IMG/VR virus record: IMGVR_UViG_3300027779_000041 | Coordinates: 1 to 51,388 of that record | Origin: a virus | Reading direction: 5' to 3' (one strand) | Length of the DNA stretch: 51,388 nt | Shown: piece by piece, positions 1 to 51,388 of the stretch | Position numbering within the stretch: position 1 is the first letter of the stretch | Layout: every line of letters starts with the position of its first letter | Notes under the pieces: model-generated | What the model was told of the DNA's origin: nothing | Seen by the model: only the letters and a program-made list of their open reading frames with translations | Database searches by the model: none | Position numbers and translations under genes: made by a program

Positions 1-470
1 CAAGAGTTCCACTGGTCGTAGAATTGCCAGCGGTGTAGGTATCGCTATTGGAGAATACATTTCCACTGGTATTAAGCGTTCCACTGGTCGTAGAATTACC
101 AGCGGTGTAGGTATCGCTGTTGGAGAACACATTGCCACTGGTATTAAGCGTTCCGCTGGTCGTCGCATGACCCACGGTATAGGTATCGCTATGAGAGAAT
201 ACATTTCCACTGGTCGTAGCATTACCAACGGTATAGGTATCGCTATTGGAGAATACATTTCCACTGGTATTAAGCGTTCCACTGGTCGTAGAATTACCAG
301 CGGTGTAGGTATCGCTGTTGGAGAATACATTTCCACTGGTGTTAAGCGTTCCACTGGTCGTAGAATTACCAGCGGTGTAGGTATCGCTGTTGGAGAACAC
401 ATTGCCACTGGTATTAAGCGTTCCACTGGTTGTAGCATTACCAACGGTATAGGTATCGTCCTTCACAAAT
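1..470 (-). repeat. Tandem 72-bp repeats in fibre gene
   Basis: The TAGGTATCG core recurs at 36, 108, 180, 234, 306, 378 and 450. The spacing is 72 bp except for one 54-bp step. On the coding strand each unit encodes about 24 residues containing TSGNVFSNSDTYT and GNSTTSGTLN. The short unit lacks 18 bp, exactly six codons, so the frame is kept. Units differ by a few bases, which suggests recent amplification in frame. Confidence 0.9.
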
Positions 471-2506
471 ACATTGTTGTCAAAAGTAGAGTTTCCACTA
501 GCATTAAAGAGACCACTAACAGTGGCATCATTAGTTACTAATAAGTCATTACCAAGTGTTGCATGACCACTGACTTCTAAAAGACCGCTTGCCCCAATGC
601 CCTCATCTGTTCTCCAAGAATCATTGGAATCTCTCCAAGTCCATTTTTTATCGTAATTTGTAGACTTGATAGCAATCCCAGCATCATCAAGTTGTGAATC
701 TCCATAAAGAGCTGTTCCGCTCATAGAACCAAGTTCTAATTGCTTGTCCCAAATCGTAACGGTACTGCTATCAATATATGTCACATCACCTTGGATATCA
801 AGATTACCACTAACAATGACATCACCACCCACAGATAAATCACTATGTAGAGCTGTCGTCCCGTCTACATCAAGTATGTTGTTGAGAGTCGTTGCTCCGT
901 CCACATCAAGTGTGCTGTTAAGAGTGCTTACACCATCTACATTTAATGTAGAATCAAAATCAACAGCACCAGAGACCCCTAATGTACCACTCATTACAAC
1001 TGGAGCGTTACTTGTAAAGTATGAATCTTCATTGAAAATAGATATACCACTTACATTTAATTTGCCACTTGTAGTAATATCATTAACGAAATATGCATCT
1101 CCCTTAAAGTTAGATATACCACTTACATTCAAATTTCCACTGACAGTAGTAGTATTAGCTACCAATAAATCATTACCGAATGATACGTGACCACTTACCT
1201 CTAAATGACCACTTGCACCCACACCCTCATCTGTTCTCCAAGAATCATTAGAATCATGCCAAGTCCATTTCTTATCGGAATTTGTAGACTTAATGACAAT
1301 ACCAGCGTCATCAAGTGCTGAATCTGCATAAAGGGCCGTTCCACTCATAGAAGCAAGTTCTAATTGCTTATCCCAAATTGTAACAGTACTACTATCAATA
1401 TATGTTAGATCACCCTGAACATCAAGATTGCCACTGATAACGACATTACCACTAACATGAAGATGACCTTCAATATCAGCATCACTTTGAATATACATAT
1501 TACCACTAATAGAAGCATCACCATCAACATCCAAAGTAAAACCTGGATCTGTTCTATTAATACCAATACGATTGTTACTTGCATCCCAGGTAAAGAAATG
1601 ATCATGATCGAGAACACCACTCTCTTTATAGTAAGTGATATCTCCTTGATACGGTACATTCCCAACTGCGTCAACAAACTGTTCAGTATATAAATGCGAT
1701 AAATCTGGGATATCTTCCGATGCTAAATATCTAAATGTCGGATAATCTGGACTGCAACCAGCACCAATACAGCCACTTGCTGGACCAGCAAAAACAGAAC
1801 CTTTTACTTGAGTATTCAATAAAATTCTTTGGTCAACTAATCCACTTAAAGAAAATATGGCATTAGATCCAGTTGTAGGATCTAACTCATTCCTCATAAA
1901 TGGTTCTAACTGAATACCACCTGAATACGCAGAAGTATGAGTTGGACTTACACCAGAGAAAATAATTCCAGACTCTGCAACAATAACCCCAGAAGATCTC
2001 ATTAAAGATTTTTCAGGAGTACCACCAATATCAATAGAATATAAAGGGGCAGGTTGAACAATACCTATTCTGTTATTATTTTTATCAAATATAACATTAG
2101 AAGAATAATCGACTGTCTGCTGACTACCAAAAAATGCCATACCACTGACATCTGGCTGGGTGAACCCATCCATTCCACCAGCAGAGAATAAAGCAAATTC
2201 TCCAGGATAGCTTACAAATACTTCTTTGATGCCAGGATTAAAAATAACATTATTATTACTATTAGAACTATTGAAAGCAAATCTTGCGATAGAATCAGTA
2301 CTACCATCATTTATATAGTAACCAGAACCAACCTCATAGTTTGTACCATCAGTAATCGCATAGAATATAGCATCTCCACTTGAGTAAACACCACTAAAAG
2401 AACCAAAGCCTGTAGCAGCACCATCCAACGAGAGATTGCCAGCTCCAGTAGAGTGACTAATTTCTTTTATTCTATCATGTAGAAAAACTGTATCTGGAAA
2501 AGCCAT
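1..2506 (-). CDS. Tail fibre protein, C-terminus cut by window start
   Basis: The reading frame starts with ATG at 2506 (MAFPDTVFLHDRIKE) and stays open to base 1, giving about 835 residues without a stop. The first ~110 residues (RIKEISHSTGAG, YAITDGTNYEVGSGYY, KEVFVSYPGEF) match the start of the fibre at 6869-9796, so this is probably a shared virion-docking domain. The middle is a low-complexity stalk rich in the pattern VSGNLxVSG. A ~150-residue block starting near DLTYIDSSTVTIWDKQLEL occurs twice. The visible C-terminal part is made of 24-residue repeats (separate entry). The role as a fibre or appendage is inferred from this architecture. The receptor-binding tip lies outside the window. 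Confidence 0.85.
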   Translation of the reverse strand, partial: MAFPDTVFLHDRIKEISHSTGAGNLSLDGAATGFGSFSGVYSSGDAIFYAITDGTNYEVGSGYYINDGSTDSIARFAFNSSNSNNNVIFNPGIKEVFVSYPGEFALFSAGGMDGFTQPDVSGMAFFGSQQTVDYSSNVIFDKNNNRIGIVQPAPLYSIDIGGTPEKSLMRSSGVIVAESGIIFSGVSPTHTSAYSGGIQLEPFMRNELDPTTGSNAIFSLSGLVDQRILLNTQVKGSVFAGPASGCIGAGCSPDYPTFRYLASEDIPDLSHLYTEQFVDAVGNVPYQGDITYYKESGVLDHDHFFTWDASNNRIGINRTDPGFTLDVDGDASISGNMYIQSDADIEGHLHVSGNVVISGNLDVQGDLTYIDSSTVTIWDKQLELASMSGTALYADSALDDAGIVIKSTNSDKKWTWHDSNDSWRTDEGVGASGHLEVSGHVSFGNDLLVANTTTVSGNLNVSGISNFKGDAYFVNDITTSGKLNVSGISIFNEDSYFTSNAPVVMSGTLGVSGAVDFDSTLNVDGVSTLNSTLDVDGATTLNNILDVDGTTALHSDLSVGGDVIVSGNLDIQGDVTYIDSSTVTIWDKQLELGSMSGTALYGDSQLDDAGIAIKSTNYDKKWTWRDSNDSWRTDEGIGASGLLEVSGHATLGNDLLVTNDATVSGLFNASGNSTFDNNVFVKDDTYTVGNATTSGTLNTSGNVFSNSDTYTAGNSTTSGTLNTSGNVFSNSDTYTAGNSTTSGTLNTSGNVFSNSDTYTVGNATTSGNVFSHSDTYTVGHATTSGTLNTSGNVFSNSDTYTAGNSTTSGTLNTSGNVFSNSDTYTAGNSTTSGTL

Positions 2507-2533
2507 TTATCTTACCTTTATTATAATATATGA

Positions 2534-3499
2534 TTAACCACCGTAACCGACTATAGTAGGAACAGCACCGGAAATCGCACTTGGTTCATATCCATAAGCT
2601 ACAAAATCATTAATCTTACCATCGACATATTCACCAGCATCATTTTGAATTACAAAAGTACAGGTTCTTAATCCATCATTATCATCGTTGCCATGCCTAA
2701 GAACACAAGCTACAGTATTAACATCCATGTCTTCTTTAGAGCCTGAAGTGGTTGTTGCATTACTTGTACCAATGGCTACATAATGATTATTAGCGAAAAC
2801 CCCAGAATTAAATGTAATAGTAAATTTACCAACAGCATTTTTTGCAATACCGCTAACATTATACCAAGAATTAATAACCGGGGAACTTGTACCAACTCCA
2901 GAGGCATCAAAATTCAACCATGCTTTAGCAGCAGAAAACCCGGTACTTATCTTAGAATTGTCATCAAAGACAAAATCACCAGACACTAAAATATCTACTT
3001 CATTATTTCCATTATCTAACGCTGCAAATTTAATTCCTCTACCATTGTCACCAGAAGCACCAACCCATTGATTGCCAAGAGCAAGATTTCCAGTCATTTG
3101 CCGATTAGCAGTAGTCCAACCGCCAATTGGTACATACTGTGTATGTGGATCACCAGTACTTAAACCAGTTAAATCGTTATGATCAATTTGGCCAGCACCA
3201 GGATATGCTTCTCGCTGTAATGTTCCTGGTGAATTTGGTGAATTAGGAAACAAAATTCCAGACTCCGCAATAACACGACCACCAACCCCTGGAGTCCCTA
3301 AATGTTTAAATCTCACATCATTAAAGAAAGGAAATTGAACATCTGTATCACCACTGGCTACAATACTGTTAATCGAGAATGCTATATCCTCCATATTACC
3401 ACGAACATCTTCAGCAGATATCAAACCCGCATTATTGTTAGCTAATTGTTCGGCGATATTACCAAGTATAACGCCAGAAGTTCTCATTGTAGGTGCCAT
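2534..3499 (-). CDS. Tail fibre protein with AKAWLNFDASG-type domain
   Basis: This 321-residue protein has an N-terminal segment (LISAEDVRGNMEDIAFSINS) of the type that opens several phage fibre proteins. A middle part contains LTGLSTGDPHTQYV, a common fibre motif. From about residue 187 the sequence AAKAWLNFDASGVG, then SWYNVSGIAKNAVGKFTITF, matches a C-terminal domain frequent in tail fibres of marine and T7-like phages. The start is supported by a GGGAG ribosome-binding site. It lies between the partial fibre and a set of small genes in the same orientation. The role as a short fibre or fibre tip is inferred from family resemblance. Confidence 0.75.
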   Translation of the reverse strand: MAPTMRTSGVILGNIAEQLANNNAGLISAEDVRGNMEDIAFSINSIVASGDTDVQFPFFNDVRFKHLGTPGVGGRVIAESGILFPNSPNSPGTLQREAYPGAGQIDHNDLTGLSTGDPHTQYVPIGGWTTANRQMTGNLALGNQWVGASGDNGRGIKFAALDNGNNEVDILVSGDFVFDDNSKISTGFSAAKAWLNFDASGVGTSSPVINSWYNVSGIAKNAVGKFTITFNSGVFANNHYVAIGTSNATTTSGSKEDMDVNTVACVLRHGNDDNDGLRTCTFVIQNDAGEYVDGKINDFVAYGYEPSAISGAVPTIVGYGG

Positions 3500-3511
3500 T
3501 ATAACTCTCCC

Positions 3512-4024
3512 TTAAAAATTTCCACCAGATCTATGACCTAGATTATTATGTCTAACAAAATCAGAACCAGGACTGTAAGGCCCAAGGATTGCATGTCCAG
3601 CAACTGCATTACCAGCCCTGTATTCTAGTAAATTATGTTCATATTTTTCACACACATCTTTATATAAAATAATTAAGGTATTTGTAACACCTCTCAAATC
3701 AATTGAAGATGGACCATCCTTAATTGAAATAGCATTACCAGATTCACTTCTAATTTCACTTCCAATGATAATACACGCAGACCGCAATGATATCAAAGCA
3801 ATAAATGCTGTATCTAATGTGTCAGCATCTGTTGGATCTGGTGATAATTTACATTGTTCTACATTTAATGTATAAGTGTTAGGAAAATCCACATTCATAG
3901 TTGTAAGCTGTGCAGCCACAAGAATAGTAGTTTCTATTCTTTCTGCTGAAAATTTATAGCTTGTAGCATCCACATCATTGATTAGATGCCTAACAATTGT
4001 GGACATTTGACCTTGCCAAGACAT
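3512..4024 (-). CDS. Small virion-associated protein, unknown
   Basis: This is a 170-residue protein I do not recognise. It is mostly predicted alpha/beta without obvious membrane segments or a signal peptide. It ends in a Gly/His/Asn-rich tail (GPYSPGSDFVRHNNLGHRSGGNF region). The start at 4024 follows a GGAG site (GGAGTAAAAT) and overlaps almost directly with the end of the preceding gene at 4028, so the two are probably co-translated. Position within a block of fibre genes suggests an adaptor or baseplate component, but no motif proves this. Confidence 0.6.
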   Translation of the reverse strand: MSWQGQMSTIVRHLINDVDATSYKFSAERIETTILVAAQLTTMNVDFPNTYTLNVEQCKLSPDPTDADTLDTAFIALISLRSACIIIGSEIRSESGNAISIKDGPSSIDLRGVTNTLIILYKDVCEKYEHNLLEYRAGNAVAGHAILGPYSPGSDFVRHNNLGHRSGGNF

Positions 4025-4027
4025 ATT

Positions 4028-4342
4028 TTACTCCAAGTTACAGTACACTTTAAAAGTATGAATATCTGTATAATAAGTTCCACTGGGTATTGTAACTTTT
4101 CCTTGTAATTTATAACTACCAGCTTGATCTAAATCACCAGCAACTGTATTATAATACATAACACCAGATGCTTGACTACCACCTGAAATAAAAGATGTAT
4201 CCCGGTATATAACAGAATCATCTGGTTTTCTAAAATTTAACTGCTTTAATGTAGAATCGCTCAGATCTACTGTTGAAGAGTCATCTTTAACAGTGACTAA
4301 AAAACGAGTACCAACATCGCCTACATGTATTTGACTAGCCAT
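4028..4342 (-). CDS. BppU-N-like baseplate/fibre protein
   Basis: This protein has 104 residues. The pattern IHVGDVGTRFLVTVKDDSSTVDLSDSTLKQLNFRKPD, then a short turn and GDLDQAGSYKLQGKVTIPSG, resembles the immunoglobulin-like N-terminal domain of baseplate upper proteins (BppU_N family). These proteins hold receptor-binding proteins at the baseplate. The protein consists of that domain alone, so it may be a stand-alone adaptor. Four neighbours on either side are small genes in the same orientation. The family call rests on recognised sequence pattern only. Confidence 0.6.
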   Translation of the reverse strand: MASQIHVGDVGTRFLVTVKDDSSTVDLSDSTLKQLNFRKPDDSVIYRDTSFISGGSQASGVMYYNTVAGDLDQAGSYKLQGKVTIPSGTYYTDIHTFKVYCNLE

Positions 4343-4403
4343 AATTACCTCAGCAAATCAATTGACTCAGAAGTATTTATTGTTAAAATAAATTCTATAA
4401 TCA

Positions 4404-4541
4404 TTAATTAAGATCCAAATTGACTTCTTTATGAGTTTGAATAGATAAAACTATTGAAAATACTTCACCATTATGTGTATTAAACATCTCTTTAGTGGAT
4501 GCTATTGGTAATTCACTAAATGTTGTATCACCAAAATTCAT
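4404..4541 (-). CDS. Very small protein, 45 aa, unknown
   Basis: An ATG at 4541 opens a 45-residue frame (MNFGDTTFSELPIAS ... KEVNLDLN) that fills the gap between the genes ending at 4550 and starting at 4342. A GGAAAT ribosome-binding site lies about six bases upstream. The start sits nine bases after the stop of the upstream gene. Tight packing and orientation support a real gene. No family is recognised. Confidence 0.5.
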   Translation of the reverse strand: MNFGDTTFSELPIASTKEMFNTHNGEVFSIVLSIQTHKEVNLDLN

Positions 4542-4549
4542 TATATTTC

Positions 4550-4846
4550 CTATAATTGTGGATCTAAGATTGTAATACTTGTGGGAAGTGCATCTAATGC
4601 TGCTTTCTTAGCTACTTTAGCCTCATATGCATCTACATGCTCACTTAAAAAATCCCTAACTTTTCTATTAGCAAATACAGATTTACTTTCTGGATTACTA
4701 ATAGTTCTTGAGTTCGATTCACTTTCTGGAAGAGATGCATTAAAACCAGGATTTGAAACTGTATCTGGCCTATTATAATTAGCAGATATAGCATCTAGTA
4801 CTCTAGACACGTCTGCATCATTAATTTCTACGGAAAACTGTGCCAT
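4550..4846 (-). CDS. Small protein, 98 aa, unknown
   Basis: This is a 98-residue acidic protein with a charged, probably helical C-terminal half (KVRDFLSEHVDAYEAKVAKKAALDAL) and a polar, disordered-looking centre rich in Ser and Asn (NASLPESESNSRTISNPESKS). It is the first gene after a candidate late promoter at 4876-4886 and probably heads the block that runs to the left window edge. I do not recognise a family. Confidence 0.6.
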   Translation of the reverse strand: MAQFSVEINDADVSRVLDAISANYNRPDTVSNPGFNASLPESESNSRTISNPESKSVFANRKVRDFLSEHVDAYEAKVAKKAALDALPTSITILDPQL

Positions 4847-4875
4847 GACTAACCCCCAAAAATAAATCTAACAGA

Positions 4876-4886
4876 TATTTATACAC
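4876..4886 (-). promoter_or_regulatory. Late promoter motif GTGTATAAATA
   Basis: Reading the minus strand gives GTGTATAAATA, about 30 bases upstream of the ATG at 4846, in one of the few real gaps of the left arm. It includes the T4-type late box TATAAATA. The same GTGTATA core is found at four other minus-strand gaps. No -35 box is visible. Confidence 0.6.
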
Positions 4887-4894
4887 TTAAATTA

Positions 4895-6139
4895 CTACAA
4901 ATCCACAAATAAAGAAAACAGTTGCGGCTTAGAGGTAGATGCTTCAGATGGCGTATCACCTAGCAATAACCACGAATGAGCATACTGGGTTCCATTTGTA
5001 GAACTCCAAGTTTCCCTTATACCATCACCCTCTGCCGCTACGGTAGCTCTGCCCACCACAGTTTGAGCATGATTATAATTCACAATACTGTAAGCATTAG
5101 AAATATACCTATCAACATCTGTGGTGCTTTGGCCATTTTCATCCATCCAACCACCAGCATCCATATTGTCTTGTTCATCCCAAGTACCAATTGTGAACCT
5201 ATTATGATCTGATGGTGTTTGAGAAGCGGTCTTCATCGCCCCCATACAAATTCCAGCTTTTGGAACAAATCCAGCATCTAAATCATTAGTTGTGTTGCTG
5301 GCGGGTTGTGTAGTTGTGACAACTTTAGCTGCCGGACCTTTGACCGCAACAATGCTGTAATATAGGGCGGTGGAAATCACAGAACTCCAATTGATAGTAT
5401 AACCACTGCTATCTAAACTCTTTACTGTCGCCACATTAATATCAGCCCCCGTGCCTGCGGATTGAATTTGAATGAATTTTGCAGAATGTACTGATTTTGT
5501 AACGCTGGTAGCCACTCCATCTAAAGACACATTATAATTACATGCATCCGTAGTACCATCGCTAAACCCAAAGTTTTGGACTGAATGAATCGCTTCATTA
5601 GGTAGTCCCGTAGTATGTGCCTGCATAGCAAAAACCAATAAAAAGTCAGGCTCAAATCCGGGACCAGTATAACTAACATCTCCAGCACTAGTTGGAGACG
5701 AAATTACATCAATCGATACGTTTTCTACATCGTCGCCACCTAAAGCCATAAGCCAATAATTATAAGCATCATTAGCCGAATTACTCCAAGTATGACAAAC
5801 TCTGGGAGCATTAGAATATGAACTTTGTACAGCCCTTTCGTAAGTCCCTCCATTAAGACCTAAAGGATGGGCAGTATAAGCAGTTTGGTGTGTACGATTG
5901 CAGATAGACGTACCTTGCCCATTCGCACTACCGTTACCAATCGCAACATTGTCAGTACCATCAGACCAACCAATACTGTTCTTCATATCGGTGTTTACCG
6001 CAGCAGCACTATTACCCATACCAAACAGTAAATGTGTCTTGGGAGCTTCCGAACCCCAAACAGACGAAGTAAGACTTACGCAATCTGTAGTATCTTCATC
6101 TGGAACAGTAAAACCTTTACTTTCCGCTATCAGAGCCAT
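4895..6139 (-). CDS. Probable virion protein, unknown
   Basis: This 414-residue protein is rich in Ser, Thr, Gly, Asn and Ala, with few charged residues, a composition typical of extracellular phage structural proteins. It carries repeated aromatic-polar motifs (NYWLMALGGDDVEN, HSWLLLGDTPSEA) spaced along the chain, suggesting repeated beta-rich domains. It also has several Cys residues (ACNYNVSLDG, ICNRTHQTAY, RVCHTW). Its start codon overlaps the stop of the next gene (6139). I do not recognise the family. The position among fibre genes suggests a capsid- or fibre-associated surface protein. Confidence 0.6.
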   Translation of the reverse strand: MALIAESKGFTVPDEDTTDCVSLTSSVWGSEAPKTHLLFGMGNSAAAVNTDMKNSIGWSDGTDNVAIGNGSANGQGTSICNRTHQTAYTAHPLGLNGGTYERAVQSSYSNAPRVCHTWSNSANDAYNYWLMALGGDDVENVSIDVISSPTSAGDVSYTGPGFEPDFLLVFAMQAHTTGLPNEAIHSVQNFGFSDGTTDACNYNVSLDGVATSVTKSVHSAKFIQIQSAGTGADINVATVKSLDSSGYTINWSSVISTALYYSIVAVKGPAAKVVTTTQPASNTTNDLDAGFVPKAGICMGAMKTASQTPSDHNRFTIGTWDEQDNMDAGGWMDENGQSTTDVDRYISNAYSIVNYNHAQTVVGRATVAAEGDGIRETWSSTNGTQYAHSWLLLGDTPSEASTSKPQLFSLFVDL

Positions 6140-6501
6140 TAGGAAATCCCCATATCTGTATTAAATGATACTCTTGTGTCATACCCCAGTTCTGCCTTCA
6201 TTAATGTTTGGGTAAAACTATTACGGGCCACGGCTTTTGCAATTGTAGTAGCTGTTGGTACATCTAAACCAATAGTAGCTAACGAAGTTGTCATCGCGGT
6301 GATATCGTCTACAACTTTGGTTTTAATCTGAGCGAATTCAACTTGATCACCAGCATCAAGATTAAATCTTTCAATAGCTTCAGCGTCTGTTATTTCACCA
6401 GACAAAATCTCGGCCACAGTAGTAATTGTGGGCCAAATTGGTAATTTTGGGACATCCGCCCCATCATCATTACGCCCTCTAAATCTATCATAAAGTGCCA
6501 T
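6139..6501 (-). CDS. Small protein, possible fibre adaptor
   Basis: The gene encodes about 120 residues. Two adjacent ATG codons follow AGGAGG. The second (6501) has the better spacing of five bases and is chosen here. The protein is mostly predicted helical (TVAEILSGEITDAEAIERFNL, then QVEFAQIKTKVVDDITAMTTSL). Its stop overlaps the start codon of the next gene, so the two are probably translationally coupled and may work together. No family is recognised. Confidence 0.6.
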   Translation of the reverse strand: MALYDRFRGRNDDGADVPKLPIWPTITTVAEILSGEITDAEAIERFNLDAGDQVEFAQIKTKVVDDITAMTTSLATIGLDVPTATTIAKAVARNSFTQTLMKAELGYDTRVSFNTDMGIS

Positions 6502-6510
6502 CATATCCTC

Positions 6511-6855
6511 CTATTTTTCTATCTTTTTTAAATTCATGGCTGACAAGTAACTTTCTTCTGATTCTACTTTATCGCAAAAATAGGAGGGACATTTGTCTCT
6601 AATACGATACTCATACTCTAATCCTCTCCATTTATTAATATAAAAATCTGTATGACTACTAAAACAAAGACAATGTGTAGGATCACCAGCACCAGTTGAA
6701 TTACACAGATACTGCAAACTATCTTCTACACCAAATCCTGAAATAATATGTCCTCTCATTGTATGACGACACATGGATTCAATAGTTATGCGGGCTTCTT
6801 GTATATCTTGCACCCGCACAGAACATACAACAAGAAATTTTTCCATCATTGGCAT
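6511..6855 (-). CDS. Small Cys-containing protein, unknown
   Basis: The likely start is the ATG at 6855 (MPMMEKFLVVCSVRV), preceded by AAGGGA. An upstream in-frame TTG would lie inside the previous gene and is not used. The protein has 114 residues with eight Cys residues (CSVRV, CRHT, LCNST, HCLCFSSH, KCPSYFCDK), which is unusual for this gene cluster and hints at metal binding. The opening FLVVCSVRVQDIQEARITIESM looks like the first beta-alpha unit of a nucleotide-diphospho-sugar fold. This is a weak resemblance to a truncated glycosyltransferase and is not enough to call one. Confidence 0.5.
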   Translation of the reverse strand: MPMMEKFLVVCSVRVQDIQEARITIESMCRHTMRGHIISGFGVEDSLQYLCNSTGAGDPTHCLCFSSHTDFYINKWRGLEYEYRIRDKCPSYFCDKVESEESYLSAMNLKKIEK

Positions 6856-6868
6856 TTGTTTTATTCCC

Positions 6869-9796
6869 TTATATGTTTTGACCAATCACGAACCCATCAT
6901 AATATCCGCCGCTAGTGCTTAAAAACCCAAGCACATCTGCTTTATTAGCAGTTGTAGTAAGAGTAGGAGCAGAACCGCCTTCTGCCCAATAGATAGTGCT
7001 AAACCATGTTACTGTACGACTACCAGAAGAATCTTGCTTAAGCCTCAACATAAACTTTTGACCCGAAGCTGCATTAGAGATAGCAATTATTCTATTGCCA
7101 CCCAATGTGGCCATATGAGTATTAGCCTCATTCATATCAAATGTAATAGTTGCACCATCTGCTTCAGTGTTGATTATACTTTTAATAGCTTTATCAACGA
7201 TCAAACCTTCAAGTGATCCACTACCACCTAAAGACGAAACATTAAATTCAGTTCCAATTAATGTTAGTCCACTACCACCAGTATAAGTTGTATTAGTATC
7301 TGAGGTAATGAATGTAGAATTAGCCCAGCCACTTACGGCAACTCCGCTGTTTATGATTGTTTCTGATGCCCAACCGCTAATCGCAGTATCAAGCGAAGAC
7401 ATAGTAGAATTAGCCCAGCCACTCACAGCAACACCACTATTAATGATGGTTTCGCTTGCCCAACCACTGATTGCAGTAGTATTAGATGTAGTATCAAATG
7501 TTTCGTTTGCCCAACCACTCACAGCAACACCACTATTAATTATTGTCTGTAATGCCCAGCCACTGACATTACTTACATGAGAACTTGTACTAAATGTACC
7601 ATTAGCCCAACCACTAACTGCTACACCACTATTAATTATAGTTTCACTTGCCCAACCACTCACAGTAGTGTCTAATGCAGACATAGTCGAATTTGCCCAA
7701 CCACTTACGGCAACTCCGCTATTAATTATAGTTTCTGACGCCCAACCACTAAGACTACCACCCGAAAGTTTTAACAGATTACCTCCAGCAACATACTCTG
7801 TATTTATACCACTGATACCACTAATAACTACAGTTTGAGTATTTGATATAATATCTGCGGCAACTGTACCATCACTAATAGACCAACTATAACTAGCACC
7901 AGCTCCAGCAATTGCTTCTGCATAACCACTAATCGAGGCAGTGTTTGCTTTAGTATCAAATGTGCTATTTGCCCAACCACTAACAGAATCAACATTAGTA
8001 TTGGTACTAAATGTTGCGTTTGCCCAGCCACTTACGGCAACTCCGCTGTTTATGATTGTTTGTGTAGCCCAACCAGAAATGGCAACACCTGAAGCGGTAT
8101 TGGCAGAAATATCTACATTATTAGAAGAAATATTCGCCGTATTGGTAGATATGTTTGTTGTGTTATTGGAAAGCCCATAAGCTGCCCATCCACTCACAGC
8201 GACACCGCTATTTGTAATTGTTTGTGCAGCCCAACCAGATATAGCAACACCTGAAGCACTATTTGTAGCAATATCGGTATCATTAAGAGTGATATTTGCT
8301 GTGTTTGCAGATATATTTGTTGTATTAGCAGAAATTCCATAAGCAGCCCAACCGCTTACAGCCACACCACTATTTGTAATCGTTTCAGATGCCCAGCCAG
8401 ATATAGCAACACCACTAGCACTATTAGATAATATTTTATTGGAATCTGTAGAATGAAAAACAGTACCTACTAATTCTAAACCAGAACCGGCTGTATATGT
8501 AGTATTGGTATCACTAGTAATGAATGTCTCAGTAACCCAACCGCTTATAGCGGTATCTAATATAGACATTGTAGAGCCAGCCCAACCACTAACTGCTACA
8601 CCACTATTAATTATTGTTTGAAAAGCCCATCCAGAAATAGCAACTCCAGACTGGCTATTAGCAAGAATCTGAGACGAGTAATCAATGGAACCTGGAAGAG
8701 TATTAATTCTATGCTCAAAATATCCAGAATCCGAAACTCCAGAAGCAGTATTATTTGCAATATCAGCACTGTAGTTAAATACTCCAGAAAACCCAGTAGT
8801 TTGAGCCGTACCGTCAGGAAAAATGATACCAGTAGTTAAACATATTTGACCAAATTTGCCACTACCATCAACATCAAGCTCATAAGCAGCATTATCTTTT
8901 CCAATGCCAAAATTTCCATCTTTATCGACAACAGATAATACACTACCAGCAGATGTTGTCCACTCTTGGATATTAGTAGCGAGAGCTGCCCCTCCATTAA
9001 TCGTCAGAGCGGGGTAAGCCGTCGCAACAGAATCTATGTGTACGCCAGTAACAGTGCTTGATTTTAGAATAGTAGAATTTTTATGTTTTACGTTAAATCC
9101 AGTCGTATTTGAAATTGTCACATCATTATGTGAATTGGCAACAATGCCCATATCACCATCTACACCATAAATATAAGCATGGTTTGGAGCTTCAACCACA
9201 GAGTTTGGATTTGATTTTAAACCTAATGTCCAAGTAGGAGATGTGCCTCCATCTGTATGTAAAGCAAGAGTTCTATCATAAGTATCGTCAACATAGGCAT
9301 GGAAAAAATTACCAGAAGAACTTCTCTGCATAGTAAATATATTATTGTTTTGATCATTAGGCTTGAATAGTAAATCACCACTGACTGTAAGCAAGCCACT
9401 CGTGTTTACATTACTAAGTTGTGCAAGACTAGTAACAGAAATATGCTCAAAAACTCCAGATGAAGTAAATTCAATGTTTCCATCAGCATCTAAATAAACT
9501 GCTCTATCTGCGGGATAAGTGCAAAAAACTCGTGACACACCATTAAGAGAAATAGCACTGTTGCTATCAGAACTTTTTAAAATAGTATCTCGTGATAATG
9601 TATTAGAAGATTGAGTATATGTTCCAATACCAACCTCCCAAGATGTATCATTTTCAATAGCATAATAAGTGGTGTTACCATCACCAATGCCACTTAAGAA
9701 TGATTGAAAACCACCATACGTACCATTGAAAGTAATAGTACCAGTACCAGTAGTAACCGATGTTTCTTTTACTCTATCTGATATTACAAGAGCCAT
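6869..9796 (-). CDS. Long tail fibre with SGWA repeats
   Basis: This is a 975-residue fibre. Residues 1 to about 110 (RVKETSVTTGTGTITF, YYAIENDTSWEVGIGTYTQ, RVFCTYPADRAVYL) form the same docking domain as the fibre at the left edge. A middle region has GIGKDNAAYELDVDGSGKFG, typical of beta-stalk fibres. It is followed by about 20 copies of a ~15-residue unit based on SGVAVSGWA, then a compact C-terminal domain (TITFDMNEANTHMATLGGNRIIAISN ... YYDGFVIGQNI). That tip resembles C-terminal domains that end other phage stalks. No catalytic motif is visible. A receptor-binding role is inferred. Confidence 0.85.
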   Translation of the reverse strand: MALVISDRVKETSVTTGTGTITFNGTYGGFQSFLSGIGDGNTTYYAIENDTSWEVGIGTYTQSSNTLSRDTILKSSDSNSAISLNGVSRVFCTYPADRAVYLDADGNIEFTSSGVFEHISVTSLAQLSNVNTSGLLTVSGDLLFKPNDQNNNIFTMQRSSSGNFFHAYVDDTYDRTLALHTDGGTSPTWTLGLKSNPNSVVEAPNHAYIYGVDGDMGIVANSHNDVTISNTTGFNVKHKNSTILKSSTVTGVHIDSVATAYPALTINGGAALATNIQEWTTSAGSVLSVVDKDGNFGIGKDNAAYELDVDGSGKFGQICLTTGIIFPDGTAQTTGFSGVFNYSADIANNTASGVSDSGYFEHRINTLPGSIDYSSQILANSQSGVAISGWAFQTIINSGVAVSGWAGSTMSILDTAISGWVTETFITSDTNTTYTAGSGLELVGTVFHSTDSNKILSNSASGVAISGWASETITNSGVAVSGWAAYGISANTTNISANTANITLNDTDIATNSASGVAISGWAAQTITNSGVAVSGWAAYGLSNNTTNISTNTANISSNNVDISANTASGVAISGWATQTIINSGVAVSGWANATFSTNTNVDSVSGWANSTFDTKANTASISGYAEAIAGAGASYSWSISDGTVAADIISNTQTVVISGISGINTEYVAGGNLLKLSGGSLSGWASETIINSGVAVSGWANSTMSALDTTVSGWASETIINSGVAVSGWANGTFSTSSHVSNVSGWALQTIINSGVAVSGWANETFDTTSNTTAISGWASETIINSGVAVSGWANSTMSSLDTAISGWASETIINSGVAVSGWANSTFITSDTNTTYTGGSGLTLIGTEFNVSSLGGSGSLEGLIVDKAIKSIINTEADGATITFDMNEANTHMATLGGNRIIAISNAASGQKFMLRLKQDSSGSRTVTWFSTIYWAEGGSAPTLTTTANKADVLGFLSTSGGYYDGFVIGQNI
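7310..8640 (-). repeat. About 20 SGVAVSGWA-type repeats
   Basis: On the coding strand units such as SGWASETIINSGVAV and SGWANSTMSSLDTAI alternate, each about 15 residues (45 bp). The array is interrupted twice by non-repeat insertions. One is an Asn/Thr-rich stretch with NTTNISANTANIT. The other is the only SGYA variant. Adjacent units are more alike at the C-terminal end of the array, which suggests local expansion by recombination. Confidence 0.85.
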
Positions 9797-9808
9797 AATA
9801 TTTTCCTA

Positions 9809-10837
9809 TTATGAATGATATATGTTTTTTGCTTCATAAACAAAAGAATCTATAACTTCTTTTGGTAGCCTATGGAAATTATCATAAATTGGCTGTAAAT
9901 CTAAACCAAGCTCGACAAATTCTAAGACATAATTTCTTGCTTTGTTTTCTAAAGTAAGGGGATAACTAACACCATCTGGACGAGTAAATCTATGAAGCCA
10001 TCTTAAGAAAGGCAGACAGATTGCTTTGCGACCATAATTTCTGTATTTGGTATGAATATAAATTTCTTCTCCACCAAAACCTCTACAGTGCGGGTTAAAC
10101 CCTAACCAAGTATCTTTTTTTGTTAAAAATAAACCTAAACCTTGACCAAAAATCTCAAATGGTGGATCATCTTTAAATCCAAGTTGATAATAGCCAAGAT
10201 CTTTAAGTGTTTTTTCATTGCTAAAATAAGATATTTTGGGATATTCTTTATTACATTTTATACACTTTTCTAACGGAACTTGCGAGAGAAGATGAACATA
10301 GTCACAATTTCCAGAATCCCCCCTTTGTCTCAAAGAAAAGTTTTCACCGCATTGACAGGAAAATGTAGAACCCCATTTACCCCACATCTCTGCTCCCCAA
10401 CCGTCATTATAATGTGTTGAATTGTTCTTGAGGTTATCATAAACAAGCGGCCCTGAATATAAATCTTTAGTATTTGGATTCTTATCTAAAAATCTAAATA
10501 ACTTAGTTATTACATAAGTTGATGGACATAGTAAAACATGGCAATCCATAATTAATACAAAATCGCCACTTGCTTCTTCGACTATCTTATTTCTTGATAC
10601 GGAAGTACCAACAGTAGAACTATGTCTAATATACTTACTATTAGGCACCTGGTTTCGTAAAAAACTACTTAATGCTTGACCATGCTTACTATGAGGATTA
10701 TTGTCCACAACAAGAAATTCAATATTATTTAATATATCGTCTCTACCATTGAAAGATAACTCTTTCCTTATATCTTGGATTGTAAAATAAGCACCATGAA
10801 AATCATCGTGGTGTGCCATTCCTATTGTTAGTTTCAT
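9809..10837 (-). CDS. GT-A family glycosyltransferase with Cys-rich insertion
   Basis: This 342-residue protein has a GT-A fold signature: a nucleotide-sugar strand FLVVDNNP (41-48), SRNKIVEEASGDFVLIMDCHVLL with metal-binding DxH at 98-100, and GFGGEEIYIHTKYRNYGR (253-270), a typical acceptor and catalytic region of family 2/27-like enzymes. Between them lies an insertion with C161-x-C163, C178 and C192-x2-C195, spaced like a zinc-binding module. The gene sits in the middle of the fibre genes, with short gaps on both sides. It may therefore glycosylate a virion protein or modify a host surface glycan. Sugar and acceptor are unknown. Confidence 0.8.
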   Translation of the reverse strand: MKLTIGMAHHDDFHGAYFTIQDIRKELSFNGRDDILNNIEFLVVDNNPHSKHGQALSSFLRNQVPNSKYIRHSSTVGTSVSRNKIVEEASGDFVLIMDCHVLLCPSTYVITKLFRFLDKNPNTKDLYSGPLVYDNLKNNSTHYNDGWGAEMWGKWGSTFSCQCGENFSLRQRGDSGNCDYVHLLSQVPLEKCIKCNKEYPKISYFSNEKTLKDLGYYQLGFKDDPPFEIFGQGLGLFLTKKDTWLGFNPHCRGFGGEEIYIHTKYRNYGRKAICLPFLRWLHRFTRPDGVSYPLTLENKARNYVLEFVELGLDLQPIYDNFHRLPKEVIDSFVYEAKNIYHS

Positions 10838-10846
10838 AAGTTTTGC

Positions 10847-12466
10847 CTACTTACTATCACAACAATTACAATAATCATATCCATCTGAAGTGTGCGTAAC
10901 AGTAAAAGTTGGAGGATCTGTACATGTTCCATGATGATTGAATGTACTAAAAAGTTCTTTATCAGCTTGTGTACTACGTCTCCATTTAAAATTATTAAAA
11001 CAGTCCATATGTACCTGTAAAATTTCCCACTTATGAGCATCTCCGTCTTCGGCAGGAGCTGGAACACCCCTTAAACATCTTGCTTTATAATAAAAATGAT
11101 CTCCACACTCTAAAACTCCATCAAATTCATATATTTTATAAGCAGTAGTTTCTGTAACCGCTAAGGCAGTAATAGTAGTATTAAAATTGCACTTATTCGA
11201 TTCAATGGTATTTAAATTCTGATAAAATACTGGACCACTAAAACTATCAGGACAGTCACAATTATTACAAGGATCGGGATAACATGCTACACCTTTCTGC
11301 CAAGTAAAACTCCCAAGTGCATCTGGAGCGTTACCTATTTCAGCACATTTAGCCTCCGTGACATATTGACATAGATTTGTCTGAGTATCGTTTGTATAAC
11401 AACACGCTCCTTTAGGATCACTTGGATTTTCAGTCGTAGGATCAATAGTAGTCGAAGTAGTTGTTGTGGGAGGATTCGTAGTTGATGTAGGATTAGGATC
11501 AACACCCGGAGGTAATGATGTGGAAGTACTTGTAGTAGTAGGAAGAGCAGACAGACATGTAACATTAGTGCATAATTGACCAGAAGTGTAAACGGAATAT
11601 GGTCTCGTTAAACAATCACCCTCATAAACCCAGTCTTCACAACCAAATGTAGGTTTACCCTCAAAACCAGTAAAAGACGTTCCAGTATCAGTTTCATTAT
11701 AAACAAGAAATACATCTCCGTATTGATGAAAAGTACCAATACCATTTTCAAGTGTCGAAACATTATATGTAGCGGCAACTCTATAACCATTATCAGAAAA
11801 TGCTGCTTGTGAACCTAAGCCAATACGATCATATGTGTCATTTTCGTGTTTAGCTATTATAGAAGTTCTATACCAAGTATAATCACTTGAGCAAGTATCA
11901 TACTTGTATTCATATCTATATATCTTATCAATTGATACATAAGAATCAAAATTTTGAAACTTACTTCTGTGTGTAATTAATGAATTGCCAGATGAATCAA
12001 GTTGTATTGCAGAGTGAGAACTTGGAATACGAACACCTGAAACGCCTGAGACACTAATATCAACCCACGAATTAGGATATAAACAACTTCCCAGATTATT
12101 AGATCCAGACTCAAACACATGAAATAATCCAGAACCAAATATGTTTGGATCTGCAATGACAGCTAATCTATCACCTTTACCATTTAAAGAAACAGAATGA
12201 CCAAATGAACTACCAGAAATACCAGAAACATCCGTATCTAAATTATTTCTAAAATATGACGAAGAAATAAACCCTGAGCCAGTTACTGAATCACCAGATG
12301 GTCTATCAGTGAATGTTATAAAAGCACCATTCTCTTGTCTTTGTGCTTGTCTATTAGGTGCTGTTCCAGATGCAATATCGGCATATGGCAATCCCACAAC
12401 GAGTAAATCGCCACTATCATTTATATCAAAATTGAATGTTTGCCTAGTAAATAGGGGTGTAACCAT
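10847..12466 (-). CDS. FG-GAP-like virion protein with Cys-rich C-terminus
   Basis: The protein has 539 residues in three parts. Residues 1 to ~285 carry repeats such as FNFDINDSGDLLVVGLPYAD, SFGHSVSLNGKGDRLAVIAD and AAFSDNGYRVAATYNV, the pattern of beta-propeller blades (FG-GAP-like). A Thr/Pro linker follows (TTTSTSTSLPP, TTTTSTTIDPTT). The C-terminal ~190 residues contain about 16 Cys (GACCYTNDTQ, CNNCDCPDS, YCNCCDSK) and may be disulphide- or metal-stabilised. It pairs with the adjacent larger gene at 12476, which has the same blade type. An exposed surface or adhesion role is inferred. Confidence 0.65.
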   Translation of the reverse strand: MVTPLFTRQTFNFDINDSGDLLVVGLPYADIASGTAPNRQAQRQENGAFITFTDRPSGDSVTGSGFISSSYFRNNLDTDVSGISGSSFGHSVSLNGKGDRLAVIADPNIFGSGLFHVFESGSNNLGSCLYPNSWVDISVSGVSGVRIPSSHSAIQLDSSGNSLITHRSKFQNFDSYVSIDKIYRYEYKYDTCSSDYTWYRTSIIAKHENDTYDRIGLGSQAAFSDNGYRVAATYNVSTLENGIGTFHQYGDVFLVYNETDTGTSFTGFEGKPTFGCEDWVYEGDCLTRPYSVYTSGQLCTNVTCLSALPTTTSTSTSLPPGVDPNPTSTTNPPTTTTSTTIDPTTENPSDPKGACCYTNDTQTNLCQYVTEAKCAEIGNAPDALGSFTWQKGVACYPDPCNNCDCPDSFSGPVFYQNLNTIESNKCNFNTTITALAVTETTAYKIYEFDGVLECGDHFYYKARCLRGVPAPAEDGDAHKWEILQVHMDCFNNFKWRRSTQADKELFSTFNHHGTCTDPPTFTVTHTSDGYDYCNCCDSK

Positions 12467-12475
12467 TTTATTCCC

Positions 12476-15400
12476 TTACTTATTTGCTGCAGGATAGTCA
12501 TAACTCATAAGTGTGCCACCCTTTATGACTTCGCCATTAGAAATTTCAGCCCAACCCTCTTCAAATTCAGAAGTACCGACAGAAGGTCCAATTGATTTGT
12601 ATATACCGTCTGGATATTGAATTAATAAATCTGGATCTAAAAACCATTTCTGACCTGGAACAAAAAATGAATATTTTGTGCCCGCAGAATCAAAACCCTG
12701 CTTACGCAATGCTAAACAATATGCGGTTTTACTTTTCTTCTTGAGAGAAGTAGATAACTTAGTGTCAGATGAACTATTAAATACATCCGCATAAGGACCG
12801 TGCAAATGAGGATTGGCTAAAATGGTAACACTAGAATCAGTTCTTACTAAATCTAAAATATCAATTCCTAACTCATCTGAGGAGATAACTATTTTATCGC
12901 CACCTAAAGATATATTAGTTCCGTAATCACTAGTTCCATCCGTAATATATCCAGAATTTGTACCAGTCCTATTAACTGGATAATACCACTTGGGTAAAGA
13001 AACATCGGGTTGTATTAAATCAAAAACTTGAACAAAACTTTTACCAGTACTAGCATTTAAAGCACTAAACGCAATTCTAGTACCATCATTTGATATGGAT
13101 ACCGCATATCCTAATCGTCTGCCTGTATGACCCCCAATAAATACATCGCTTTTACTTGAATCAATATCAGATTGTACGGTAACCCATTTATTATTTTTAT
13201 ATATGAATGATTTAACATACCCACGATTGGCTTGAGGGACAATACCAGTACTAAAATTGGGTGCCCCAGCTATAAGATAGTTTCCATCATTGCCATTAAT
13301 ATCTACAGAAAATCCAAACAGATCTCCATCGCAGTCACCCTCAATAAAACTAGACTCATAAGGATAGTCTTCTAAAATTGATTTTTTAATTTCATACTGA
13401 TCTGTAGTAGAATTGTATTTATAAATATAAACACGACCTTTTTCTGTCGTATGTGGCATACCAACTGCTATAGTTTCACCAAGATCATCTATTGCGACTG
13501 AATACCCAAATTTACCATTAGCTATTGGACCTTGAATTTCCTGAACAAGCTCCCAAGGGTCTGTAGCTGCTGTTTTATCTTTGTATCTATAGATTGCTAT
13601 CATTCCAGCATCTGTGCCAGATTGGTCTACATATGGAGCACCAATAACTACAACTGGGCTATAAGATACAAGCGATGTTTCACTAGATTTACCAGTGGCT
13701 ATAGCAACATCAAAACCAAACCGCCCAGCAGAATAAGAATAGTTTCCAATAATTTCTTGACCAAGGTGTGGCCAACTTTCATCTAAACCTTGTACAGATT
13801 TTTGGTAATGTATTTTTACATATCCTCTGTTGCTATTATACGCAGGAGCACCACCTATAATAAATTTGCCATCAGAAGATATGTCAGCAGAAAATCCAAA
13901 CTTAGCAGATTCTGTTGGACCGTGAAAATCACTATTATTGGAATCTTGGTAAATTAATTCACCAAAAAAAGAATTAAGTATAGAATAAGAAGATCCAATT
14001 TTTTTTAATAGTTTGATTACACCGTCATTTGATCTGTGTATATAGGCATTTGCATGGGCTATAATAATATATTGATCATTAGAATCAATGGAGACATCGC
14101 TTGCAAAATTAGATCGTATAAGTTTGTACTCATTAGCTGGATCTGGATTGCCATCAATGATACTTTCAAAAGCTAAAGTATAATTATAGATACCCGAAGT
14201 AATTGGAGCAGGACAATAATCACCAGATGGGGCAACAGGATATTCAGATAAAGGCACGTCAAAAATACCATCAGTATATCTATCGCTATAATCTAATCTA
14301 CCAACTTCTATTGTACTATAATAATTCCATTGAGTACCATCCCAATTATAAGCTTCTACACTTTGCTGACTATTAGGATCTGCTGGATTATTTTTTATAA
14401 ATATGCGATCAGCCGATGAAGTCATCTTGATTTGATCACCAAAAGAACCTGGATTTCTAACTAATTCTCCATTGCCATTCGCATAAACATAAGAACTCAT
14501 GGGTGAACTTATATAATTACCACGTCTTTTCCAGTTGGAATCTGAATCAGACCAATAATAAACACCAACATGATAATCATCATTTAAAGGTATGGGTGTC
14601 TCATCACAACTATTATAGTCTATATATTGGTTCTCTTTCCAGCAAACCGCAAACATATTACCACTTGTATTCATATCAACAGATACAATTTCTAAGTGAT
14701 CAGTTAATGTCTCTGTCAAATAAGAACCACTGTTTATAGGTGTTCCAAGTATATCCCAAGAAGAAGCATTTTCTTGAAATACTTGTGCGTAAGTGCCACT
14801 CGGCCAATCAGAAGTAGAATTGGTTAAATGCCGAGAGAATACAACTCTGTTACCAGAACCATTAGTAGCAATATGATTATTAATGCTGGCAACAGGTAAA
14901 CTATTTGCAATTTTTAAACCACTTGCCGTATTCGTCTCTGTAAGAATTGGGTAAACTGGTAATGAATTTGCACAAGGAGTAAGTAAATTATCATCAAATT
15001 TAGCAGCATAAGAACAACAAGCACCAGATGATAAAGGAAATGGAATAGGTATTGGCTGACGGATATAACCTACTAATAGTTCCATTTCAGAGATTCTGTA
15101 ATCTTTATCTTCACCTGGTGTTCCGGGAGGATCAAAGTGGGTGACTTTAAGTAATGCATTATCCCAAGAAGTTTTATCAATATCTCCAGTTAAATTGAAA
15201 TTAATTAATCTATTAGTAAAACTACCAAAAATATCTGTATCACCAGGAGGCTTTTGGCCTGAGTGTATAATCTCATTTGTTAAAGGAGTTGTTTCATCAA
15301 TCTTAAAAAATTGATATTTTAAACCTTCATTCGGAACATCCAAGTCCGACTTCCCTTTATCTCTAATTCTTAAAGATCCAGAACTCAATATATCAAAATC

Positions 15401-16234
15401 AAATGGCATATCTTCAAAACCAAAAAATGCCGTTACAGTGCTTGGACCATCACCTTGCTGTGCCGCCCGCCGAATATAATCACTATCATCGGGAGTTAAT
15501 ACACCATTATTCATCGCAGCATATCGATGAGATGGTCCACCAACTATGACGAAATTAGTATCACCATCAGTATTGGGAGAAGTATTATGAGCAGTAGTAC
15601 CATCAAAGTTTGGCACTAAAATACCAGTCTTCTCGGGACAATTACATAAGAAATGATCGAACTCAACTTCTTGAGTCCAAGTAACTTCTAAATATGCAGC
15701 ATATATTCGAAACTCATCATCTTCAAGTTGGGGTGGAGAAACTAAGTTTATTGCCATATTAGAAACGGCAGAATCTCTTAATCCAGAACCTTCATATTCA
15801 GGGAATTTATATGCAGCCCAAGCACCATCATGAGCACCAGATGTAGCCATAGCGGGACCATATGCATCATGATACCACTGATTATCTAACTTTACACTTC
15901 CTGAAACCAGATGGTCTACCCCACTGCCACCACCTTTAAAAATACTAGTACTACCAGTACTACCAGTACTAATACCTGAAGAATAAGACCAAAGTGTGAC
16001 ACCACTAACAACCGCCCCTGGATTAGCTGGAATATCACTAACCCTATGAACTCCACTGGTGAATGCAGATTTTGCACCATCATTCAAACAATATTCAGTA
16101 GCAAAAGCCGATTCACTATCAGCATTAAATCCCTTAAACATGTTATCATCAATAGCACCAAATGGACAATCATCCATATTAGAGGTGATATTAGAGATGG
16201 GCCTGAGATGATACACCCCGGTAACAGTTGGCAT
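12476..16234 (-). CDS. Giant FG-GAP-like virion protein
   Basis: This is a 1,252-residue protein. The N-terminal third has lectin- or carbohydrate-binding-like composition (KLDNQWYHDAYGPAMATSG, YLEVTWTQEVEFDHFLCNC). After a short GACCSYAA motif near residue 405 (compare GACCYTND in the neighbour), there are at least seven blade-like repeats. Examples are AKFGFSADISSDGKFIIGGAP, GKFGYSVAIDDLGETIAVGMP, FGFSVDINGNDGNYLIAGAP and LGYAVSISNDGTRIAFSAL. These match beta-propeller (FG-GAP/integrin-alpha type) blades. It lies between the 539-residue relative and the 1,462-residue fibre. A whisker or adhesin function is inferred; no catalytic site is seen. Confidence 0.65.
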   Translation of the reverse strand: MPTVTGVYHLRPISNITSNMDDCPFGAIDDNMFKGFNADSESAFATEYCLNDGAKSAFTSGVHRVSDIPANPGAVVSGVTLWSYSSGISTGSTGSTSIFKGGGSGVDHLVSGSVKLDNQWYHDAYGPAMATSGAHDGAWAAYKFPEYEGSGLRDSAVSNMAINLVSPPQLEDDEFRIYAAYLEVTWTQEVEFDHFLCNCPEKTGILVPNFDGTTAHNTSPNTDGDTNFVIVGGPSHRYAAMNNGVLTPDDSDYIRRAAQQGDGPSTVTAFFGFEDMPFDFDILSSGSLRIRDKGKSDLDVPNEGLKYQFFKIDETTPLTNEIIHSGQKPPGDTDIFGSFTNRLINFNLTGDIDKTSWDNALLKVTHFDPPGTPGEDKDYRISEMELLVGYIRQPIPIPFPLSSGACCSYAAKFDDNLLTPCANSLPVYPILTETNTASGLKIANSLPVASINNHIATNGSGNRVVFSRHLTNSTSDWPSGTYAQVFQENASSWDILGTPINSGSYLTETLTDHLEIVSVDMNTSGNMFAVCWKENQYIDYNSCDETPIPLNDDYHVGVYYWSDSDSNWKRRGNYISSPMSSYVYANGNGELVRNPGSFGDQIKMTSSADRIFIKNNPADPNSQQSVEAYNWDGTQWNYYSTIEVGRLDYSDRYTDGIFDVPLSEYPVAPSGDYCPAPITSGIYNYTLAFESIIDGNPDPANEYKLIRSNFASDVSIDSNDQYIIIAHANAYIHRSNDGVIKLLKKIGSSYSILNSFFGELIYQDSNNSDFHGPTESAKFGFSADISSDGKFIIGGAPAYNSNRGYVKIHYQKSVQGLDESWPHLGQEIIGNYSYSAGRFGFDVAIATGKSSETSLVSYSPVVVIGAPYVDQSGTDAGMIAIYRYKDKTAATDPWELVQEIQGPIANGKFGYSVAIDDLGETIAVGMPHTTEKGRVYIYKYNSTTDQYEIKKSILEDYPYESSFIEGDCDGDLFGFSVDINGNDGNYLIAGAPNFSTGIVPQANRGYVKSFIYKNNKWVTVQSDIDSSKSDVFIGGHTGRRLGYAVSISNDGTRIAFSALNASTGKSFVQVFDLIQPDVSLPKWYYPVNRTGTNSGYITDGTSDYGTNISLGGDKIVISSDELGIDILDLVRTDSSVTILANPHLHGPYADVFNSSSDTKLSTSLKKKSKTAYCLALRKQGFDSAGTKYSFFVPGQKWFLDPDLLIQYPDGIYKSIGPSVGTSEFEEGWAEISNGEVIKGGTLMSYDYPAANK

Positions 16235-16246
16235 AATTCGTCCTTA

Positions 16247-19200
16247 TTATATTGAACCAGAACAAGCAACGTGTATCGGTCGATATTCACCATTAACCAG
16301 ATAAGCTACAACAAATGAATCTTGATCTATAGCTAAAGTGGAATCTCTATTTACAACCCAAGTTTCTGAGCCAGTTGAGAAATCAGAATTTCTTTTTACA
16401 ATTTTACCACTAACTGGTGCGGTATATTGAGTTGGTCCCAGGATTTGAGTGGTGGTGAATCCCTCTATCACTTGTGGATAATCAAGACTTTCAAAATTAC
16501 CACTACAATCGATATGAGCAACTTTTGTGTCATTATGCCACCAAGTTTGAATATAATCTGTAGTGGAGTGTCCTGTGATTGTGTTGTCTTTTCTTACAGA
16601 GAGGACAGCATCAGGACCAATGACAGTATCTCCAATAGAAATTCTTCTTAGAGATGTATCTCCAGCGATTGTATTTTGAATATTCAGAAGATTAGAATAA
16701 GAACCTTTATTGTATAACAACCTTTGGTTATCTTGTAGATTTGCTACAATTTCAATATTACCAGCACTAGCATCGTTACTATCAACAGAACCTCTTAAAG
16801 CATTTTTACCAATACCAATAGATTCAGTATTTTCCGAATACGAACCAGCATTTTGCCCTATAAATATTGATCCATTAGCTCCTCTAGCATAATCACCAGC
16901 ATTTGTGCCAATAAATAAACCATTGGAAATGTTATCCGCTTCTCGTCCAGCATTATATCCAATAAATGTAGATGCTGTATCTATAGATAAATTACTATTA
17001 TTTGCTGAGGCACCATAACCAGCATTCGTACCAATCATAACAGAGTGCTTCCAGCCACTGGATAAATGGCCAACTCCAGGTCCAATGAACACACTACCGC
17101 TATTTTGAACTTGACTAATATTTTTCTCATCTTGAGGAGGAGCAAAGAAATGATTCTCATTGCCCACAACAGATGCGTAACCACTGCCAACAAAATCTGT
17201 AAGCTCAGTAAATGACATCCTTCCTAAAACATTGCCACCAAGTGCTGTACCACCATCAACATGCACAGGAACATAACTTTTTGTGCTTAATGTATTTACA
17301 GAAACATCAGATACATTTTGTAATTCTAAAATATCTAAATCAAATTTAACAGTATTAGCATTAGGATATGATGCAGATATACCAGAACCAGCACTAACAT
17401 TTTGACCGATAAAGCTAGAAGCAGAAGTGCCATCAGAATAATTAATTTTACCTCTAAGATTTATATCTCCATTAATAGTAACCGTGGGATTTGCAGTAGA
17501 AGCATATGAAGCACTATTAGACATAGTACCATTTCTAAAGTCATTTTCTACTAAAACACCAGTTGTGTTATTAGAAGTGGTAAATACTAATCTATGAACA
17601 ACACTAGCCACACTACTATTAAAGGTATCTTTTATTTCAGTATTAAGATAATCAACGGTACTTAATGTTTGTGGTTTGATATTATATTCAATAGATTTAT
17701 CATTATCTTGTATAATAAAATCACCATTTGTTGTAATATTACCACTTGATGCAATATTACCACCCGCTACAATATTACCACCCGCTACAATATTACCATT
17801 TGTCACATAAAAATCTGCTTCATTAATAGTTAGACTCTTAGAACCTGTCAATTGACCTGAAATTAATGGGTCAGCACCATAGCCAATCAATAATTTATCA
17901 GACCAATCGGCTCCATTTGTCGCTACACTATTACCAATAATAATTGAATTATCTGCTGCAGTATCAATACTATTGAAATTATTATTACCAATAATGACAT
18001 TGTTATAAGAAGAGCTGTTACCGCTATCGAGGTTGTGCTGACCAACTATGACATTGTTGTTCATACCTCCACTTTGATATCGCAGATTATCGTTACCAAC
18101 AATAGTATTGAGATCACCAGTAGTCATTTTATTTAATGATCTATTACCAACAACAGTATTGCCAGAAGAAGAACTGATACTATTTAATGACTCGGAACCA
18201 TAACCAGCATTATCTGGGTTATTTGAACTGACTGGAAGGCTATTAGGTGTACCAGAACCCGCAAAAGTATTTCTATATTCATCTGTAAATACAGTACTGG
18301 TGTTATCAATAATATTAGATACTAAGTCAAATTCATTTCCAGCATCATCCAAGAAAAACAATGCCTGAGTTTGACCTGTTCCAGATTTAGGTTTAACGTA
18401 AATTTTTCCATAATCAGCAGTATTTCCCGGATTTTTCTCTTGCTCTTTCATAGCAATTGTGCCGCTGGCACCAGAATCAAAATGATTGATTGTTAAAGGC
18501 TCAATTGGTGTGAATTTTCTAGTAGTTCCAACTATAGTGGAACCAATACCAACATAATTATTATTTGTGACAGACATAAAACCACTTGTAGTAGCAAAGT
18601 GATTAGAATCTGTAGCAATTGTTGAAAAATCAATATAATCTGTAGAAGTATCATAAGAGACACGTAAACCAGAAGCACCTTCGGGACCATTCCCAGTTAA
18701 TTCAAAAATACTATCCTTACTTGTGTCGCCAGTACGAGTACCAATTCTAACAACAGTATTAGCTGCAAACGGACCATTATTGGCACCTTGAACATGCAGA
18801 TGAGCTTGAGGCATTTCTGGGGCAGAACCTTCTGTTCTTTCATAATTAGAAATACCAACATACATACCAGACTTAGCAATAGTAATTGGTTCAAACACTC
18901 TGGTATGGTCATGCTCTCTATATTTGCCCCCTTCAGAACCAATTACAAATCTATCATAATCAGGATGACCAAAATTATATTGCCTTAAACTAAATCTGGA
19001 TCTGTTAGTATCTGCAACAGCAGTAGTGAAATCTAAACCAACACGCACAGCATTAGATAAAGAGGTATTATCTAAAGAACCAGAATTAACACTGGCAATT
19101 GCTAAATCATATGTATTATCACCAGAAGCAGCAAAGAATGAAACATTTCCTCTACCAGGATAATTTCCAGAGGCATTGTTGACTTGACCAAAAGTCATAT

Positions 19201-20635
19201 ATGAACCAGACGCAATTGATAAACTTTTATCAGTTGCAATAATCAATCCATTGTATCCACTTTCATTAATAATACTTGTCTGATCTCTACCAAGCACTCT
19301 CTGTGTTCTTATGTGCATACCTTCCGCAACACTTAAACTAATGTTAGATTCAAAATGAGATCTAGAGAAAGAATTATCAGCTAACAATGCATCTGATTGT
19401 ATTGAAACATCTGGCTGTTTATAAATAAGCCTATAATCACGAACATAATCAGAACCACTAGCATGTATTTCAAACCCAGCACCCTCAAGAGCGGCATCAG
19501 CTAAATAACCACACACAGCACTATTATGAAATCCATCTCCCTCATCGCATAACCCACTTGAGCCTAAGTGTAATGTTTTACATTCATATAAGCATTCACC
19601 TATCGTGTTATATGTAACATCGTTAGCGTAAAATTGCCCACTAATCGTAACATCATTAAAGTGTCCATCCCAAGGTAAAGAAGGATGACCTAAAGAATAA
19701 ACGCCACTCTTAGACGGTACTATGTTTCCAGCTACAGTAATTAAACCGTGATCACCAGATGGGGCATTAGTGCCAAATCCAATATTTCCATTGCCGTCGA
19801 AATGCTGTCTAACAGTAAGATTGTATTGATCTGGAAAACCTGCTCCTTTAGGTGCATCACTAAAAATAGTAAGTGTTCCAGAATTAGGATAAGAAATACC
19901 ACTAGAAATATAAGCCATTTTCCAATGTTTAGAGCCATGACCTAAGTTTGTAGAGGCATTTACAGATGGAGAGGCATCTCCAGCAACTTGAAAATTTCCA
20001 AAATCATGTAAACCATTTGTATTTACAGCTAAACGATTATTCTCTAAATTACCATACATTAAAGGAAGACGAGATGTTGTGTCAACTACACAATCTTCAT
20101 CTTGCTCAATAGGAATGGCACCAACATAAAATTTATAACTGTCAGCTTCACCAATGTAATTACCAGCAGCATGACCTATTGCAATATTAAAACTTCCAGT
20201 TCTGCCTCTATGTAAAGTATAGTTACCAATACCTATATTGCCAGAACCTGTAGTATTACCACCAAGAGCACTGACTCCTACTCCAACATTATGATCTCCG
20301 TAAACATTACAACTAATTGATTGGGAACCAATAGCCGTATTATGAGTTCCGTCATAATTTCCATATAAGGCATTGTAACCAAAAACGGAATTATCTGAAG
20401 TTGACCTGCCAGCTAAATCTAACTTACCAAGAGCTTGTTCTCCGAGAATAGAAGTTCTGGTAGATTTTGTCCCCACGTTATCTGCATCAATACTATTTGA
20501 TACGGTCATTAGATGAATAGAATCAGCTAAATTTGTTATAACTGTTCTAAGATCTAACGGAGAAATCTCTTGATTGGCATTATCTGGAAGATAATTAGTA
20601 AGGGAGTTAATGAACTCCTGTTTACTCAAAATCAT
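16247..20635 (-). CDS. Giant fibre with YadA-like head repeats, 1,462 aa
   Basis: This is the largest protein in the window. It opens with EISPLDLRTVITNLADSIH, a segment common at the start of phage fibre proteins. Three groups of YadA-like left-handed roll repeats follow (HNTAIGSQSISCNVYGDHNV, NIGIGNY, NIAIGHAAG near residues 95-155; NTVVGNRSL, NTIVGND, NNVIIGNNN near 840-900; SVFIGPGVG, SVMIGTNAGYG, GLFIGTNAG, SIFIGQNAG near 1200-1300). Stalk segments of SGNIxxxG type lie between them. These repeats are known from trimeric adhesins and phage fibres. No S74 autoprotease signature was found at the C-terminus. Confidence 0.8.
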   Translation of the reverse strand: MILSKQEFINSLTNYLPDNANQEISPLDLRTVITNLADSIHLMTVSNSIDADNVGTKSTRTSILGEQALGKLDLAGRSTSDNSVFGYNALYGNYDGTHNTAIGSQSISCNVYGDHNVGVGVSALGGNTTGSGNIGIGNYTLHRGRTGSFNIAIGHAAGNYIGEADSYKFYVGAIPIEQDEDCVVDTTSRLPLMYGNLENNRLAVNTNGLHDFGNFQVAGDASPSVNASTNLGHGSKHWKMAYISSGISYPNSGTLTIFSDAPKGAGFPDQYNLTVRQHFDGNGNIGFGTNAPSGDHGLITVAGNIVPSKSGVYSLGHPSLPWDGHFNDVTISGQFYANDVTYNTIGECLYECKTLHLGSSGLCDEGDGFHNSAVCGYLADAALEGAGFEIHASGSDYVRDYRLIYKQPDVSIQSDALLADNSFSRSHFESNISLSVAEGMHIRTQRVLGRDQTSIINESGYNGLIIATDKSLSIASGSYMTFGQVNNASGNYPGRGNVSFFAASGDNTYDLAIASVNSGSLDNTSLSNAVRVGLDFTTAVADTNRSRFSLRQYNFGHPDYDRFVIGSEGGKYREHDHTRVFEPITIAKSGMYVGISNYERTEGSAPEMPQAHLHVQGANNGPFAANTVVRIGTRTGDTSKDSIFELTGNGPEGASGLRVSYDTSTDYIDFSTIATDSNHFATTSGFMSVTNNNYVGIGSTIVGTTRKFTPIEPLTINHFDSGASGTIAMKEQEKNPGNTADYGKIYVKPKSGTGQTQALFFLDDAGNEFDLVSNIIDNTSTVFTDEYRNTFAGSGTPNSLPVSSNNPDNAGYGSESLNSISSSSGNTVVGNRSLNKMTTGDLNTIVGNDNLRYQSGGMNNNVIVGQHNLDSGNSSSYNNVIIGNNNFNSIDTAADNSIIIGNSVATNGADWSDKLLIGYGADPLISGQLTGSKSLTINEADFYVTNGNIVAGGNIVAGGNIASSGNITTNGDFIIQDNDKSIEYNIKPQTLSTVDYLNTEIKDTFNSSVASVVHRLVFTTSNNTTGVLVENDFRNGTMSNSASYASTANPTVTINGDINLRGKINYSDGTSASSFIGQNVSAGSGISASYPNANTVKFDLDILELQNVSDVSVNTLSTKSYVPVHVDGGTALGGNVLGRMSFTELTDFVGSGYASVVGNENHFFAPPQDEKNISQVQNSGSVFIGPGVGHLSSGWKHSVMIGTNAGYGASANNSNLSIDTASTFIGYNAGREADNISNGLFIGTNAGDYARGANGSIFIGQNAGSYSENTESIGIGKNALRGSVDSNDASAGNIEIVANLQDNQRLLYNKGSYSNLLNIQNTIAGDTSLRRISIGDTVIGPDAVLSVRKDNTITGHSTTDYIQTWWHNDTKVAHIDCSGNFESLDYPQVIEGFTTTQILGPTQYTAPVSGKIVKRNSDFSTGSETWVVNRDSTLAIDQDSFVVAYLVNGEYRPIHVACSGSI

Positions 20636-20646
20636 TTATCTAGTCC

Positions 20647-21111
20647 TTACTTGAAGGAAACTTGTAAAGTACTTGTGCTAAATTTGACACTATCACCTGT
20701 ATAAATAATTCTTGGATTATCAAGCTGTGCGTGCATTAACAAATTACCTTCTTGGTGGACTTGAGTATCAACTAAGGCTATGCCAGATACCCATCCCCAA
20801 TCTTGTAAAGCTTGTTCAAACACAAAATCAACTCCATTTTTTATAACACCACTACCAGCGGAATGGTCAGCAGTATTATAACTCCACTTATCATTGCCAC
20901 TAGTAGCTGGAGCATGTAAGCTAATACGAGCATATCCCGTTGAATTAACGCCGTCACCTGAAGATAATTCTTGAATTGTTACACCAGTATCTGAATCAAC
21001 AATAACACCACTCGTCAACGCAACTGCAACATGTACTGGTTTAGCAAAAGTTTCACCCCTAAAAATATGGTGAAGCAAACCAGATTCTAAATAATCTGAA
21101 AGAGCAGCCAT
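20647..21111 (-). CDS. Conserved small phage structural protein
   Basis: This 154-residue protein begins with LSDYLESGLLHHIFRGETFAKPVHVAVALTSGV, followed by STGYARISLHAPA and DWGWVSGIALVDT. The pattern is found in a family of small structural proteins of marine phages usually annotated only as hypothetical or fibre-associated. It is the first gene after the capsid terminator and a new late promoter, with AAGGAG upstream of ATG at 21111. It may therefore be made in high amounts relative to the fibres behind it. Its exact position in the particle is unknown. Confidence 0.65.
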   Translation of the reverse strand: MAALSDYLESGLLHHIFRGETFAKPVHVAVALTSGVIVDSDTGVTIQELSSGDGVNSTGYARISLHAPATSGNDKWSYNTADHSAGSGVIKNGVDFVFEQALQDWGWVSGIALVDTQVHQEGNLLMHAQLDNPRIIYTGDSVKFSTSTLQVSFK

Positions 21112-21158
21112 TATATTCTCCTTGTAGGAATTTCCTTGAAATAAAGAATTTATATCAT

Positions 21159-21167
21159 ATTATACAC
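21159..21167 (-). promoter_or_regulatory. Late promoter motif GTGTATAAT
   Basis: The minus strand reads TTGTGTATAATATGATATAAA, about 50 bases upstream of the ATG at 21111. The motif directly touches the U-tract of the capsid terminator, so a new transcript begins where the previous one ends. It is one of five matching sites in the left arm. Confidence 0.7.
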
Positions 21168-21202
21168 AAAAAAAAGCCATCCCCGCAAAGTACGAGGATG
21201 AC
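21168..21202 (-). terminator. Rho-independent terminator after major capsid gene
   Basis: On the minus strand GTCATCCTCG, loop TACTTTG, CGGGGATGGC forms a 10-bp stem (with two G-T pairs), followed by eight T residues. It lies 27 bases after the stop of the major capsid gene (21229). It is expected to end the head-module transcript. Confidence 0.85.
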
Positions 21203-21228
21203 TTATTATACTCACCGTTTTGACAATA

Positions 21229-22236
21229 TTAGAAGGAGCCAAGGATAACACGACGGTTATCAAGGACACCAAATCCAATTTCAGCCCAACCGTAGAATCC
21301 AGCTCGCTGCTGTCTATGAAGAGTAGGATCTTCAAAGACTTGAAGAGTCTGACGAACAGGCATTACAAAGCTGTCATTAGATGACTGATCCAAACCAACG
21401 ACCAGTTCAAGGTCAGCAGCCTGAACAGCACCACTTAAGCTACCTGTAAAGAATGTCTGATACTCTTGACCTTCACCAAGTTCATCAAGATCATGTAGAT
21501 TAACACCAAATACACGGGTAATTGGAGCACCATCTTCAGAAGCACTGTAGATTTCACGCCGGGTAACTTCATCAATCTGATCAAGACCCCAGTTACGAAT
21601 ATCTTCCAGAGCTTCTGGAGAAACATACAGGTCTGTCAAACGACCGCGACCAGCAGAACCAGTGTTTCCGCCAGCATTACGACGCATAACAGTCTGCATC
21701 AAAGATACCAGTCTCTTAGAGAACATACCGGCAGTAGCATCACCATCGTATACGAGGATGTTTCTGTCAACACCAGCCGCAAGCATTGTGTGCCAACCAT
21801 CATCGTTCATCTTCTTGGTAAAGCCCGCTTCCATAACCTGCATAGCACGAGCAGCGATATCCCAACGAGCTTCACGAGCATATCGAAGCAAGAAGTCGAT
21901 AGAACTTGTGATACTGTAAGTTGGAATCGCAACATAGTCACCTTCTACGCTACGCTCAGGAACTCTACCATTACCTGGATTAGTGTAAGCAATATGCTCA
22001 CCTTCAAGTCCAGGAGAGATAAGGTCGAGTGGATACTCAGTTGTTCCACCAGATTCTACTGTGGTTACTTCGAAAATATTCCCAAGAATATCGCCAGCCA
22101 AAACTCCCTTACGAAGAGGCAGTTCCAATGCTTTAGCAAATTCTCTTTGTGCTGCAATAGCGATGTTTTGATCACTATCGCCAGCTTTCCGAAGCAATGA
22201 AATAAATTCATCACTTGGTCTTTCAGTAAATGACAT
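21229..22236 (-). CDS. Major capsid protein
   Basis: This 335-residue protein sits directly downstream of the decoration protein, protease/scaffold and portal genes and just before a strong terminator, the usual place for the major capsid protein. It starts with a helical N-arm (MSFTERPSDEFISLLRKAGDS), continues with mixed alpha/beta sequence including YSITSSIDFLLRYAREARWDIAARAMQVMEAGF, and ends in FYGWAEIGFGVLDNRRVILGSF, typical of HK97-fold capsid proteins. A GGAGA ribosome-binding site precedes the ATG. The fold is inferred from position and general pattern, since no single diagnostic motif exists. Confidence 0.8.
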   Translation of the reverse strand: MSFTERPSDEFISLLRKAGDSDQNIAIAAQREFAKALELPLRKGVLAGDILGNIFEVTTVESGGTTEYPLDLISPGLEGEHIAYTNPGNGRVPERSVEGDYVAIPTYSITSSIDFLLRYAREARWDIAARAMQVMEAGFTKKMNDDGWHTMLAAGVDRNILVYDGDATAGMFSKRLVSLMQTVMRRNAGGNTGSAGRGRLTDLYVSPEALEDIRNWGLDQIDEVTRREIYSASEDGAPITRVFGVNLHDLDELGEGQEYQTFFTGSLSGAVQAADLELVVGLDQSSNDSFVMPVRQTLQVFEDPTLHRQQRAGFYGWAEIGFGVLDNRRVILGSF

Positions 22237-22265
22237 ATTAAAATTCTCCTATTAGTTGGGGGCGA

Positions 22266-22757
22266 TTATGCACCGTTGTTGAGTGGAAGATTGACCTGTA
22301 ATTTAGCGTAGCCATCACTATCTTTATAAGACATCCAACGACCTACACATAAAGATCCAGAATTAGCTGCTGCTACTGGCTCTACAGTAATATTACCAGC
22401 ACTTGCACTATCAGCATAGGCAAGCTTACCTGGAGCTGGAGTACCAGTGATATTGCTAGTAGTAACAGTACCACGAGTCATAATGGTAACCTTACCACCC
22501 TTCTGAATTTCGTCTTTATGCTGATTTAAATGAGTTCTCGTTAAATCTTTATTAACGACATCATTCATCAGAATACCAACCGGAATATCTGTTGATGCTG
22601 CAGTCGCATAAGCACACAAGTTAGCACCCTGGTCCATTGCTGCACCAGATGCACTATTATTTTCGATCACAGCCACACCCCCACGGGTTGCTGTGCCAGC
22701 GTTGTAGAAAAAGCTAATATCAGTAGCCTCTACACTTCTATCTGCTTTAAGAGCCAT
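22266..22757 (-). CDS. Head decoration-like protein
   Basis: This 163-residue protein has the look of small capsid decoration proteins (DUF2190-like). It is Ala/Gly/Thr-rich with many short beta strands (TRGGVAVIENNSASG, DIPVGILMNDVVNKD, GGKVTIMTRGTVTTSN, GKLAYADSASAGNITV). The start follows AGGAGA. It lies between the scaffold and the major capsid gene, the same order as in many siphoviruses and myoviruses. It probably binds the outside of the expanded capsid. The family call is by pattern and position. Confidence 0.65.
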   Translation of the reverse strand: MALKADRSVEATDISFFYNAGTATRGGVAVIENNSASGAAMDQGANLCAYATAASTDIPVGILMNDVVNKDLTRTHLNQHKDEIQKGGKVTIMTRGTVTTSNITGTPAPGKLAYADSASAGNITVEPVAAANSGSLCVGRWMSYKDSDGYAKLQVNLPLNNGA

Positions 22758-22784
22758 TTTTTTTCTCCTATAGGAAAAGAGGAA

Positions 22785-23444
22785 TTACTTACTAAGAATT
22801 GAATTTGAGATGTAATCAGCAATACTTGCTCGTGTTGCTGCTATTTCATCTACTTCTTCTGTTTCAGCTTCTACCAGAGTTGCTTCTGATGTTTCGACTT
22901 CGTCGAAAATTTCAGTTACTTCTGCTTCTGCTTCTTCTGTAGCTTCTTCTTTAGAATCAGTTGCTACAATACTCTTTCGAGCATAAAGATTGACTACAGC
23001 ATCAAATGCTTCGTCATCAAGAGAACCAAAAGAAGCAAGAGTAGCATCTAATTCATCTGCTGAAACACCAGCTTCAATTAAAGCAGCTTTTCTCTTTTCT
23101 TCTTTTTGCTTTTTCTTCATATCATACATTTCAGATTCAGCTTCTTGTAAATCCTTAGCTGATTTAGCAACAACTGCTTCTAATGCAGAAATTTTTACCT
23201 CAGCAGATTTTAAAGCTTCTTCTAAAGAAGCAATAGCTTCATCTGTCTCACTATTTGTTACAACAGTTTCTTCTGCAGCAGTTTCGATTACTTCTTCAGC
23301 TACTTCAGCTACTTCAGTAGCTTCCGTAGTAGAATCATCTGTTACCGCATCAGCTTCTACTGTTTCAACAACCTCTTCATTTAGTTCTTCAGCAACAACT
23401 GGTTCTTTAACCACTTGCTCCTCTTGAACCTGAGATTCAGACAT
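22785..23444 (-). CDS. Nested in-frame scaffold protein
   Basis: An internal ATG at 23444 (MSESQVQEEQ), in the same frame as the 482-residue protein, is preceded by a perfect AAGGAG six bases upstream. Translation from there gives 219 residues that cover exactly the acidic coiled-coil half and omit the protease-like half. Phage lambda uses the same layout (scaffold Nu3 inside protease gene C). The scaffold is therefore probably made separately and in excess of the fusion. Both the ribosome-binding site and the domain border coincide, which is the main evidence. Confidence 0.75.
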   Translation of the reverse strand: MSESQVQEEQVVKEPVVAEELNEEVVETVEADAVTDDSTTEATEVAEVAEEVIETAAEETVVTNSETDEAIASLEEALKSAEVKISALEAVVAKSAKDLQEAESEMYDMKKKQKEEKRKAALIEAGVSADELDATLASFGSLDDEAFDAVVNLYARKSIVATDSKEEATEEAEAEVTEIFDEVETSEATLVEAETEEVDEIAATRASIADYISNSILSK

Positions 23445-24233
23445 ATTAGTCTCCTTCATTGTTGAAAACCCATCAACACTAAAAGCAATACTTTTAGAGT
23501 TTAAAATTATACTCCTGGGGTTTGCTGGATTTGACACCAATCCTTTCCCAGAAAAAGAAATATCACGTAATGCACGTCCAACTTTATAACCTTCGTATTC
23601 ACCAGTTCCACCATAAGCACGTAAATGCTTGGTTAAGAAAGATGAATCATCACTCCGAGTTACTAACTGTTGACTACCAGTTTTGTCAATAACCGCATAG
23701 TCGAAACCAGCAAATAAACATTCCATTGAAACAAACCACTTATCTTCATCAATTTCCGCAATGATATTATCCATTCGCTCTTTATTTTCTTCATTCATCC
23801 AACTATTATAAAGAACCGCACGAGTAATAATATCAAAATTAGCAGGGGTTTCTTCTTGATCGTCAGAAATTTTATTTCCTTCAGTATCAGTAACATAACT
23901 ACCTATAATATGCCCAATGATATCATTTTCATCATGCATAAAATTAAATGGTTTGTCTTCTGGTGTATTTCTCGCAGCCCATGTGACATCTGCTAAAAAT
24001 ACATCATCATTTCTATTCCAATTAGTAGAAACTAACACTGATTCTAAGTAATAAAGATCGTGTTGCTTGTTTTCATCGGCTAAAAGTTTTTCTATCTCAC
24101 TTTTTTCTATCTCAGAAGTAAATTCTTCTGCCTTGACAGTAAAAGGAGACAAATAAGCCACTGAAGCAGTACTCTGAACCTTATCAGAGATACCATCTTC
24201 AATTTCTTTTTGAAAAATTTGTATTTTATTCAT
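22785..24233 (-). CDS. Prohead protease fused to scaffold
   Basis: The preferred start is the ATG at 24233 (MNKIQIFQKEIE), with GAGGTG six bases upstream. A GTG at 24242 overlaps that site and is less likely. The 482-residue protein has two halves. Residues 1 to ~260 form a globular domain (NFMHDENDIIGHIIGS, WFVSMECLFAGFDY, LRDISFSGKGLVSNPANPRS), the end of which matches phage head-maturation proteases. From residue 264 the sequence becomes a very acidic, Glu/Ala/Thr/Val-rich coiled coil (EALKSAEVKISALEAVVAKSAK), typical of scaffolds. An internal start separates the second half (next entry). The protease active site cannot be assigned with certainty; H108 and S157 are candidates. Confidence 0.7.
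   Translation of the reverse strand: MNKIQIFQKEIEDGISDKVQSTASVAYLSPFTVKAEEFTSEIEKSEIEKLLADENKQHDLYYLESVLVSTNWNRNDDVFLADVTWAARNTPEDKPFNFMHDENDIIGHIIGSYVTDTEGNKISDDQEETPANFDIITRAVLYNSWMNEENKERMDNIIAEIDEDKWFVSMECLFAGFDYAVIDKTGSQQLVTRSDDSSFLTKHLRAYGGTGEYEGYKVGRALRDISFSGKGLVSNPANPRSIILNSKSIAFSVDGFSTMKETNMSESQVQEEQVVKEPVVAEELNEEVVETVEADAVTDDSTTEATEVAEVAEEVIETAAEETVVTNSETDEAIASLEEALKSAEVKISALEAVVAKSAKDLQEAESEMYDMKKKQKEEKRKAALIEAGVSADELDATLASFGSLDDEAFDAVVNLYARKSIVATDSKEEATEEAEAEVTEIFDEVETSEATLVEAETEEVDEIAATRASIADYISNSILSK
23451..23456 (-). promoter_or_regulatory. Internal ribosome-binding site AAGGAG
   Basis: AAGGAG on the minus strand lies six bases before the internal ATG at 23444. It is as strong as the sites of the surrounding genes. 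It marks the start of the nested scaffold gene. Confidence 0.7.
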
Positions 24234-24252
24234 AATTTTCACCTCGTATTAA

Positions 24253-24261
24253 ATTATACAC
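24253..24261 (-). promoter_or_regulatory. Late promoter motif GTGTATAAT
   Basis: The minus strand reads TTGTGTATAATTTAATA, 20 bases upstream of the protease ATG at 24233, in the only gap between portal and protease. It is identical over eleven bases to the motifs before 21111 and 26245. It can serve protease, scaffold, decoration and major capsid genes up to the terminator. Confidence 0.7.
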
Positions 24262-24292
24262 AAGATACATTAAAACATACATAAAACGGGTT

Positions 24293-26245
24293 TTAACTAC
24301 CTAAAACATATTCTGTATAACTTGCTACTACTTGTTTTTTGTACTCATCCATAGACATATTTAAGATATTTATATCCTTGTTTACCATAATTGCGTTAAA
24401 CTCTTTTGGGGTCTTTTTGTTTGATTTAACAATCTCACTAATATAGTTTGCATCTACATTTTCATACATAACTGGTAAATTTGTTAGTATATCTACCTTA
24501 AGGGTTTCTAAATAGCCAACTTCTGCTTTTGTTAGCTTTCTCATATTTTTCTTGTTGGAAACAGATAAAAATGCTTTGTTTGTGACATCAGATATTAAAT
24601 CAAATGATTTATTAGCCCAGACAATTAAATCAGCAACACCAGGAGTGCTTTTAGGCTTTTCAACCCTTTTCTTTCTTGGTTCTTCATCTTTCTTAAATTT
24701 AGGTCTACCGTTTTCATTTTCTGGTAGATCATCTTTTTCAGTAGGAGGATGAAATGGACCAACCTTATCTGGAAGTTTATCTTTATCTCTATCTTTATTT
24801 TCTCTGCTTAATCTGACTTTTTCAACAGTAGGAATTTCTTTAAATCTATCAAGTATAGTCTCATGACTAATAATATTTCTATCAGCCAATTGAATCAATA
24901 GATTTTTTTCTGCTGCCTCATCTGATAGACTCAGTTGATCATAAACAATATGAGCAGCTTTCCTAAATCCCATAGCCCTCCGAACTAATTCTAACTCTTT
25001 AGTCCAAAACTTAGTTAATTGATCTCTACCATATTGTAATCTCTCAACTAATGTCTTTAGAGAAATGAAATTATTAGTAAATCCACCACCATTAGATGCC
25101 ATACCAGTTAAAGTTGGAGGAACGCCAAGCCCCGCATAAATACTATTAAGAACTGATTGATATTTCTCAGAACCTAAGAATTTATAAACCTGACTGTTAG
25201 ATTCAGTATATTTTAAGTCTGGACCCCAGACTAATTCCATTGTTCCACCACCAACATTACTTGCTAAAATATTTCTGAGCTTGTTAACTCCGTCTTTTGT
25301 TGGTAAGATTTTATGGTCAAGGCTTCCAAGCGTCCATAGTCTAATATTACTAATAGCACCATCAAGAGCGGATAAATCTGCAAGACGCATTTTTTCCAAC
25401 ATAATAATATCATCAAGAATAGCATAGGTAAGTGGATTAGCCCACTGCTGCCAATCATCTTTTTTATAATAGTAAACACTGAGTTTGTTTTCATCTAAAG
25501 GAATTGACCTTTCACCATTTTTAATCTTCATCTTTAACTCAGGAGGTAAAGTTTCTAATACCTTTGCTGGAATATTATCTTTTTGAAAATTGTCTACAAA
25601 AGACTTATTTGAAATTTCAAAATTTTTCCTGCCTAAAAATAGATTTAAATTACCATCCTTAACATTGATAGTTAAAGGATTAAAAAAATTATATCTCCAA
25701 GGAACGACATCCTCCTTAACAGATGGTAGCTTAACCGTTATATCACTACCCATAGATCTTATATATTTTACAATATCTTGACTAATTTTTGCATCACTAC
25801 GATAAATAAATACATTTCCAGTCCTGTAAAGATTATTCAAAAATCTTTCAGACCGTTCTTTTCCATCAACTTTCTTAAACCATTGCTTATAGAATTTTTC
25901 TACACTTTTATTCTCATGTACAATATCGATGCCTTGACTGCCAAAATCACCCATTAAATCAATAATATTCCTAATAATACCAACTTTATCATAAGCCTCC
26001 ATACACATCTTAATGGCTTTTTTCTTCTGCTGCGGAACCTCTTCATTTGAACGGAATGCATAATAGTCATCTTTACCATAACCTGGTCTAGTAGAGATAT
26101 TTGGTTCTATATCTAAAAATGATCTACGGTTTGCTTTAGAAATACCATCATATGCATCAATAGACTCAGAAAATTGTTCCATAGCACGAGACTTACTTGA
26201 TGCATCTCCGTCTTCCCAGGTAATGATAGAATTTTTATTACTCAT
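24293..26245 (-). CDS. Portal protein
   Basis: This 650-residue protein lies directly downstream of the large terminase, the normal portal position. The N-terminal half contains the pattern of portal families: KMCMEAYDKVGIIRNIIDLMGDFG, then FLNNLYRTGNVFIYRSDAK and PLTYAILDDIIMLEKMRLADLSALDGAI. Next comes a Gly-rich segment (LTGMASNGGGFTNNFISLKTL) like the channel region. The last ~150 residues are Lys/Glu/Pro-rich and disordered-looking around residue 500, then helical. It forms the dodecameric ring at the capsid vertex through which DNA is packaged. At 650 residues it is longer than most portals. Confidence 0.85.
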   Translation of the reverse strand: MSNKNSIITWEDGDASSKSRAMEQFSESIDAYDGISKANRRSFLDIEPNISTRPGYGKDDYYAFRSNEEVPQQKKKAIKMCMEAYDKVGIIRNIIDLMGDFGSQGIDIVHENKSVEKFYKQWFKKVDGKERSERFLNNLYRTGNVFIYRSDAKISQDIVKYIRSMGSDITVKLPSVKEDVVPWRYNFFNPLTINVKDGNLNLFLGRKNFEISNKSFVDNFQKDNIPAKVLETLPPELKMKIKNGERSIPLDENKLSVYYYKKDDWQQWANPLTYAILDDIIMLEKMRLADLSALDGAISNIRLWTLGSLDHKILPTKDGVNKLRNILASNVGGGTMELVWGPDLKYTESNSQVYKFLGSEKYQSVLNSIYAGLGVPPTLTGMASNGGGFTNNFISLKTLVERLQYGRDQLTKFWTKELELVRRAMGFRKAAHIVYDQLSLSDEAAEKNLLIQLADRNIISHETILDRFKEIPTVEKVRLSRENKDRDKDKLPDKVGPFHPPTEKDDLPENENGRPKFKKDEEPRKKRVEKPKSTPGVADLIVWANKSFDLISDVTNKAFLSVSNKKNMRKLTKAEVGYLETLKVDILTNLPVMYENVDANYISEIVKSNKKTPKEFNAIMVNKDINILNMSMDEYKKQVVASYTEYVLGS

Positions 26246-26304
26246 TTGATTCTCCGCAATTCAATTGAAAGAAGTGTAATTGGATTGTTAATTCAACTAC
26301 CTTA

Positions 26305-26313
26305 ATTATACAC
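26305..26313 (-). promoter_or_regulatory. Late promoter motif GTGTATAAT
   Basis: The minus strand reads TTTGTGTATAATTAAGG, about 60 bases before the portal ATG at 26245 and just after the terminase stop. It shares GTGTATAAT with the sites at 21159 and 24253. It would allow portal expression independent of the terminase transcript. Confidence 0.65.
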
Positions 26314-26316
26314 AAA

Positions 26317-28299
26317 TTATAAAATATCTTTCATACTATCAACAAACCAACTTGGACCAGTATACATATCGCCCTTTGGCTTATCATCCATAATTGTGGC
26401 AAACCCACCATAGAATTGATATTCGCGAGGTGTTGGTGTTCTATATATTTTTCTAGCAGCCATATTAGCCATTATTAAGGAAGAATAACGGTCTTTCCTC
26501 ATTTTACTTTTCTTACCAGCACCTATAATAACTTCAGGAGTATCCCATCTATCTCTACCATTAGCAGTTTGTGTTATTTGTATCATAGCAAGTTCATCTT
26601 TTAACTCTTCAATCTCCATAACACATTCTTCAAGTGTGTCATACATCCTCCCTTTTAACCCATCTTCAGCATTAGATAGTCCCACTGTAATTGCATCAAA
26701 TCTTGGAAAGATAATTGCTTTATCTTCAAGATCTTTTCTTAAACCATGATTAGCTTCTGATAACCATTCATACCTAGCAAATTGACACATCTCTAAAATA
26801 TGCAATCCACGATCATCATCAGTATCTTTGGGCTTATCATCATCAATTGTGGGCCAAATTGGAAACTCGTCATTCTTAATTTTATCCTTATCATGTAGAG
26901 ACTCCATCACGGCAATTCCGCCCCCTTGTGCGTCCATAGCGATATGAACACATGGAAACAATTTCATTAAATCTCTAATTTTTCTAGCACAGTAAGAATA
27001 GAAGTCGGTTTCAGAAGAAAACCCCTTTTGAACCTTTTGTTTATGTTCAGATCGCGTAGTAGTCCAAGAGTAAACAATCCTTGTGTGGTCGTGATTCAAC
27101 TCAAGAACGATTATACTAAAATTATCAACTTCAGAAGCAGGGTCAACACCAAATACATATTTTTTGTTAGGATCACCCATCAGTTGGGCCTCAAAGATTA
27201 TATCATCCCCCTTATTGTCTTTAATTGGCTCTTGATCATTAGATACACAGGACTGTATCAGTGTCCTCTTAAAGAAGCCCTGAGAGTCCCGCGTAAAGCA
27301 AGCTCCGAACTCCATTTGATAAATACCAGCATGTACTGTTGCTTTCGATCTAGCGACCTGTGCGGCATCCATAAAGCCCTCTGGTAAAAGTTCGTATGGT
27401 ATTCTAACAACAGAATATTGGGTCCAATCAAAATTATCTGGAACATCTTCTCCACCAAACACATCTCTAAGTCTATTTTTATCACCACCACTTTTTATAA
27501 TAGACTTCCATTTCTTCCAATATACCGCAAAGTGATTAAAGTCATAATACGCAGTACCGGACAATATGATTTGGTTATCTTTATTCTCTACAATATCATC
27601 TTTTGACTTGTTAAGTTCCATTCCAAGTGATTGAGCTTTTTTTTCAGAAGCCAACCTTTTAACATTATCAATGGGATTAGAACTTACAGCGGCAAAACCA
27701 GCAACAACCGTTTCGAAAATATCACGCGGTATAGATGCAAACTCGTCACTAATAATATCATTAGCACGTTGACCACGAATCTTTTGTCCATCACCTAAAG
27801 GTAAACAAGTAATACGACTATCATTGATTCTCATAACACATCGGTCTACATCTCTACGAGGACCGCTATCACTATCGCACATATCCCTAAGAATAGGAGA
27901 ATTATTCCAGATAGTCTCCATATATTCAAATAGGACTTTAGACTGACGAAAAGCTGCACCTACTACGACTACTTTTCTCTTTGGTAGTAATAAAGACCTC
28001 ATCATAGCGTATAGAGATAATATGAAAGACTTGCCAAACCCACGACTAGCAATTATCATAGGGAATTTACGATTCCACATTTCATGCAAAATAAGTGCCT
28101 GAGTAGGCAGTACTGTGACATTAAAGATATGTTTACATAAGAAAGAAAAATATTCTGGTCTTGTCATCAACCAAGATAATCTAAGATGGAAATCATCTTC
28201 CTTAAATGACACTACAGACATTGGATTGAATATTGTATCTTCATCAATATCTATATTCAACCAAGCTTCATTAATAACTTTTAAATTTGATTCAACCAT
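26317..28299 (-). CDS. terL: Terminase large subunit
   Basis: This 660-residue packaging motor has an ATPase domain with Walker A ASRGFGKS (84-91), Walker B IISDE (182-186, catalytic E186) and the coupling motif LSGTAY (246-251). The nuclease domain follows with YVFGVDPASEVDNFSIIVLE, whose D386 is the first metal ligand, and the second acidic site around HIAMDAQGGG. It cuts concatemeric DNA and drives it into the prohead through the portal. The start overlaps the preceding ClpP-like gene by eight bases, and the portal follows, so this is the packaging operon. Motifs are complete and spaced as in active terminases. Confidence 0.95.
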   Translation of the reverse strand: MVESNLKVINEAWLNIDIDEDTIFNPMSVVSFKEDDFHLRLSWLMTRPEYFSFLCKHIFNVTVLPTQALILHEMWNRKFPMIIASRGFGKSFILSLYAMMRSLLLPKRKVVVVGAAFRQSKVLFEYMETIWNNSPILRDMCDSDSGPRRDVDRCVMRINDSRITCLPLGDGQKIRGQRANDIISDEFASIPRDIFETVVAGFAAVSSNPIDNVKRLASEKKAQSLGMELNKSKDDIVENKDNQIILSGTAYYDFNHFAVYWKKWKSIIKSGGDKNRLRDVFGGEDVPDNFDWTQYSVVRIPYELLPEGFMDAAQVARSKATVHAGIYQMEFGACFTRDSQGFFKRTLIQSCVSNDQEPIKDNKGDDIIFEAQLMGDPNKKYVFGVDPASEVDNFSIIVLELNHDHTRIVYSWTTTRSEHKQKVQKGFSSETDFYSYCARKIRDLMKLFPCVHIAMDAQGGGIAVMESLHDKDKIKNDEFPIWPTIDDDKPKDTDDDRGLHILEMCQFARYEWLSEANHGLRKDLEDKAIIFPRFDAITVGLSNAEDGLKGRMYDTLEECVMEIEELKDELAMIQITQTANGRDRWDTPEVIIGAGKKSKMRKDRYSSLIMANMAARKIYRTPTPREYQFYGGFATIMDDKPKGDMYTGPSWFVDSMKDIL

Positions 28300-28942
28300 T
28301 TCTTAAACTCACAATGTCTTTAGCTTTTTTGTCACCAAGTAATGCATCACAAAAACCGAAATATAAACATTCATCTGCATCTAAATACCAATCACCATTC
28401 TTCATTTTTCTTAAAATATAATTTTTGGCTTTTTCTTGTGTTGCATCTTCATAGTTTTCTTTAAAGAATTTAGACTTAATAAGATATTTTGAATAAATAT
28501 CTACCATTATATCGCAACACCTCTTATCAAACTTAGCATTTGCTTGTGCATTTAAATAATGACCTTCATAAGCACTTGAGCCATAGTGAGACATAAAGTA
28601 AGAATATGGAGTCATTACTCTAAAATCAGCAGATTGCAGTATAATGCTACTCATGGATTCCGCATGAGAATATGCAACCATTGTAATAAAAGAAGTACAA
28701 GCATTTATAGCATCATAAATAGCCATTCCTGCACCCCAATCACCACCTATTGAATACATATGTATTAAAATTGGCTTATCATTTAATGATTCTAAGTAGT
28801 TGATATTTTTAATTAGTTGTGTAGCCATTCTAAAATCTACACCGGGATCTTCTTCATTGGAGGACATAAAAGAATTGATATAAATTTCTCTAGTTTTGGT
28901 ATTTACACCGTAGCTATGTATATCATTTAGAAATTCATACAT
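28292..28942 (-). CDS. ClpP-like serine protease
   Basis: This 216-residue protein matches the ClpP/crotonase fold: PILIHMYSIGGDWGAGMAIYDAI (57-79), MVAYSHAESMSSIILQSAD (88-106) with the nucleophile S96 in the AESM motif, and YSYFMSHYGSS with catalytic H119. ClpP-like enzymes in phages often act as head maturation proteases. Here a separate protease-like domain exists next to the scaffold, so this one may do another job or share the work. The stop overlaps the terminase start. It lacks an obvious ATPase partner in the window. It is slightly longer than bacterial ClpP. Confidence 0.8.
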   Translation of the reverse strand: MYEFLNDIHSYGVNTKTREIYINSFMSSNEEDPGVDFRMATQLIKNINYLESLNDKPILIHMYSIGGDWGAGMAIYDAINACTSFITMVAYSHAESMSSIILQSADFRVMTPYSYFMSHYGSSAYEGHYLNAQANAKFDKRCCDIMVDIYSKYLIKSKFFKENYEDATQEKAKNYILRKMKNGDWYLDADECLYFGFCDALLGDKKAKDIVSLRNG

Positions 28943-29454
28943 TATTTTTGCCTCCCAATAGTATATAGTTCATTTATCCTCTTAAAGAGACTACTTATAT
29001 ACAAAAAAGCATTGTATTTATCATCTGCAAACACAATATGTATTCCATCGTGTACTTGAAATTGCATTAAGCATCTTAAAATATATTTTCCTGTTATTTT
29101 TACCGACTTGATTTTATCTGCTGGTATCCTGGTTTCGTCTGGAAATTTAAGCAAATCATCTAAACTAAATTCTAAAACTATAAATCTATGAGGAAACTCT
29201 TTCATCCTTTCAATTTCATTCATAAATGCATGTTTTTGTTTACCAAGATTAATAGCAATTTCTTCAACAGAGGCTTTTCTTTCTACACAAATCTTATCCT
29301 CCATACCTTCAATGGTATAATCACCAGTATCTAATTTTTGGGTAACCATACCCGCACATTTATTAAATTTTTTAAAGAAATAACCGTTTTGTTCTCTAGT
29401 ATCTTTAATAACATAGTAATCAGGAATATCGGGTTTTTTAAATTTTTTAGCCAT
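28942..29454 (-). CDS. ERCC4-type nuclease
   Basis: This 170-residue protein is a minimal XPF/MUS81-type nuclease domain: DTREQ (18-22), LDTGDYTI (41-48, D45) and the signature ERK (58-60) in ICVERKASVEEIAINL. These residues build the metal-dependent active site that cuts branched or flapped DNA. A helicase-like or HhH domain is absent, so another protein may guide it. It overlaps the HNH gene and touches the ClpP-like gene, all in the terminase operon. A role in resolving branched replicative DNA before packaging is inferred. Confidence 0.85.
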   Translation of the reverse strand: MAKKFKKPDIPDYYVIKDTREQNGYFFKKFNKCAGMVTQKLDTGDYTIEGMEDKICVERKASVEEIAINLGKQKHAFMNEIERMKEFPHRFIVLEFSLDDLLKFPDETRIPADKIKSVKITGKYILRCLMQFQVHDGIHIVFADDKYNAFLYISSLFKRINELYTIGRQK

Positions 29455-29710
29455 TGTTTCTTATTAAATCCATAAATAGAGATTCATATAATTCCTCATG
29501 TTTAGTGATATCTTTATGACACCGCTTACATAGGGTAATACCATTATCTATATCATACCTCAAATTTGAAGCTGAAGACCATTTTCTAATGTGATGGACC
29601 TGTAGCTGTTTAGTGGCAAAACAAGAAGGCATTTGACATTCATATTTATCTCTTTTTTTAACTCGTTGTCGCCATTCTTTATAGAGTGGATCGTCATAGT
29701 TTCTTCTCAT
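29447..29710 (-). CDS. HNH endonuclease
   Basis: This 87-residue protein is an HNH domain with two zinc-binding CxxC-type pairs: C25-x4-C30 and C61-x2-C64, plus the catalytic motif VHHIRKW (H39, H40), N56 and H65. The compact size matches the HNH proteins found next to terminase genes in many phages with cohesive ends. There they assist terminase cleavage. Its position three genes upstream of the large terminase fits that role. A homing endonuclease is the alternative, but no intron or disrupted gene is seen nearby. Confidence 0.85.
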   Translation of the reverse strand: MRRNYDDPLYKEWRQRVKKRDKYECQMPSCFATKQLQVHHIRKWSSASNLRYDIDNGITLCKRCHKDITKHEELYESLFMDLIRNNG

Positions 29711-29978
29711 TAGCTATACCTACATAAATAATACTTATGTCATTTAAAACATCTTTAGTAAACTCTAAAATAGTAACATCATAATATCCATTAGTTTTAT
29801 ATAGACCTTGCTTGATAATTTTTTCTGATAAGCCTATATATGCTTGATGGCATGCATCGTCTGGATCATTAGCGTGAACAAAAATGATTGGATTTTCATA
29901 ACCATATTCATCTAACTTATATTTTTTTAATCTACCCAGAACTAAGTCTAAGCACATATAAACCTTAAATGTTTTCAT
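29694..29978 (-). CDS. Small protein, unknown
   Basis: This is a 94-residue protein with alternating strand and helix pattern (TFKVYMCLDLVLGRLKKYKLDEYG, IIFVHANDPDDACHQAYIGLSEKII). The ANDPDDA segment resembles small phage proteins that handle large surface or regulatory surfaces, but I recognise no family. It overlaps the GDP-mannose dehydratase gene by 14 bases upstream and the HNH gene by 17 downstream, so it is translated as part of this chain. Confidence 0.55.
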   Translation of the reverse strand: MKTFKVYMCLDLVLGRLKKYKLDEYGYENPIIFVHANDPDDACHQAYIGLSEKIIKQGLYKTNGYYDVTILEFTKDVLNDISIIYVGIANEKKL

Positions 29979-31071
29979 TTTCTATATCACCATCAACCAT
30001 CATTTTAACTAATTCGCTGAATGAAGTTTGAGGTTTCCAATTTAAAACAGTATTTGCTTTAGTAGCATCACCCTTCAGGTAATCAACCTCTGCTGGTCTA
30101 TAAAACTCTGGATCAACAACCACATAATCGTTGAAATTGGTAATTCCGATATAACCAAATGCCTCATCTAAAAACTCTCTAATTGTATGTGTCTCTCCCG
30201 TACAGACAACGTAATCGTCTGGATTATCTTGTTGCAACATCAACCACATAGCCTCAACATAATCTCCTGCATATCCCCAGTCCCTTGAAGCATCTAAATT
30301 ACCTAAGCGGAGCTTAGGAAAAGAGTACTGCTCGCCAGAAGCAAATAACCTATCACAGTCTCTTTTTAGTATATCTGTATGATTAATTTCCATTTTGTTT
30401 AGCCATCCACCAAATTCCCCAATCCACTTCGTTATCTTCCGTGTAACGAAAGTCTCACCCCGTCTTGGCCCCTCATGGTTGAATAAAATTCCAGAACTTG
30501 CATGAACACCATAAGCCTCCCTAAATAATCTCGTCATATAGTGGGCAGCACATTTTGCAATAGCGTATGGGGACTGTGGTAAGAATTTAGTATCTTCGTT
30601 TTGAAATTTTGTAGAAACAAATGTATCTTCAAAAGGATCACCAAACGGTTCTTTGTCTTTAATTGTTATATCATAATTCTTCCCAAACATTTCACTTGAA
30701 CTAGCTTGATAGAATTTTGGATGCAAATCGAGATCTACAATACTTTGCAAGATATTTAAGCACCCCTTACCAGTAATATCCCAAGTTAAGGCTGGCTGGC
30801 TAAAAGATACCTTCACATGCGACTGTGCAGCGAGATTATAGATTTCATCTACATCTTCGTTATCTCTTAAAATACTCATTACACTAAATACATCGGTGAT
30901 ATCACCGTGTACCAGATTAAGTCCATCAGAATTCAGTAGATGCTTTAGTCTGCCAGTATTATCCACACTGCATCTTCTTGTCACACCTATTACCGTATAA
31001 TTTTTTTCAAGCAATAAGTCCGCTAGATGGCTCCCATCCTGTCCGGTCACTCCAAAAATAATAGCTTTCAT
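29965..31071 (-). CDS. gmd: GDP-mannose 4,6-dehydratase
   Basis: This 368-residue short-chain dehydrogenase has the NAD(P)-binding motif GVTGQDG (7-13), followed by the SSEMFG catalytic segment and YAIAK (catalytic Tyr and Lys), as in Gmd enzymes. It converts GDP-mannose to GDP-4-keto-6-deoxymannose, the precursor of GDP-fucose, rhamnose-type and related sugars. Length and motifs are complete, so it is likely active. It sits in the late terminase operon rather than in a metabolic cluster. The product could feed glycosylation of virion proteins or change host surface sugars. No reductase or epimerase partner is present in the window. Confidence 0.9.
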   Translation of the reverse strand: MKAIIFGVTGQDGSHLADLLLEKNYTVIGVTRRCSVDNTGRLKHLLNSDGLNLVHGDITDVFSVMSILRDNEDVDEIYNLAAQSHVKVSFSQPALTWDITGKGCLNILQSIVDLDLHPKFYQASSSEMFGKNYDITIKDKEPFGDPFEDTFVSTKFQNEDTKFLPQSPYAIAKCAAHYMTRLFREAYGVHASSGILFNHEGPRRGETFVTRKITKWIGEFGGWLNKMEINHTDILKRDCDRLFASGEQYSFPKLRLGNLDASRDWGYAGDYVEAMWLMLQQDNPDDYVVCTGETHTIREFLDEAFGYIGITNFNDYVVVDPEFYRPAEVDYLKGDATKANTVLNWKPQTSFSELVKMMVDGDIENENI

Positions 31072-31080
31072 GTTGTTTTC

Positions 31081-31527
31081 CTAAACTTTTGTTCCAAATA
31101 GTCTATCAGTAAATAAAAATACTACACCAAAGTTTTTTCCGGGTCTGTCGTGATGTAGTTCATGGTGTTGTTTAGCTTTTTTGTAATATTTTGTCTTCAT
31201 TAGCCAATTTTTTTCCAACCCATGAATCCCTCGGTGGACTTTGGTCCAAGTGTATGAATGAAAAGCAAAAATACATAATAATGCTGCCAAGGAGGAATAA
31301 CTAATCATATAAGCACCGACGATTAACGGAAATCCCACGATAATATGATTATAAATTGGCAAATCAATATTTATATCATCTCTACCATTTTTATGGTGCA
31401 GAATAGCATGATCAAAGAATATCCAGTATGGCAAGAACCACTTTTTATTATGCATCGTATATCTATGGATAGAATATTCCAACACAGACATTACAAAGTA
31501 CCACAGTATCAACCACACAACAAACAT
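31081..31527 (-). CDS. Membrane fatty-acid hydroxylase/desaturase-like protein
   Basis: This 148-residue membrane protein has hydrophobic segments at residues 2-20 and about 61-90. It contains the histidine boxes of the fatty-acid hydroxylase superfamily: H21-x4-H26, H40-x3-HH (44-45), H90, H98-x3-H102 and HHELHH (121-126). These bind a di-iron centre. Family members hydroxylate or desaturate lipids, sterols or carotenoids. The histidine spacing resembles the short carotenoid-hydroxylase type. It is adjacent to gmd in the late operon, with nothing else of lipid metabolism in the window. All expected His residues are present. The substrate is unknown. Confidence 0.8.
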   Translation of the reverse strand: MFVVWLILWYFVMSVLEYSIHRYTMHNKKWFLPYWIFFDHAILHHKNGRDDINIDLPIYNHIIVGFPLIVGAYMISYSSLAALLCIFAFHSYTWTKVHRGIHGLEKNWLMKTKYYKKAKQHHELHHDRPGKNFGVVFLFTDRLFGTKV

Positions 31528-31529
31528 AA

Positions 31530-32324
31530 TTACTCCTTGACGGTATCCGGTGTTAAAAATGGTTGATCTACCTGCCCATCTCCATATTTATGGTATGAAC
31601 TTAACCTTTCTTTCTCTTTTGACATTGCAAGTCTCATTTTTTCCATCTGAATACCATATTGCCTACTAAGTTCGGGATTACTAATAAGATATGTTAGCCA
31701 ACCCGTAAAAGATTGCCTACTGTCCTCTAATCTTTTGACCCGTTGCTCCCTAGTAGCCTTCATCTCCTTCAACATCTTGTTCTTTTTATCCTGAAGGTCG
31801 CGGTAATCGCGGTTTAGTGACTCCATCGACGCTTTTAGCGAAGCACACTGTCTTTCTAAGTTAAAAATATGATCTCTGTCCTGCTGATCAGAATCCTTAG
31901 CTCTCTCCTCTTGAACTAAAGCCTCAAAAGCCGAGATTTGATTTAAATTTTCCTTATTTGCCTTCAAAGACCTATTCATTAACAAATCGAGCTTAATTAA
32001 ATCAATTACCTGTAATTCTTCCGTGGGTATTACATCATCTTTAAACTGAGAAATGATTCTTGACCAGTGATATTTAAACATTACCAACTCATCATCGGTA
32101 AATTGCTGTTTTAGGTCATGCCAATAAGGACGCTCCTCCAAATCATACGCCGCTTCTTCCTCATCAGAAAGTCCGACCTTGAATTTCCGCTTAATAAATT
32201 GCTGAACACTATCTGGGTCTCTATCTAATTTTTCCGAGATATCAACTATAGACATAACGCCCATACTTGATTCTATAAATTTTTCTTCTTCTTTAGATAT
32301 CCTACCCCTCTTCATAGTAACCAT
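31530..32324 (-). CDS. HTH and coiled-coil protein, possible small terminase
   Basis: This is a 264-residue protein. The N-terminal ~50 residues (GRISKEEEKFIESS, SIVDISEKLDRDPDSVQQFI) form a helix-turn-helix like those of phage DNA-binding proteins. Residues ~125-215 are a long charged coiled coil (EALVQEERAKDSDQQDRD, SLKASMESLNRDYRDLQDKK). DNA-binding N-terminus plus oligomerising coil is the architecture of small terminase subunits, and no other candidate for one exists upstream of the large subunit. However, four to six genes lie between the two, so a transcription regulator is the alternative. The start overlaps the sigma-like gene by 23 bases. Confidence 0.55.
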   Translation of the reverse strand: MVTMKRGRISKEEEKFIESSMGVMSIVDISEKLDRDPDSVQQFIKRKFKVGLSDEEEAAYDLEERPYWHDLKQQFTDDELVMFKYHWSRIISQFKDDVIPTEELQVIDLIKLDLLMNRSLKANKENLNQISAFEALVQEERAKDSDQQDRDHIFNLERQCASLKASMESLNRDYRDLQDKKNKMLKEMKATREQRVKRLEDSRQSFTGWLTYLISNPELSRQYGIQMEKMRLAMSKEKERLSSYHKYGDGQVDQPFLTPDTVKE

Positions 32325-32811
32325 TCTCCTCTAATATATCCTCAATCATCATTTGAATCTCATCCCGCCGTGGCTTTGCAATATAGACATCATTAATCAT
32401 CTTTAGATAATCAAGCCGCATAGATGGCGGCATATGAATATCCATTAATTTTGCCATGTCGCGGTAATCGATGTCCTCATATGTAATATTATTCTTATCA
32501 AACTCCATATAATAAGATTCATCAAGTTGAGCCGGTTGCGTTATATTAATACGAACAGGATCGTCACTTTGGGTAAAGTGGTTGTCCCTCACAAAATTCT
32601 TCATTCTGTTAGAAAGATGAACGGCCAGAAAGTTTTCCAGTGGTCGAAGCCCGTCATAACGAGGCAATGCCTCCATACAAATAATAAATGCCTCCTGCTT
32701 CAGATCCGCAATAGTATATGCGTGAAATGTATACTTAGGGGCTGTGCGATCAACAACCCGCTGAATAATTTCAACGGTTTCTTCTTCTGTCATGTTTTCC
32801 GGTACTTGCAC
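32302..32811 (-). CDS. Sigma-70 region 2-like late sigma factor
   Basis: This 169-residue protein contains a sigma region 2: DLKQEAFIICMEALPRYDG (36-54, RNA-polymerase-binding DLxQE) and PLENFLAVHLSNRMKNFVRD (57-76, -10 recognition). A region 4 for -35 recognition is missing. T4 gp55 has the same plan and reads -10-only late promoters TATAAATA. The five TTGTGTATAAT-type motifs in the left arm are suitable targets. The start used is GTG at 32811 with GAGGAG upstream. An internal ATG at 32793 is the alternative. It is among the first genes transcribed toward the head module. Confidence 0.75.
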   Translation of the reverse strand: MQVPENMTEEETVEIIQRVVDRTAPKYTFHAYTIADLKQEAFIICMEALPRYDGLRPLENFLAVHLSNRMKNFVRDNHFTQSDDPVRINITQPAQLDESYYMEFDKNNITYEDIDYRDMAKLMDIHMPPSMRLDYLKMINDVYIAKPRRDEIQMMIEDILEENGYYEEG

Positions 32812-32835
32812 TCGTCGTAAACTCCTCGATAAAAA

Positions 32836-33615
32836 TCATTCTGTTAGTAATGTTCTCCATTTGTCCCCGTCATGAAACTCAAATGTCTTTTTACCCCTAT
32901 TGTAATATAGGGAACCTACGGAAAATCGCTTTGGCCTTGATCTCATAGGTCTTAACTGAATTTGGTCAGTCATTATAATAGAATTCTTACCATTTACAGA
33001 AAATTCATCCGTTTGTAACTTTAGGGGACTTTTTGATTCCTCGACGGCGATTTTAATGTTGTCACCCAGAATAAACTTGAGTTCATCTTTGTCTATAGAT
33101 TGTATGCGTCCATCAAGGCGACCCAGTAGGGTGGCTTCCTCTAGGGGAACTATTGTTGGGATAAATTTATCTATAGAACATACAACAGAATGCTCTTCAA
33201 TGAGTAATTCTTGATATTCTGCTGGTGAATGTGTGGAAATTATGCAGTTTTTAACAAAATCAGGCAGGGGCTTCAAATGATTCTTAGTAGGGACGGGGAT
33301 TTCATTATAATCTGGGTGAAAGTCAGTGAAAATATATTCTCGTTGTAGAAATACTCTACCGTCTCTGTGTTTTAATTCCCCAAAGCCCGTTTCAAGAAAA
33401 AGCAGTTTTTCCGTCGTAGAATCATTACATCGCAACGAATAGAAAAAATTTGTATCTGCAGGAATTGTATCACTTAACAGATTACAATTATTTAAAAAAT
33501 CAATATCTGATGGTGCTATGTCATTAGCATTCTTAGGTGACATGAGTTCAATACCGTCATCAATGACTCGTGCTGGTGAATGCGATCTATGATTATAGAT
33601 TTGTTTATTCTTCAC
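32836..33615 (-). CDS. Probable virion or fibre-associated protein
   Basis: This 259-residue protein ends in FSVGSLYYNRGKKTFEFHDGDKWRTL (about 230-257), a short repeat-like motif found at the ends of phage fibre and neck proteins. The rest is unrecognised, with segments SHSPAEYQELLIEE and DSTTEKLLFLETGFGELKHRDG. The start is a GTG at 33615 that overlaps the TGA of the preceding gene (GTGA) and has AGGAGG upstream, so it is translationally coupled. The virion role is inferred from the C-terminal motif only. Confidence 0.5.
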   Translation of the reverse strand: MKNKQIYNHRSHSPARVIDDGIELMSPKNANDIAPSDIDFLNNCNLLSDTIPADTNFFYSLRCNDSTTEKLLFLETGFGELKHRDGRVFLQREYIFTDFHPDYNEIPVPTKNHLKPLPDFVKNCIISTHSPAEYQELLIEEHSVVCSIDKFIPTIVPLEEATLLGRLDGRIQSIDKDELKFILGDNIKIAVEESKSPLKLQTDEFSVNGKNSIIMTDQIQLRPMRSRPKRFSVGSLYYNRGKKTFEFHDGDKWRTLLTE

Positions 33616-33791
33616 TCGTCGTTCCTCCTCGATAATTTGGATTCGTCAGCCTCATCGACTAGGGAAGCCATAGATTTATCTGGTGGATCAGGAACTTGTA
33701 AATCATCGAGAATTTCATCGCAGAGATCAGCAGTGGCTCTCGCAACAACGACGGTTTTTATAGTTGTAATTTCTTCTGGGTCTTTTTTCAT
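33612..33791 (-). CDS. Small acidic protein, first gene of late arm
   Basis: An ATG at 33791 (MKKDPEEITTIKTVVV) is preceded by AGGAGGT and encodes 59 residues. A longer frame from GTG at 33818 would start inside the promoter motif and is rejected. The protein is helical and acidic with clusters DLCDEILDDLQVPDPPDKS. It is the first gene behind the late promoter at 33809. Its function is unknown. Confidence 0.6.
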   Translation of the reverse strand: MKKDPEEITTIKTVVVARATADLCDEILDDLQVPDPPDKSMASLVDEADESKLSRRNDE

Positions 33792-33808
33792 GTTGTACCT
33801 CCTAATAG

Positions 33809-33818
33809 TAATATACAC
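33809..33818 (-). promoter_or_regulatory. Late promoter motif GTGTATATTA
   Basis: The minus strand reads TTCGTGTATATTACTA, about 20 bases before the ATG at 33791. It differs from the other late motifs by AAT to ATTA. The spacing to the start codon (20-25) equals that at 24253. It is the most upstream promoter of the minus-strand arm. Confidence 0.6.
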
Positions 33819-33876
33819 GAAATGGTAGTTTTGATGGATAAAAGATTCTAAAATGGTAAATTTTCATAAAAAATCA

Positions 33877-33904
33877 TTGTAAAACTGTTACTTGTGGATA
33901 TTAT
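33877..33904 (+). promoter_or_regulatory. Possible promoter of structured RNA
   Basis: TTGTAA (33877-33882), 16 bases, TATTAT (33899-33904). It is a moderate sigma-70 match. A start near 33911 would lie just before the first paired strand of the structured region. Confidence 0.35.
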
Positions 33905-33910
33905 AGATAG

Positions 33911-34440
33911 TGACTTATCAAGAGGGAAATTTCTTTTTGAACCATGTCCGGCAAATATCTCGTCCTGTGGACGAATCAGTTGTGTGACCGGCGAGCTGCA
34001 ATGCTTAAAGAAATTACCTGAATGGTCTGGAGTTTAGCATGAGTATTACCCGTACTCATATTAGAATTACGAGCGTTGCTCGATAAGAGTAACAATCGGA
34101 CAGAATGGATCAGGCTCTGGCGACAGAGGACTTACTGAAAATTCAGGAGTTGAGGTTTAAGCATCCTCCCAAACATCAAGTGGTAATCATGATCCTTTTG
34201 CAGTTCGCTCACAGATGGTAAGTTAATAGCTACTGGTAGTAACCAGTTGTAGCTATATGCTCGGGTTGTATCTTGACTCTACCTAAACACCAAGCGAAAT
34301 AAATAGGGGCGAGGGGGTAAGATTGGGTAGGACATTGATATTGGTGCTGGTGAATTATGTTTGCACCACCCTGGCTTTTTCCACAGCAAGACACCATTCT
34401 ATCTTTGAAGATAAAACCCCTACCACTATATTTGTATAAG
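33911..34440 (+). ncRNA. Candidate large structured RNA, divergent region
   Basis: No plausible gene fills this ~530-base stretch, but it folds well by eye. Helices are 33928-36 with 34007-15 (9 bp), TCGTCC/GGACGA hairpin (33960-74), 34017-23 with 34141-47 (7 bp, enclosing three hairpins), ATGAGTA/TACTCAT (34039-59), CGAGC/GCTCG (34070-82), CTCTG-GCGA-CAGAG (34115-28, a GNRA loop on the plus strand), a 12-bp hairpin at 34226-56, TGGTGC/GCACCA (34342-68) and TAGGGG/CCCCTA (34304-09 with 34417-22). ATGCTTAAA (34001-09) also pairs with 34156-64, which would make a pseudoknot with the first helix. The GNRA loop favours the plus strand. The family is unknown; large phage RNAs such as GOLLD or ROOL are options. 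Confidence 0.5.
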
Positions 34441-34518
34441 TCGTTGTACAGTATAGACTTAGAGCGATACTAGTGGGCTTTCGGCGACGTAAGTCGTTTG
34501 ATAGCAATGACTTAGGTC
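34437..34518. repeat. Paired inverted-repeat element, copy 1
   Basis: The first arm pair is degenerate (TAAGTCGTT ... GACTTA, 34437-61). The second is GACGTAAGTC ... GACTTAGGTC (34486-34518). It stands 62 bases before a consensus -10 box. This is the first of six related elements in the early region. Confidence 0.7.
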
Positions 34519-34556
34519 AATATGGGAAATATCTTTTATTTTCTTGTGCAAAGCTA

Positions 34557-34585
34557 TTGACAAACGGCAATGATGCCGATATAAT
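34557..34585 (+). promoter_or_regulatory. Consensus sigma-70 promoter
   Basis: TTGACA (34557-62), 17 bases, TATAAT (34580-85), a perfect consensus. GCCGATA directly precedes and overlaps the -10 box. It drives the gene at 34629. Confidence 0.85.
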
Positions 34586-34628
34586 ACTTAGAGACACAAG
34601 ACAAAGACAACACAACAAAGGAAACACA

Positions 34629-34784
34629 ATGATCAATCCACTACCACGACCAACACACAAACTGACAGTACATGCATCAGACAAACCTGTGTTTCTTCCC
34701 CAACCAACACACAAACTCACAGTAAACGTATCAGACAAGAAATCTCACAAAAACTGCAATACTTACGAAATCTACACGAATTAG
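34629..34784 (+). CDS. Small protein with duplicated PTHKLTV motif, 51 aa
   Basis: The ATG at 34629 lies 43 bases after the consensus promoter. A longer frame from 34473 would cross that promoter and is rejected. The 51-residue protein carries two copies of the motif PTHKLTV-x2-SDK (residues 6-17 and 23-34). It ends in CNTYEIYTN. The weak ribosome-binding site is AAAGGAAA. No family is recognised. The duplication suggests a two-site binding peptide. Confidence 0.55.
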   Translation: MINPLPRPTHKLTVHASDKPVFLPQPTHKLTVNVSDKKSHKNCNTYEIYTN

Positions 34785-34786
34785 GG

Positions 34787-34815
34787 TTGAAACAACCAGA
34801 ACCATATGGTACAAT
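34787..34815 (+). promoter_or_regulatory. Sigma-70-type promoter
   Basis: TTGAAA (34787-92), 17 bases, TACAAT (34810-15). The leader after the -10 box, ACACTATCACAAACAAC, is shared with other early transcripts. It drives the gene at 34855. Confidence 0.7.
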
Positions 34816-34854
34816 ACACTATCACAAACAACAAACAACACACAAGGCAACACA

Positions 34855-35034
34855 ATGAAACGCTTTCACTACTCTTTCACAATCGTACCGCTTTCAGGTA
34901 ACAGCGAAGTTTCTACATCAGGCATCATCTCTGCTGAGAATGAAGAAATCGCTATCATCTTCGCTCGCGACCATCATCGAAAAACCACAAAGATTTTTGG
35001 CAAGGCGATTGACATTCGCTGCTTTGAACTGTAG
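34855..35034 (+). CDS. Small protein, 59 aa, unknown
   Basis: The ATG at 34855 follows the promoter by 39 bases. The frame encodes 59 residues (MKRFHYSFTIVPLSG ... AIDIRCFEL), with a beta-beta-alpha-like pattern (ARDHHRKTTKIFGKAIDI). The opening MKRF is shared with the next gene (MKRFNVIAKYL), which may indicate duplication of a start region. Its TAG stop forms part of the next gene's -10 box. Confidence 0.55.
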   Translation: MKRFHYSFTIVPLSGNSEVSTSGIISAENEEIAIIFARDHHRKTTKIFGKAIDIRCFEL

Positions 35035-35037
35035 AAT
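35009..35037 (+). promoter_or_regulatory. Promoter inside gene end
   Basis: TTGACA (35009-14), 17 bases, TAGAAT (35032-37). The -35 box lies within codons of the preceding gene and the -10 box includes its TAG stop. The leader ACACTCTCACACAAC matches other early leaders. Confidence 0.7.
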
Positions 35038-35072
35038 ACACTCTCACACAACACACCACCAAAGGAAATAAC

Positions 35073-35288
35073 ATGAAACGCTTCAACGTAATTGCTAAGT
35101 ATCTCGACACTGATCAGGTAATGAATCACCAAAGTGTTCGGGAAGATCAGATTGATTTTGTCAATCAGACTTTCAATTACAATCCCTTTTATCCTGCTCA
35201 ACCAATCCAGAGCATTGAGAATGTTGACACCGGATACCTCGCAGCATTTGACAGCTACTGTGAACAATTCGGCACAGCAGCGGAGTAG
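35073..35288 (+). CDS. Small protein, 71 aa, unknown
   Basis: This 71-residue protein starts 36 bases after its own promoter, with AAAGGA upstream of the ATG. It is acidic, with NYNPFYPAQPIQSIENVDTG in the middle, and helical at the C-terminus (YLAAFDSYCEQFGTAAE). No family is recognised. It is likely an early host-takeover protein by position. Confidence 0.55.
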   Translation: MKRFNVIAKYLDTDQVMNHQSVREDQIDFVNQTFNYNPFYPAQPIQSIENVDTGYLAAFDSYCEQFGTAAE

Positions 35289-35291
35289 GGT

Positions 35292-35378
35292 ATGAGTAAG
35301 CAAAACAGGATTGAAACCATTGCTGTATTCTCAGGAATAATAATTGCAATAATCTTCGCTACTATCTCGACAGGGTAG
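35292..35378 (+). CDS. Single-span membrane peptide, 28 aa
   Basis: An ATG at 35292, three bases after the previous stop, opens MSKQNRIETIAVFSG followed by a hydrophobic stretch IIIAIIFATIS. It is one transmembrane span with a charged N-terminus. The GTAGGGT in front is a weak ribosome-binding site. Its size and position, directly before a repeat element, suggest it ends the cassette. Confidence 0.45.
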   Translation: MSKQNRIETIAVFSGIIIAIIFATISTG

Positions 35379-35409
35379 AGCTGTCCTACCCAAAGGAATC
35401 AGCTAAGCC

Positions 35410-35495
35410 GACGTAAACCCTTACACAGTAACGACTTACGACACGGAAGGCCCGCCCCCGGCGACGTAAGTCCTTTGGTAGCAACGGGTTATGTC
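35410..35495. repeat. Paired inverted-repeat element, copy 2
   Basis: GACGTAAACCC ... GACTTACGAC (35410-42), a GC-rich spacer with GGCCCGCCCCC, then GACGTAAGTCC ... GGTTATGTC (35463-95). It starts 32 bases after a stop codon. It is followed by a TACTTTGGAATACTTTGG stretch that also occurs after copy 5. Confidence 0.8.
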
Positions 35496-35573
35496 AATTT
35501 TCCGCAAGCAAATTCCATGCCATAAATACTTTGGAATACTTTGGAAATTAACGCCCATATGCTGATGACAGGC

Positions 35574-35602
35574 TTTACGTGTGTCGATAATTATAGTACA
35601 AT
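35574..35602 (+). promoter_or_regulatory. Sigma-70-type promoter
   Basis: TTTACG (35574-79), 17 bases, TACAAT (35597-602). GTCGATA lies in the spacer. An ATG occurs six bases after the -10 box (35609). Confidence 0.6.
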
Positions 35603-35638
35603 ACACGTATGACAAACAACAACACAAAAGGAAACAAG

Positions 35639-35911
35639 ATGACAAGTCAAGAGCAAGCAATCAAAATCAAAGAAGCAACCGCCCGTAAATGGGCACGTCG
35701 CCAAGCACGCTGGACAGCGAAGAAGGCCGAAACGGCCAACGAAGAAGTTACACCGAACTGGGGTATTGAAGCTGGACAGGATGCGGTTTTCGAAGGCCGA
35801 TGGATTCACGTTGACGAAGTCAATCCCACTACAGGCGAGTTTTTCGGAAACGATCAGGATGGCGACGAAGTCTCAGGATTCGCCGATTCTCTTGACCATG
35901 TTTATAATTAG
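35639..35911 (+). CDS. Small protein with basic N-terminal helix, 90 aa
   Basis: The preferred start is ATG 35639 (MTSQEQAIKIKEATARK), with AAGGA eight bases before it. ATG 35609, ten codons upstream in frame, sits where transcription should begin and could give a leaderless longer form. Residues 8-35 are a strongly basic helix (ATARKWARRQARWTAKKAE). The C-terminal half is acidic with EGRWIHVDEVNPTTGEFFG, a beta hairpin pattern. A nucleic-acid-binding role is possible but not shown. Confidence 0.6.
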   Translation: MTSQEQAIKIKEATARKWARRQARWTAKKAETANEEVTPNWGIEAGQDAVFEGRWIHVDEVNPTTGEFFGNDQDGDEVSGFADSLDHVYN

Positions 35912-35924
35912 CCTGCAATTGACC

Positions 35925-35954
35925 TTGCATTTTCCACCTCTTATCTGGTACAAT
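35925..35954 (+). promoter_or_regulatory. Weak sigma-70-type promoter
   Basis: TTGCAT (35925-30), 18 bases, TACAAT (35949-54), followed by the shared leader ACACTCTCACAAACAAC. It drives the gene at 35996. Confidence 0.5.
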
Positions 35955-35995
35955 ACACTCTCACAAACAACGAACGAAAAACAGAAAGTAGAACA

Positions 35996-36232
35996 ATGGC
36001 TGGAGTATCTTGGAACGACCGATTTTCCTGCGAAATCCCAAACAAAGACGGAAACCGCGTTTTCTTGAGCATTCGGGAAATGCTGGCTTTTATGTGGCTG
36101 CAAGGTGCTAAAGCAATCGCCTACGATGACGAGTTTAGTTGCTGGCGTTGTACTGATCCCGAGTGGGTCGCAGGCCGCAAGAAATACTCTGACATGGTAC
36201 AACGACAATGTGACCGATACGGTTGCGAATAG
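35996..36232 (+). CDS. Small protein, 78 aa, unknown
   Basis: This 78-residue protein has four Cys residues (RFSCEIP, SCWRCTDPEW, QRQCDRYGCE), with CWRC close together, and several Trp. It might bind a metal. The start lies 42 bases after the promoter. The ribosome-binding site is weak (AGAAAGTAGAACA). No family is recognised. Confidence 0.55.
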   Translation: MAGVSWNDRFSCEIPNKDGNRVFLSIREMLAFMWLQGAKAIAYDDEFSCWRCTDPEWVAGRKKYSDMVQRQCDRYGCE

Positions 36233-36301
36233 CATTCGACCAACACCTGAAGCCAGACAGGATAACAATGGCACCCCACACACCCTCAAAGGAAAAACAA
36301 A

Positions 36302-36415
36302 ATGAAAAACAGTCCTGACCTAGTATTTGCCGTATCGGTTGCGGTTGGATTCTTCCTGACTGGTGCTACAATCGCACTGGCTGGAATCGCTCTCGAAATA
36401 ATTGTCCTACACTAA
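36302..36415 (+). CDS. Small hydrophobic membrane peptide, 37 aa
   Basis: ATG at 36302 follows AAAGGAAAAACAA and encodes 37 residues. Residues 8-34 (VFAVSVAVGFFLTGATIA, LAGIALEII) form one long or two short membrane spans. It lies between a small soluble gene and repeat element 3, like the 28-residue peptide before element 2. Holin-like size, but no lysis context. Confidence 0.45.
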   Translation: MKNSPDLVFAVSVAVGFFLTGATIALAGIALEIIVLH

Positions 36416-36443
36416 TGTCTCACCTAAAGGAATCGGATCGGCT

Positions 36444-36529
36444 GACGTAAACCCTTGGTATCAAACGACTTACGGCGAGGAAGCCCGGCCCCAAAATTCC
36501 TAAGTCCTTTGGTAGTAACGACTTACGTC
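36444..36529. repeat. Paired inverted-repeat element, copy 3
   Basis: GACGTAAACCC ... GACTTACGGC (36444-76), spacer with GCCCGGCCCC, then TCCTAAGTCC ... GACTTACGTC (36498-529). It starts 29 bases after a stop codon and ends 72 bases before a TATAAT box. Confidence 0.8.
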
Positions 36530-36577
36530 AATATCTAAAAACTTTTAATTATTTGTGTGTTTTTGTAATGAACAGCA

Positions 36578-36606
36578 TTGACTTTGGACGATAATAGTAG
36601 TATAAT
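36578..36606 (+). promoter_or_regulatory. Strong sigma-70 promoter
   Basis: TTGACT (36578-83), 17 bases, TATAAT (36601-06). GGACGATA lies in the spacer. The start codon of the next gene is only six bases behind the -10 box. Confidence 0.8.
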
Positions 36607-36612
36607 ACAACT

Positions 36613-36804
36613 ATGAAAAACAACACAACCAAAATCGTCGCAACGGCTCCAGATCATCTCGCTGGCTGGGATTATAAACTCTACAACTACGGCAAAAAGT
36701 GGGCCATCAGGATAAATCATAATGATGAGCCAGTAGGATGTCATCATTTCGGCTCTGAAAAATATATCAAGAAAGTTTGGAAAAAATACACAGATCGGGC
36801 TTGA
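36613..36804 (+). CDS. Small protein, 63 aa, likely leaderless
   Basis: The ATG at 36613 lies at the expected transcription start of the strong promoter at 36578-36606. No other in-frame ATG or GTG exists nearby, so the mRNA is probably leaderless. The 63-residue protein is basic with aromatic residues (AGWDYKLYNYGKKWAIRINH, GSEKYIKKVWKKYTDRA). It may bind nucleic acid. No family is recognised. Confidence 0.6.
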   Translation: MKNNTTKIVATAPDHLAGWDYKLYNYGKKWAIRINHNDEPVGCHHFGSEKYIKKVWKKYTDRA

Positions 36805-36828
36805 TACATCAGGCGAGTTCTGATACAA
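36800..36828 (+). promoter_or_regulatory. Sigma-70-type promoter
   Basis: TTGATA (36800-05), 17 bases, TACAAT (36823-28). The -35 box overlaps the stop codon of the preceding gene. It drives the gene at 36864. Confidence 0.7.
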
Positions 36829-36863
36829 TACTCAGACACTTTTCAACTTGAAGGATTGACACG

Positions 36864-37031
36864 ATGAACAGTTTTGATGAGATTCAGTGCGAAGAAACCC
36901 CAAACGAGCAACTTTGTTTCAACATGGAAGAAATGGCATTCATGCAGGAATGGGAAGACGGACGGAAAAGAGAATTTCAGGAAGAACTTGACAATCTGGC
37001 GGATTTGATGGCCGCTGAACTTGACTTTTGA
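36864..37031 (+). CDS. Small acidic protein, 55 aa
   Basis: ATG at 36864, 35 bases after its promoter, encodes 55 residues with a net negative charge (FDEIQCEETPNEQL, EEMAFMQEWEDGRKREFQEEL). It is almost entirely helical. DNA-mimic inhibitors have such composition, but this is only a compositional remark. A terminator follows 20 bases after the stop. Confidence 0.55.
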   Translation: MNSFDEIQCEETPNEQLCFNMEEMAFMQEWEDGRKREFQEELDNLADLMAAELDF

Positions 37032-37049
37032 GATTGGATGTGTTACAAT
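37021..37049 (+). promoter_or_regulatory. Promoter directly before terminator
   Basis: TTGACT (37021-26), 17 bases, TACAAT (37044-49). The expected start (about 37056) is inside the terminator stem that follows, so a productive transcript seems unlikely. It resembles the promoter at 37126-54. Confidence 0.4.
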
Positions 37050-37050
37050 T

Positions 37051-37077
37051 AAGACCCCGCCCTTCGGGGGTCTTTCT
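37051..37077 (+). terminator. Rho-independent terminator
   Basis: AAGACCCC ... GGGGTCTT forms an 8-bp stem with a loop containing CCCTTC, followed by TTCTT. It lies 20 bases after the stop at 37031 and ends that cassette. Confidence 0.85.
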
Positions 37078-37125
37078 TGGTTCGATTAGTTTTTCATTTG
37101 AACTTGGAAACTTTTGGGAATAGAC

Positions 37126-37154
37126 TTGACATTGTCTTTTGAGTGTGTTACAAT
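37126..37154 (+). promoter_or_regulatory. Strong sigma-70 promoter
   Basis: TTGACA (37126-31), 17 bases, TACAAT (37149-54), followed by the leader ACACACTCACAAACC. It drives the run of genes 37190-38276. Confidence 0.8.
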
Positions 37155-37189
37155 ACACACTCACAAACCTTACTTTGGAGATTGAGAAG

Positions 37190-37420
37190 ATGAAGATTGA
37201 AACGACGTACACTGTTGGAAACGTGAAGCACATTACTTGTTGGAGTAACTTAGAGATTTGTTGTGAAGACGGCAGTACAGTCATCGTGCCTATGTCAATT
37301 TCAGACAAACAGATTCTGGCTGATAGTTTGCTGAACCGAATCAAGAACGACAAGAAACGTGAGTTGGAAAGTCTGAAAAGTGATTTGGAAGCGATTGAAG
37401 CAAAAGAAAATGAGGAATAA
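37190..37420 (+). CDS. Small protein with helical C-terminus, 76 aa
   Basis: The ATG at 37190 follows TTGGAG. A TTG 17 codons upstream overlaps the promoter and is rejected. The first half is beta-rich (KIETTYTVGNVKHITCWSN, GSTVIVPMSISDKQ). The second half is a charged helix (LNRIKNDKKRELESLKSDL). No family is recognised. It heads a run of six closely packed small genes. Confidence 0.6.
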   Translation: MKIETTYTVGNVKHITCWSNLEICCEDGSTVIVPMSISDKQILADSLLNRIKNDKKRELESLKSDLEAIEAKENEE

Positions 37421-37428
37421 TTATTATT

Positions 37429-37500
37429 ATGACCGTTTTGCTTTCACTTCTGCCACTAGTGGCATTCCTGTACATTATTAGAGAAACCCGCGAACCATGA
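37429..37500 (+). CDS. Membrane peptide, 23 aa
   Basis: ATG at 37429 encodes MTVLLSLLPLVAFLYIIRET, followed by REP. It is one hydrophobic span followed by a basic tail. The stop overlaps the next start (ATGA), which suggests coupling with the exported protein behind it. The ribosome-binding site is weak (GAGGAATAATT). Confidence 0.4.
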   Translation: MTVLLSLLPLVAFLYIIRETREP

Positions 37501-37736
37501 AAAATCTCTTGCTTTCTATTGCTTTGTTTTGTATCATGGGTGGAATTGCTGAATCAGCAGAACCTGAAAAGATCTATGTTCAACCTGTGCCTGTGTTTTA
37601 TAGTTGGATCGGCGGTTATACTAACTTTCCACAATACCGAATGCACAGACCAGCATACTACGTTTGGCCAACAATCATTATAAAAGAACAACCAAAGAAA
37701 ACTATGATGTTAGGCGATTTGCCACAATACTTTTAA
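37497..37736 (+). CDS. Exported small protein with signal peptide, 79 aa
   Basis: Residues 1-21 (MKNLLLSIALFCIMGGIAESA) form a typical Sec signal peptide: a Lys, a hydrophobic core and A-x-A-like cleavage before EPEK. The mature part is rich in Tyr, Pro and Trp (YVQPVPVFYSWIGGYTNFPQ, RPAYYVWPTIII). It is probably periplasmic. It could act at the host envelope, for example in superinfection exclusion. No family is recognised. Its start overlaps the membrane peptide in front. Confidence 0.6.
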   Translation: MKNLLLSIALFCIMGGIAESAEPEKIYVQPVPVFYSWIGGYTNFPQYRMHRPAYYVWPTIIIKEQPKKTMMLGDLPQYF

Positions 37737-37745
37737 GGTTACAGA

Positions 37746-37964
37746 ATGTATACACATATCAAATTTATCCGACCATCGACGGGAAGTGAAATACTTGTAA
37801 AGCCACCTTGCGACTCATTTGATGAAAGGTTATTCGTCGATAACTCAGAGGCTGCAAATTGGGCGGTAAAAATGTTTCCGGACTTTATTCCAATGGAGTT
37901 ATTGGAAGAACAACAAGCACAATTTTTAATGAGGAGTGAGTTTGAATCAGACACCAATAATTAA
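37746..37964 (+). CDS. Small protein, 72 aa, unknown
   Basis: This 72-residue protein begins MYTHIKFIRPSTGSEILVKPP and contains a helix at FDERLFVDNSEAANWAVKMF. It ends acidic (EEQQAQFLMRSEFESDTNN). Its 3' end overlaps the following small gene by 23 bases in another frame. No family is recognised. Confidence 0.55.
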   Translation: MYTHIKFIRPSTGSEILVKPPCDSFDERLFVDNSEAANWAVKMFPDFIPMELLEEQQAQFLMRSEFESDTNN

Positions 37965-38082
37965 AGTAGGAACTGAGCTAGAGATTGGCACCGTTGTTAA
38001 AATCCTGCACGACGGTGTTATGATTAAGAAGGCAGGAAATGAGTTTAAAGTATCTTTTAAAACCGTAGAAAGAGAAGTTTAA
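37942..38082 (+). CDS. Small SH3/KOW-like protein, 46 aa, TTG start
   Basis: A TTG at 37942 with AGGAG five bases before it opens a 46-residue frame. GTG 37936 is an alternative. The pattern VGTELEIGTVVKILHDGVMI is followed by KKAGNEFKVSFKTVER, five short strands like an SH3/KOW barrel. It overlaps the previous gene by 23 bases in another frame. Its TAA overlaps the next ATG (TAATG), so it seems coupled to the similar beta-rich protein behind it. Confidence 0.5.
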   Translation: MNQTPIIKVGTELEIGTVVKILHDGVMIKKAGNEFKVSFKTVEREV

Positions 38083-38276
38083 TGATTAAGACACACAAGC
38101 GAATTGGTAGCACTGTAAAGTTTATGTATCCACGACATGGAAAGTTTAACATTCTTCGGAATGTAAGTGGTGTTGTGGTTGGTAAGGGTAAGGGGCCGAA
38201 TGGTCCATATCTGACCGTTGACGAGGTTCGGGGTGGCACCCGCTGTTTCTCGACCAAGAAAATTGTTGACATGTAA
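38082..38276 (+). CDS. Small basic beta-rich protein, 64 aa
   Basis: This 64-residue basic protein has strands such as GSTVKFMYPRHGKF, SGVVVGKGKGPNGPYLTVDE and RGGTRCFSTKKI. The pattern resembles small RNA- or DNA-binding barrels (SH3/KOW type). It is the last gene before repeat element 4. No exact family is recognised. Confidence 0.55.
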   Translation: MIKTHKRIGSTVKFMYPRHGKFNILRNVSGVVVGKGKGPNGPYLTVDEVRGGTRCFSTKKIVDM

Positions 38277-38287
38277 ATTGTGTTGTG

Positions 38288-38375
38288 TCGCCGTAAGTCC
38301 CTGCCCCGTAAGGGGTTAGGGCGGGCGGGGCGGGCCGGTTTTGTCGTAAGTCCTTTGATACCATACACTTACGTC
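38288..38375. repeat. Paired inverted-repeat element, copy 4
   Basis: The first half contains a hairpin CCCTGCCCC-GTAA-GGGGTTAGGG (38299-321) with a GNRA-type loop on the plus strand. A GC-rich spacer follows, then GTCGTAAGTCC ... CTTACGTC (38343-75). It starts 12 bases after a stop codon. Confidence 0.8.
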
Positions 38376-38407
38376 GATTGTTATTTTTGAGAACTTGGGC
38401 ATTCGCA

Positions 38408-38461
38408 CCACACCTGCTATTGTGTGGGATGTCCCATCTAACCCTAAAGGGTTGCGTTTTT
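38408..38461 (+). terminator. Tandem hairpins with T-tract
   Basis: Hairpin CCACAC/GTGTGG (38408-27) is followed by AACCC-TAAA-GGGTT (38440-53), then GCGTTTTT. The second hairpin could act as a weak terminator. It stands between repeat element 4 and the consensus promoter at 38510. Confidence 0.4.
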
Positions 38462-38509
38462 ATAGTACAGCCAGTGAGTTAGCGAGTTAGCCAATTTTGA
38501 CTAAAGTCC

Positions 38510-38538
38510 TTGACATCATATGGACGATATGATATAAT
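38510..38538 (+). promoter_or_regulatory. Perfect consensus sigma-70 promoter
   Basis: TTGACA (38510-15), 17 bases, TATAAT (38533-38). GGACGATA is in the spacer. It drives the 152-residue gene and the GP88-like gene. Confidence 0.85.
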
Positions 38539-38570
38539 GGGGAGTATCTTAGCCTCAACGGAGAACGACC

Positions 38571-39029
38571 ATGCCGCGTAAAACTCATTGTATTAATGTT
38601 CATAAGACGGATTCTAGACTTGCTGAGTTATGTCGCACCAAACTGGATTTCAGTAAACCGATTGAAGTTTACAAAAATCTCCACAAAGATTGCTGGTCAA
38701 TCCGGCAGAACAGAATTGTTCAATTTCACACAGATTACATTTGTTTGCAGGATGCTGAGTTTATAGTGTCACAAGCCGGACGTTTGCGAGTGTTGAAGAA
38801 TGCTCAAAAGAATGTTCATGCGTTTGTTCGTGGTTTTTGGTGTGATCCAAAACAGCAGTGGGAAAATCGGTTGCCGCTACCTTTCAAGCCAGTCACCTAT
38901 AACCCGTACAAATACGATTCGTTTGTGTTGGCAAATACGAACGGAGAACCTATAGAACGTGCAAAATTCGTGGATATGGCCATTGGCCATTGCTATGGTT
39001 CCGAAGTTGTGGTACAATTCACCGCGTAA
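38571..39029 (+). CDS. Protein of unknown function, 152 aa
   Basis: This 152-residue basic protein has five to six strands (FSKPIEVYKNLHKDCWSIRQ, RIVQFHTDYICLQDAEFIV) and a centre RLRVLKNAQKNVHAFVRGFW. The pattern KNVHAFVRG resembles a small phage family of unknown function that often occurs next to GP88-like genes. GGAG precedes the ATG. It is the first gene of the transcript from the perfect promoter at 38510, so it is likely made early and abundantly. Confidence 0.6.
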   Translation: MPRKTHCINVHKTDSRLAELCRTKLDFSKPIEVYKNLHKDCWSIRQNRIVQFHTDYICLQDAEFIVSQAGRLRVLKNAQKNVHAFVRGFWCDPKQQWENRLPLPFKPVTYNPYKYDSFVLANTNGEPIERAKFVDMAIGHCYGSEVVVQFTA

Positions 39030-39056
39030 CACTTTTCCCCTATTGGAGGAGCGACT

Positions 39057-39827
39057 ATGTCATTCTCAAAAGCCAACAACAAATTGCAAGCAATGGTCGA
39101 TCATCCTGATCTGCAAGTATATCTTGAGAATAAGCGTAAAGTTTATTCGTTCGATCTATTGTCTGGTCACTCGTGTCCGTTTGCTGAACAATGTTTGAGT
39201 AAGGTAAAAATTGTAGATGGTAAGCGGAAAGTTGTGGACGGCAAGAAAACAGAATTTCGCTGTTTCAGTGCATCACAGGAAGCCACATATACGAACGTGT
39301 ACAATTCTCGCAAGAAGAATTTTGACAATTTGCGTGGTAAGTCTGCTGGTGAGATGGTTTCGATTATTCGTGACCAGATGCCGAAGAATCTGGGAATCTG
39401 CCGAATTCACGTTGCTGGTGATTTCTTCAGCCCGGCATACTTTGAAGCATGGATTAGAACGGCAATCATGAATCCAGACCGATTGTTCTATGCTTATACT
39501 AAGTCTTTACCTTATTGGGTTGATAATCTGGAAATTATTCCCGATAATCTGATTCTTACCGCAAGTTATGGTGGACGCCGTGACGATATGATTGTAGACT
39601 ATGGTCTACGATCTGCGAAAGTAGTGTTCTCTTATGAGGAAGCCGATATGCTGGGTTTGGAAGTCGATCACGATGACACACACGCAGCAAATCCGTTTTG
39701 GGGAAATGATGATTTTGCCCTTATTATTCATGGCATTCAACCGAAAGGATCTGAGGCAGCGGACGCAATCAAGCAACTCAAAAAAGATGGAAAGAGGTTT
39801 AGCTATGGGAAGGCACAAACCGCATGA
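39057..39827 (+). CDS. GP88-like phage protein
   Basis: This 256-residue protein is similar in pattern to the gene product 88 family first seen in mycobacteriophages: LSGHSCPFAEQCLSK (with two Cys), FRCFSASQEATYTNVYNSRKK, RIHVAGDFFSPAYFEAW and FYAYTKSLPYW, followed by Cys-poor alpha/beta sequence. The two Cys of the first motif and the CF after FR look like a metal or Fe-S cluster site. The biochemical function of the family is unknown. It begins 27 bases after the preceding gene with GGAGGA upstream, in the same transcript. Confidence 0.7.
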   Translation: MSFSKANNKLQAMVDHPDLQVYLENKRKVYSFDLLSGHSCPFAEQCLSKVKIVDGKRKVVDGKKTEFRCFSASQEATYTNVYNSRKKNFDNLRGKSAGEMVSIIRDQMPKNLGICRIHVAGDFFSPAYFEAWIRTAIMNPDRLFYAYTKSLPYWVDNLEIIPDNLILTASYGGRRDDMIVDYGLRSAKVVFSYEEADMLGLEVDHDDTHAANPFWGNDDFALIIHGIQPKGSEAADAIKQLKKDGKRFSYGKAQTA

Positions 39828-39916
39828 AAAATGCCGGTGATTTGTTTTTGTGTATTTTTATTATGTTCGCAGTGGTAATTTTTGGAGTAAAGTACAATGA
39901 TTCTGACAATGAATAA
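39824..39916 (+). CDS. Membrane peptide, 30 aa
   Basis: The start overlaps the stop of the GP88-like gene (ATGA). It encodes MKNAGDLFLCIFIMFAVVIF and a short tail GVKYNDSDNE: one membrane span with the polar end probably in the cytoplasm. It overlaps the next gene in another frame. Confidence 0.4.
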   Translation: MKNAGDLFLCIFIMFAVVIFGVKYNDSDNE

Positions 39917-40169
39917 AACAGGTGATGCAATGGATAATGTCAAAGTAGAATGTTGGAAATGTTCGAATGCACATAGTATTCGGGTAAAACCATCGGACTA
40001 CAAGGAATGGCAGGAGGGTGAATTGATTCAGGATGTTTTGTATTATCTTACTGAAGATGAGAGGGAATTACTAATTTCGGGAACTTGTGGGGATTGTTGG
40101 GATACTCTGTTTGGGGTGGATGACGAGAATGGGGAAATTACGGACGATGACTTAATCTGGGAGGAATGA
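39897..40169 (+). CDS. Small zinc-ribbon-like protein, up to 90 aa
   Basis: The frame contains C-x2-C pairs at ECWKCSN and TCGDCWD, enough for one zinc site. It ends in a very acidic tail (DDENGEITDDDLIWEE). Three starts are possible: 39897 (GGAG nine bases upstream), 39909 and 39930 (AGGTG upstream). The longest is reported. Its stop lies 10 bases before repeat element 5. The family is unknown. Confidence 0.6.
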   Translation: MILTMNKTGDAMDNVKVECWKCSNAHSIRVKPSDYKEWQEGELIQDVLYYLTEDERELLISGTCGDCWDTLFGVDDENGEITDDDLIWEE

Positions 40170-40178
40170 CAGCAAAAC

Positions 40179-40268
40179 GTCGCCGTAAGTCCTTACCCCG
40201 CAAGGGGTTAGGACGCCGGGGGCGGGCTGCGAGCGTCGTAACTCCTTTGATACCAACGACTTACGACG
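40179..40268. repeat. Paired inverted-repeat element, copy 5
   Basis: The first half is a long hairpin GTCCTTACCCC-GCAA-GGGGTTAGGAC (40189-214), ten of eleven pairs, with a GNRA loop. The second is CGTCGTAACTCC ... GACTTACGACG (40234-68). TACTTTGGAAAACTTTGAG follows, as after copy 2. Confidence 0.8.
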
Positions 40269-40358
40269 ATTCTGGGATGTCTTGCCCTATCTTTACCGAT
40301 TGCCGCCGAAATACTTTGGAAAACTTTGAGAAATAAGCCCTAATCACTAAGGCTGAGC

Positions 40359-40387
40359 TATACAACTGCCGATAATTAAGGTATAAT
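40359..40387 (+). promoter_or_regulatory. Sigma-70-type promoter
   Basis: TATACA (40359-64), 17 bases, TATAAT (40382-87). GCCGATAATT lies in the spacer. An ATG occurs six bases after the -10 box (40394). Confidence 0.65.
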
Positions 40388-40441
40388 ACCTGTATGACGC
40401 GACAACGAGTCGCAAACAACCCCTTTTTTGGAGAACGTAGA

Positions 40442-41332
40442 ATGACGACTTTAACAACTGACACCGCACTGGAAACCGTCCAGAACACTTTCAACTTTTC
40501 GGTTGACAAGTTTCCACTGTACGGCCCCGACAATATGCGAACGCCTCATTTCGGATTGTTCCGATCTGACAACAGCGAATGTGTTGGCAAATCAGTTTCT
40601 GCCCGATATGTTCCGCACAATACGGATGACATTTTGGCAATCACTGAAGCCGCTGCCGAAGCGTTCGACGGTGATACAAATGTCCGTTGCCACTTTCGCA
40701 ATGGTCATTTTGTTCAATTTGCACCTTCGAATGAGGATCGTCGTGATATGTTCAATGTTGCCGGTGGTGACAACATCTTCCCGCGATTCATGGTCAACGG
40801 TGGTTATGATGGTCGAGGCTTCAAAGCTGAGATTGGATTCTTCCGTGACATGTGTTTGAATCTGTCAATGATGAAATCTGTCGAGTCGTTTTCTCGATCA
40901 ATTCGTCACACTTCTGGTCTTCGTGGTCAAATGGATGAACTGATCGGAGCATTCTCAATGCTCAAAGAATCGTGGTGCGATCTGACTGCCATGATCAAGC
41001 AAATGAGTCAACAGACAGTTGACATGCGAGATTTCTTGAATGAGATCTATCCAGAGCCTGTCGAGGATGCTGGCAAACGTGCGGTGACGGTTCACAAGAA
41101 TCGTACAGAATTGATTCTCAAGCGTTTGAGTGGTGAGATGCGGCGTAGTAACGTCGATTTCGACCTGCGGAATCCCAACGCATGGCTTGCATACAATGCC
41201 GTGCAGGGATACGAGCAGCACGATGCAACTCGACGCAAGTCATTCAACAATGATTTCGACAGGGTTCTCAAAGCTGGGAATTCTCAGGCTGTTCACAAAG
41301 CTGAGAAACTGGCTCTGGAACTGATCGCATAG
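40442..41332 (+). CDS. DUF932 family protein
   Basis: This protein has about 296 residues from ATG 40442 (MTTLTTDTALETVQN), preceded by TTGGAG. An in-frame ATG at 40394 sits right at the transcription start and would add 16 residues. The sequence fits DUF932 phage/plasmid proteins: SVSARYVPHNTDDILAITEAA, GRGFKAEIGFFRDMCLNLSM and, near the C-terminus, NAWLAYNAVQGYEQHD, a hallmark of the family. The function is unknown; members occur near replication and early genes. It is a single-gene cassette with its own promoter and terminator. Its GC content is visibly higher than that of the late genes. Confidence 0.8.
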   Translation: MTTLTTDTALETVQNTFNFSVDKFPLYGPDNMRTPHFGLFRSDNSECVGKSVSARYVPHNTDDILAITEAAAEAFDGDTNVRCHFRNGHFVQFAPSNEDRRDMFNVAGGDNIFPRFMVNGGYDGRGFKAEIGFFRDMCLNLSMMKSVESFSRSIRHTSGLRGQMDELIGAFSMLKESWCDLTAMIKQMSQQTVDMRDFLNEIYPEPVEDAGKRAVTVHKNRTELILKRLSGEMRRSNVDFDLRNPNAWLAYNAVQGYEQHDATRRKSFNNDFDRVLKAGNSQAVHKAEKLALELIA

Positions 41333-41345
41333 TTGAGAATAGGGG

Positions 41346-41384
41346 TGCCCTGCCCGGTTGTCGTTCGCCGGGCGGGGTTTTCTT
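41346..41384 (+). terminator. Rho-independent terminator
   Basis: GCCCGG (41352-57) pairs with CCGGGC (41368-73), extended by CCC/GGG outside a bulge. TTTTCTTATTTCT follows. It lies 14 bases after the DUF932 stop. Confidence 0.85.
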
Positions 41385-41404
41385 ATTTCTTTAAAATAGT
41401 AATT

Positions 41405-41490
41405 GACCTAAACCCTTGCCACCAAAGGACTTAGGGCCGACGCGGCCCGCCCCGATTTCCCTAACTCCTTACCACCAAACGACTTACATC
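41405..41490. repeat. Paired inverted-repeat element, copy 6
   Basis: GACCTAAACCC ... GACTTAGGGC (41405-37), a spacer GACGCGGCCCGCCCC, then CCCTAACTCC ... GACTTACATC (41459-90). Here it follows a normal terminator, so it need not itself be one. Confidence 0.75.
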
Positions 41491-41527
41491 AATTCGTGTT
41501 ATCTTGTTAATTAGTGTACTGTTGGGC

Positions 41528-41555
41528 TTGCTCTATTGACGATATATGATATAAT
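41528..41555 (+). promoter_or_regulatory. Sigma-70-type promoter
   Basis: TTGCTC (41528-33), 16 bases, TATAAT (41550-55). GACGATAT lies in the spacer. The -35 box is weak. Confidence 0.5.
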
Positions 41556-41589
41556 GGAGTATCCCTTTACCCCTATTGGAGATTTTGAG

Positions 41590-41817
41590 ATGAGTAACAT
41601 TGTGGTTGAGTTCTCTGGTTGGGTCGTGGCAGATCCTGACAAGACTTTGTTTTTCAAGATTGGTGATAGTGAAGGACCGGAAACTATCGACGGCAAACAG
41701 TGGTTGGCACTTGACGAAGATGATCGTGGGGATTACATTCTTGATAATGTGATCGATGCCCAACGAGATTCCCTTGACGGGGATTATCTCGAAATAGACA
41801 TTGAAGAAAGAGAATGA
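41590..41817 (+). CDS. Small acidic protein, 75 aa
   Basis: ATG at 41590 follows TTGGAG. The longer frame from TTG 41536 overlaps the promoter. The 75-residue protein is beta-rich in the first half (SNIVVEFSGWVVADPDKTLFF) and very acidic in the second (DEDDRGDYILDNVIDAQRDSL). No family is recognised. Its stop overlaps an alternative start of the next gene. Confidence 0.6.
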   Translation: MSNIVVEFSGWVVADPDKTLFFKIGDSEGPETIDGKQWLALDEDDRGDYILDNVIDAQRDSLDGDYLEIDIEERE

Positions 41818-41861
41818 TAGAGTGTTGTTTGAAAATCCCCCTTATCCTGTGGAGAATTGAG

Positions 41862-42059
41862 ATGAGACTTGACGAAATCGACGAAGAAACTGAAGTATCA
41901 CAAGGCGAGGCAATTGCCGAACTTGAAGCACATCGCAAGAATGTTGAAGTTTTGGGGGCTGGTGAGTTGTATGACATAGACGAAGAAGATATAATTGCGG
42001 AATCGGACGGTAATGGAAATTACCTCGCGATGAACATTCTTAACTGGTTGGGATGGTGA
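41862..42059 (+). CDS. Small acidic protein, 65 aa
   Basis: ATG at 41862 is preceded by TGTGGAG, as in the gene before (both have the pattern GGAGA-N-TTGAGATG). It encodes 65 acidic residues (MRLDEIDEETEVSQGEAIAEL ... IIAESDGNGN) with a hydrophobic end (YLAMNILNWLGW). An earlier in-frame ATG (41814) overlaps the preceding stop and would add 16 hydrophobic residues. Confidence 0.55.
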   Translation: MRLDEIDEETEVSQGEAIAELEAHRKNVEVLGAGELYDIDEEDIIAESDGNGNYLAMNILNWLGW

Positions 42060-42103
42060 ATGGTGTTCAGCTAGAAAAAGAGGTGGTCACCAAATAAGCC
42101 ACG

Positions 42104-42177
<74 letters not shown>

Positions 42178-42183
42178 TTATGC

Positions 42184-42258
42184 GGCCCTATCGTCTAGTT
42201 AGGTCTAGGACACTGGATTTTCATTCCAGCAACGCGGGTTCAAATCCCGCTAGGGTCA
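42184..42258 (+). tRNA. tRNA-Glu (TTC)
   Basis: The acceptor GGCCCTA pairs with TAGGGTC (one G-T). The anticodon arm CTGGA-TTTTCAT-TCCAG gives TTC. The T arm is GCGGG-TTCAAAT-CCCGC. It reads GAA/GAG, frequent in the acidic genes here. Confidence 0.93.
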
Positions 42259-42267
42259 TTCAGGTTG

Positions 42268-42340
42268 GGGTCCATAGCTCAATGGTTAGAGCAGCGAACT
42301 CATAATTCGTTGGTTGTAGGTTCGAGTCCTACTGGACCCA
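42268..42340 (+). tRNA. tRNA-Met (CAT)
   Basis: The acceptor GGGTCCA pairs with TGGACCC. The anticodon loop CTCATAA gives CAT. The T arm contains GTTCGAGTC. CAT may be elongator Met or, after lysidine modification, Ile; I cannot decide from sequence. Confidence 0.92.
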
Positions 42341-42349
42341 TTTCGTTTG

Positions 42350-42600
42350 TCCCGCCCGATCCTCGGGCATCGCCACTTGTTAGACAGTCAGCGAAAACTG
42401 GACCATTTGTCCCATCTGATCCTATAGCATCGCCAGGTGTTCAACAGTCAGCGAGATTTGGGACTATTTGAATTATAGCATTTTTACATTGCTGTGTCAA
42501 GCCCAATCTATCATACTCGCCAGTTGTTTGACAGTCAGCGAAAAGGGGGTGATGTCCCAGTCAATCTATAAGCATCGCCCGATAACGTATAGTCAGCGAA
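42350..42600 (+). repeat. Four degenerate ~60-base repeats after tRNAs
   Basis: Each unit has TCGCC, a ~15-base variable hairpin centre and AGTCAGCG. The TCGCC positions are 42370, 42430, 42517 and 42575. Units also share GTCCC-N5-ATC about 20 bases upstream. CGC and GCG at the unit ends can pair. There is no coding potential across the array. Function unknown. Confidence 0.65.
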
Positions 42601-43000
42601 AAGGGCCATTTCGCCTCATTTGGGCCGTGTCTCAGCTAATCGTCTCATATAGCGATTTCCCAAAAATGACAAAAACACTGGCTTTTTCGAGAATGTTGAA
42701 GTGTTTCCCCGTAAAAAAAAACACTTTTGCCCCATTTTTGAGTCTTATGAATCACCAGAATCAGCCGTCTAGAGGCCGTATTTGGGCCGCACATGCACAC
42801 GGTTCGACCGCGTCGAGTGAGGCCGAAATATCAATTCCACCAATGTTTTTACTGGGTTTTGGCTTGCTGTATGGGGTCGTGGTTGAAATTATAAACTTAT
42901 CACAACTTAAAAAATCCTCATGTCAACAGTAATCCTTGTATTAGTCATTATATTAGTAGTATTATTAGGGCTTTGTTTTCATTGATAAAGTGCATATTTA
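42601..43000. other. Non-coding stretch with a weak hairpin
   Basis: No convincing gene is seen here. A hairpin AAGTGTTT (42699-706) with AAACACTT (42719-26) has a loop of C and A residues and is followed by TTGCCCC. It could be a poor terminator for the tRNA transcript. The sequence becomes very AT-rich after 42,880. Confidence 0.4.
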
Positions 43001-43013
43001 GGATAAGATAGCC

Positions 43014-43043
43014 TTGACATACAATAACCATAAAACGTATAAC
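43014..43043 (+). promoter_or_regulatory. Promoter candidate
   Basis: TTGACA (43014-19), 18 bases, TATAAC (43038-43). It points toward the second structured region. A TATAAT at 43175-80 without a good -35 box is a second possibility. Confidence 0.5.
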
Positions 43044-43184
43044 TATATTGGGTAATAATCCCCAGAAATGTTTTCTATTATTCTCACTATTGGGAGAAAA
43101 ACCCACAATTAAAATATTAAAAAAGAAAACCACAGAAAAAACCAATAAATCCATCACTCTTGTGAATAGGCAGCTATAATACAT

Positions 43185-43600
43185 TGGATAGATGTAGTTT
43201 ATTGATCACCTTTTGGATCATTATAAAGAAGGGTACGGGGCAGTAGCGTAAGAGCCTGTCTGGATTTCACCTTGCCATTAATGTGAATTTAGATCTGATC
43301 AGGGGCGTTATAACAGTAACGTAGAACTCAGGCCCATTCTGTAACCAAACAGAATAATAACTTATCATTGTAAAGATGTTAAGGGATGACCGGATAGCTT
43401 CACAAGCTTTGCCGTAAGTAATTAGTTTTCAAGGGAATCCAAGCTCTACTGAGGAGTAACTTGGTGGGTCACGTCGAAAGACGAATTGAAATTTTTATTA
43501 CTTGAGTTTTAATCTATATAAATTACTAAGGGACTTTAGGGGTAAGCTTAACGGCTATGCTCTAATATGACCCTATAAACCGTGGTATACCTATATATTA
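43185..43600 (+). ncRNA. Second candidate structured RNA
   Basis: This gene-free stretch before 43612 shows clear local pairing: TGATC/GATCA (43203-20), CGTTA/TAACG (43306-21), ATTCTGT/ACAGAAT (43336-55), AGCTT/AAGCT (43396-408), CCAAG ... CTTGG enclosing TACT-GAGG-AGTA (43439-64), and CGTC-GAAA-GACG (43472-83), a GNRA tetraloop on the plus strand. The structure ends close to the ribosome-binding site of the next gene, so a long structured leader is an alternative to a separate RNA. The family is unknown. Confidence 0.45.
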
Positions 43601-43611
43601 GGGAGGTTAGA

Positions 43612-44007
43612 ATGTGGAAGAAAATTGACAAGAATAGTGTAAATAGTTTTCTATTAGCATTGTCAAAGATGCGACAGACTGATATAAAATTCAGATCTAC
43701 GTTGTTGAATAAATTGTCTAGGAATATTTACAATAATGAATTGTGGTTGTTTAGTGATGGTGGATTTGAAGTATGTATGGCTGTTACTATTTTCTCTGAT
43801 AAAAAGATAGCAAAGATTTGGCTATTAGAGACATCAGGGGATTTTGATGGTAGAAAGATGGTTGAGTTGGTGACAGATAAAATGAATGTGATTTGCAGTG
43901 AATATGATATTGTAGAGGTCTTGTATGGTGTGGATGGTCAGCCTATTGATCACGAATCTTCATTAACAGATCTATTAAATCAGCGATTTATTAAAAAAAC
44001 AAATTAA
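43612..44007 (+). CDS. Protein of unknown function, 131 aa
   Basis: ATG at 43612 is preceded by AGGGAGG. A GTG at 43582 would add ten residues inside the leader. The 131-residue protein has the order helix, strand, strand, helix (NSVNSFLLALSKMRQ, FEVCMAVTIFSDKKIAKIWLL, MVELVTDKMNVICSEYDI). This pattern is loosely similar to acetyltransferase folds or small phage virion proteins; neither can be claimed. It is the first gene after the second structured RNA. Confidence 0.6.
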   Translation: MWKKIDKNSVNSFLLALSKMRQTDIKFRSTLLNKLSRNIYNNELWLFSDGGFEVCMAVTIFSDKKIAKIWLLETSGDFDGRKMVELVTDKMNVICSEYDIVEVLYGVDGQPIDHESSLTDLLNQRFIKKTN

Positions 44008-44010
44008 GGG

Positions 44011-44038
44011 TTGACAGGGTTGATGTCGATGATATGAT
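44011..44038 (+). promoter_or_regulatory. Sigma-70-type promoter
   Basis: TTGACA (44011-16), 16 bases, TATGAT (44033-38). GTCGATGA lies in the spacer. The leader ACAAACAACAAACC matches the earlier transcripts. It drives 44074 and following. Confidence 0.7.
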
Positions 44039-44073
44039 ACAGACACAAACAACAAACCTTTTGGAGATTTAAG

Positions 44074-44265
44074 ATGAAAGACTTGAGAGACGCGATTAAG
44101 AATCTACTAGAAGAGATTTCTGACAACAGCGAAGTTTCCACTTATCCCAGTATGGACAAGTCAGAGGCTTATGTGGAACTTTGCAATCAGTATAGCCTAT
44201 ACTTTGTTGAGCCTGAAGACGATAAAGAATTTCAGGATTGGCAGGAGGTTTGTTTTCCTCAATGA
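44074..44265 (+). CDS. Small acidic protein, 63 aa
   Basis: This 63-residue protein follows a TTTGGAG site. It is acidic and helical (DLRDAIKNLLEEISDNSE, DDKEFQDWQEVCFPQ). The stop overlaps the next start (ATGA). No family is recognised. Confidence 0.55.
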   Translation: MKDLRDAIKNLLEEISDNSEVSTYPSMDKSEAYVELCNQYSLYFVEPEDDKEFQDWQEVCFPQ

Positions 44266-44417
44266 TAAAATTGTCCTTGACAATAATGGCACTACTGTTT
44301 ACCATAGCATGGTGTAAATCAAGACCAGAACCAGAACCAAAGAAGAAAAAGAATAAGATGCCAGATACCGACGTGGAACGCTGGCGAAAAGAAATGGTTA
44401 AACATTGGAAAAATTAA
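44262..44417 (+). CDS. Exported or membrane-anchored peptide, 51 aa
   Basis: Overlaps the preceding stop. Residues 1-18 (MIKLSLTIMALLFTIAWC) form a signal or anchor. The C18 is in a lipobox-like place, but IAWC is not canonical. A Pro/Glu/Lys linker (RPEPEPKKKKNK) and a charged helix follow. It may sit in the inner membrane with its charged end in the periplasm. Confidence 0.5.
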   Translation: MIKLSLTIMALLFTIAWCKSRPEPEPKKKKNKMPDTDVERWRKEMVKHWKN

Positions 44418-44596
44418 TGCAAACTTTTATCTATAGTTGTTTTGAAGAAGTTTTAAGTAAGGCTGAATCTCTTGGATGGGAAGATAGCCATATTGATGGC
44501 ACGGATGATGATTATGATCCTGATACCGCCGACGCTGTTGAAGAAGAGTGTTTGACATATATTAAAGATCAGGGTTTTGAATTAGTGATGCTATAG
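44417..44596 (+). CDS. Small acidic protein, 59 aa
   Basis: ATG 44417 overlaps the previous TAA (TAATG). The TTG at 44405 is rejected. It is acidic: FEEVLSKAESLGWEDSHIDG, then DDDYDPDTADAVEEE. It is predicted mostly helical. Translational coupling with both neighbours is likely. No family is recognised. Confidence 0.5.
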   Translation: MQTFIYSCFEEVLSKAESLGWEDSHIDGTDDDYDPDTADAVEEECLTYIKDQGFELVML

Positions 44597-44610
44597 GGGA
44601 GGGTAGTACA

Positions 44611-44811
44611 ATGTGGCAGGGTGTAATTTGTAATAGCACAGGGTTATGTGAGGCTGTAACTCCTAGATGCAACACAAAAGAAGATGCCTTACAACATTTG
44701 ACAAAGTATCACATTTCCGGGGAGGAATATAAACTGTTAACAAAATATAAAGTTGAAGATAACGGCGAAGTTCAGGCTATCGCTGACTATAGAGTAGATT
44801 ACAATGAGTAG
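44611..44811 (+). CDS. Small protein, 66 aa
   Basis: The start follows GGGGAGG. This 66-residue protein has two Cys (VICNSTGLCEAV) and a third (PRCNTKEDALQHL), then a helix and strands (YKVEDNGEVQAIADYRVD). No family is recognised. Its end overlaps the next start by eight bases. Confidence 0.55.
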   Translation: MWQGVICNSTGLCEAVTPRCNTKEDALQHLTKYHISGEEYKLLTKYKVEDNGEVQAIADYRVDYNE

Positions 44812-45061
44812 TCACTGGGGCAGGCAGCACATAGCTAAAAAGAATACTTGGTTTAAGTATGGAACAGCGGTGTTTGTTATGAATAATTATGGTGATGGTC
44901 GCGGTTTATTTCTTGGAGTACGGATCTGTGAGGATTCAGGCTCAGAAGGATATGAACTTGGTGAAGAATATCATCACCGAAAAAATTGTAGTTTCGATGA
45001 TTTTTATGAGATTGGTCTACATCAGGGTATTGGGCATTTTCTTGATTCAGTTGAAGACTGA
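44804..45061 (+). CDS. Small protein, 85 aa
   Basis: Starts inside the end of the previous gene (overlap of eight bases). The 85-residue protein has GTAVFVMNNYGDGRGLFLGVR and EYHHRKNCSFDDFYEIGLHQ. The beta-rich first half and His/Cys cluster are suggestive but not diagnostic. It ends 29 bases before tRNA-Leu. Confidence 0.55.
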   Translation: MSSHWGRQHIAKKNTWFKYGTAVFVMNNYGDGRGLFLGVRICEDSGSEGYELGEEYHHRKNCSFDDFYEIGLHQGIGHFLDSVED

Positions 45062-45090
45062 ATGTCTAACCCAATGTGATCGGATCGAAT

Positions 45091-45175
45091 GGCCGGATGG
45101 TGGAATAGGCAGACACTCAGGACTTAAAATCCTGTGCCCGTAATGGGCGTGCGGGTTCGAGTCCCGCTTCGGCTA
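45091..45175 (+). tRNA. tRNA-Leu (TAA)
   Basis: The acceptor GGCCGGA pairs with TTCGGCT (two G-T). The anticodon arm AGGA-CTTAAAA-TCCT gives TAA. The long variable arm GTGCCCGTAATGGGCGT and T arm GCGGG-TTCGAGT-CCCGC are typical of Leu tRNA. It reads UUA, a codon favoured in AT-rich genes. Confidence 0.92.
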
Positions 45176-45210
45176 CTGTAGTAAGTTTTATTATAAATAG
45201 GAGTTGACAA

Positions 45211-45405
45211 ATGGATAAGATTGGAAAGACGGTTCTATCAATAATGTTTATTGTTCTGTGTTCTTTAATGGGTCTTGCTCTCATTGAAGAAGGGAGACAG
45301 CGACAGCTTGAAAACCTTGAAAAACCGATGTTTAAACAAAGTGTATTTTCACTTGGCATTCAAAATTATCACCGTACTGATCCTCTAATACAGGAGAATA
45401 ACTAA
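45211..45405 (+). CDS. Small membrane protein, 64 aa
   Basis: Follows AGGAGTTGACAA, a junction motif repeated in this operon. Residues 7-25 (TVLSIMFIVLCSLMGLALI) are one membrane span, followed by a charged helix (EEGRQRQLENLEKP). The TAA overlaps the next ATG. No family is recognised. Confidence 0.5.
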   Translation: MDKIGKTVLSIMFIVLCSLMGLALIEEGRQRQLENLEKPMFKQSVFSLGIQNYHRTDPLIQENN

Positions 45406-45713
45406 TGGACCCTGAAGCAACTTTGAAAAATATACTTGATTTGTTTGATGCAGTGAGTAATTCCGATTTAGATAAGCGGGATTTAGGTGAGGAGTTGTGG
45501 GACTTAAAGTATGCGGTCTTCGACTACTCAGATTGGATCAAGCAAGGTGGATTTAGTCCAAACTTTCAAAATGTTGTAAAAGAGTGGTTGACAAAGAAGC
45601 AGGATGAAGTTAAAAATAGTCCTGACAAAAAACAAAAACAACTTTGGGATGACTCTGCCAAAGATTTTGAATACTGGAAGAAAAATCCATATTTAGGAAA
45701 ATTTGATCTATGA
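45405..45713 (+). CDS. Small helical protein, 102 aa
   Basis: Starts on the last base of the previous stop. It is mainly helical and charged (LKNILDLFDAVSNSDLDKRDL, QNVVKEWLTKKQDEVKNSPD), with several Trp. It overlaps the next gene (ATGA). No family is recognised. Confidence 0.55.
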   Translation: MDPEATLKNILDLFDAVSNSDLDKRDLGEELWDLKYAVFDYSDWIKQGGFSPNFQNVVKEWLTKKQDEVKNSPDKKQKQLWDDSAKDFEYWKKNPYLGKFDL

Positions 45714-46240
45714 ACATCTTTGCATTAGATGAAGATCCTCAGATTGCTGCTCGTATGCATTGCGACAAACATGTACCCAAGATGTGTGTAGAGGCTACAC
45801 AGATGTTGGTTAGTGCTGCTCGTCGTCATGGTGCTACAGACAGTCAAGTGCCATTGACCAAGTCAGGTACGCCGCACAAAGGGGGCTACCACCGTCATCC
45901 GGTAACTCTCTGGGTTGGTGATAGCAGAGAGAATTATATGTGGTCTTTCTGGCATGGGATTGCTCTGTGTCAAGAGTTTGAGTTCCGCTTTAAGAAAGAA
46001 CATGCGTGCCTGCGGCAAATTACTGTACTTGGCAGTCTGTTCCCTCTTATTCCAGAGGGTAAGCTGACTCCATTTGCTCAAGCTATGCCAGACGAATACA
46101 AGAACTCTTGTTCTATTGCTGCCTATCGTGATTATTATTTCTACGATAAACGGGAAAATATCCAATGCGAGTGGATTAAAGGTAGACAAGCACCCGATTG
46201 GTGGTATAATAGACTTGATTCTGTTTGTCTAACTACTTAG
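45710..46240 (+). CDS. Conserved phage protein with HCDKHVPKM motif
   Basis: This 176-residue protein begins MNIFALDEDPQIAARMHCDK, continues HVPKMCVEATQMLVSAAR, and contains HRHPVTLWVGDSRENYMWSFWHG. This pattern is common to a widespread phage family seen in many aquatic and enterobacterial phages. It usually has no assigned function. Its conserved His, Cys and Asp residues suggest an enzyme active site or metal site. The start overlaps the previous gene. Confidence is high that it is a real conserved gene and low for any function. Confidence 0.7.
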   Translation: MNIFALDEDPQIAARMHCDKHVPKMCVEATQMLVSAARRHGATDSQVPLTKSGTPHKGGYHRHPVTLWVGDSRENYMWSFWHGIALCQEFEFRFKKEHACLRQITVLGSLFPLIPEGKLTPFAQAMPDEYKNSCSIAAYRDYYFYDKRENIQCEWIKGRQAPDWWYNRLDSVCLTT

Positions 46241-46249
46241 GAGTTGAAG

Positions 46250-46405
46250 ATGAGTAAGACTTACGTCATAAGCGTTGACAGTATGCGGGCCGTTATTGCT
46301 GATTCAGAAGCAAAGGCTCTTGAAGACGCTAAACAAGAGTTTATTGAGATGTTACAACGAGGCGAAGCAGAGCTTATTATAACTGAGGAGTGGGAAGATG
46401 AGTAA
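46250..46405 (+). CDS. Small helical protein, 51 aa
   Basis: ATG 46250 follows GGAGTTGAAG. The frame encodes 51 residues, beginning SKTYVISVDSMRAVIADSEA and ending in an acidic helix (EAELIITEEWEDE). It overlaps the next gene by eight bases. No family is recognised. Confidence 0.5.
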   Translation: MSKTYVISVDSMRAVIADSEAKALEDAKQEFIEMLQRGEAELIITEEWEDE

Positions 46406-46595
46406 TACATACATTAAAAGTAATGATCCCAATACGAGGATGAATATCAGGAATTTCTTTTTGCCAGCGAGTGTTAAGCAAATTAAAATTGCTATGGAAA
46501 ACCAGATTTACCTTGAAGCCCATTTAGCATTGAAAGAACTACTTGAAGAATGTGAAGCACATGGTGTGAGTAGTCCCTCTTATTTACCTTTATAG
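46398..46595 (+). CDS. Small protein, 65 aa
   Basis: Starts eight bases before the previous stop. The 65-residue protein has a helical C-terminal half (QIKIAMENQIYLEAHLALKEL). No family is recognised. Confidence 0.5.
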   Translation: MSNTYIKSNDPNTRMNIRNFFLPASVKQIKIAMENQIYLEAHLALKELLEECEAHGVSSPSYLPL

Positions 46596-46605
46596 GACTT
46601 GACAA

Positions 46606-47004
46606 ATGAGAGAGATTAAATTTCGCATATGTCACGAAACAAATTCTGATAAAACTATAATCTATCCTGATGAACATTCAGATAAGTATATGATAGGCAT
46701 TGACGGAACTGTATATGAAAATTATGGTACAAAAGATAAGCCATTGTGGGAAAATGTTTTTGATGCCACAGTCTTTGTGCAGCAATATACGGGATTGAAA
46801 GATAAGAATGGTAAGGAGATTTATGAGGGGGATATTGTAGAGTGGCAATACAGAGACAGAAAAGAAAGATTCACAATAACCTACTGCGAAGAAGATGCTA
46901 TGTTTCTAGGTAAAAAAGATCCTGATCGTCACGGTGGGGCAGAGCGTAATTGGCGATATTCTAAAGTGGTTGTAGGAAATATCTTTGAGGGAGTTGACGA
47001 ATGA
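46606..47004 (+). CDS. YopX-like protein
   Basis: This 132-residue protein has the YopX-family pattern: MREIKFRICHETN at the start, FVQQYTGLKDKNGKEIYEGD (about 78-97) and GNIFEGVDE at the end. YopX proteins are common in phages and prophages; the function is unknown, with a beta-barrel structure. The start follows AGGACTTGACAA. The end overlaps the next gene (ATGA). Confidence 0.8.
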   Translation: MREIKFRICHETNSDKTIIYPDEHSDKYMIGIDGTVYENYGTKDKPLWENVFDATVFVQQYTGLKDKNGKEIYEGDIVEWQYRDRKERFTITYCEEDAMFLGKKDPDRHGGAERNWRYSKVVVGNIFEGVDE

Positions 47005-47282
47005 GTAACTTTGAATGTGAAAAATGCGGAACAATATGTTATGATACTCCTAGTGGATATATTACTGGGTGTGAGCATTACCCAGCAGACATAAACGTGA
47101 TCAATTACCGAAAAAGAGAGAACGCAGATAAAGGAGTAGGGTGTAGTCGTACCTATGATTGGGCCTACTATCATAGAATTATTAAAATATTAGAAGATGT
47201 TGCCGACAAGGAGATAAATCTCGGTAGCGAGACAGGTCGAGAATTTTTAGCAGAAAAGATTATGGAGGCTCTTGACAAATGA
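47001..47282 (+). CDS. Small Cys-rich protein, 93 aa
   Basis: Opens with FECEKCGTICYDTPS, then TGCEHYPAD and VGCSRTYD. The five Cys and one His could bind a zinc ion near the N-terminus. The C-terminal half is helical (HRIIKILEDVADKEINLGSE). Overlaps both neighbours by four bases (ATGA), so it is coupled. No family is recognised. Confidence 0.6.
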   Translation: MSNFECEKCGTICYDTPSGYITGCEHYPADINVINYRKRENADKGVGCSRTYDWAYYHRIIKILEDVADKEINLGSETGREFLAEKIMEALDK

Positions 47283-47512
47283 GAGATGGTAACTTTTTAA
47301 TTAACGCTATGCAAAAAAAGTTTGGCCGACACTTGTGGTGTACTGATTATTTAATTAAGTTTCTACATGAAAAACATATGGGTAGGACTATCATTACAAC
47401 AAACCCTAAAGAAAATGAACAATGTATTGAACTAAACGGAAAATTTTCTATTGCAGAGCTAGATGCTTTGGTAATTGCTCAAGTTAATGAACGTGAGGGA
47501 GTTGACAAATGA
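47279..47512 (+). CDS. Small protein, 77 aa
   Basis: This 77-residue protein overlaps neighbours by four bases at each end (ATGA). It contains FLINAMQKKFGRHLWCTDYLI and FSIAELDALVIAQVNEREG. Its short ATP-independent pattern gives no family. It ends with the shared GVDK motif. Confidence 0.5.
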   Translation: MRDGNFLINAMQKKFGRHLWCTDYLIKFLHEKHMGRTIITTNPKENEQCIELNGKFSIAELDALVIAQVNEREGVDK

Positions 47513-48240
47513 CTGATGATTTGGAATATCAAGAGTTAATCAAAGCAGATGCGATGGACAGAATGTCTGATCTTCACGGATATTGCCAACTTACTTTTTA
47601 TGAGCCAATGCCTTTGAAGTTAGGCCCCTATGATTTAATATTTGAAGATACTCCACTTGATTCGGCTTCCGTTTTCGGTTGTATTTTTGAGGCAGCTATG
47701 ATCAAGTCCGGTGCCACGGAGAAAGCAACTATTACCAGAGAAGCCAACAACAAATCTCCCTATGATTTTACTATAGAAACAGAGGATTGTATTATCCTCA
47801 TCAATCTCAAGGTACGGAGAGTCAGGCGGAATGGCAAGAATGCTGGTGAGAGTGGGATTGCTGCCTATTCCAACCTATTGAACTGCTTAGAAAAACATAA
47901 CAAGGATAAGCCGGTATTCTACTATGTCTATACAATAGAATATGATCTTGATCATAATAAAGAAGAGATCGTATTCTTATCATTTGATTATTACTGCTTG
48001 AATAATGTACTGATGGAGCCAGTGCGTACAGACGGTAGAAAGTGGAGTACAAAGTCAAAAAAAATTACTGGTAGAATTATGCTACACGCTGGTAATTCAA
48101 GATTAAAGAATATTGTTCCGACGTTTAATGAATTCACACTGAGGTTAGAACAACTAAGACGTCTTGAGTCTGATCTAAAATTACCAAAGGATTATTTTTA
48201 TGGTCGGGCTTGTGACCCTAACATCAAGATATTAATTTAA
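47509..48240 (+). CDS. Possible PD-(D/E)XK restriction endonuclease
   Basis: This 243-residue protein is located just before the cytosine methyltransferase. It contains GCIFEAAMIKSGA (E61) and SPYDFTIETEDCIILINLKVRR (D86 and K101), a pattern that fits a PD-(D/E)XK core with N99 in place of the usual acidic residue. Type II restriction enzymes often have this layout and lie next to their methyltransferase. Beyond the core, VFYYVYTIEYD is a typical strand. Sequence specificity is unknown. It may be a nuclease, a regulator or inactive. The 16-base gap to the methyltransferase supports an operon. Confidence 0.5.
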   Translation: MTDDLEYQELIKADAMDRMSDLHGYCQLTFYEPMPLKLGPYDLIFEDTPLDSASVFGCIFEAAMIKSGATEKATITREANNKSPYDFTIETEDCIILINLKVRRVRRNGKNAGESGIAAYSNLLNCLEKHNKDKPVFYYVYTIEYDLDHNKEEIVFLSFDYYCLNNVLMEPVRTDGRKWSTKSKKITGRIMLHAGNSRLKNIVPTFNEFTLRLEQLRRLESDLKLPKDYFYGRACDPNIKILI

Positions 48241-48256
48241 AAGGGGAAGATTAACT

Positions 48257-49333
48257 ATGTATAACGTTTTAGATTTATTCGCCGGTTGTGGGGGTATGTC
48301 TTATGGTATGGATAAGGTAGATGGTTTACAGGTCAGAGTCGCTAATGAGTTTGATGGGCCAGCATGTTCAACATTCAGGTTCAATCATCCTCATTGTAAC
48401 TTAGTCGAAGGAAGTATTACCGATCCAACTATAAAAGATGTTATTGTAAAAGCCTGCATTGATAATGAAGTAAAAGTTATCCTTGGTGGAATTCCTTGTC
48501 AGGCATTTAGCAATGCTGGTAAGCGAGATCCATTTGATGATCGGGGACAATTGTATTTTGATTATTTTGATATTGTGGAGAGAGTAGATCCAGATGTTTG
48601 CGTTATTGAAAACGTCAAAGGTCTTGCTTCTATGTATCATTTTGAATCTGATATTCCAGATGATACTTTTAAACAGATCAATAAAGATTCAAAGAAGCTG
48701 AGTAGTGGTAAGTTACTTAAAAAATATAAAGAATATACATTCTCAGTCTGTGATAAATGGGTTGACCTATTTGTTGATTTAGGCTATAACGCTGAAGCAA
48801 GAGTATTAAAAGCTTCCAATTATGGTGTGCCGCAGCACAGAGAGAGAGTTATTATTATAGCGTCTAAGAACAAGGTTCTTTTTCCAGATGAGACACACAA
48901 CGAGTCTGGTACGGGTGATTTGGAGAAATGGGTTTCCGTTAGAGATGCGATAGATGACCTAAAAGACATTGAGGAAGATATTGAATTTTCACATGAGTTC
49001 AGAGCTTATAAGACTGACCCATCGGTCCCAGATAAAATTATGGCTACTGAATACGGTGATAGTTATTCTGGATATGGTGAGGCCAATCAGAAATGTCATC
49101 CCGATAAACCGTGTAACACAGTTAAAGAAAATCATGGTGCAGTGTTTACCCACTATGAAAAAGGAAGACATATGACTGTCAGGGAATTGGCTAGACTACA
49201 GTCTTTTCCAGATACTTTTATGTTTAAGTGTAAAAAGGGACAGGCGTTCAAACAGATAGGTAATGCCGTTCCTTGTGGCCTCGGCACCGCCATTGGTAAA
49301 TCTTGTTTAAAGATGTTAAGAAATAAAAATTAA
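48257..49333 (+). CDS. C5-cytosine DNA methyltransferase
   Basis: All principal motifs are present: motif I DLFAGCGG (6-13), IV GGIPCQAFS with catalytic C81, VI ENVKGL (118-123), VIII QHRERVII (193-200), IX RELARLQSFPD near residue 310, and X QIGNAVPCGLG near 338. The enzyme has 358 residues, usual for a type II methyltransferase, and transfers a methyl group from S-adenosylmethionine to cytosine C5. The stretch between VIII and IX sets the target sequence, which I cannot predict. It could protect phage DNA from host restriction or from its two neighbours. It follows the nuclease-like gene and precedes the DUF262-HNH gene. Confidence 0.93.
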   Translation: MYNVLDLFAGCGGMSYGMDKVDGLQVRVANEFDGPACSTFRFNHPHCNLVEGSITDPTIKDVIVKACIDNEVKVILGGIPCQAFSNAGKRDPFDDRGQLYFDYFDIVERVDPDVCVIENVKGLASMYHFESDIPDDTFKQINKDSKKLSSGKLLKKYKEYTFSVCDKWVDLFVDLGYNAEARVLKASNYGVPQHRERVIIIASKNKVLFPDETHNESGTGDLEKWVSVRDAIDDLKDIEEDIEFSHEFRAYKTDPSVPDKIMATEYGDSYSGYGEANQKCHPDKPCNTVKENHGAVFTHYEKGRHMTVRELARLQSFPDTFMFKCKKGQAFKQIGNAVPCGLGTAIGKSCLKMLRNKN

Positions 49334-49346
49334 GGAAGGATGAATT

Positions 49347-50771
49347 ATGCAACTCCCAAACTATGATTTTTCAGACGAAAAAATTTCTATTGAAAATCTA
49401 TTAAAGAAGATAGATAGCGGTGACTATGTTCTTAATCCTGATCACCAAAGAGATGAAGTATGGGCAGCCGACAGAAAGATTGCTTTCATTAACTCCATTT
49501 GGAGCGGAATTTCTATACCCCCACTTTATCTTGTGAAAAGATATAGAGATAGTGAAACTAAAAAACCATATGATGATAATTGGTATGGTATACGCAAAAA
49601 TCTTTTACCGGAAGCTTGCGAAGTTTACTATGAAGTAATTGATGGACTACAGAGAGCTTCTAGTATAAAAGATTATATACATAACATTTATTCTTTATCT
49701 AAAGAGTTATCGACTCTACCTGATCTTTTTATTGATAAACTAGAAGCAAAGAAATGGGAAGACGTTAATGAGTCGAACCGAAAAAGTTTTCTTGATAAGC
49801 AGATAACTGTAATTATATATGAAACATATGGGGTGAATGAGATTGAGATTAAAAATCTTATCGATGCTTTATTTCAATCATATAATCAAAGCGAAAATCT
49901 TAATGATCAAGAAAAACTAAGATCAAAATATAGAGATACACCCTTAGTTAAGGATTTCCTCCGGCCATTTACTGGTGTTGATGGACCATATTCCGATATG
50001 CTTATTAAAGCCTCATCAACATCCTCGGTTATTCGACAGTGGGATGGTAGATATTTAACAGCACTTTTATATTACATTCATAATCAAGAACATTTAAATG
50101 GGTGGGCTGTTGCGAACGTGTTTAAATATTTTAAAAACAATGAAGAAGATATAGATATGTTCAAACTTATAAAAAATATCAAGAAAAGTTTAGAGATTAT
50201 GAAATTTCTCTTTGATCAAACAGTAGGACTTAAATCAACTAGATTTGCAAAAGGTTCAAATTTTTATGCATTAAATGTTGTAATTATTGACTGGATACTA
50301 GAAGGTCGAGAAATTGATAAAGAAAAATTACTAAACCATCTAAAAGACTTAAGTGTAGACATAAGGACAGCAGCGGAGATAAAATCAACCAAAGTTAAAA
50401 ATGATCTTGATGAATACTCATTGCGTGTAAATACTTCTGGGCATACCAAAGTCAATAGAGGGCTACAAAATAAAATTTTACACGATCACCTTGATTGTTG
50501 TACTGACAAAACAGATAAAGATCCATCTCGAAAATTTTCTGAAGTAGATAGAAAAAAACAATACCACAAACAAGATGGATACTGTTCTGATTGTGATGAG
50601 CAATTTGACATAGATGATATGGATGCTCATCATATAATCCCTCATGGTAAGGGAGGATTAACAGTTCCGAAAAATTGTACAATGTTGTGTAAAGAGTGTC
50701 ACAAAAAAACCTATTCTCAAAAACTATTGTTTGAAGAACAATATACAAATAAAGTTTTACAAACGGTATAA
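49347..50771 (+). CDS. DUF262-HNH protein
   Basis: This 474-residue protein has an N-terminal DUF262 domain: YVLNPDHQRDEVWAADRKIAF (27-47), SIPPLYLVKRYR and YYEVIDGLQRASSIKDYI (94-111), where the usual DGQQR is IDGLQR. The C-terminus is an HNH nuclease with CSDC (413-416), AHHIIPHGKGG (H428, H429), N443, CKEC (448-451) and H452. Related proteins include type IV restriction enzymes of the GmrSD/SspE kind, in which DUF262 senses and powers and HNH cuts DNA. Both domains look intact. It starts 14 bases after the methyltransferase, so it is probably co-expressed. Confidence 0.85.
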   Translation: MQLPNYDFSDEKISIENLLKKIDSGDYVLNPDHQRDEVWAADRKIAFINSIWSGISIPPLYLVKRYRDSETKKPYDDNWYGIRKNLLPEACEVYYEVIDGLQRASSIKDYIHNIYSLSKELSTLPDLFIDKLEAKKWEDVNESNRKSFLDKQITVIIYETYGVNEIEIKNLIDALFQSYNQSENLNDQEKLRSKYRDTPLVKDFLRPFTGVDGPYSDMLIKASSTSSVIRQWDGRYLTALLYYIHNQEHLNGWAVANVFKYFKNNEEDIDMFKLIKNIKKSLEIMKFLFDQTVGLKSTRFAKGSNFYALNVVIIDWILEGREIDKEKLLNHLKDLSVDIRTAAEIKSTKVKNDLDEYSLRVNTSGHTKVNRGLQNKILHDHLDCCTDKTDKDPSRKFSEVDRKKQYHKQDGYCSDCDEQFDIDDMDAHHIIPHGKGGLTVPKNCTMLCKECHKKTYSQKLLFEEQYTNKVLQTV

Positions 50772-50796
50772 ACAGGAATTCAAAGAGTACCATACT

Positions 50797-51372
50797 ATGA
50801 TAAATAAAAATGAACTGAGGCGAACTGCCCATGACAACCGAAACAAACAAGAAGACAAAGACAAACTAAGTCGTTCGATTGTAGATACTTTCATGTCTCT
50901 ATATGAATATGCCGATGCATCTGCTGTCATGTTTTATATTGATGTAAGGAGTGAGGTCAGGACTCGTCATGCTCTACCAGAGGCACTTAGTAGTGGCAAA
51001 AATATAGTGGTGCCTTGGTGTAATGACGATGGAGAGCTAGAGCTTTTCCATCTTGAGAGTATGGACGAATTAGAAACAGGTATGTATGGTATCTTAGAGC
51101 CTTCTCAAGAATTGCGTGGTCTTCCTCAGAAACAGGTTGACATAAAAGAATTAGATCTTATAATGGTGCCGGGCGTAGGGTTTGATGCTACTGGTGCGAG
51201 GATGGGTCACGGTAAAGGATACTATGATAAGCTGCTGGAGAATGCTCGACAGGGTACACCATTAGTGGCCTTGGCGTTTGAATGTCAAATGTTTGAAGAG
51301 ATTCCAGTAGCATCTCACGATATTTATATGGATAAGATTATTACAGAACGGAATATATATGGAAATGTCTAA
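50797..51372 (+). CDS. 5-formyltetrahydrofolate cyclo-ligase
   Basis: ATG at 50797 (MINKNELRRTAHDNR) encodes 191 residues. A longer frame from a TTG at 50731 lies inside the previous gene and is rejected. The signature LIMVPGVGFDATGARMGHG, followed by KGYYD (121-144), is the ATP/folate-binding region of this enzyme family. It converts 5-formyl-THF to 5,10-methenyl-THF with ATP. Length and motif are complete. In phages this gene may feed one-carbon units to nucleotide synthesis. It is the last gene in the window, 25 bases after the DUF262-HNH gene. Confidence 0.9.
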   Translation: MINKNELRRTAHDNRNKQEDKDKLSRSIVDTFMSLYEYADASAVMFYIDVRSEVRTRHALPEALSSGKNIVVPWCNDDGELELFHLESMDELETGMYGILEPSQELRGLPQKQVDIKELDLIMVPGVGFDATGARMGHGKGYYDKLLENARQGTPLVALAFECQMFEEIPVASHDIYMDKIITERNIYGNV

Positions 51373-51388
51373 GCCAAACCATCCAGAT

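Follow-up and report, generated by a model that had tools for sequence, protein, structure and literature searches.

The window, by which we mean the whole 51,388-nucleotide stretch of phage DNA analyzed here, contains six copies of a paired element that, in our judgment, is rather probably an upstream regulatory site made of two dyads, which would act on RNA polymerase bound at the promoter and serve an array of small, probably early units. Each copy comprises 33+20+33 bp without gaps: two imperfect inverted repeats of 33 bp, IR1 and IR2, flank a GC-rich core, and the centers of the two repeats are 53 bp apart in all six. A preliminary description of this DNA had announced six such pairs with eleven or more arms of a common pattern, and this is borne out, since twelve arms differ from GACGTAAGTC, read on either strand, by no more than one base. 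The position matrix for the repeats revealed 12 sites in the window, as compared to none in 49 of 50 dinucleotide shuffles and one in the remaining shuffle. The elements and their predicted promoters are given below, where x counts the bases that separate IR2 from the -10 box.

34433 to 34518, plus strand: element 1 (IR1 34433-34465, core 34466-34485, IR2 34486-34518), IR1 and core degenerate
34557 to 34585, plus strand: predicted sigma-70 promoter of element 1, TTGACA-17-TATAAT, GCCGATA in the spacer, x = 61
35410 to 35495, plus strand: element 2 (IR1 35410-35442, GC core 35443-35462, IR2 35463-35495)
35574 to 35602, plus strand: predicted promoter of element 2, TTTACG-17-TACAAT, CGATA in the spacer, x = 101
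36444 to 36529, plus strand: element 3 (IR1 36444-36476, GC core 36477-36496, IR2 36497-36529)
36578 to 36606, plus strand: predicted promoter of element 3, TTGACT-17-TATAAT, ACGATA in the spacer, x = 71
38290 to 38375, plus strand: element 4 (IR1 38290-38322, CCCC-GTAA-GGGG version; GC core 38323-38342; IR2 38343-38375)
38510 to 38538, plus strand: predicted promoter of element 4, TTGACA-17-TATAAT, ACGATA in the spacer, x = 157
40182 to 40267, plus strand: element 5 (IR1 40182-40214, CCCC-GCAA-GGGG version; GC core 40215-40234; IR2 40235-40267)
40359 to 40387, plus strand: predicted promoter of element 5, TATACA-17-TATAAT, CCGATA in the spacer, x = 114
41405 to 41490, plus strand: element 6 (IR1 41405-41437, GC core 41438-41457, IR2 41458-41490), preceded by a terminator-like site
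41537 to 41555, plus strand: possible core promoter of element 6, TTGACGATATATGATATAAT, poor -35, x = 59, found by reading and missed by the promoter scan

A dyad logo built from the 279 of 454 pairs that could be oriented (175 were ambiguous; 258 distinct, 171 at 53 bp) displays GC symmetry at its exact center. GTCAAT follows copies 1-3 and GTCGATT copy 4, as had been described, but copy 5 is followed by GACGATT and copy 6 by ATCAATT. The GNRA-capped sequences noticed in copies 4 and 5 are present, and the CCCCG(C/T)AAGGGG form of IR1 was also encountered in G024, G028, G033 and G034. Each element had been placed between the end of one gene set and a promoter 60-158 bases downstream; the promoter distances agree (x = 59-157), but upstream of copy 1 (33829-34472) there is no ORF of at least 60 amino acids. 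A conserved, apparently non-coding block lies upstream of this copy, beside the divergent sigma-factor operon. A promoter is predicted downstream of elements 1-5 and a possible one downstream of element 6, but several promoter-like sites inside the cassettes (34787, 35009, 36801, 37126) lack an element.

For the relatives and the window, the distance from IR2 to the -10 box follows the DNA helix. With promoters scoring at least 11 kept and similar ones removed, 10.5-bp phasing was obtained for x of 30-75 (n = 70, R = 0.505, p = 2e-8; peaks near 39, 49, 59 and 70), a range whose 75-bp cut-off was chosen after the distance histogram had been seen. For x up to 130 the phasing persisted (n = 105, p = 1e-4), with 11.5 bp rather than 10.5 bp as the strongest scanned period, and for x above 75 bp, where three of the six window promoters fall, there was none (n = 35, p = 0.53). 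Helical phasing to the core promoter, as demanded of a class I upstream site, was found both for x of 30-75 and for x up to 130. Decoys, that is, weaker promoter-like matches in the same stretches, were not phased (n = 228, R = 0.095, p = 0.13), nor were the control distances from IR to ATG (n = 42, p = 0.24) or from -10 box to ATG (n = 42, p = 0.28). Phasing was clear for IR spacings of 51-54 alone (n = 61, p = 4e-8; n = 31, p = 1e-3 after stricter deduplication) and absent at 49-50 (n = 8, p = 0.7). Single IRs gave p = 0.10, or 0.8 after strict deduplication, and all classes pooled gave p = 0.027 under strict deduplication. The word control failed: among eight short words tried, only TAAAA and ATTTT upstream of these promoters yielded more than 20 distances, and both were also phased. 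UP-type A-tracts might explain this, so part of the phasing may not be the IR's own. The statistics include related sequences, which are not independent cases.

The element is also tied to one promoter class. At loci with at least two pairs, CGATA, a word picked after the window had been read, occurs between -35 and -10 in 39 of 86 element promoters versus 20 of 199 other array promoters. If a ribosome site and an ATG are required downstream, the counts are 34/52 versus 18/113 (p = 5e-10).

The preliminary description would have been contradicted by absence from relatives or by random placement, and the element withstood this check, although several relatives show no element in their readable stretch. 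Among uncultivated phages the paired element was found in 118 of 204 loci examined, the window included, some of which overlap or share one contig, and it recurs in arrays. Diverged sites are under-counted, as the loci used to train the IR matrix were fetched by pattern. Seventeen further phage records, whole or partial, carry one element array each, usually with one IR spacing per genome. Tallied for eight distances, distinct pairs numbered 248 at 53 bp, 49 at 52, 47 at 50, 27 at 42, 25 at 51, 13 at 49, 10 at 41 and 5 at 64. Of 18 sequences, with the window and G026 entered separately, 11 have 53 as their main spacing; it is 52 in G034, 51 in G033 and 50 in G012, G017 and G023. Several values are combined in G002 (41 in 9/13) and G013 (42, 40, 44), and the remaining sequences contain a few odd pairs. 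The range from 49 to 53 covers about 140 degrees of helix, indicating that IR1 and IR2 are not in strict mutual phase. The GC cores have a similarity of 0.61 within versus 0.46 between genomes. G026 contains the window and was for this reason omitted from the sigma-family, core-similarity, terminator and attC counts.

Records of this phage lineage reach 238 kb. At least 600 candidate stretches were retrieved, 561 of those listed encoding TerL relatives, and 14 of the 33 tested carry the element. Among 41 stretches from bacterial genome records, the pair was present at seven loci on six contigs, whose bins are Micavibrio, Planctomycetaceae, Nealsonbacteria, Flavobacteriales, Bacteroidetes and Bacteroidia. 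The bins disagree, no host was found in this way, and the contigs may be phage DNA that was mis-binned. A search of named phages with the 33-mer consensus returned 11 records, the best being Mycobacterium phages Cuke, Fowlmouth and MrMiyagi (E 0.3). The matches lie inside annotated genes, the matrix scored no IR at the Cuke locus, and they are probably due to chance. Among plasmids three records matched (best E 3).

How might such a site work? Two protein dimers, or one tetramer, would occupy IR1 and IR2, which are usually separated by some five turns of the helix and by the GC-rich core, and would act on RNA polymerase at the downstream sigma-70-type promoter. This promoter, if close, would tend to be a whole number of turns off, often with CGATA between -35 and -10. 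We infer protein binding, the dimeric state and the contact with RNA polymerase, and favor a phage-encoded switch that would turn the array up or down during infection. Two neighboring genes bear on its identity.

32302 to 32811, minus strand: sigma-70 region 2 protein, of a family encoded near the array in all 17 genomes compared
31530 to 32324, minus strand: f8, a protein with an N-terminal helix-turn-helix and a long coiled coil, whose gene overlaps the sigma gene

We regard f8 as a candidate DNA-binding partner, and for the switch we lean toward the protein encoded beside the sigma gene, f8 or the corresponding f40, as leading candidate. Fold and sequence searches with f8 yielded nothing significant (best PDB match E 0.72; HK97 small terminase third, E 0.89), and f8 may be a small terminase. 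More tentatively, and with rather less confidence than in the regulatory site itself, a lineage-wide control code can be envisaged, in which one regulator and its double-dyad site would form a portable early-gene regulon: any promoter and small-gene unit with the site would join, and regulator and spacing would co-evolve to give one spacing per genome.

The preliminary description had left three options for the element: a regulator site, RNA processing or recombination. Phasing, promoter class and the lack of consistent arm covariation argue for the first. Site-specific recombination sites that shuffle cassettes, integron- or dif-module-like and used by a host or other recombinase, are an unlikely alternative, although 13-bp arms flanking a 7-bp spacer can be made out in the 33-bp repeat and each record has a single array, mostly with its own site type and with cores more alike within genomes. 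Ends of homologous blocks fall inside IRs in 97 of 920 end coordinates (IRs make up 2.3% of all bases), homology is one-sided in 612/840 cases at elements versus 495/847 at random array points, and L014 agrees with window element 2 up to the IR2 spacer and diverges after it. However, no shared crossover point emerged: similarity is lost between core and IR1 in 70 downstream-shared pairs and fades along the element in 25 upstream-shared pairs, these 95 one-sided pairs not being independent. This comparison had been cleared of pairs that differed in length (52), could be oriented either way (86), had low identity (240) or were homologous far from the element (56). Among close relatives, a single block end (L161/L178) falls within an IR; internal breaks otherwise lie outside.

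Tyrosine (PF00589) and serine (PF00239) recombinases were found in 0 of 49 records, many of them fragments and a host enzyme being possible; PF00589, for which 50 of 60 loci entered the search, is absent from the window as well. With neither enzyme found in these records and no common breakpoint seen, both a loxP/dif-type site and a serine-resolvase res site appear unlikely; in Tn3/gamma-delta res, subsites I and II are spaced by 53 bp. The attC R'' box is RYYYAAC. Clusters of attC without an integrase occur in virulent phages, and the R' box is GTTRRRY (PMC9892861). Both boxes were missing, in either orientation, from all 172 elements searched, and when IR1 and IR2 were paired as one folded strand in 248 elements, only position 4 exceeded chance among IR positions (z 2.8), so that an attC/CALIN site was rejected. 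In addition, phasing to a promoter is unexpected for recombination sites, and we consider this reading weakened.

Distinctly unlikely is a transcription boundary, where a bound roadblock or a pair of RNA hairpins would stop upstream read-through in the manner of a stoperator or terminator. The element does sit between transcription units, single copies can be drawn as hairpins, and at least six T occur in the ten bases after IR2 in 8 of 144 elements. On the other hand, a terminator-like GC-rich hairpin with a T-run in or just after the element was found in 2/144, by which an intrinsic terminator was rejected, and T-tracts are missing after all six window copies, both as had been proposed. Terminator-like sites within 150 bp upstream accompany 21/144 elements versus 356/6000 random windows, so terminators and elements coexist and are not substitutes; in the window only copy 6 has one, again as described. 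Element 1 has no ORF of 60 amino acids just upstream, no element closes the end of the window's last unit, arm covariation is not consistent, and the phasing to the downstream promoter would be left unexplained. An RNA element, whose paired stem-loops would undergo cleavage, shield 3' ends or, like HK022 put RNA, modify RNA polymerase, is highly improbable: GNRA-like capped stems (copies 4 and 5 and some relatives), low folding energies of single copies and excess pairing at outer IR1 positions 3/31 (z 4.1) and 4/30 (z 2.4) speak for it, the excess at 1/33 (1020 IRs) being at least partly a product of orientation choice, but the arms pair less often than if independent at positions 8-11, 14 and 16 (1020 distinct IRs), long-fold pairing is inconsistent across 248 elements, and the core is C-rich or G-rich on the same strand.

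As an upstream regulatory site, the element has partial counterparts. Protein p4 of Bacillus phage phi29 binds inverted repeats upstream of promoters and acts on RNA polymerase from a particular face of the helix; its sites are few and confined to one control region, in contrast to the tandem array over many units found here. Corndog, a Cluster O mycobacteriophage, has 34 copies of a 17-bp dyad site thought to bind dimers, with intergenic copies mostly in one region; they are reported to be missing from M. smegmatis, M. tuberculosis and other mycobacteriophages and to be of unknown function (PMC4351075). Those sites are single 7-3-7 dyads, most not near promoters and about one third clearly intragenic (PMC4351075), whereas our element has paired 33-bp dyads with a GC core, is promoter-phased and extends across a lineage. 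The ESAS of Cluster K likewise precede some of the genes, of the same families across relatives, as imperfect inverted repeats, but their 17-bp repeats have a variable spacer and go with a 13-bp start-associated sequence located at start codons (PMC3203893); our element, mostly fixed in spacing and upstream of a predicted promoter, was not assigned to them. Cluster A phages such as L5 have more than 20 regulator sites at promoters and short intergenic gaps in one phage, described as asymmetric 13-mers bound by monomers in an orientation-dependent way (PMC9283540). A stoperator was rejected for the paired, near-symmetric 33-bp repeat, and no integrase was found in the window or the 49 records. 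Integron attC arrays and CALINs also have small cassettes parted by palindromic sites in phages without integrase (PMC9892861), but our element lacks R''/R' core boxes and consistent folded-strand covariation.

In an uncultivated phage lineage the element flags the control region, and as a regulatory sequence it offers a handle for listing what are probably early genes of host takeover and counter-defence; for archaeal viruses such an approach has been named (PMC11065993). Its many natural spacing variants lend themselves to the study of helix-phased action on RNA polymerase. At the limits used, no named relatives were found for the 650-residue protein encoded at 24293-26245, for f8 or for the DUF932 protein. 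TerL is 23-27% identical to named relatives in the 15 listed of 40 records, and Rfam searches of the window gave four tRNAs and one antisense match.

The window is an IMG/VR virus record with a GC content of 37.6%; over bases 88-51388 it shows 100% identity to a portion of G026, a record of 157,369 bases. Six elements adjoin a divergent sigma-factor operon and all six are ungapped, consisting of a first inverted repeat (IR1) of 33 bp, a core of 20 bp and a second inverted repeat (IR2) of 33 bp. The IR half consensus, GACGTAAGTC(C/G)TT, flanks a 7-bp centre that was left unscored in the IR position matrix, and with this matrix 12 sites were found in the window versus 0-1 in 50 shuffles. Element 1 is the most degenerate copy. 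Directly upstream of it, at 34301-34424, lies a conserved, apparently non-coding block (GATTGGGTAATACAT ... TTTGNACCACCCCGGCTTTTT ... TTTGAAGATAAAACCCCC) which aligns with ten relatives and could represent a small RNA or the sigma operon's divergent promoter.

A 20-base pattern matched 35 stretches in viral contigs, and a looser pattern matched at least 120 viral-contig stretches and 41 stretches in bacterial genome records. Matrix scanning of the stretches found in this way, together with the window, gave 2214 strand-wise hits, corresponding to 1107 sites since every site is seen on both strands; the same scan of reversed sequences gave 2 strand-wise hits. After addition of 18 later loci there were 1163 sites in 204 partly overlapping loci, 118 of which possess a pair 38-66 bp apart. 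Seventeen records were fetched whole or in part and form, with the window, a set of 18 sequences in which the window and G026 share one array. In each of the 18, the elements are confined to a single stretch, roughly 4 to 22 kb long; a 238-kb record, for instance, has 15 pairs within 112.8-130.4 kb. At about 48171-48806 of G046, three IR pairs occur at 280-bp spacing, two of the three giving identical matches; the arrangement looks like a tandem duplication of a minimal unit.

Among 80 loci found through TerL, 35 were on contigs over 12 kb and 33 of these were tested; parts of 10 of the 33 were then read. An element match was obtained for 14 of the 33, at least four of which (G056, G060, G081, G082) had already been fetched through the element. 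The partial sequences of L370, L372 and L378 hold one or two single IRs each, and no IR was present in the 0.6-2.9 kb readable past the sigma operon of L369, L371 and L373-L376; part of the lineage may therefore lack the element. The ten IR sites of G081 (locus L377) stand alone or are separated by over 100 bp. At L370 and at 7 of these 10 sites, an A-rich, GC, T-rich stretch fills the position of core and IR1, and such single-IR sites (L377, 11294-18029; L370, 15261) suggest that the basic unit may be the core plus one IR.

The distances between IRs cluster near 41-42, 49-53 and 64 bp, with few values in between. An oriented logo of 171 elements is a near-dyad with GC symmetry at the exact centre, a T immediately 5' of IR1 and AA immediately 3' of IR2. 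Among 1020 distinct IRs, arm pairing was below the independent-column expectation at positions 8-11, 14 and 16, above it at positions 1-3 and 15 (the 1/33 excess being at least partly a product of orientation choice) and about as expected at most others. When IR1 was folded on IR2 in 248 elements, excess pairing was not consistent, with outliers at position 4 (z 2.8), one flank position (z 5.7) and one core position (z 3.9); within IR1, position 3 reached z 4.1. Pairing and symmetry favour a DNA rather than an RNA element.

In 12 of 17 arrays the better promoter is always on the same side of the elements, ties aside; one exception each occurs in G012 and G041, and sides are mixed in G002, G013 and G023. 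Counted as the bases separating IR2 from the -10 box of the predicted sigma-70 promoter downstream, the distance x peaks near 39, 49, 59 and 70. For x of 30-75, a limit picked after inspection of the histogram, 70 of 115 deduplicated promoters gave R=0.505 (p=2e-8) for a period of 10.5 bp. When x was allowed to reach 130 (n=105), p was 1e-4 at 10.5 bp and the strongest scanned period was 11.5 (p=5e-6); beyond 75 alone, phasing was not detected (n=35, p=0.53). Phasing was found for an IR spacing of 51-54 (n=61, p=4e-8; n=31, p=1e-3 with a stricter similarity rule) and was not significant for a spacing of 49-50 (n=8, p=0.7) or for single IRs (n=34, p=0.10; strict rule n=19, p=0.8), all classes together, single IRs included, giving p=0.027 under the strict rule (n=43). 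Weaker promoter-like hits from the same stretches, used as decoys, showed no clear phasing (n=228, p=0.13; to 130 bp n=433, p=0.05), and start-codon distances were unphased (p=0.24 and 0.28). A word control failed, as TAAAA and ATTTT, the sole two of eight words with more than 20 distances, were phased as well; they are perhaps UP-type A-tracts.

The motif CGATA, first spotted in the window promoters (6/6), occurs in the -35/-10 spacer of 39 of 86 element promoters versus 20 of 199 other array hits (p=1.3e-10), most commonly 12 bases 5' of the -10 box (15/39). Because many of the 199 are possibly chance hits, the count was redone requiring a ribosome site and an ATG, which gave 34/52 element promoters versus 18/113 others (p=5e-10). 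Four promoter-like sites within window cassettes (34787, 35009, 36801, 37126), three with the -10 sequence TACAATAC, have neither element nor CGATA and perhaps form a second promoter class.

The site, its geometry, its phasing, the promoter class and the array are observed, and an upstream regulatory site is the simplest explanation for a DNA site that is nearly symmetric, phased to the promoter, specific to one promoter class and placed before many small units. A protein would bind the element, presumably as dimers, and might contact RNA polymerase. Judging solely by position and gene type, the arrays would be early. Searches of open-access literature showed no comparable element, and within that scope the element appears to be novel.

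The evidence speaks against the elements being site-specific recombination sites. PF00589 and PF00239 matched in 0 of 49 element-bearing records, whereas control profiles matched in 14/14 and 10/14 genomes, and the elements contain no attC boxes. One-sided homology was seen in 612/840 cases at elements versus 495/847 at random array points. In 70 pairs with a common downstream side, similarity falls between core and IR1, and in 25 pairs with a common upstream side it declines gradually along the element; neither group places an exchange at the IR spacer. In nine comparisons, one block end (L161/L178) was inside an IR and the remaining internal breaks were outside IRs. However, homology between L014 and element 2 of the window does change at the IR2 spacer, and IRs contain 97 of 920 block ends; ordinary mosaicism at the borders of units could account for these observations but is not proved by them.

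Gene families were compared among 17 genomes, leaving out G026, and point to one lineage. A sigma-70 region 2 protein is present in 17/17 and six further families (head proteins, TerL, an ERCC4-type nuclease and two unnamed) in 16/17, the sole genome without them being a record represented by 20 kb. The neighbour of the sigma gene belongs to family f8 (helix-turn-helix plus coiled coil) in 12 genomes and to f40 in the other 5, and the alignment between the two profiles is weak (E 1.5e-4, probability 51). IR spacing is mostly 51-53 with f8 and mostly 50 or 40-42 with f40, a match that may be a mere consequence of two clades. Further features of the window are:

1-458: left-end repeats, with further matches at each end of G026, the 157-kb twin
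28942-29454: the ERCC4-type nuclease, in the packaging block (16/17 genomes)
42268-42341, minus strand: Rfam match to Plastid-ycf2, antisense to a tRNA-Met and probably an artefact of that Rfam family
48257-50771: C5 cytosine methylase adjoining a GmrSD_N plus HNH protein, possibly a modification and restriction or exclusion pair
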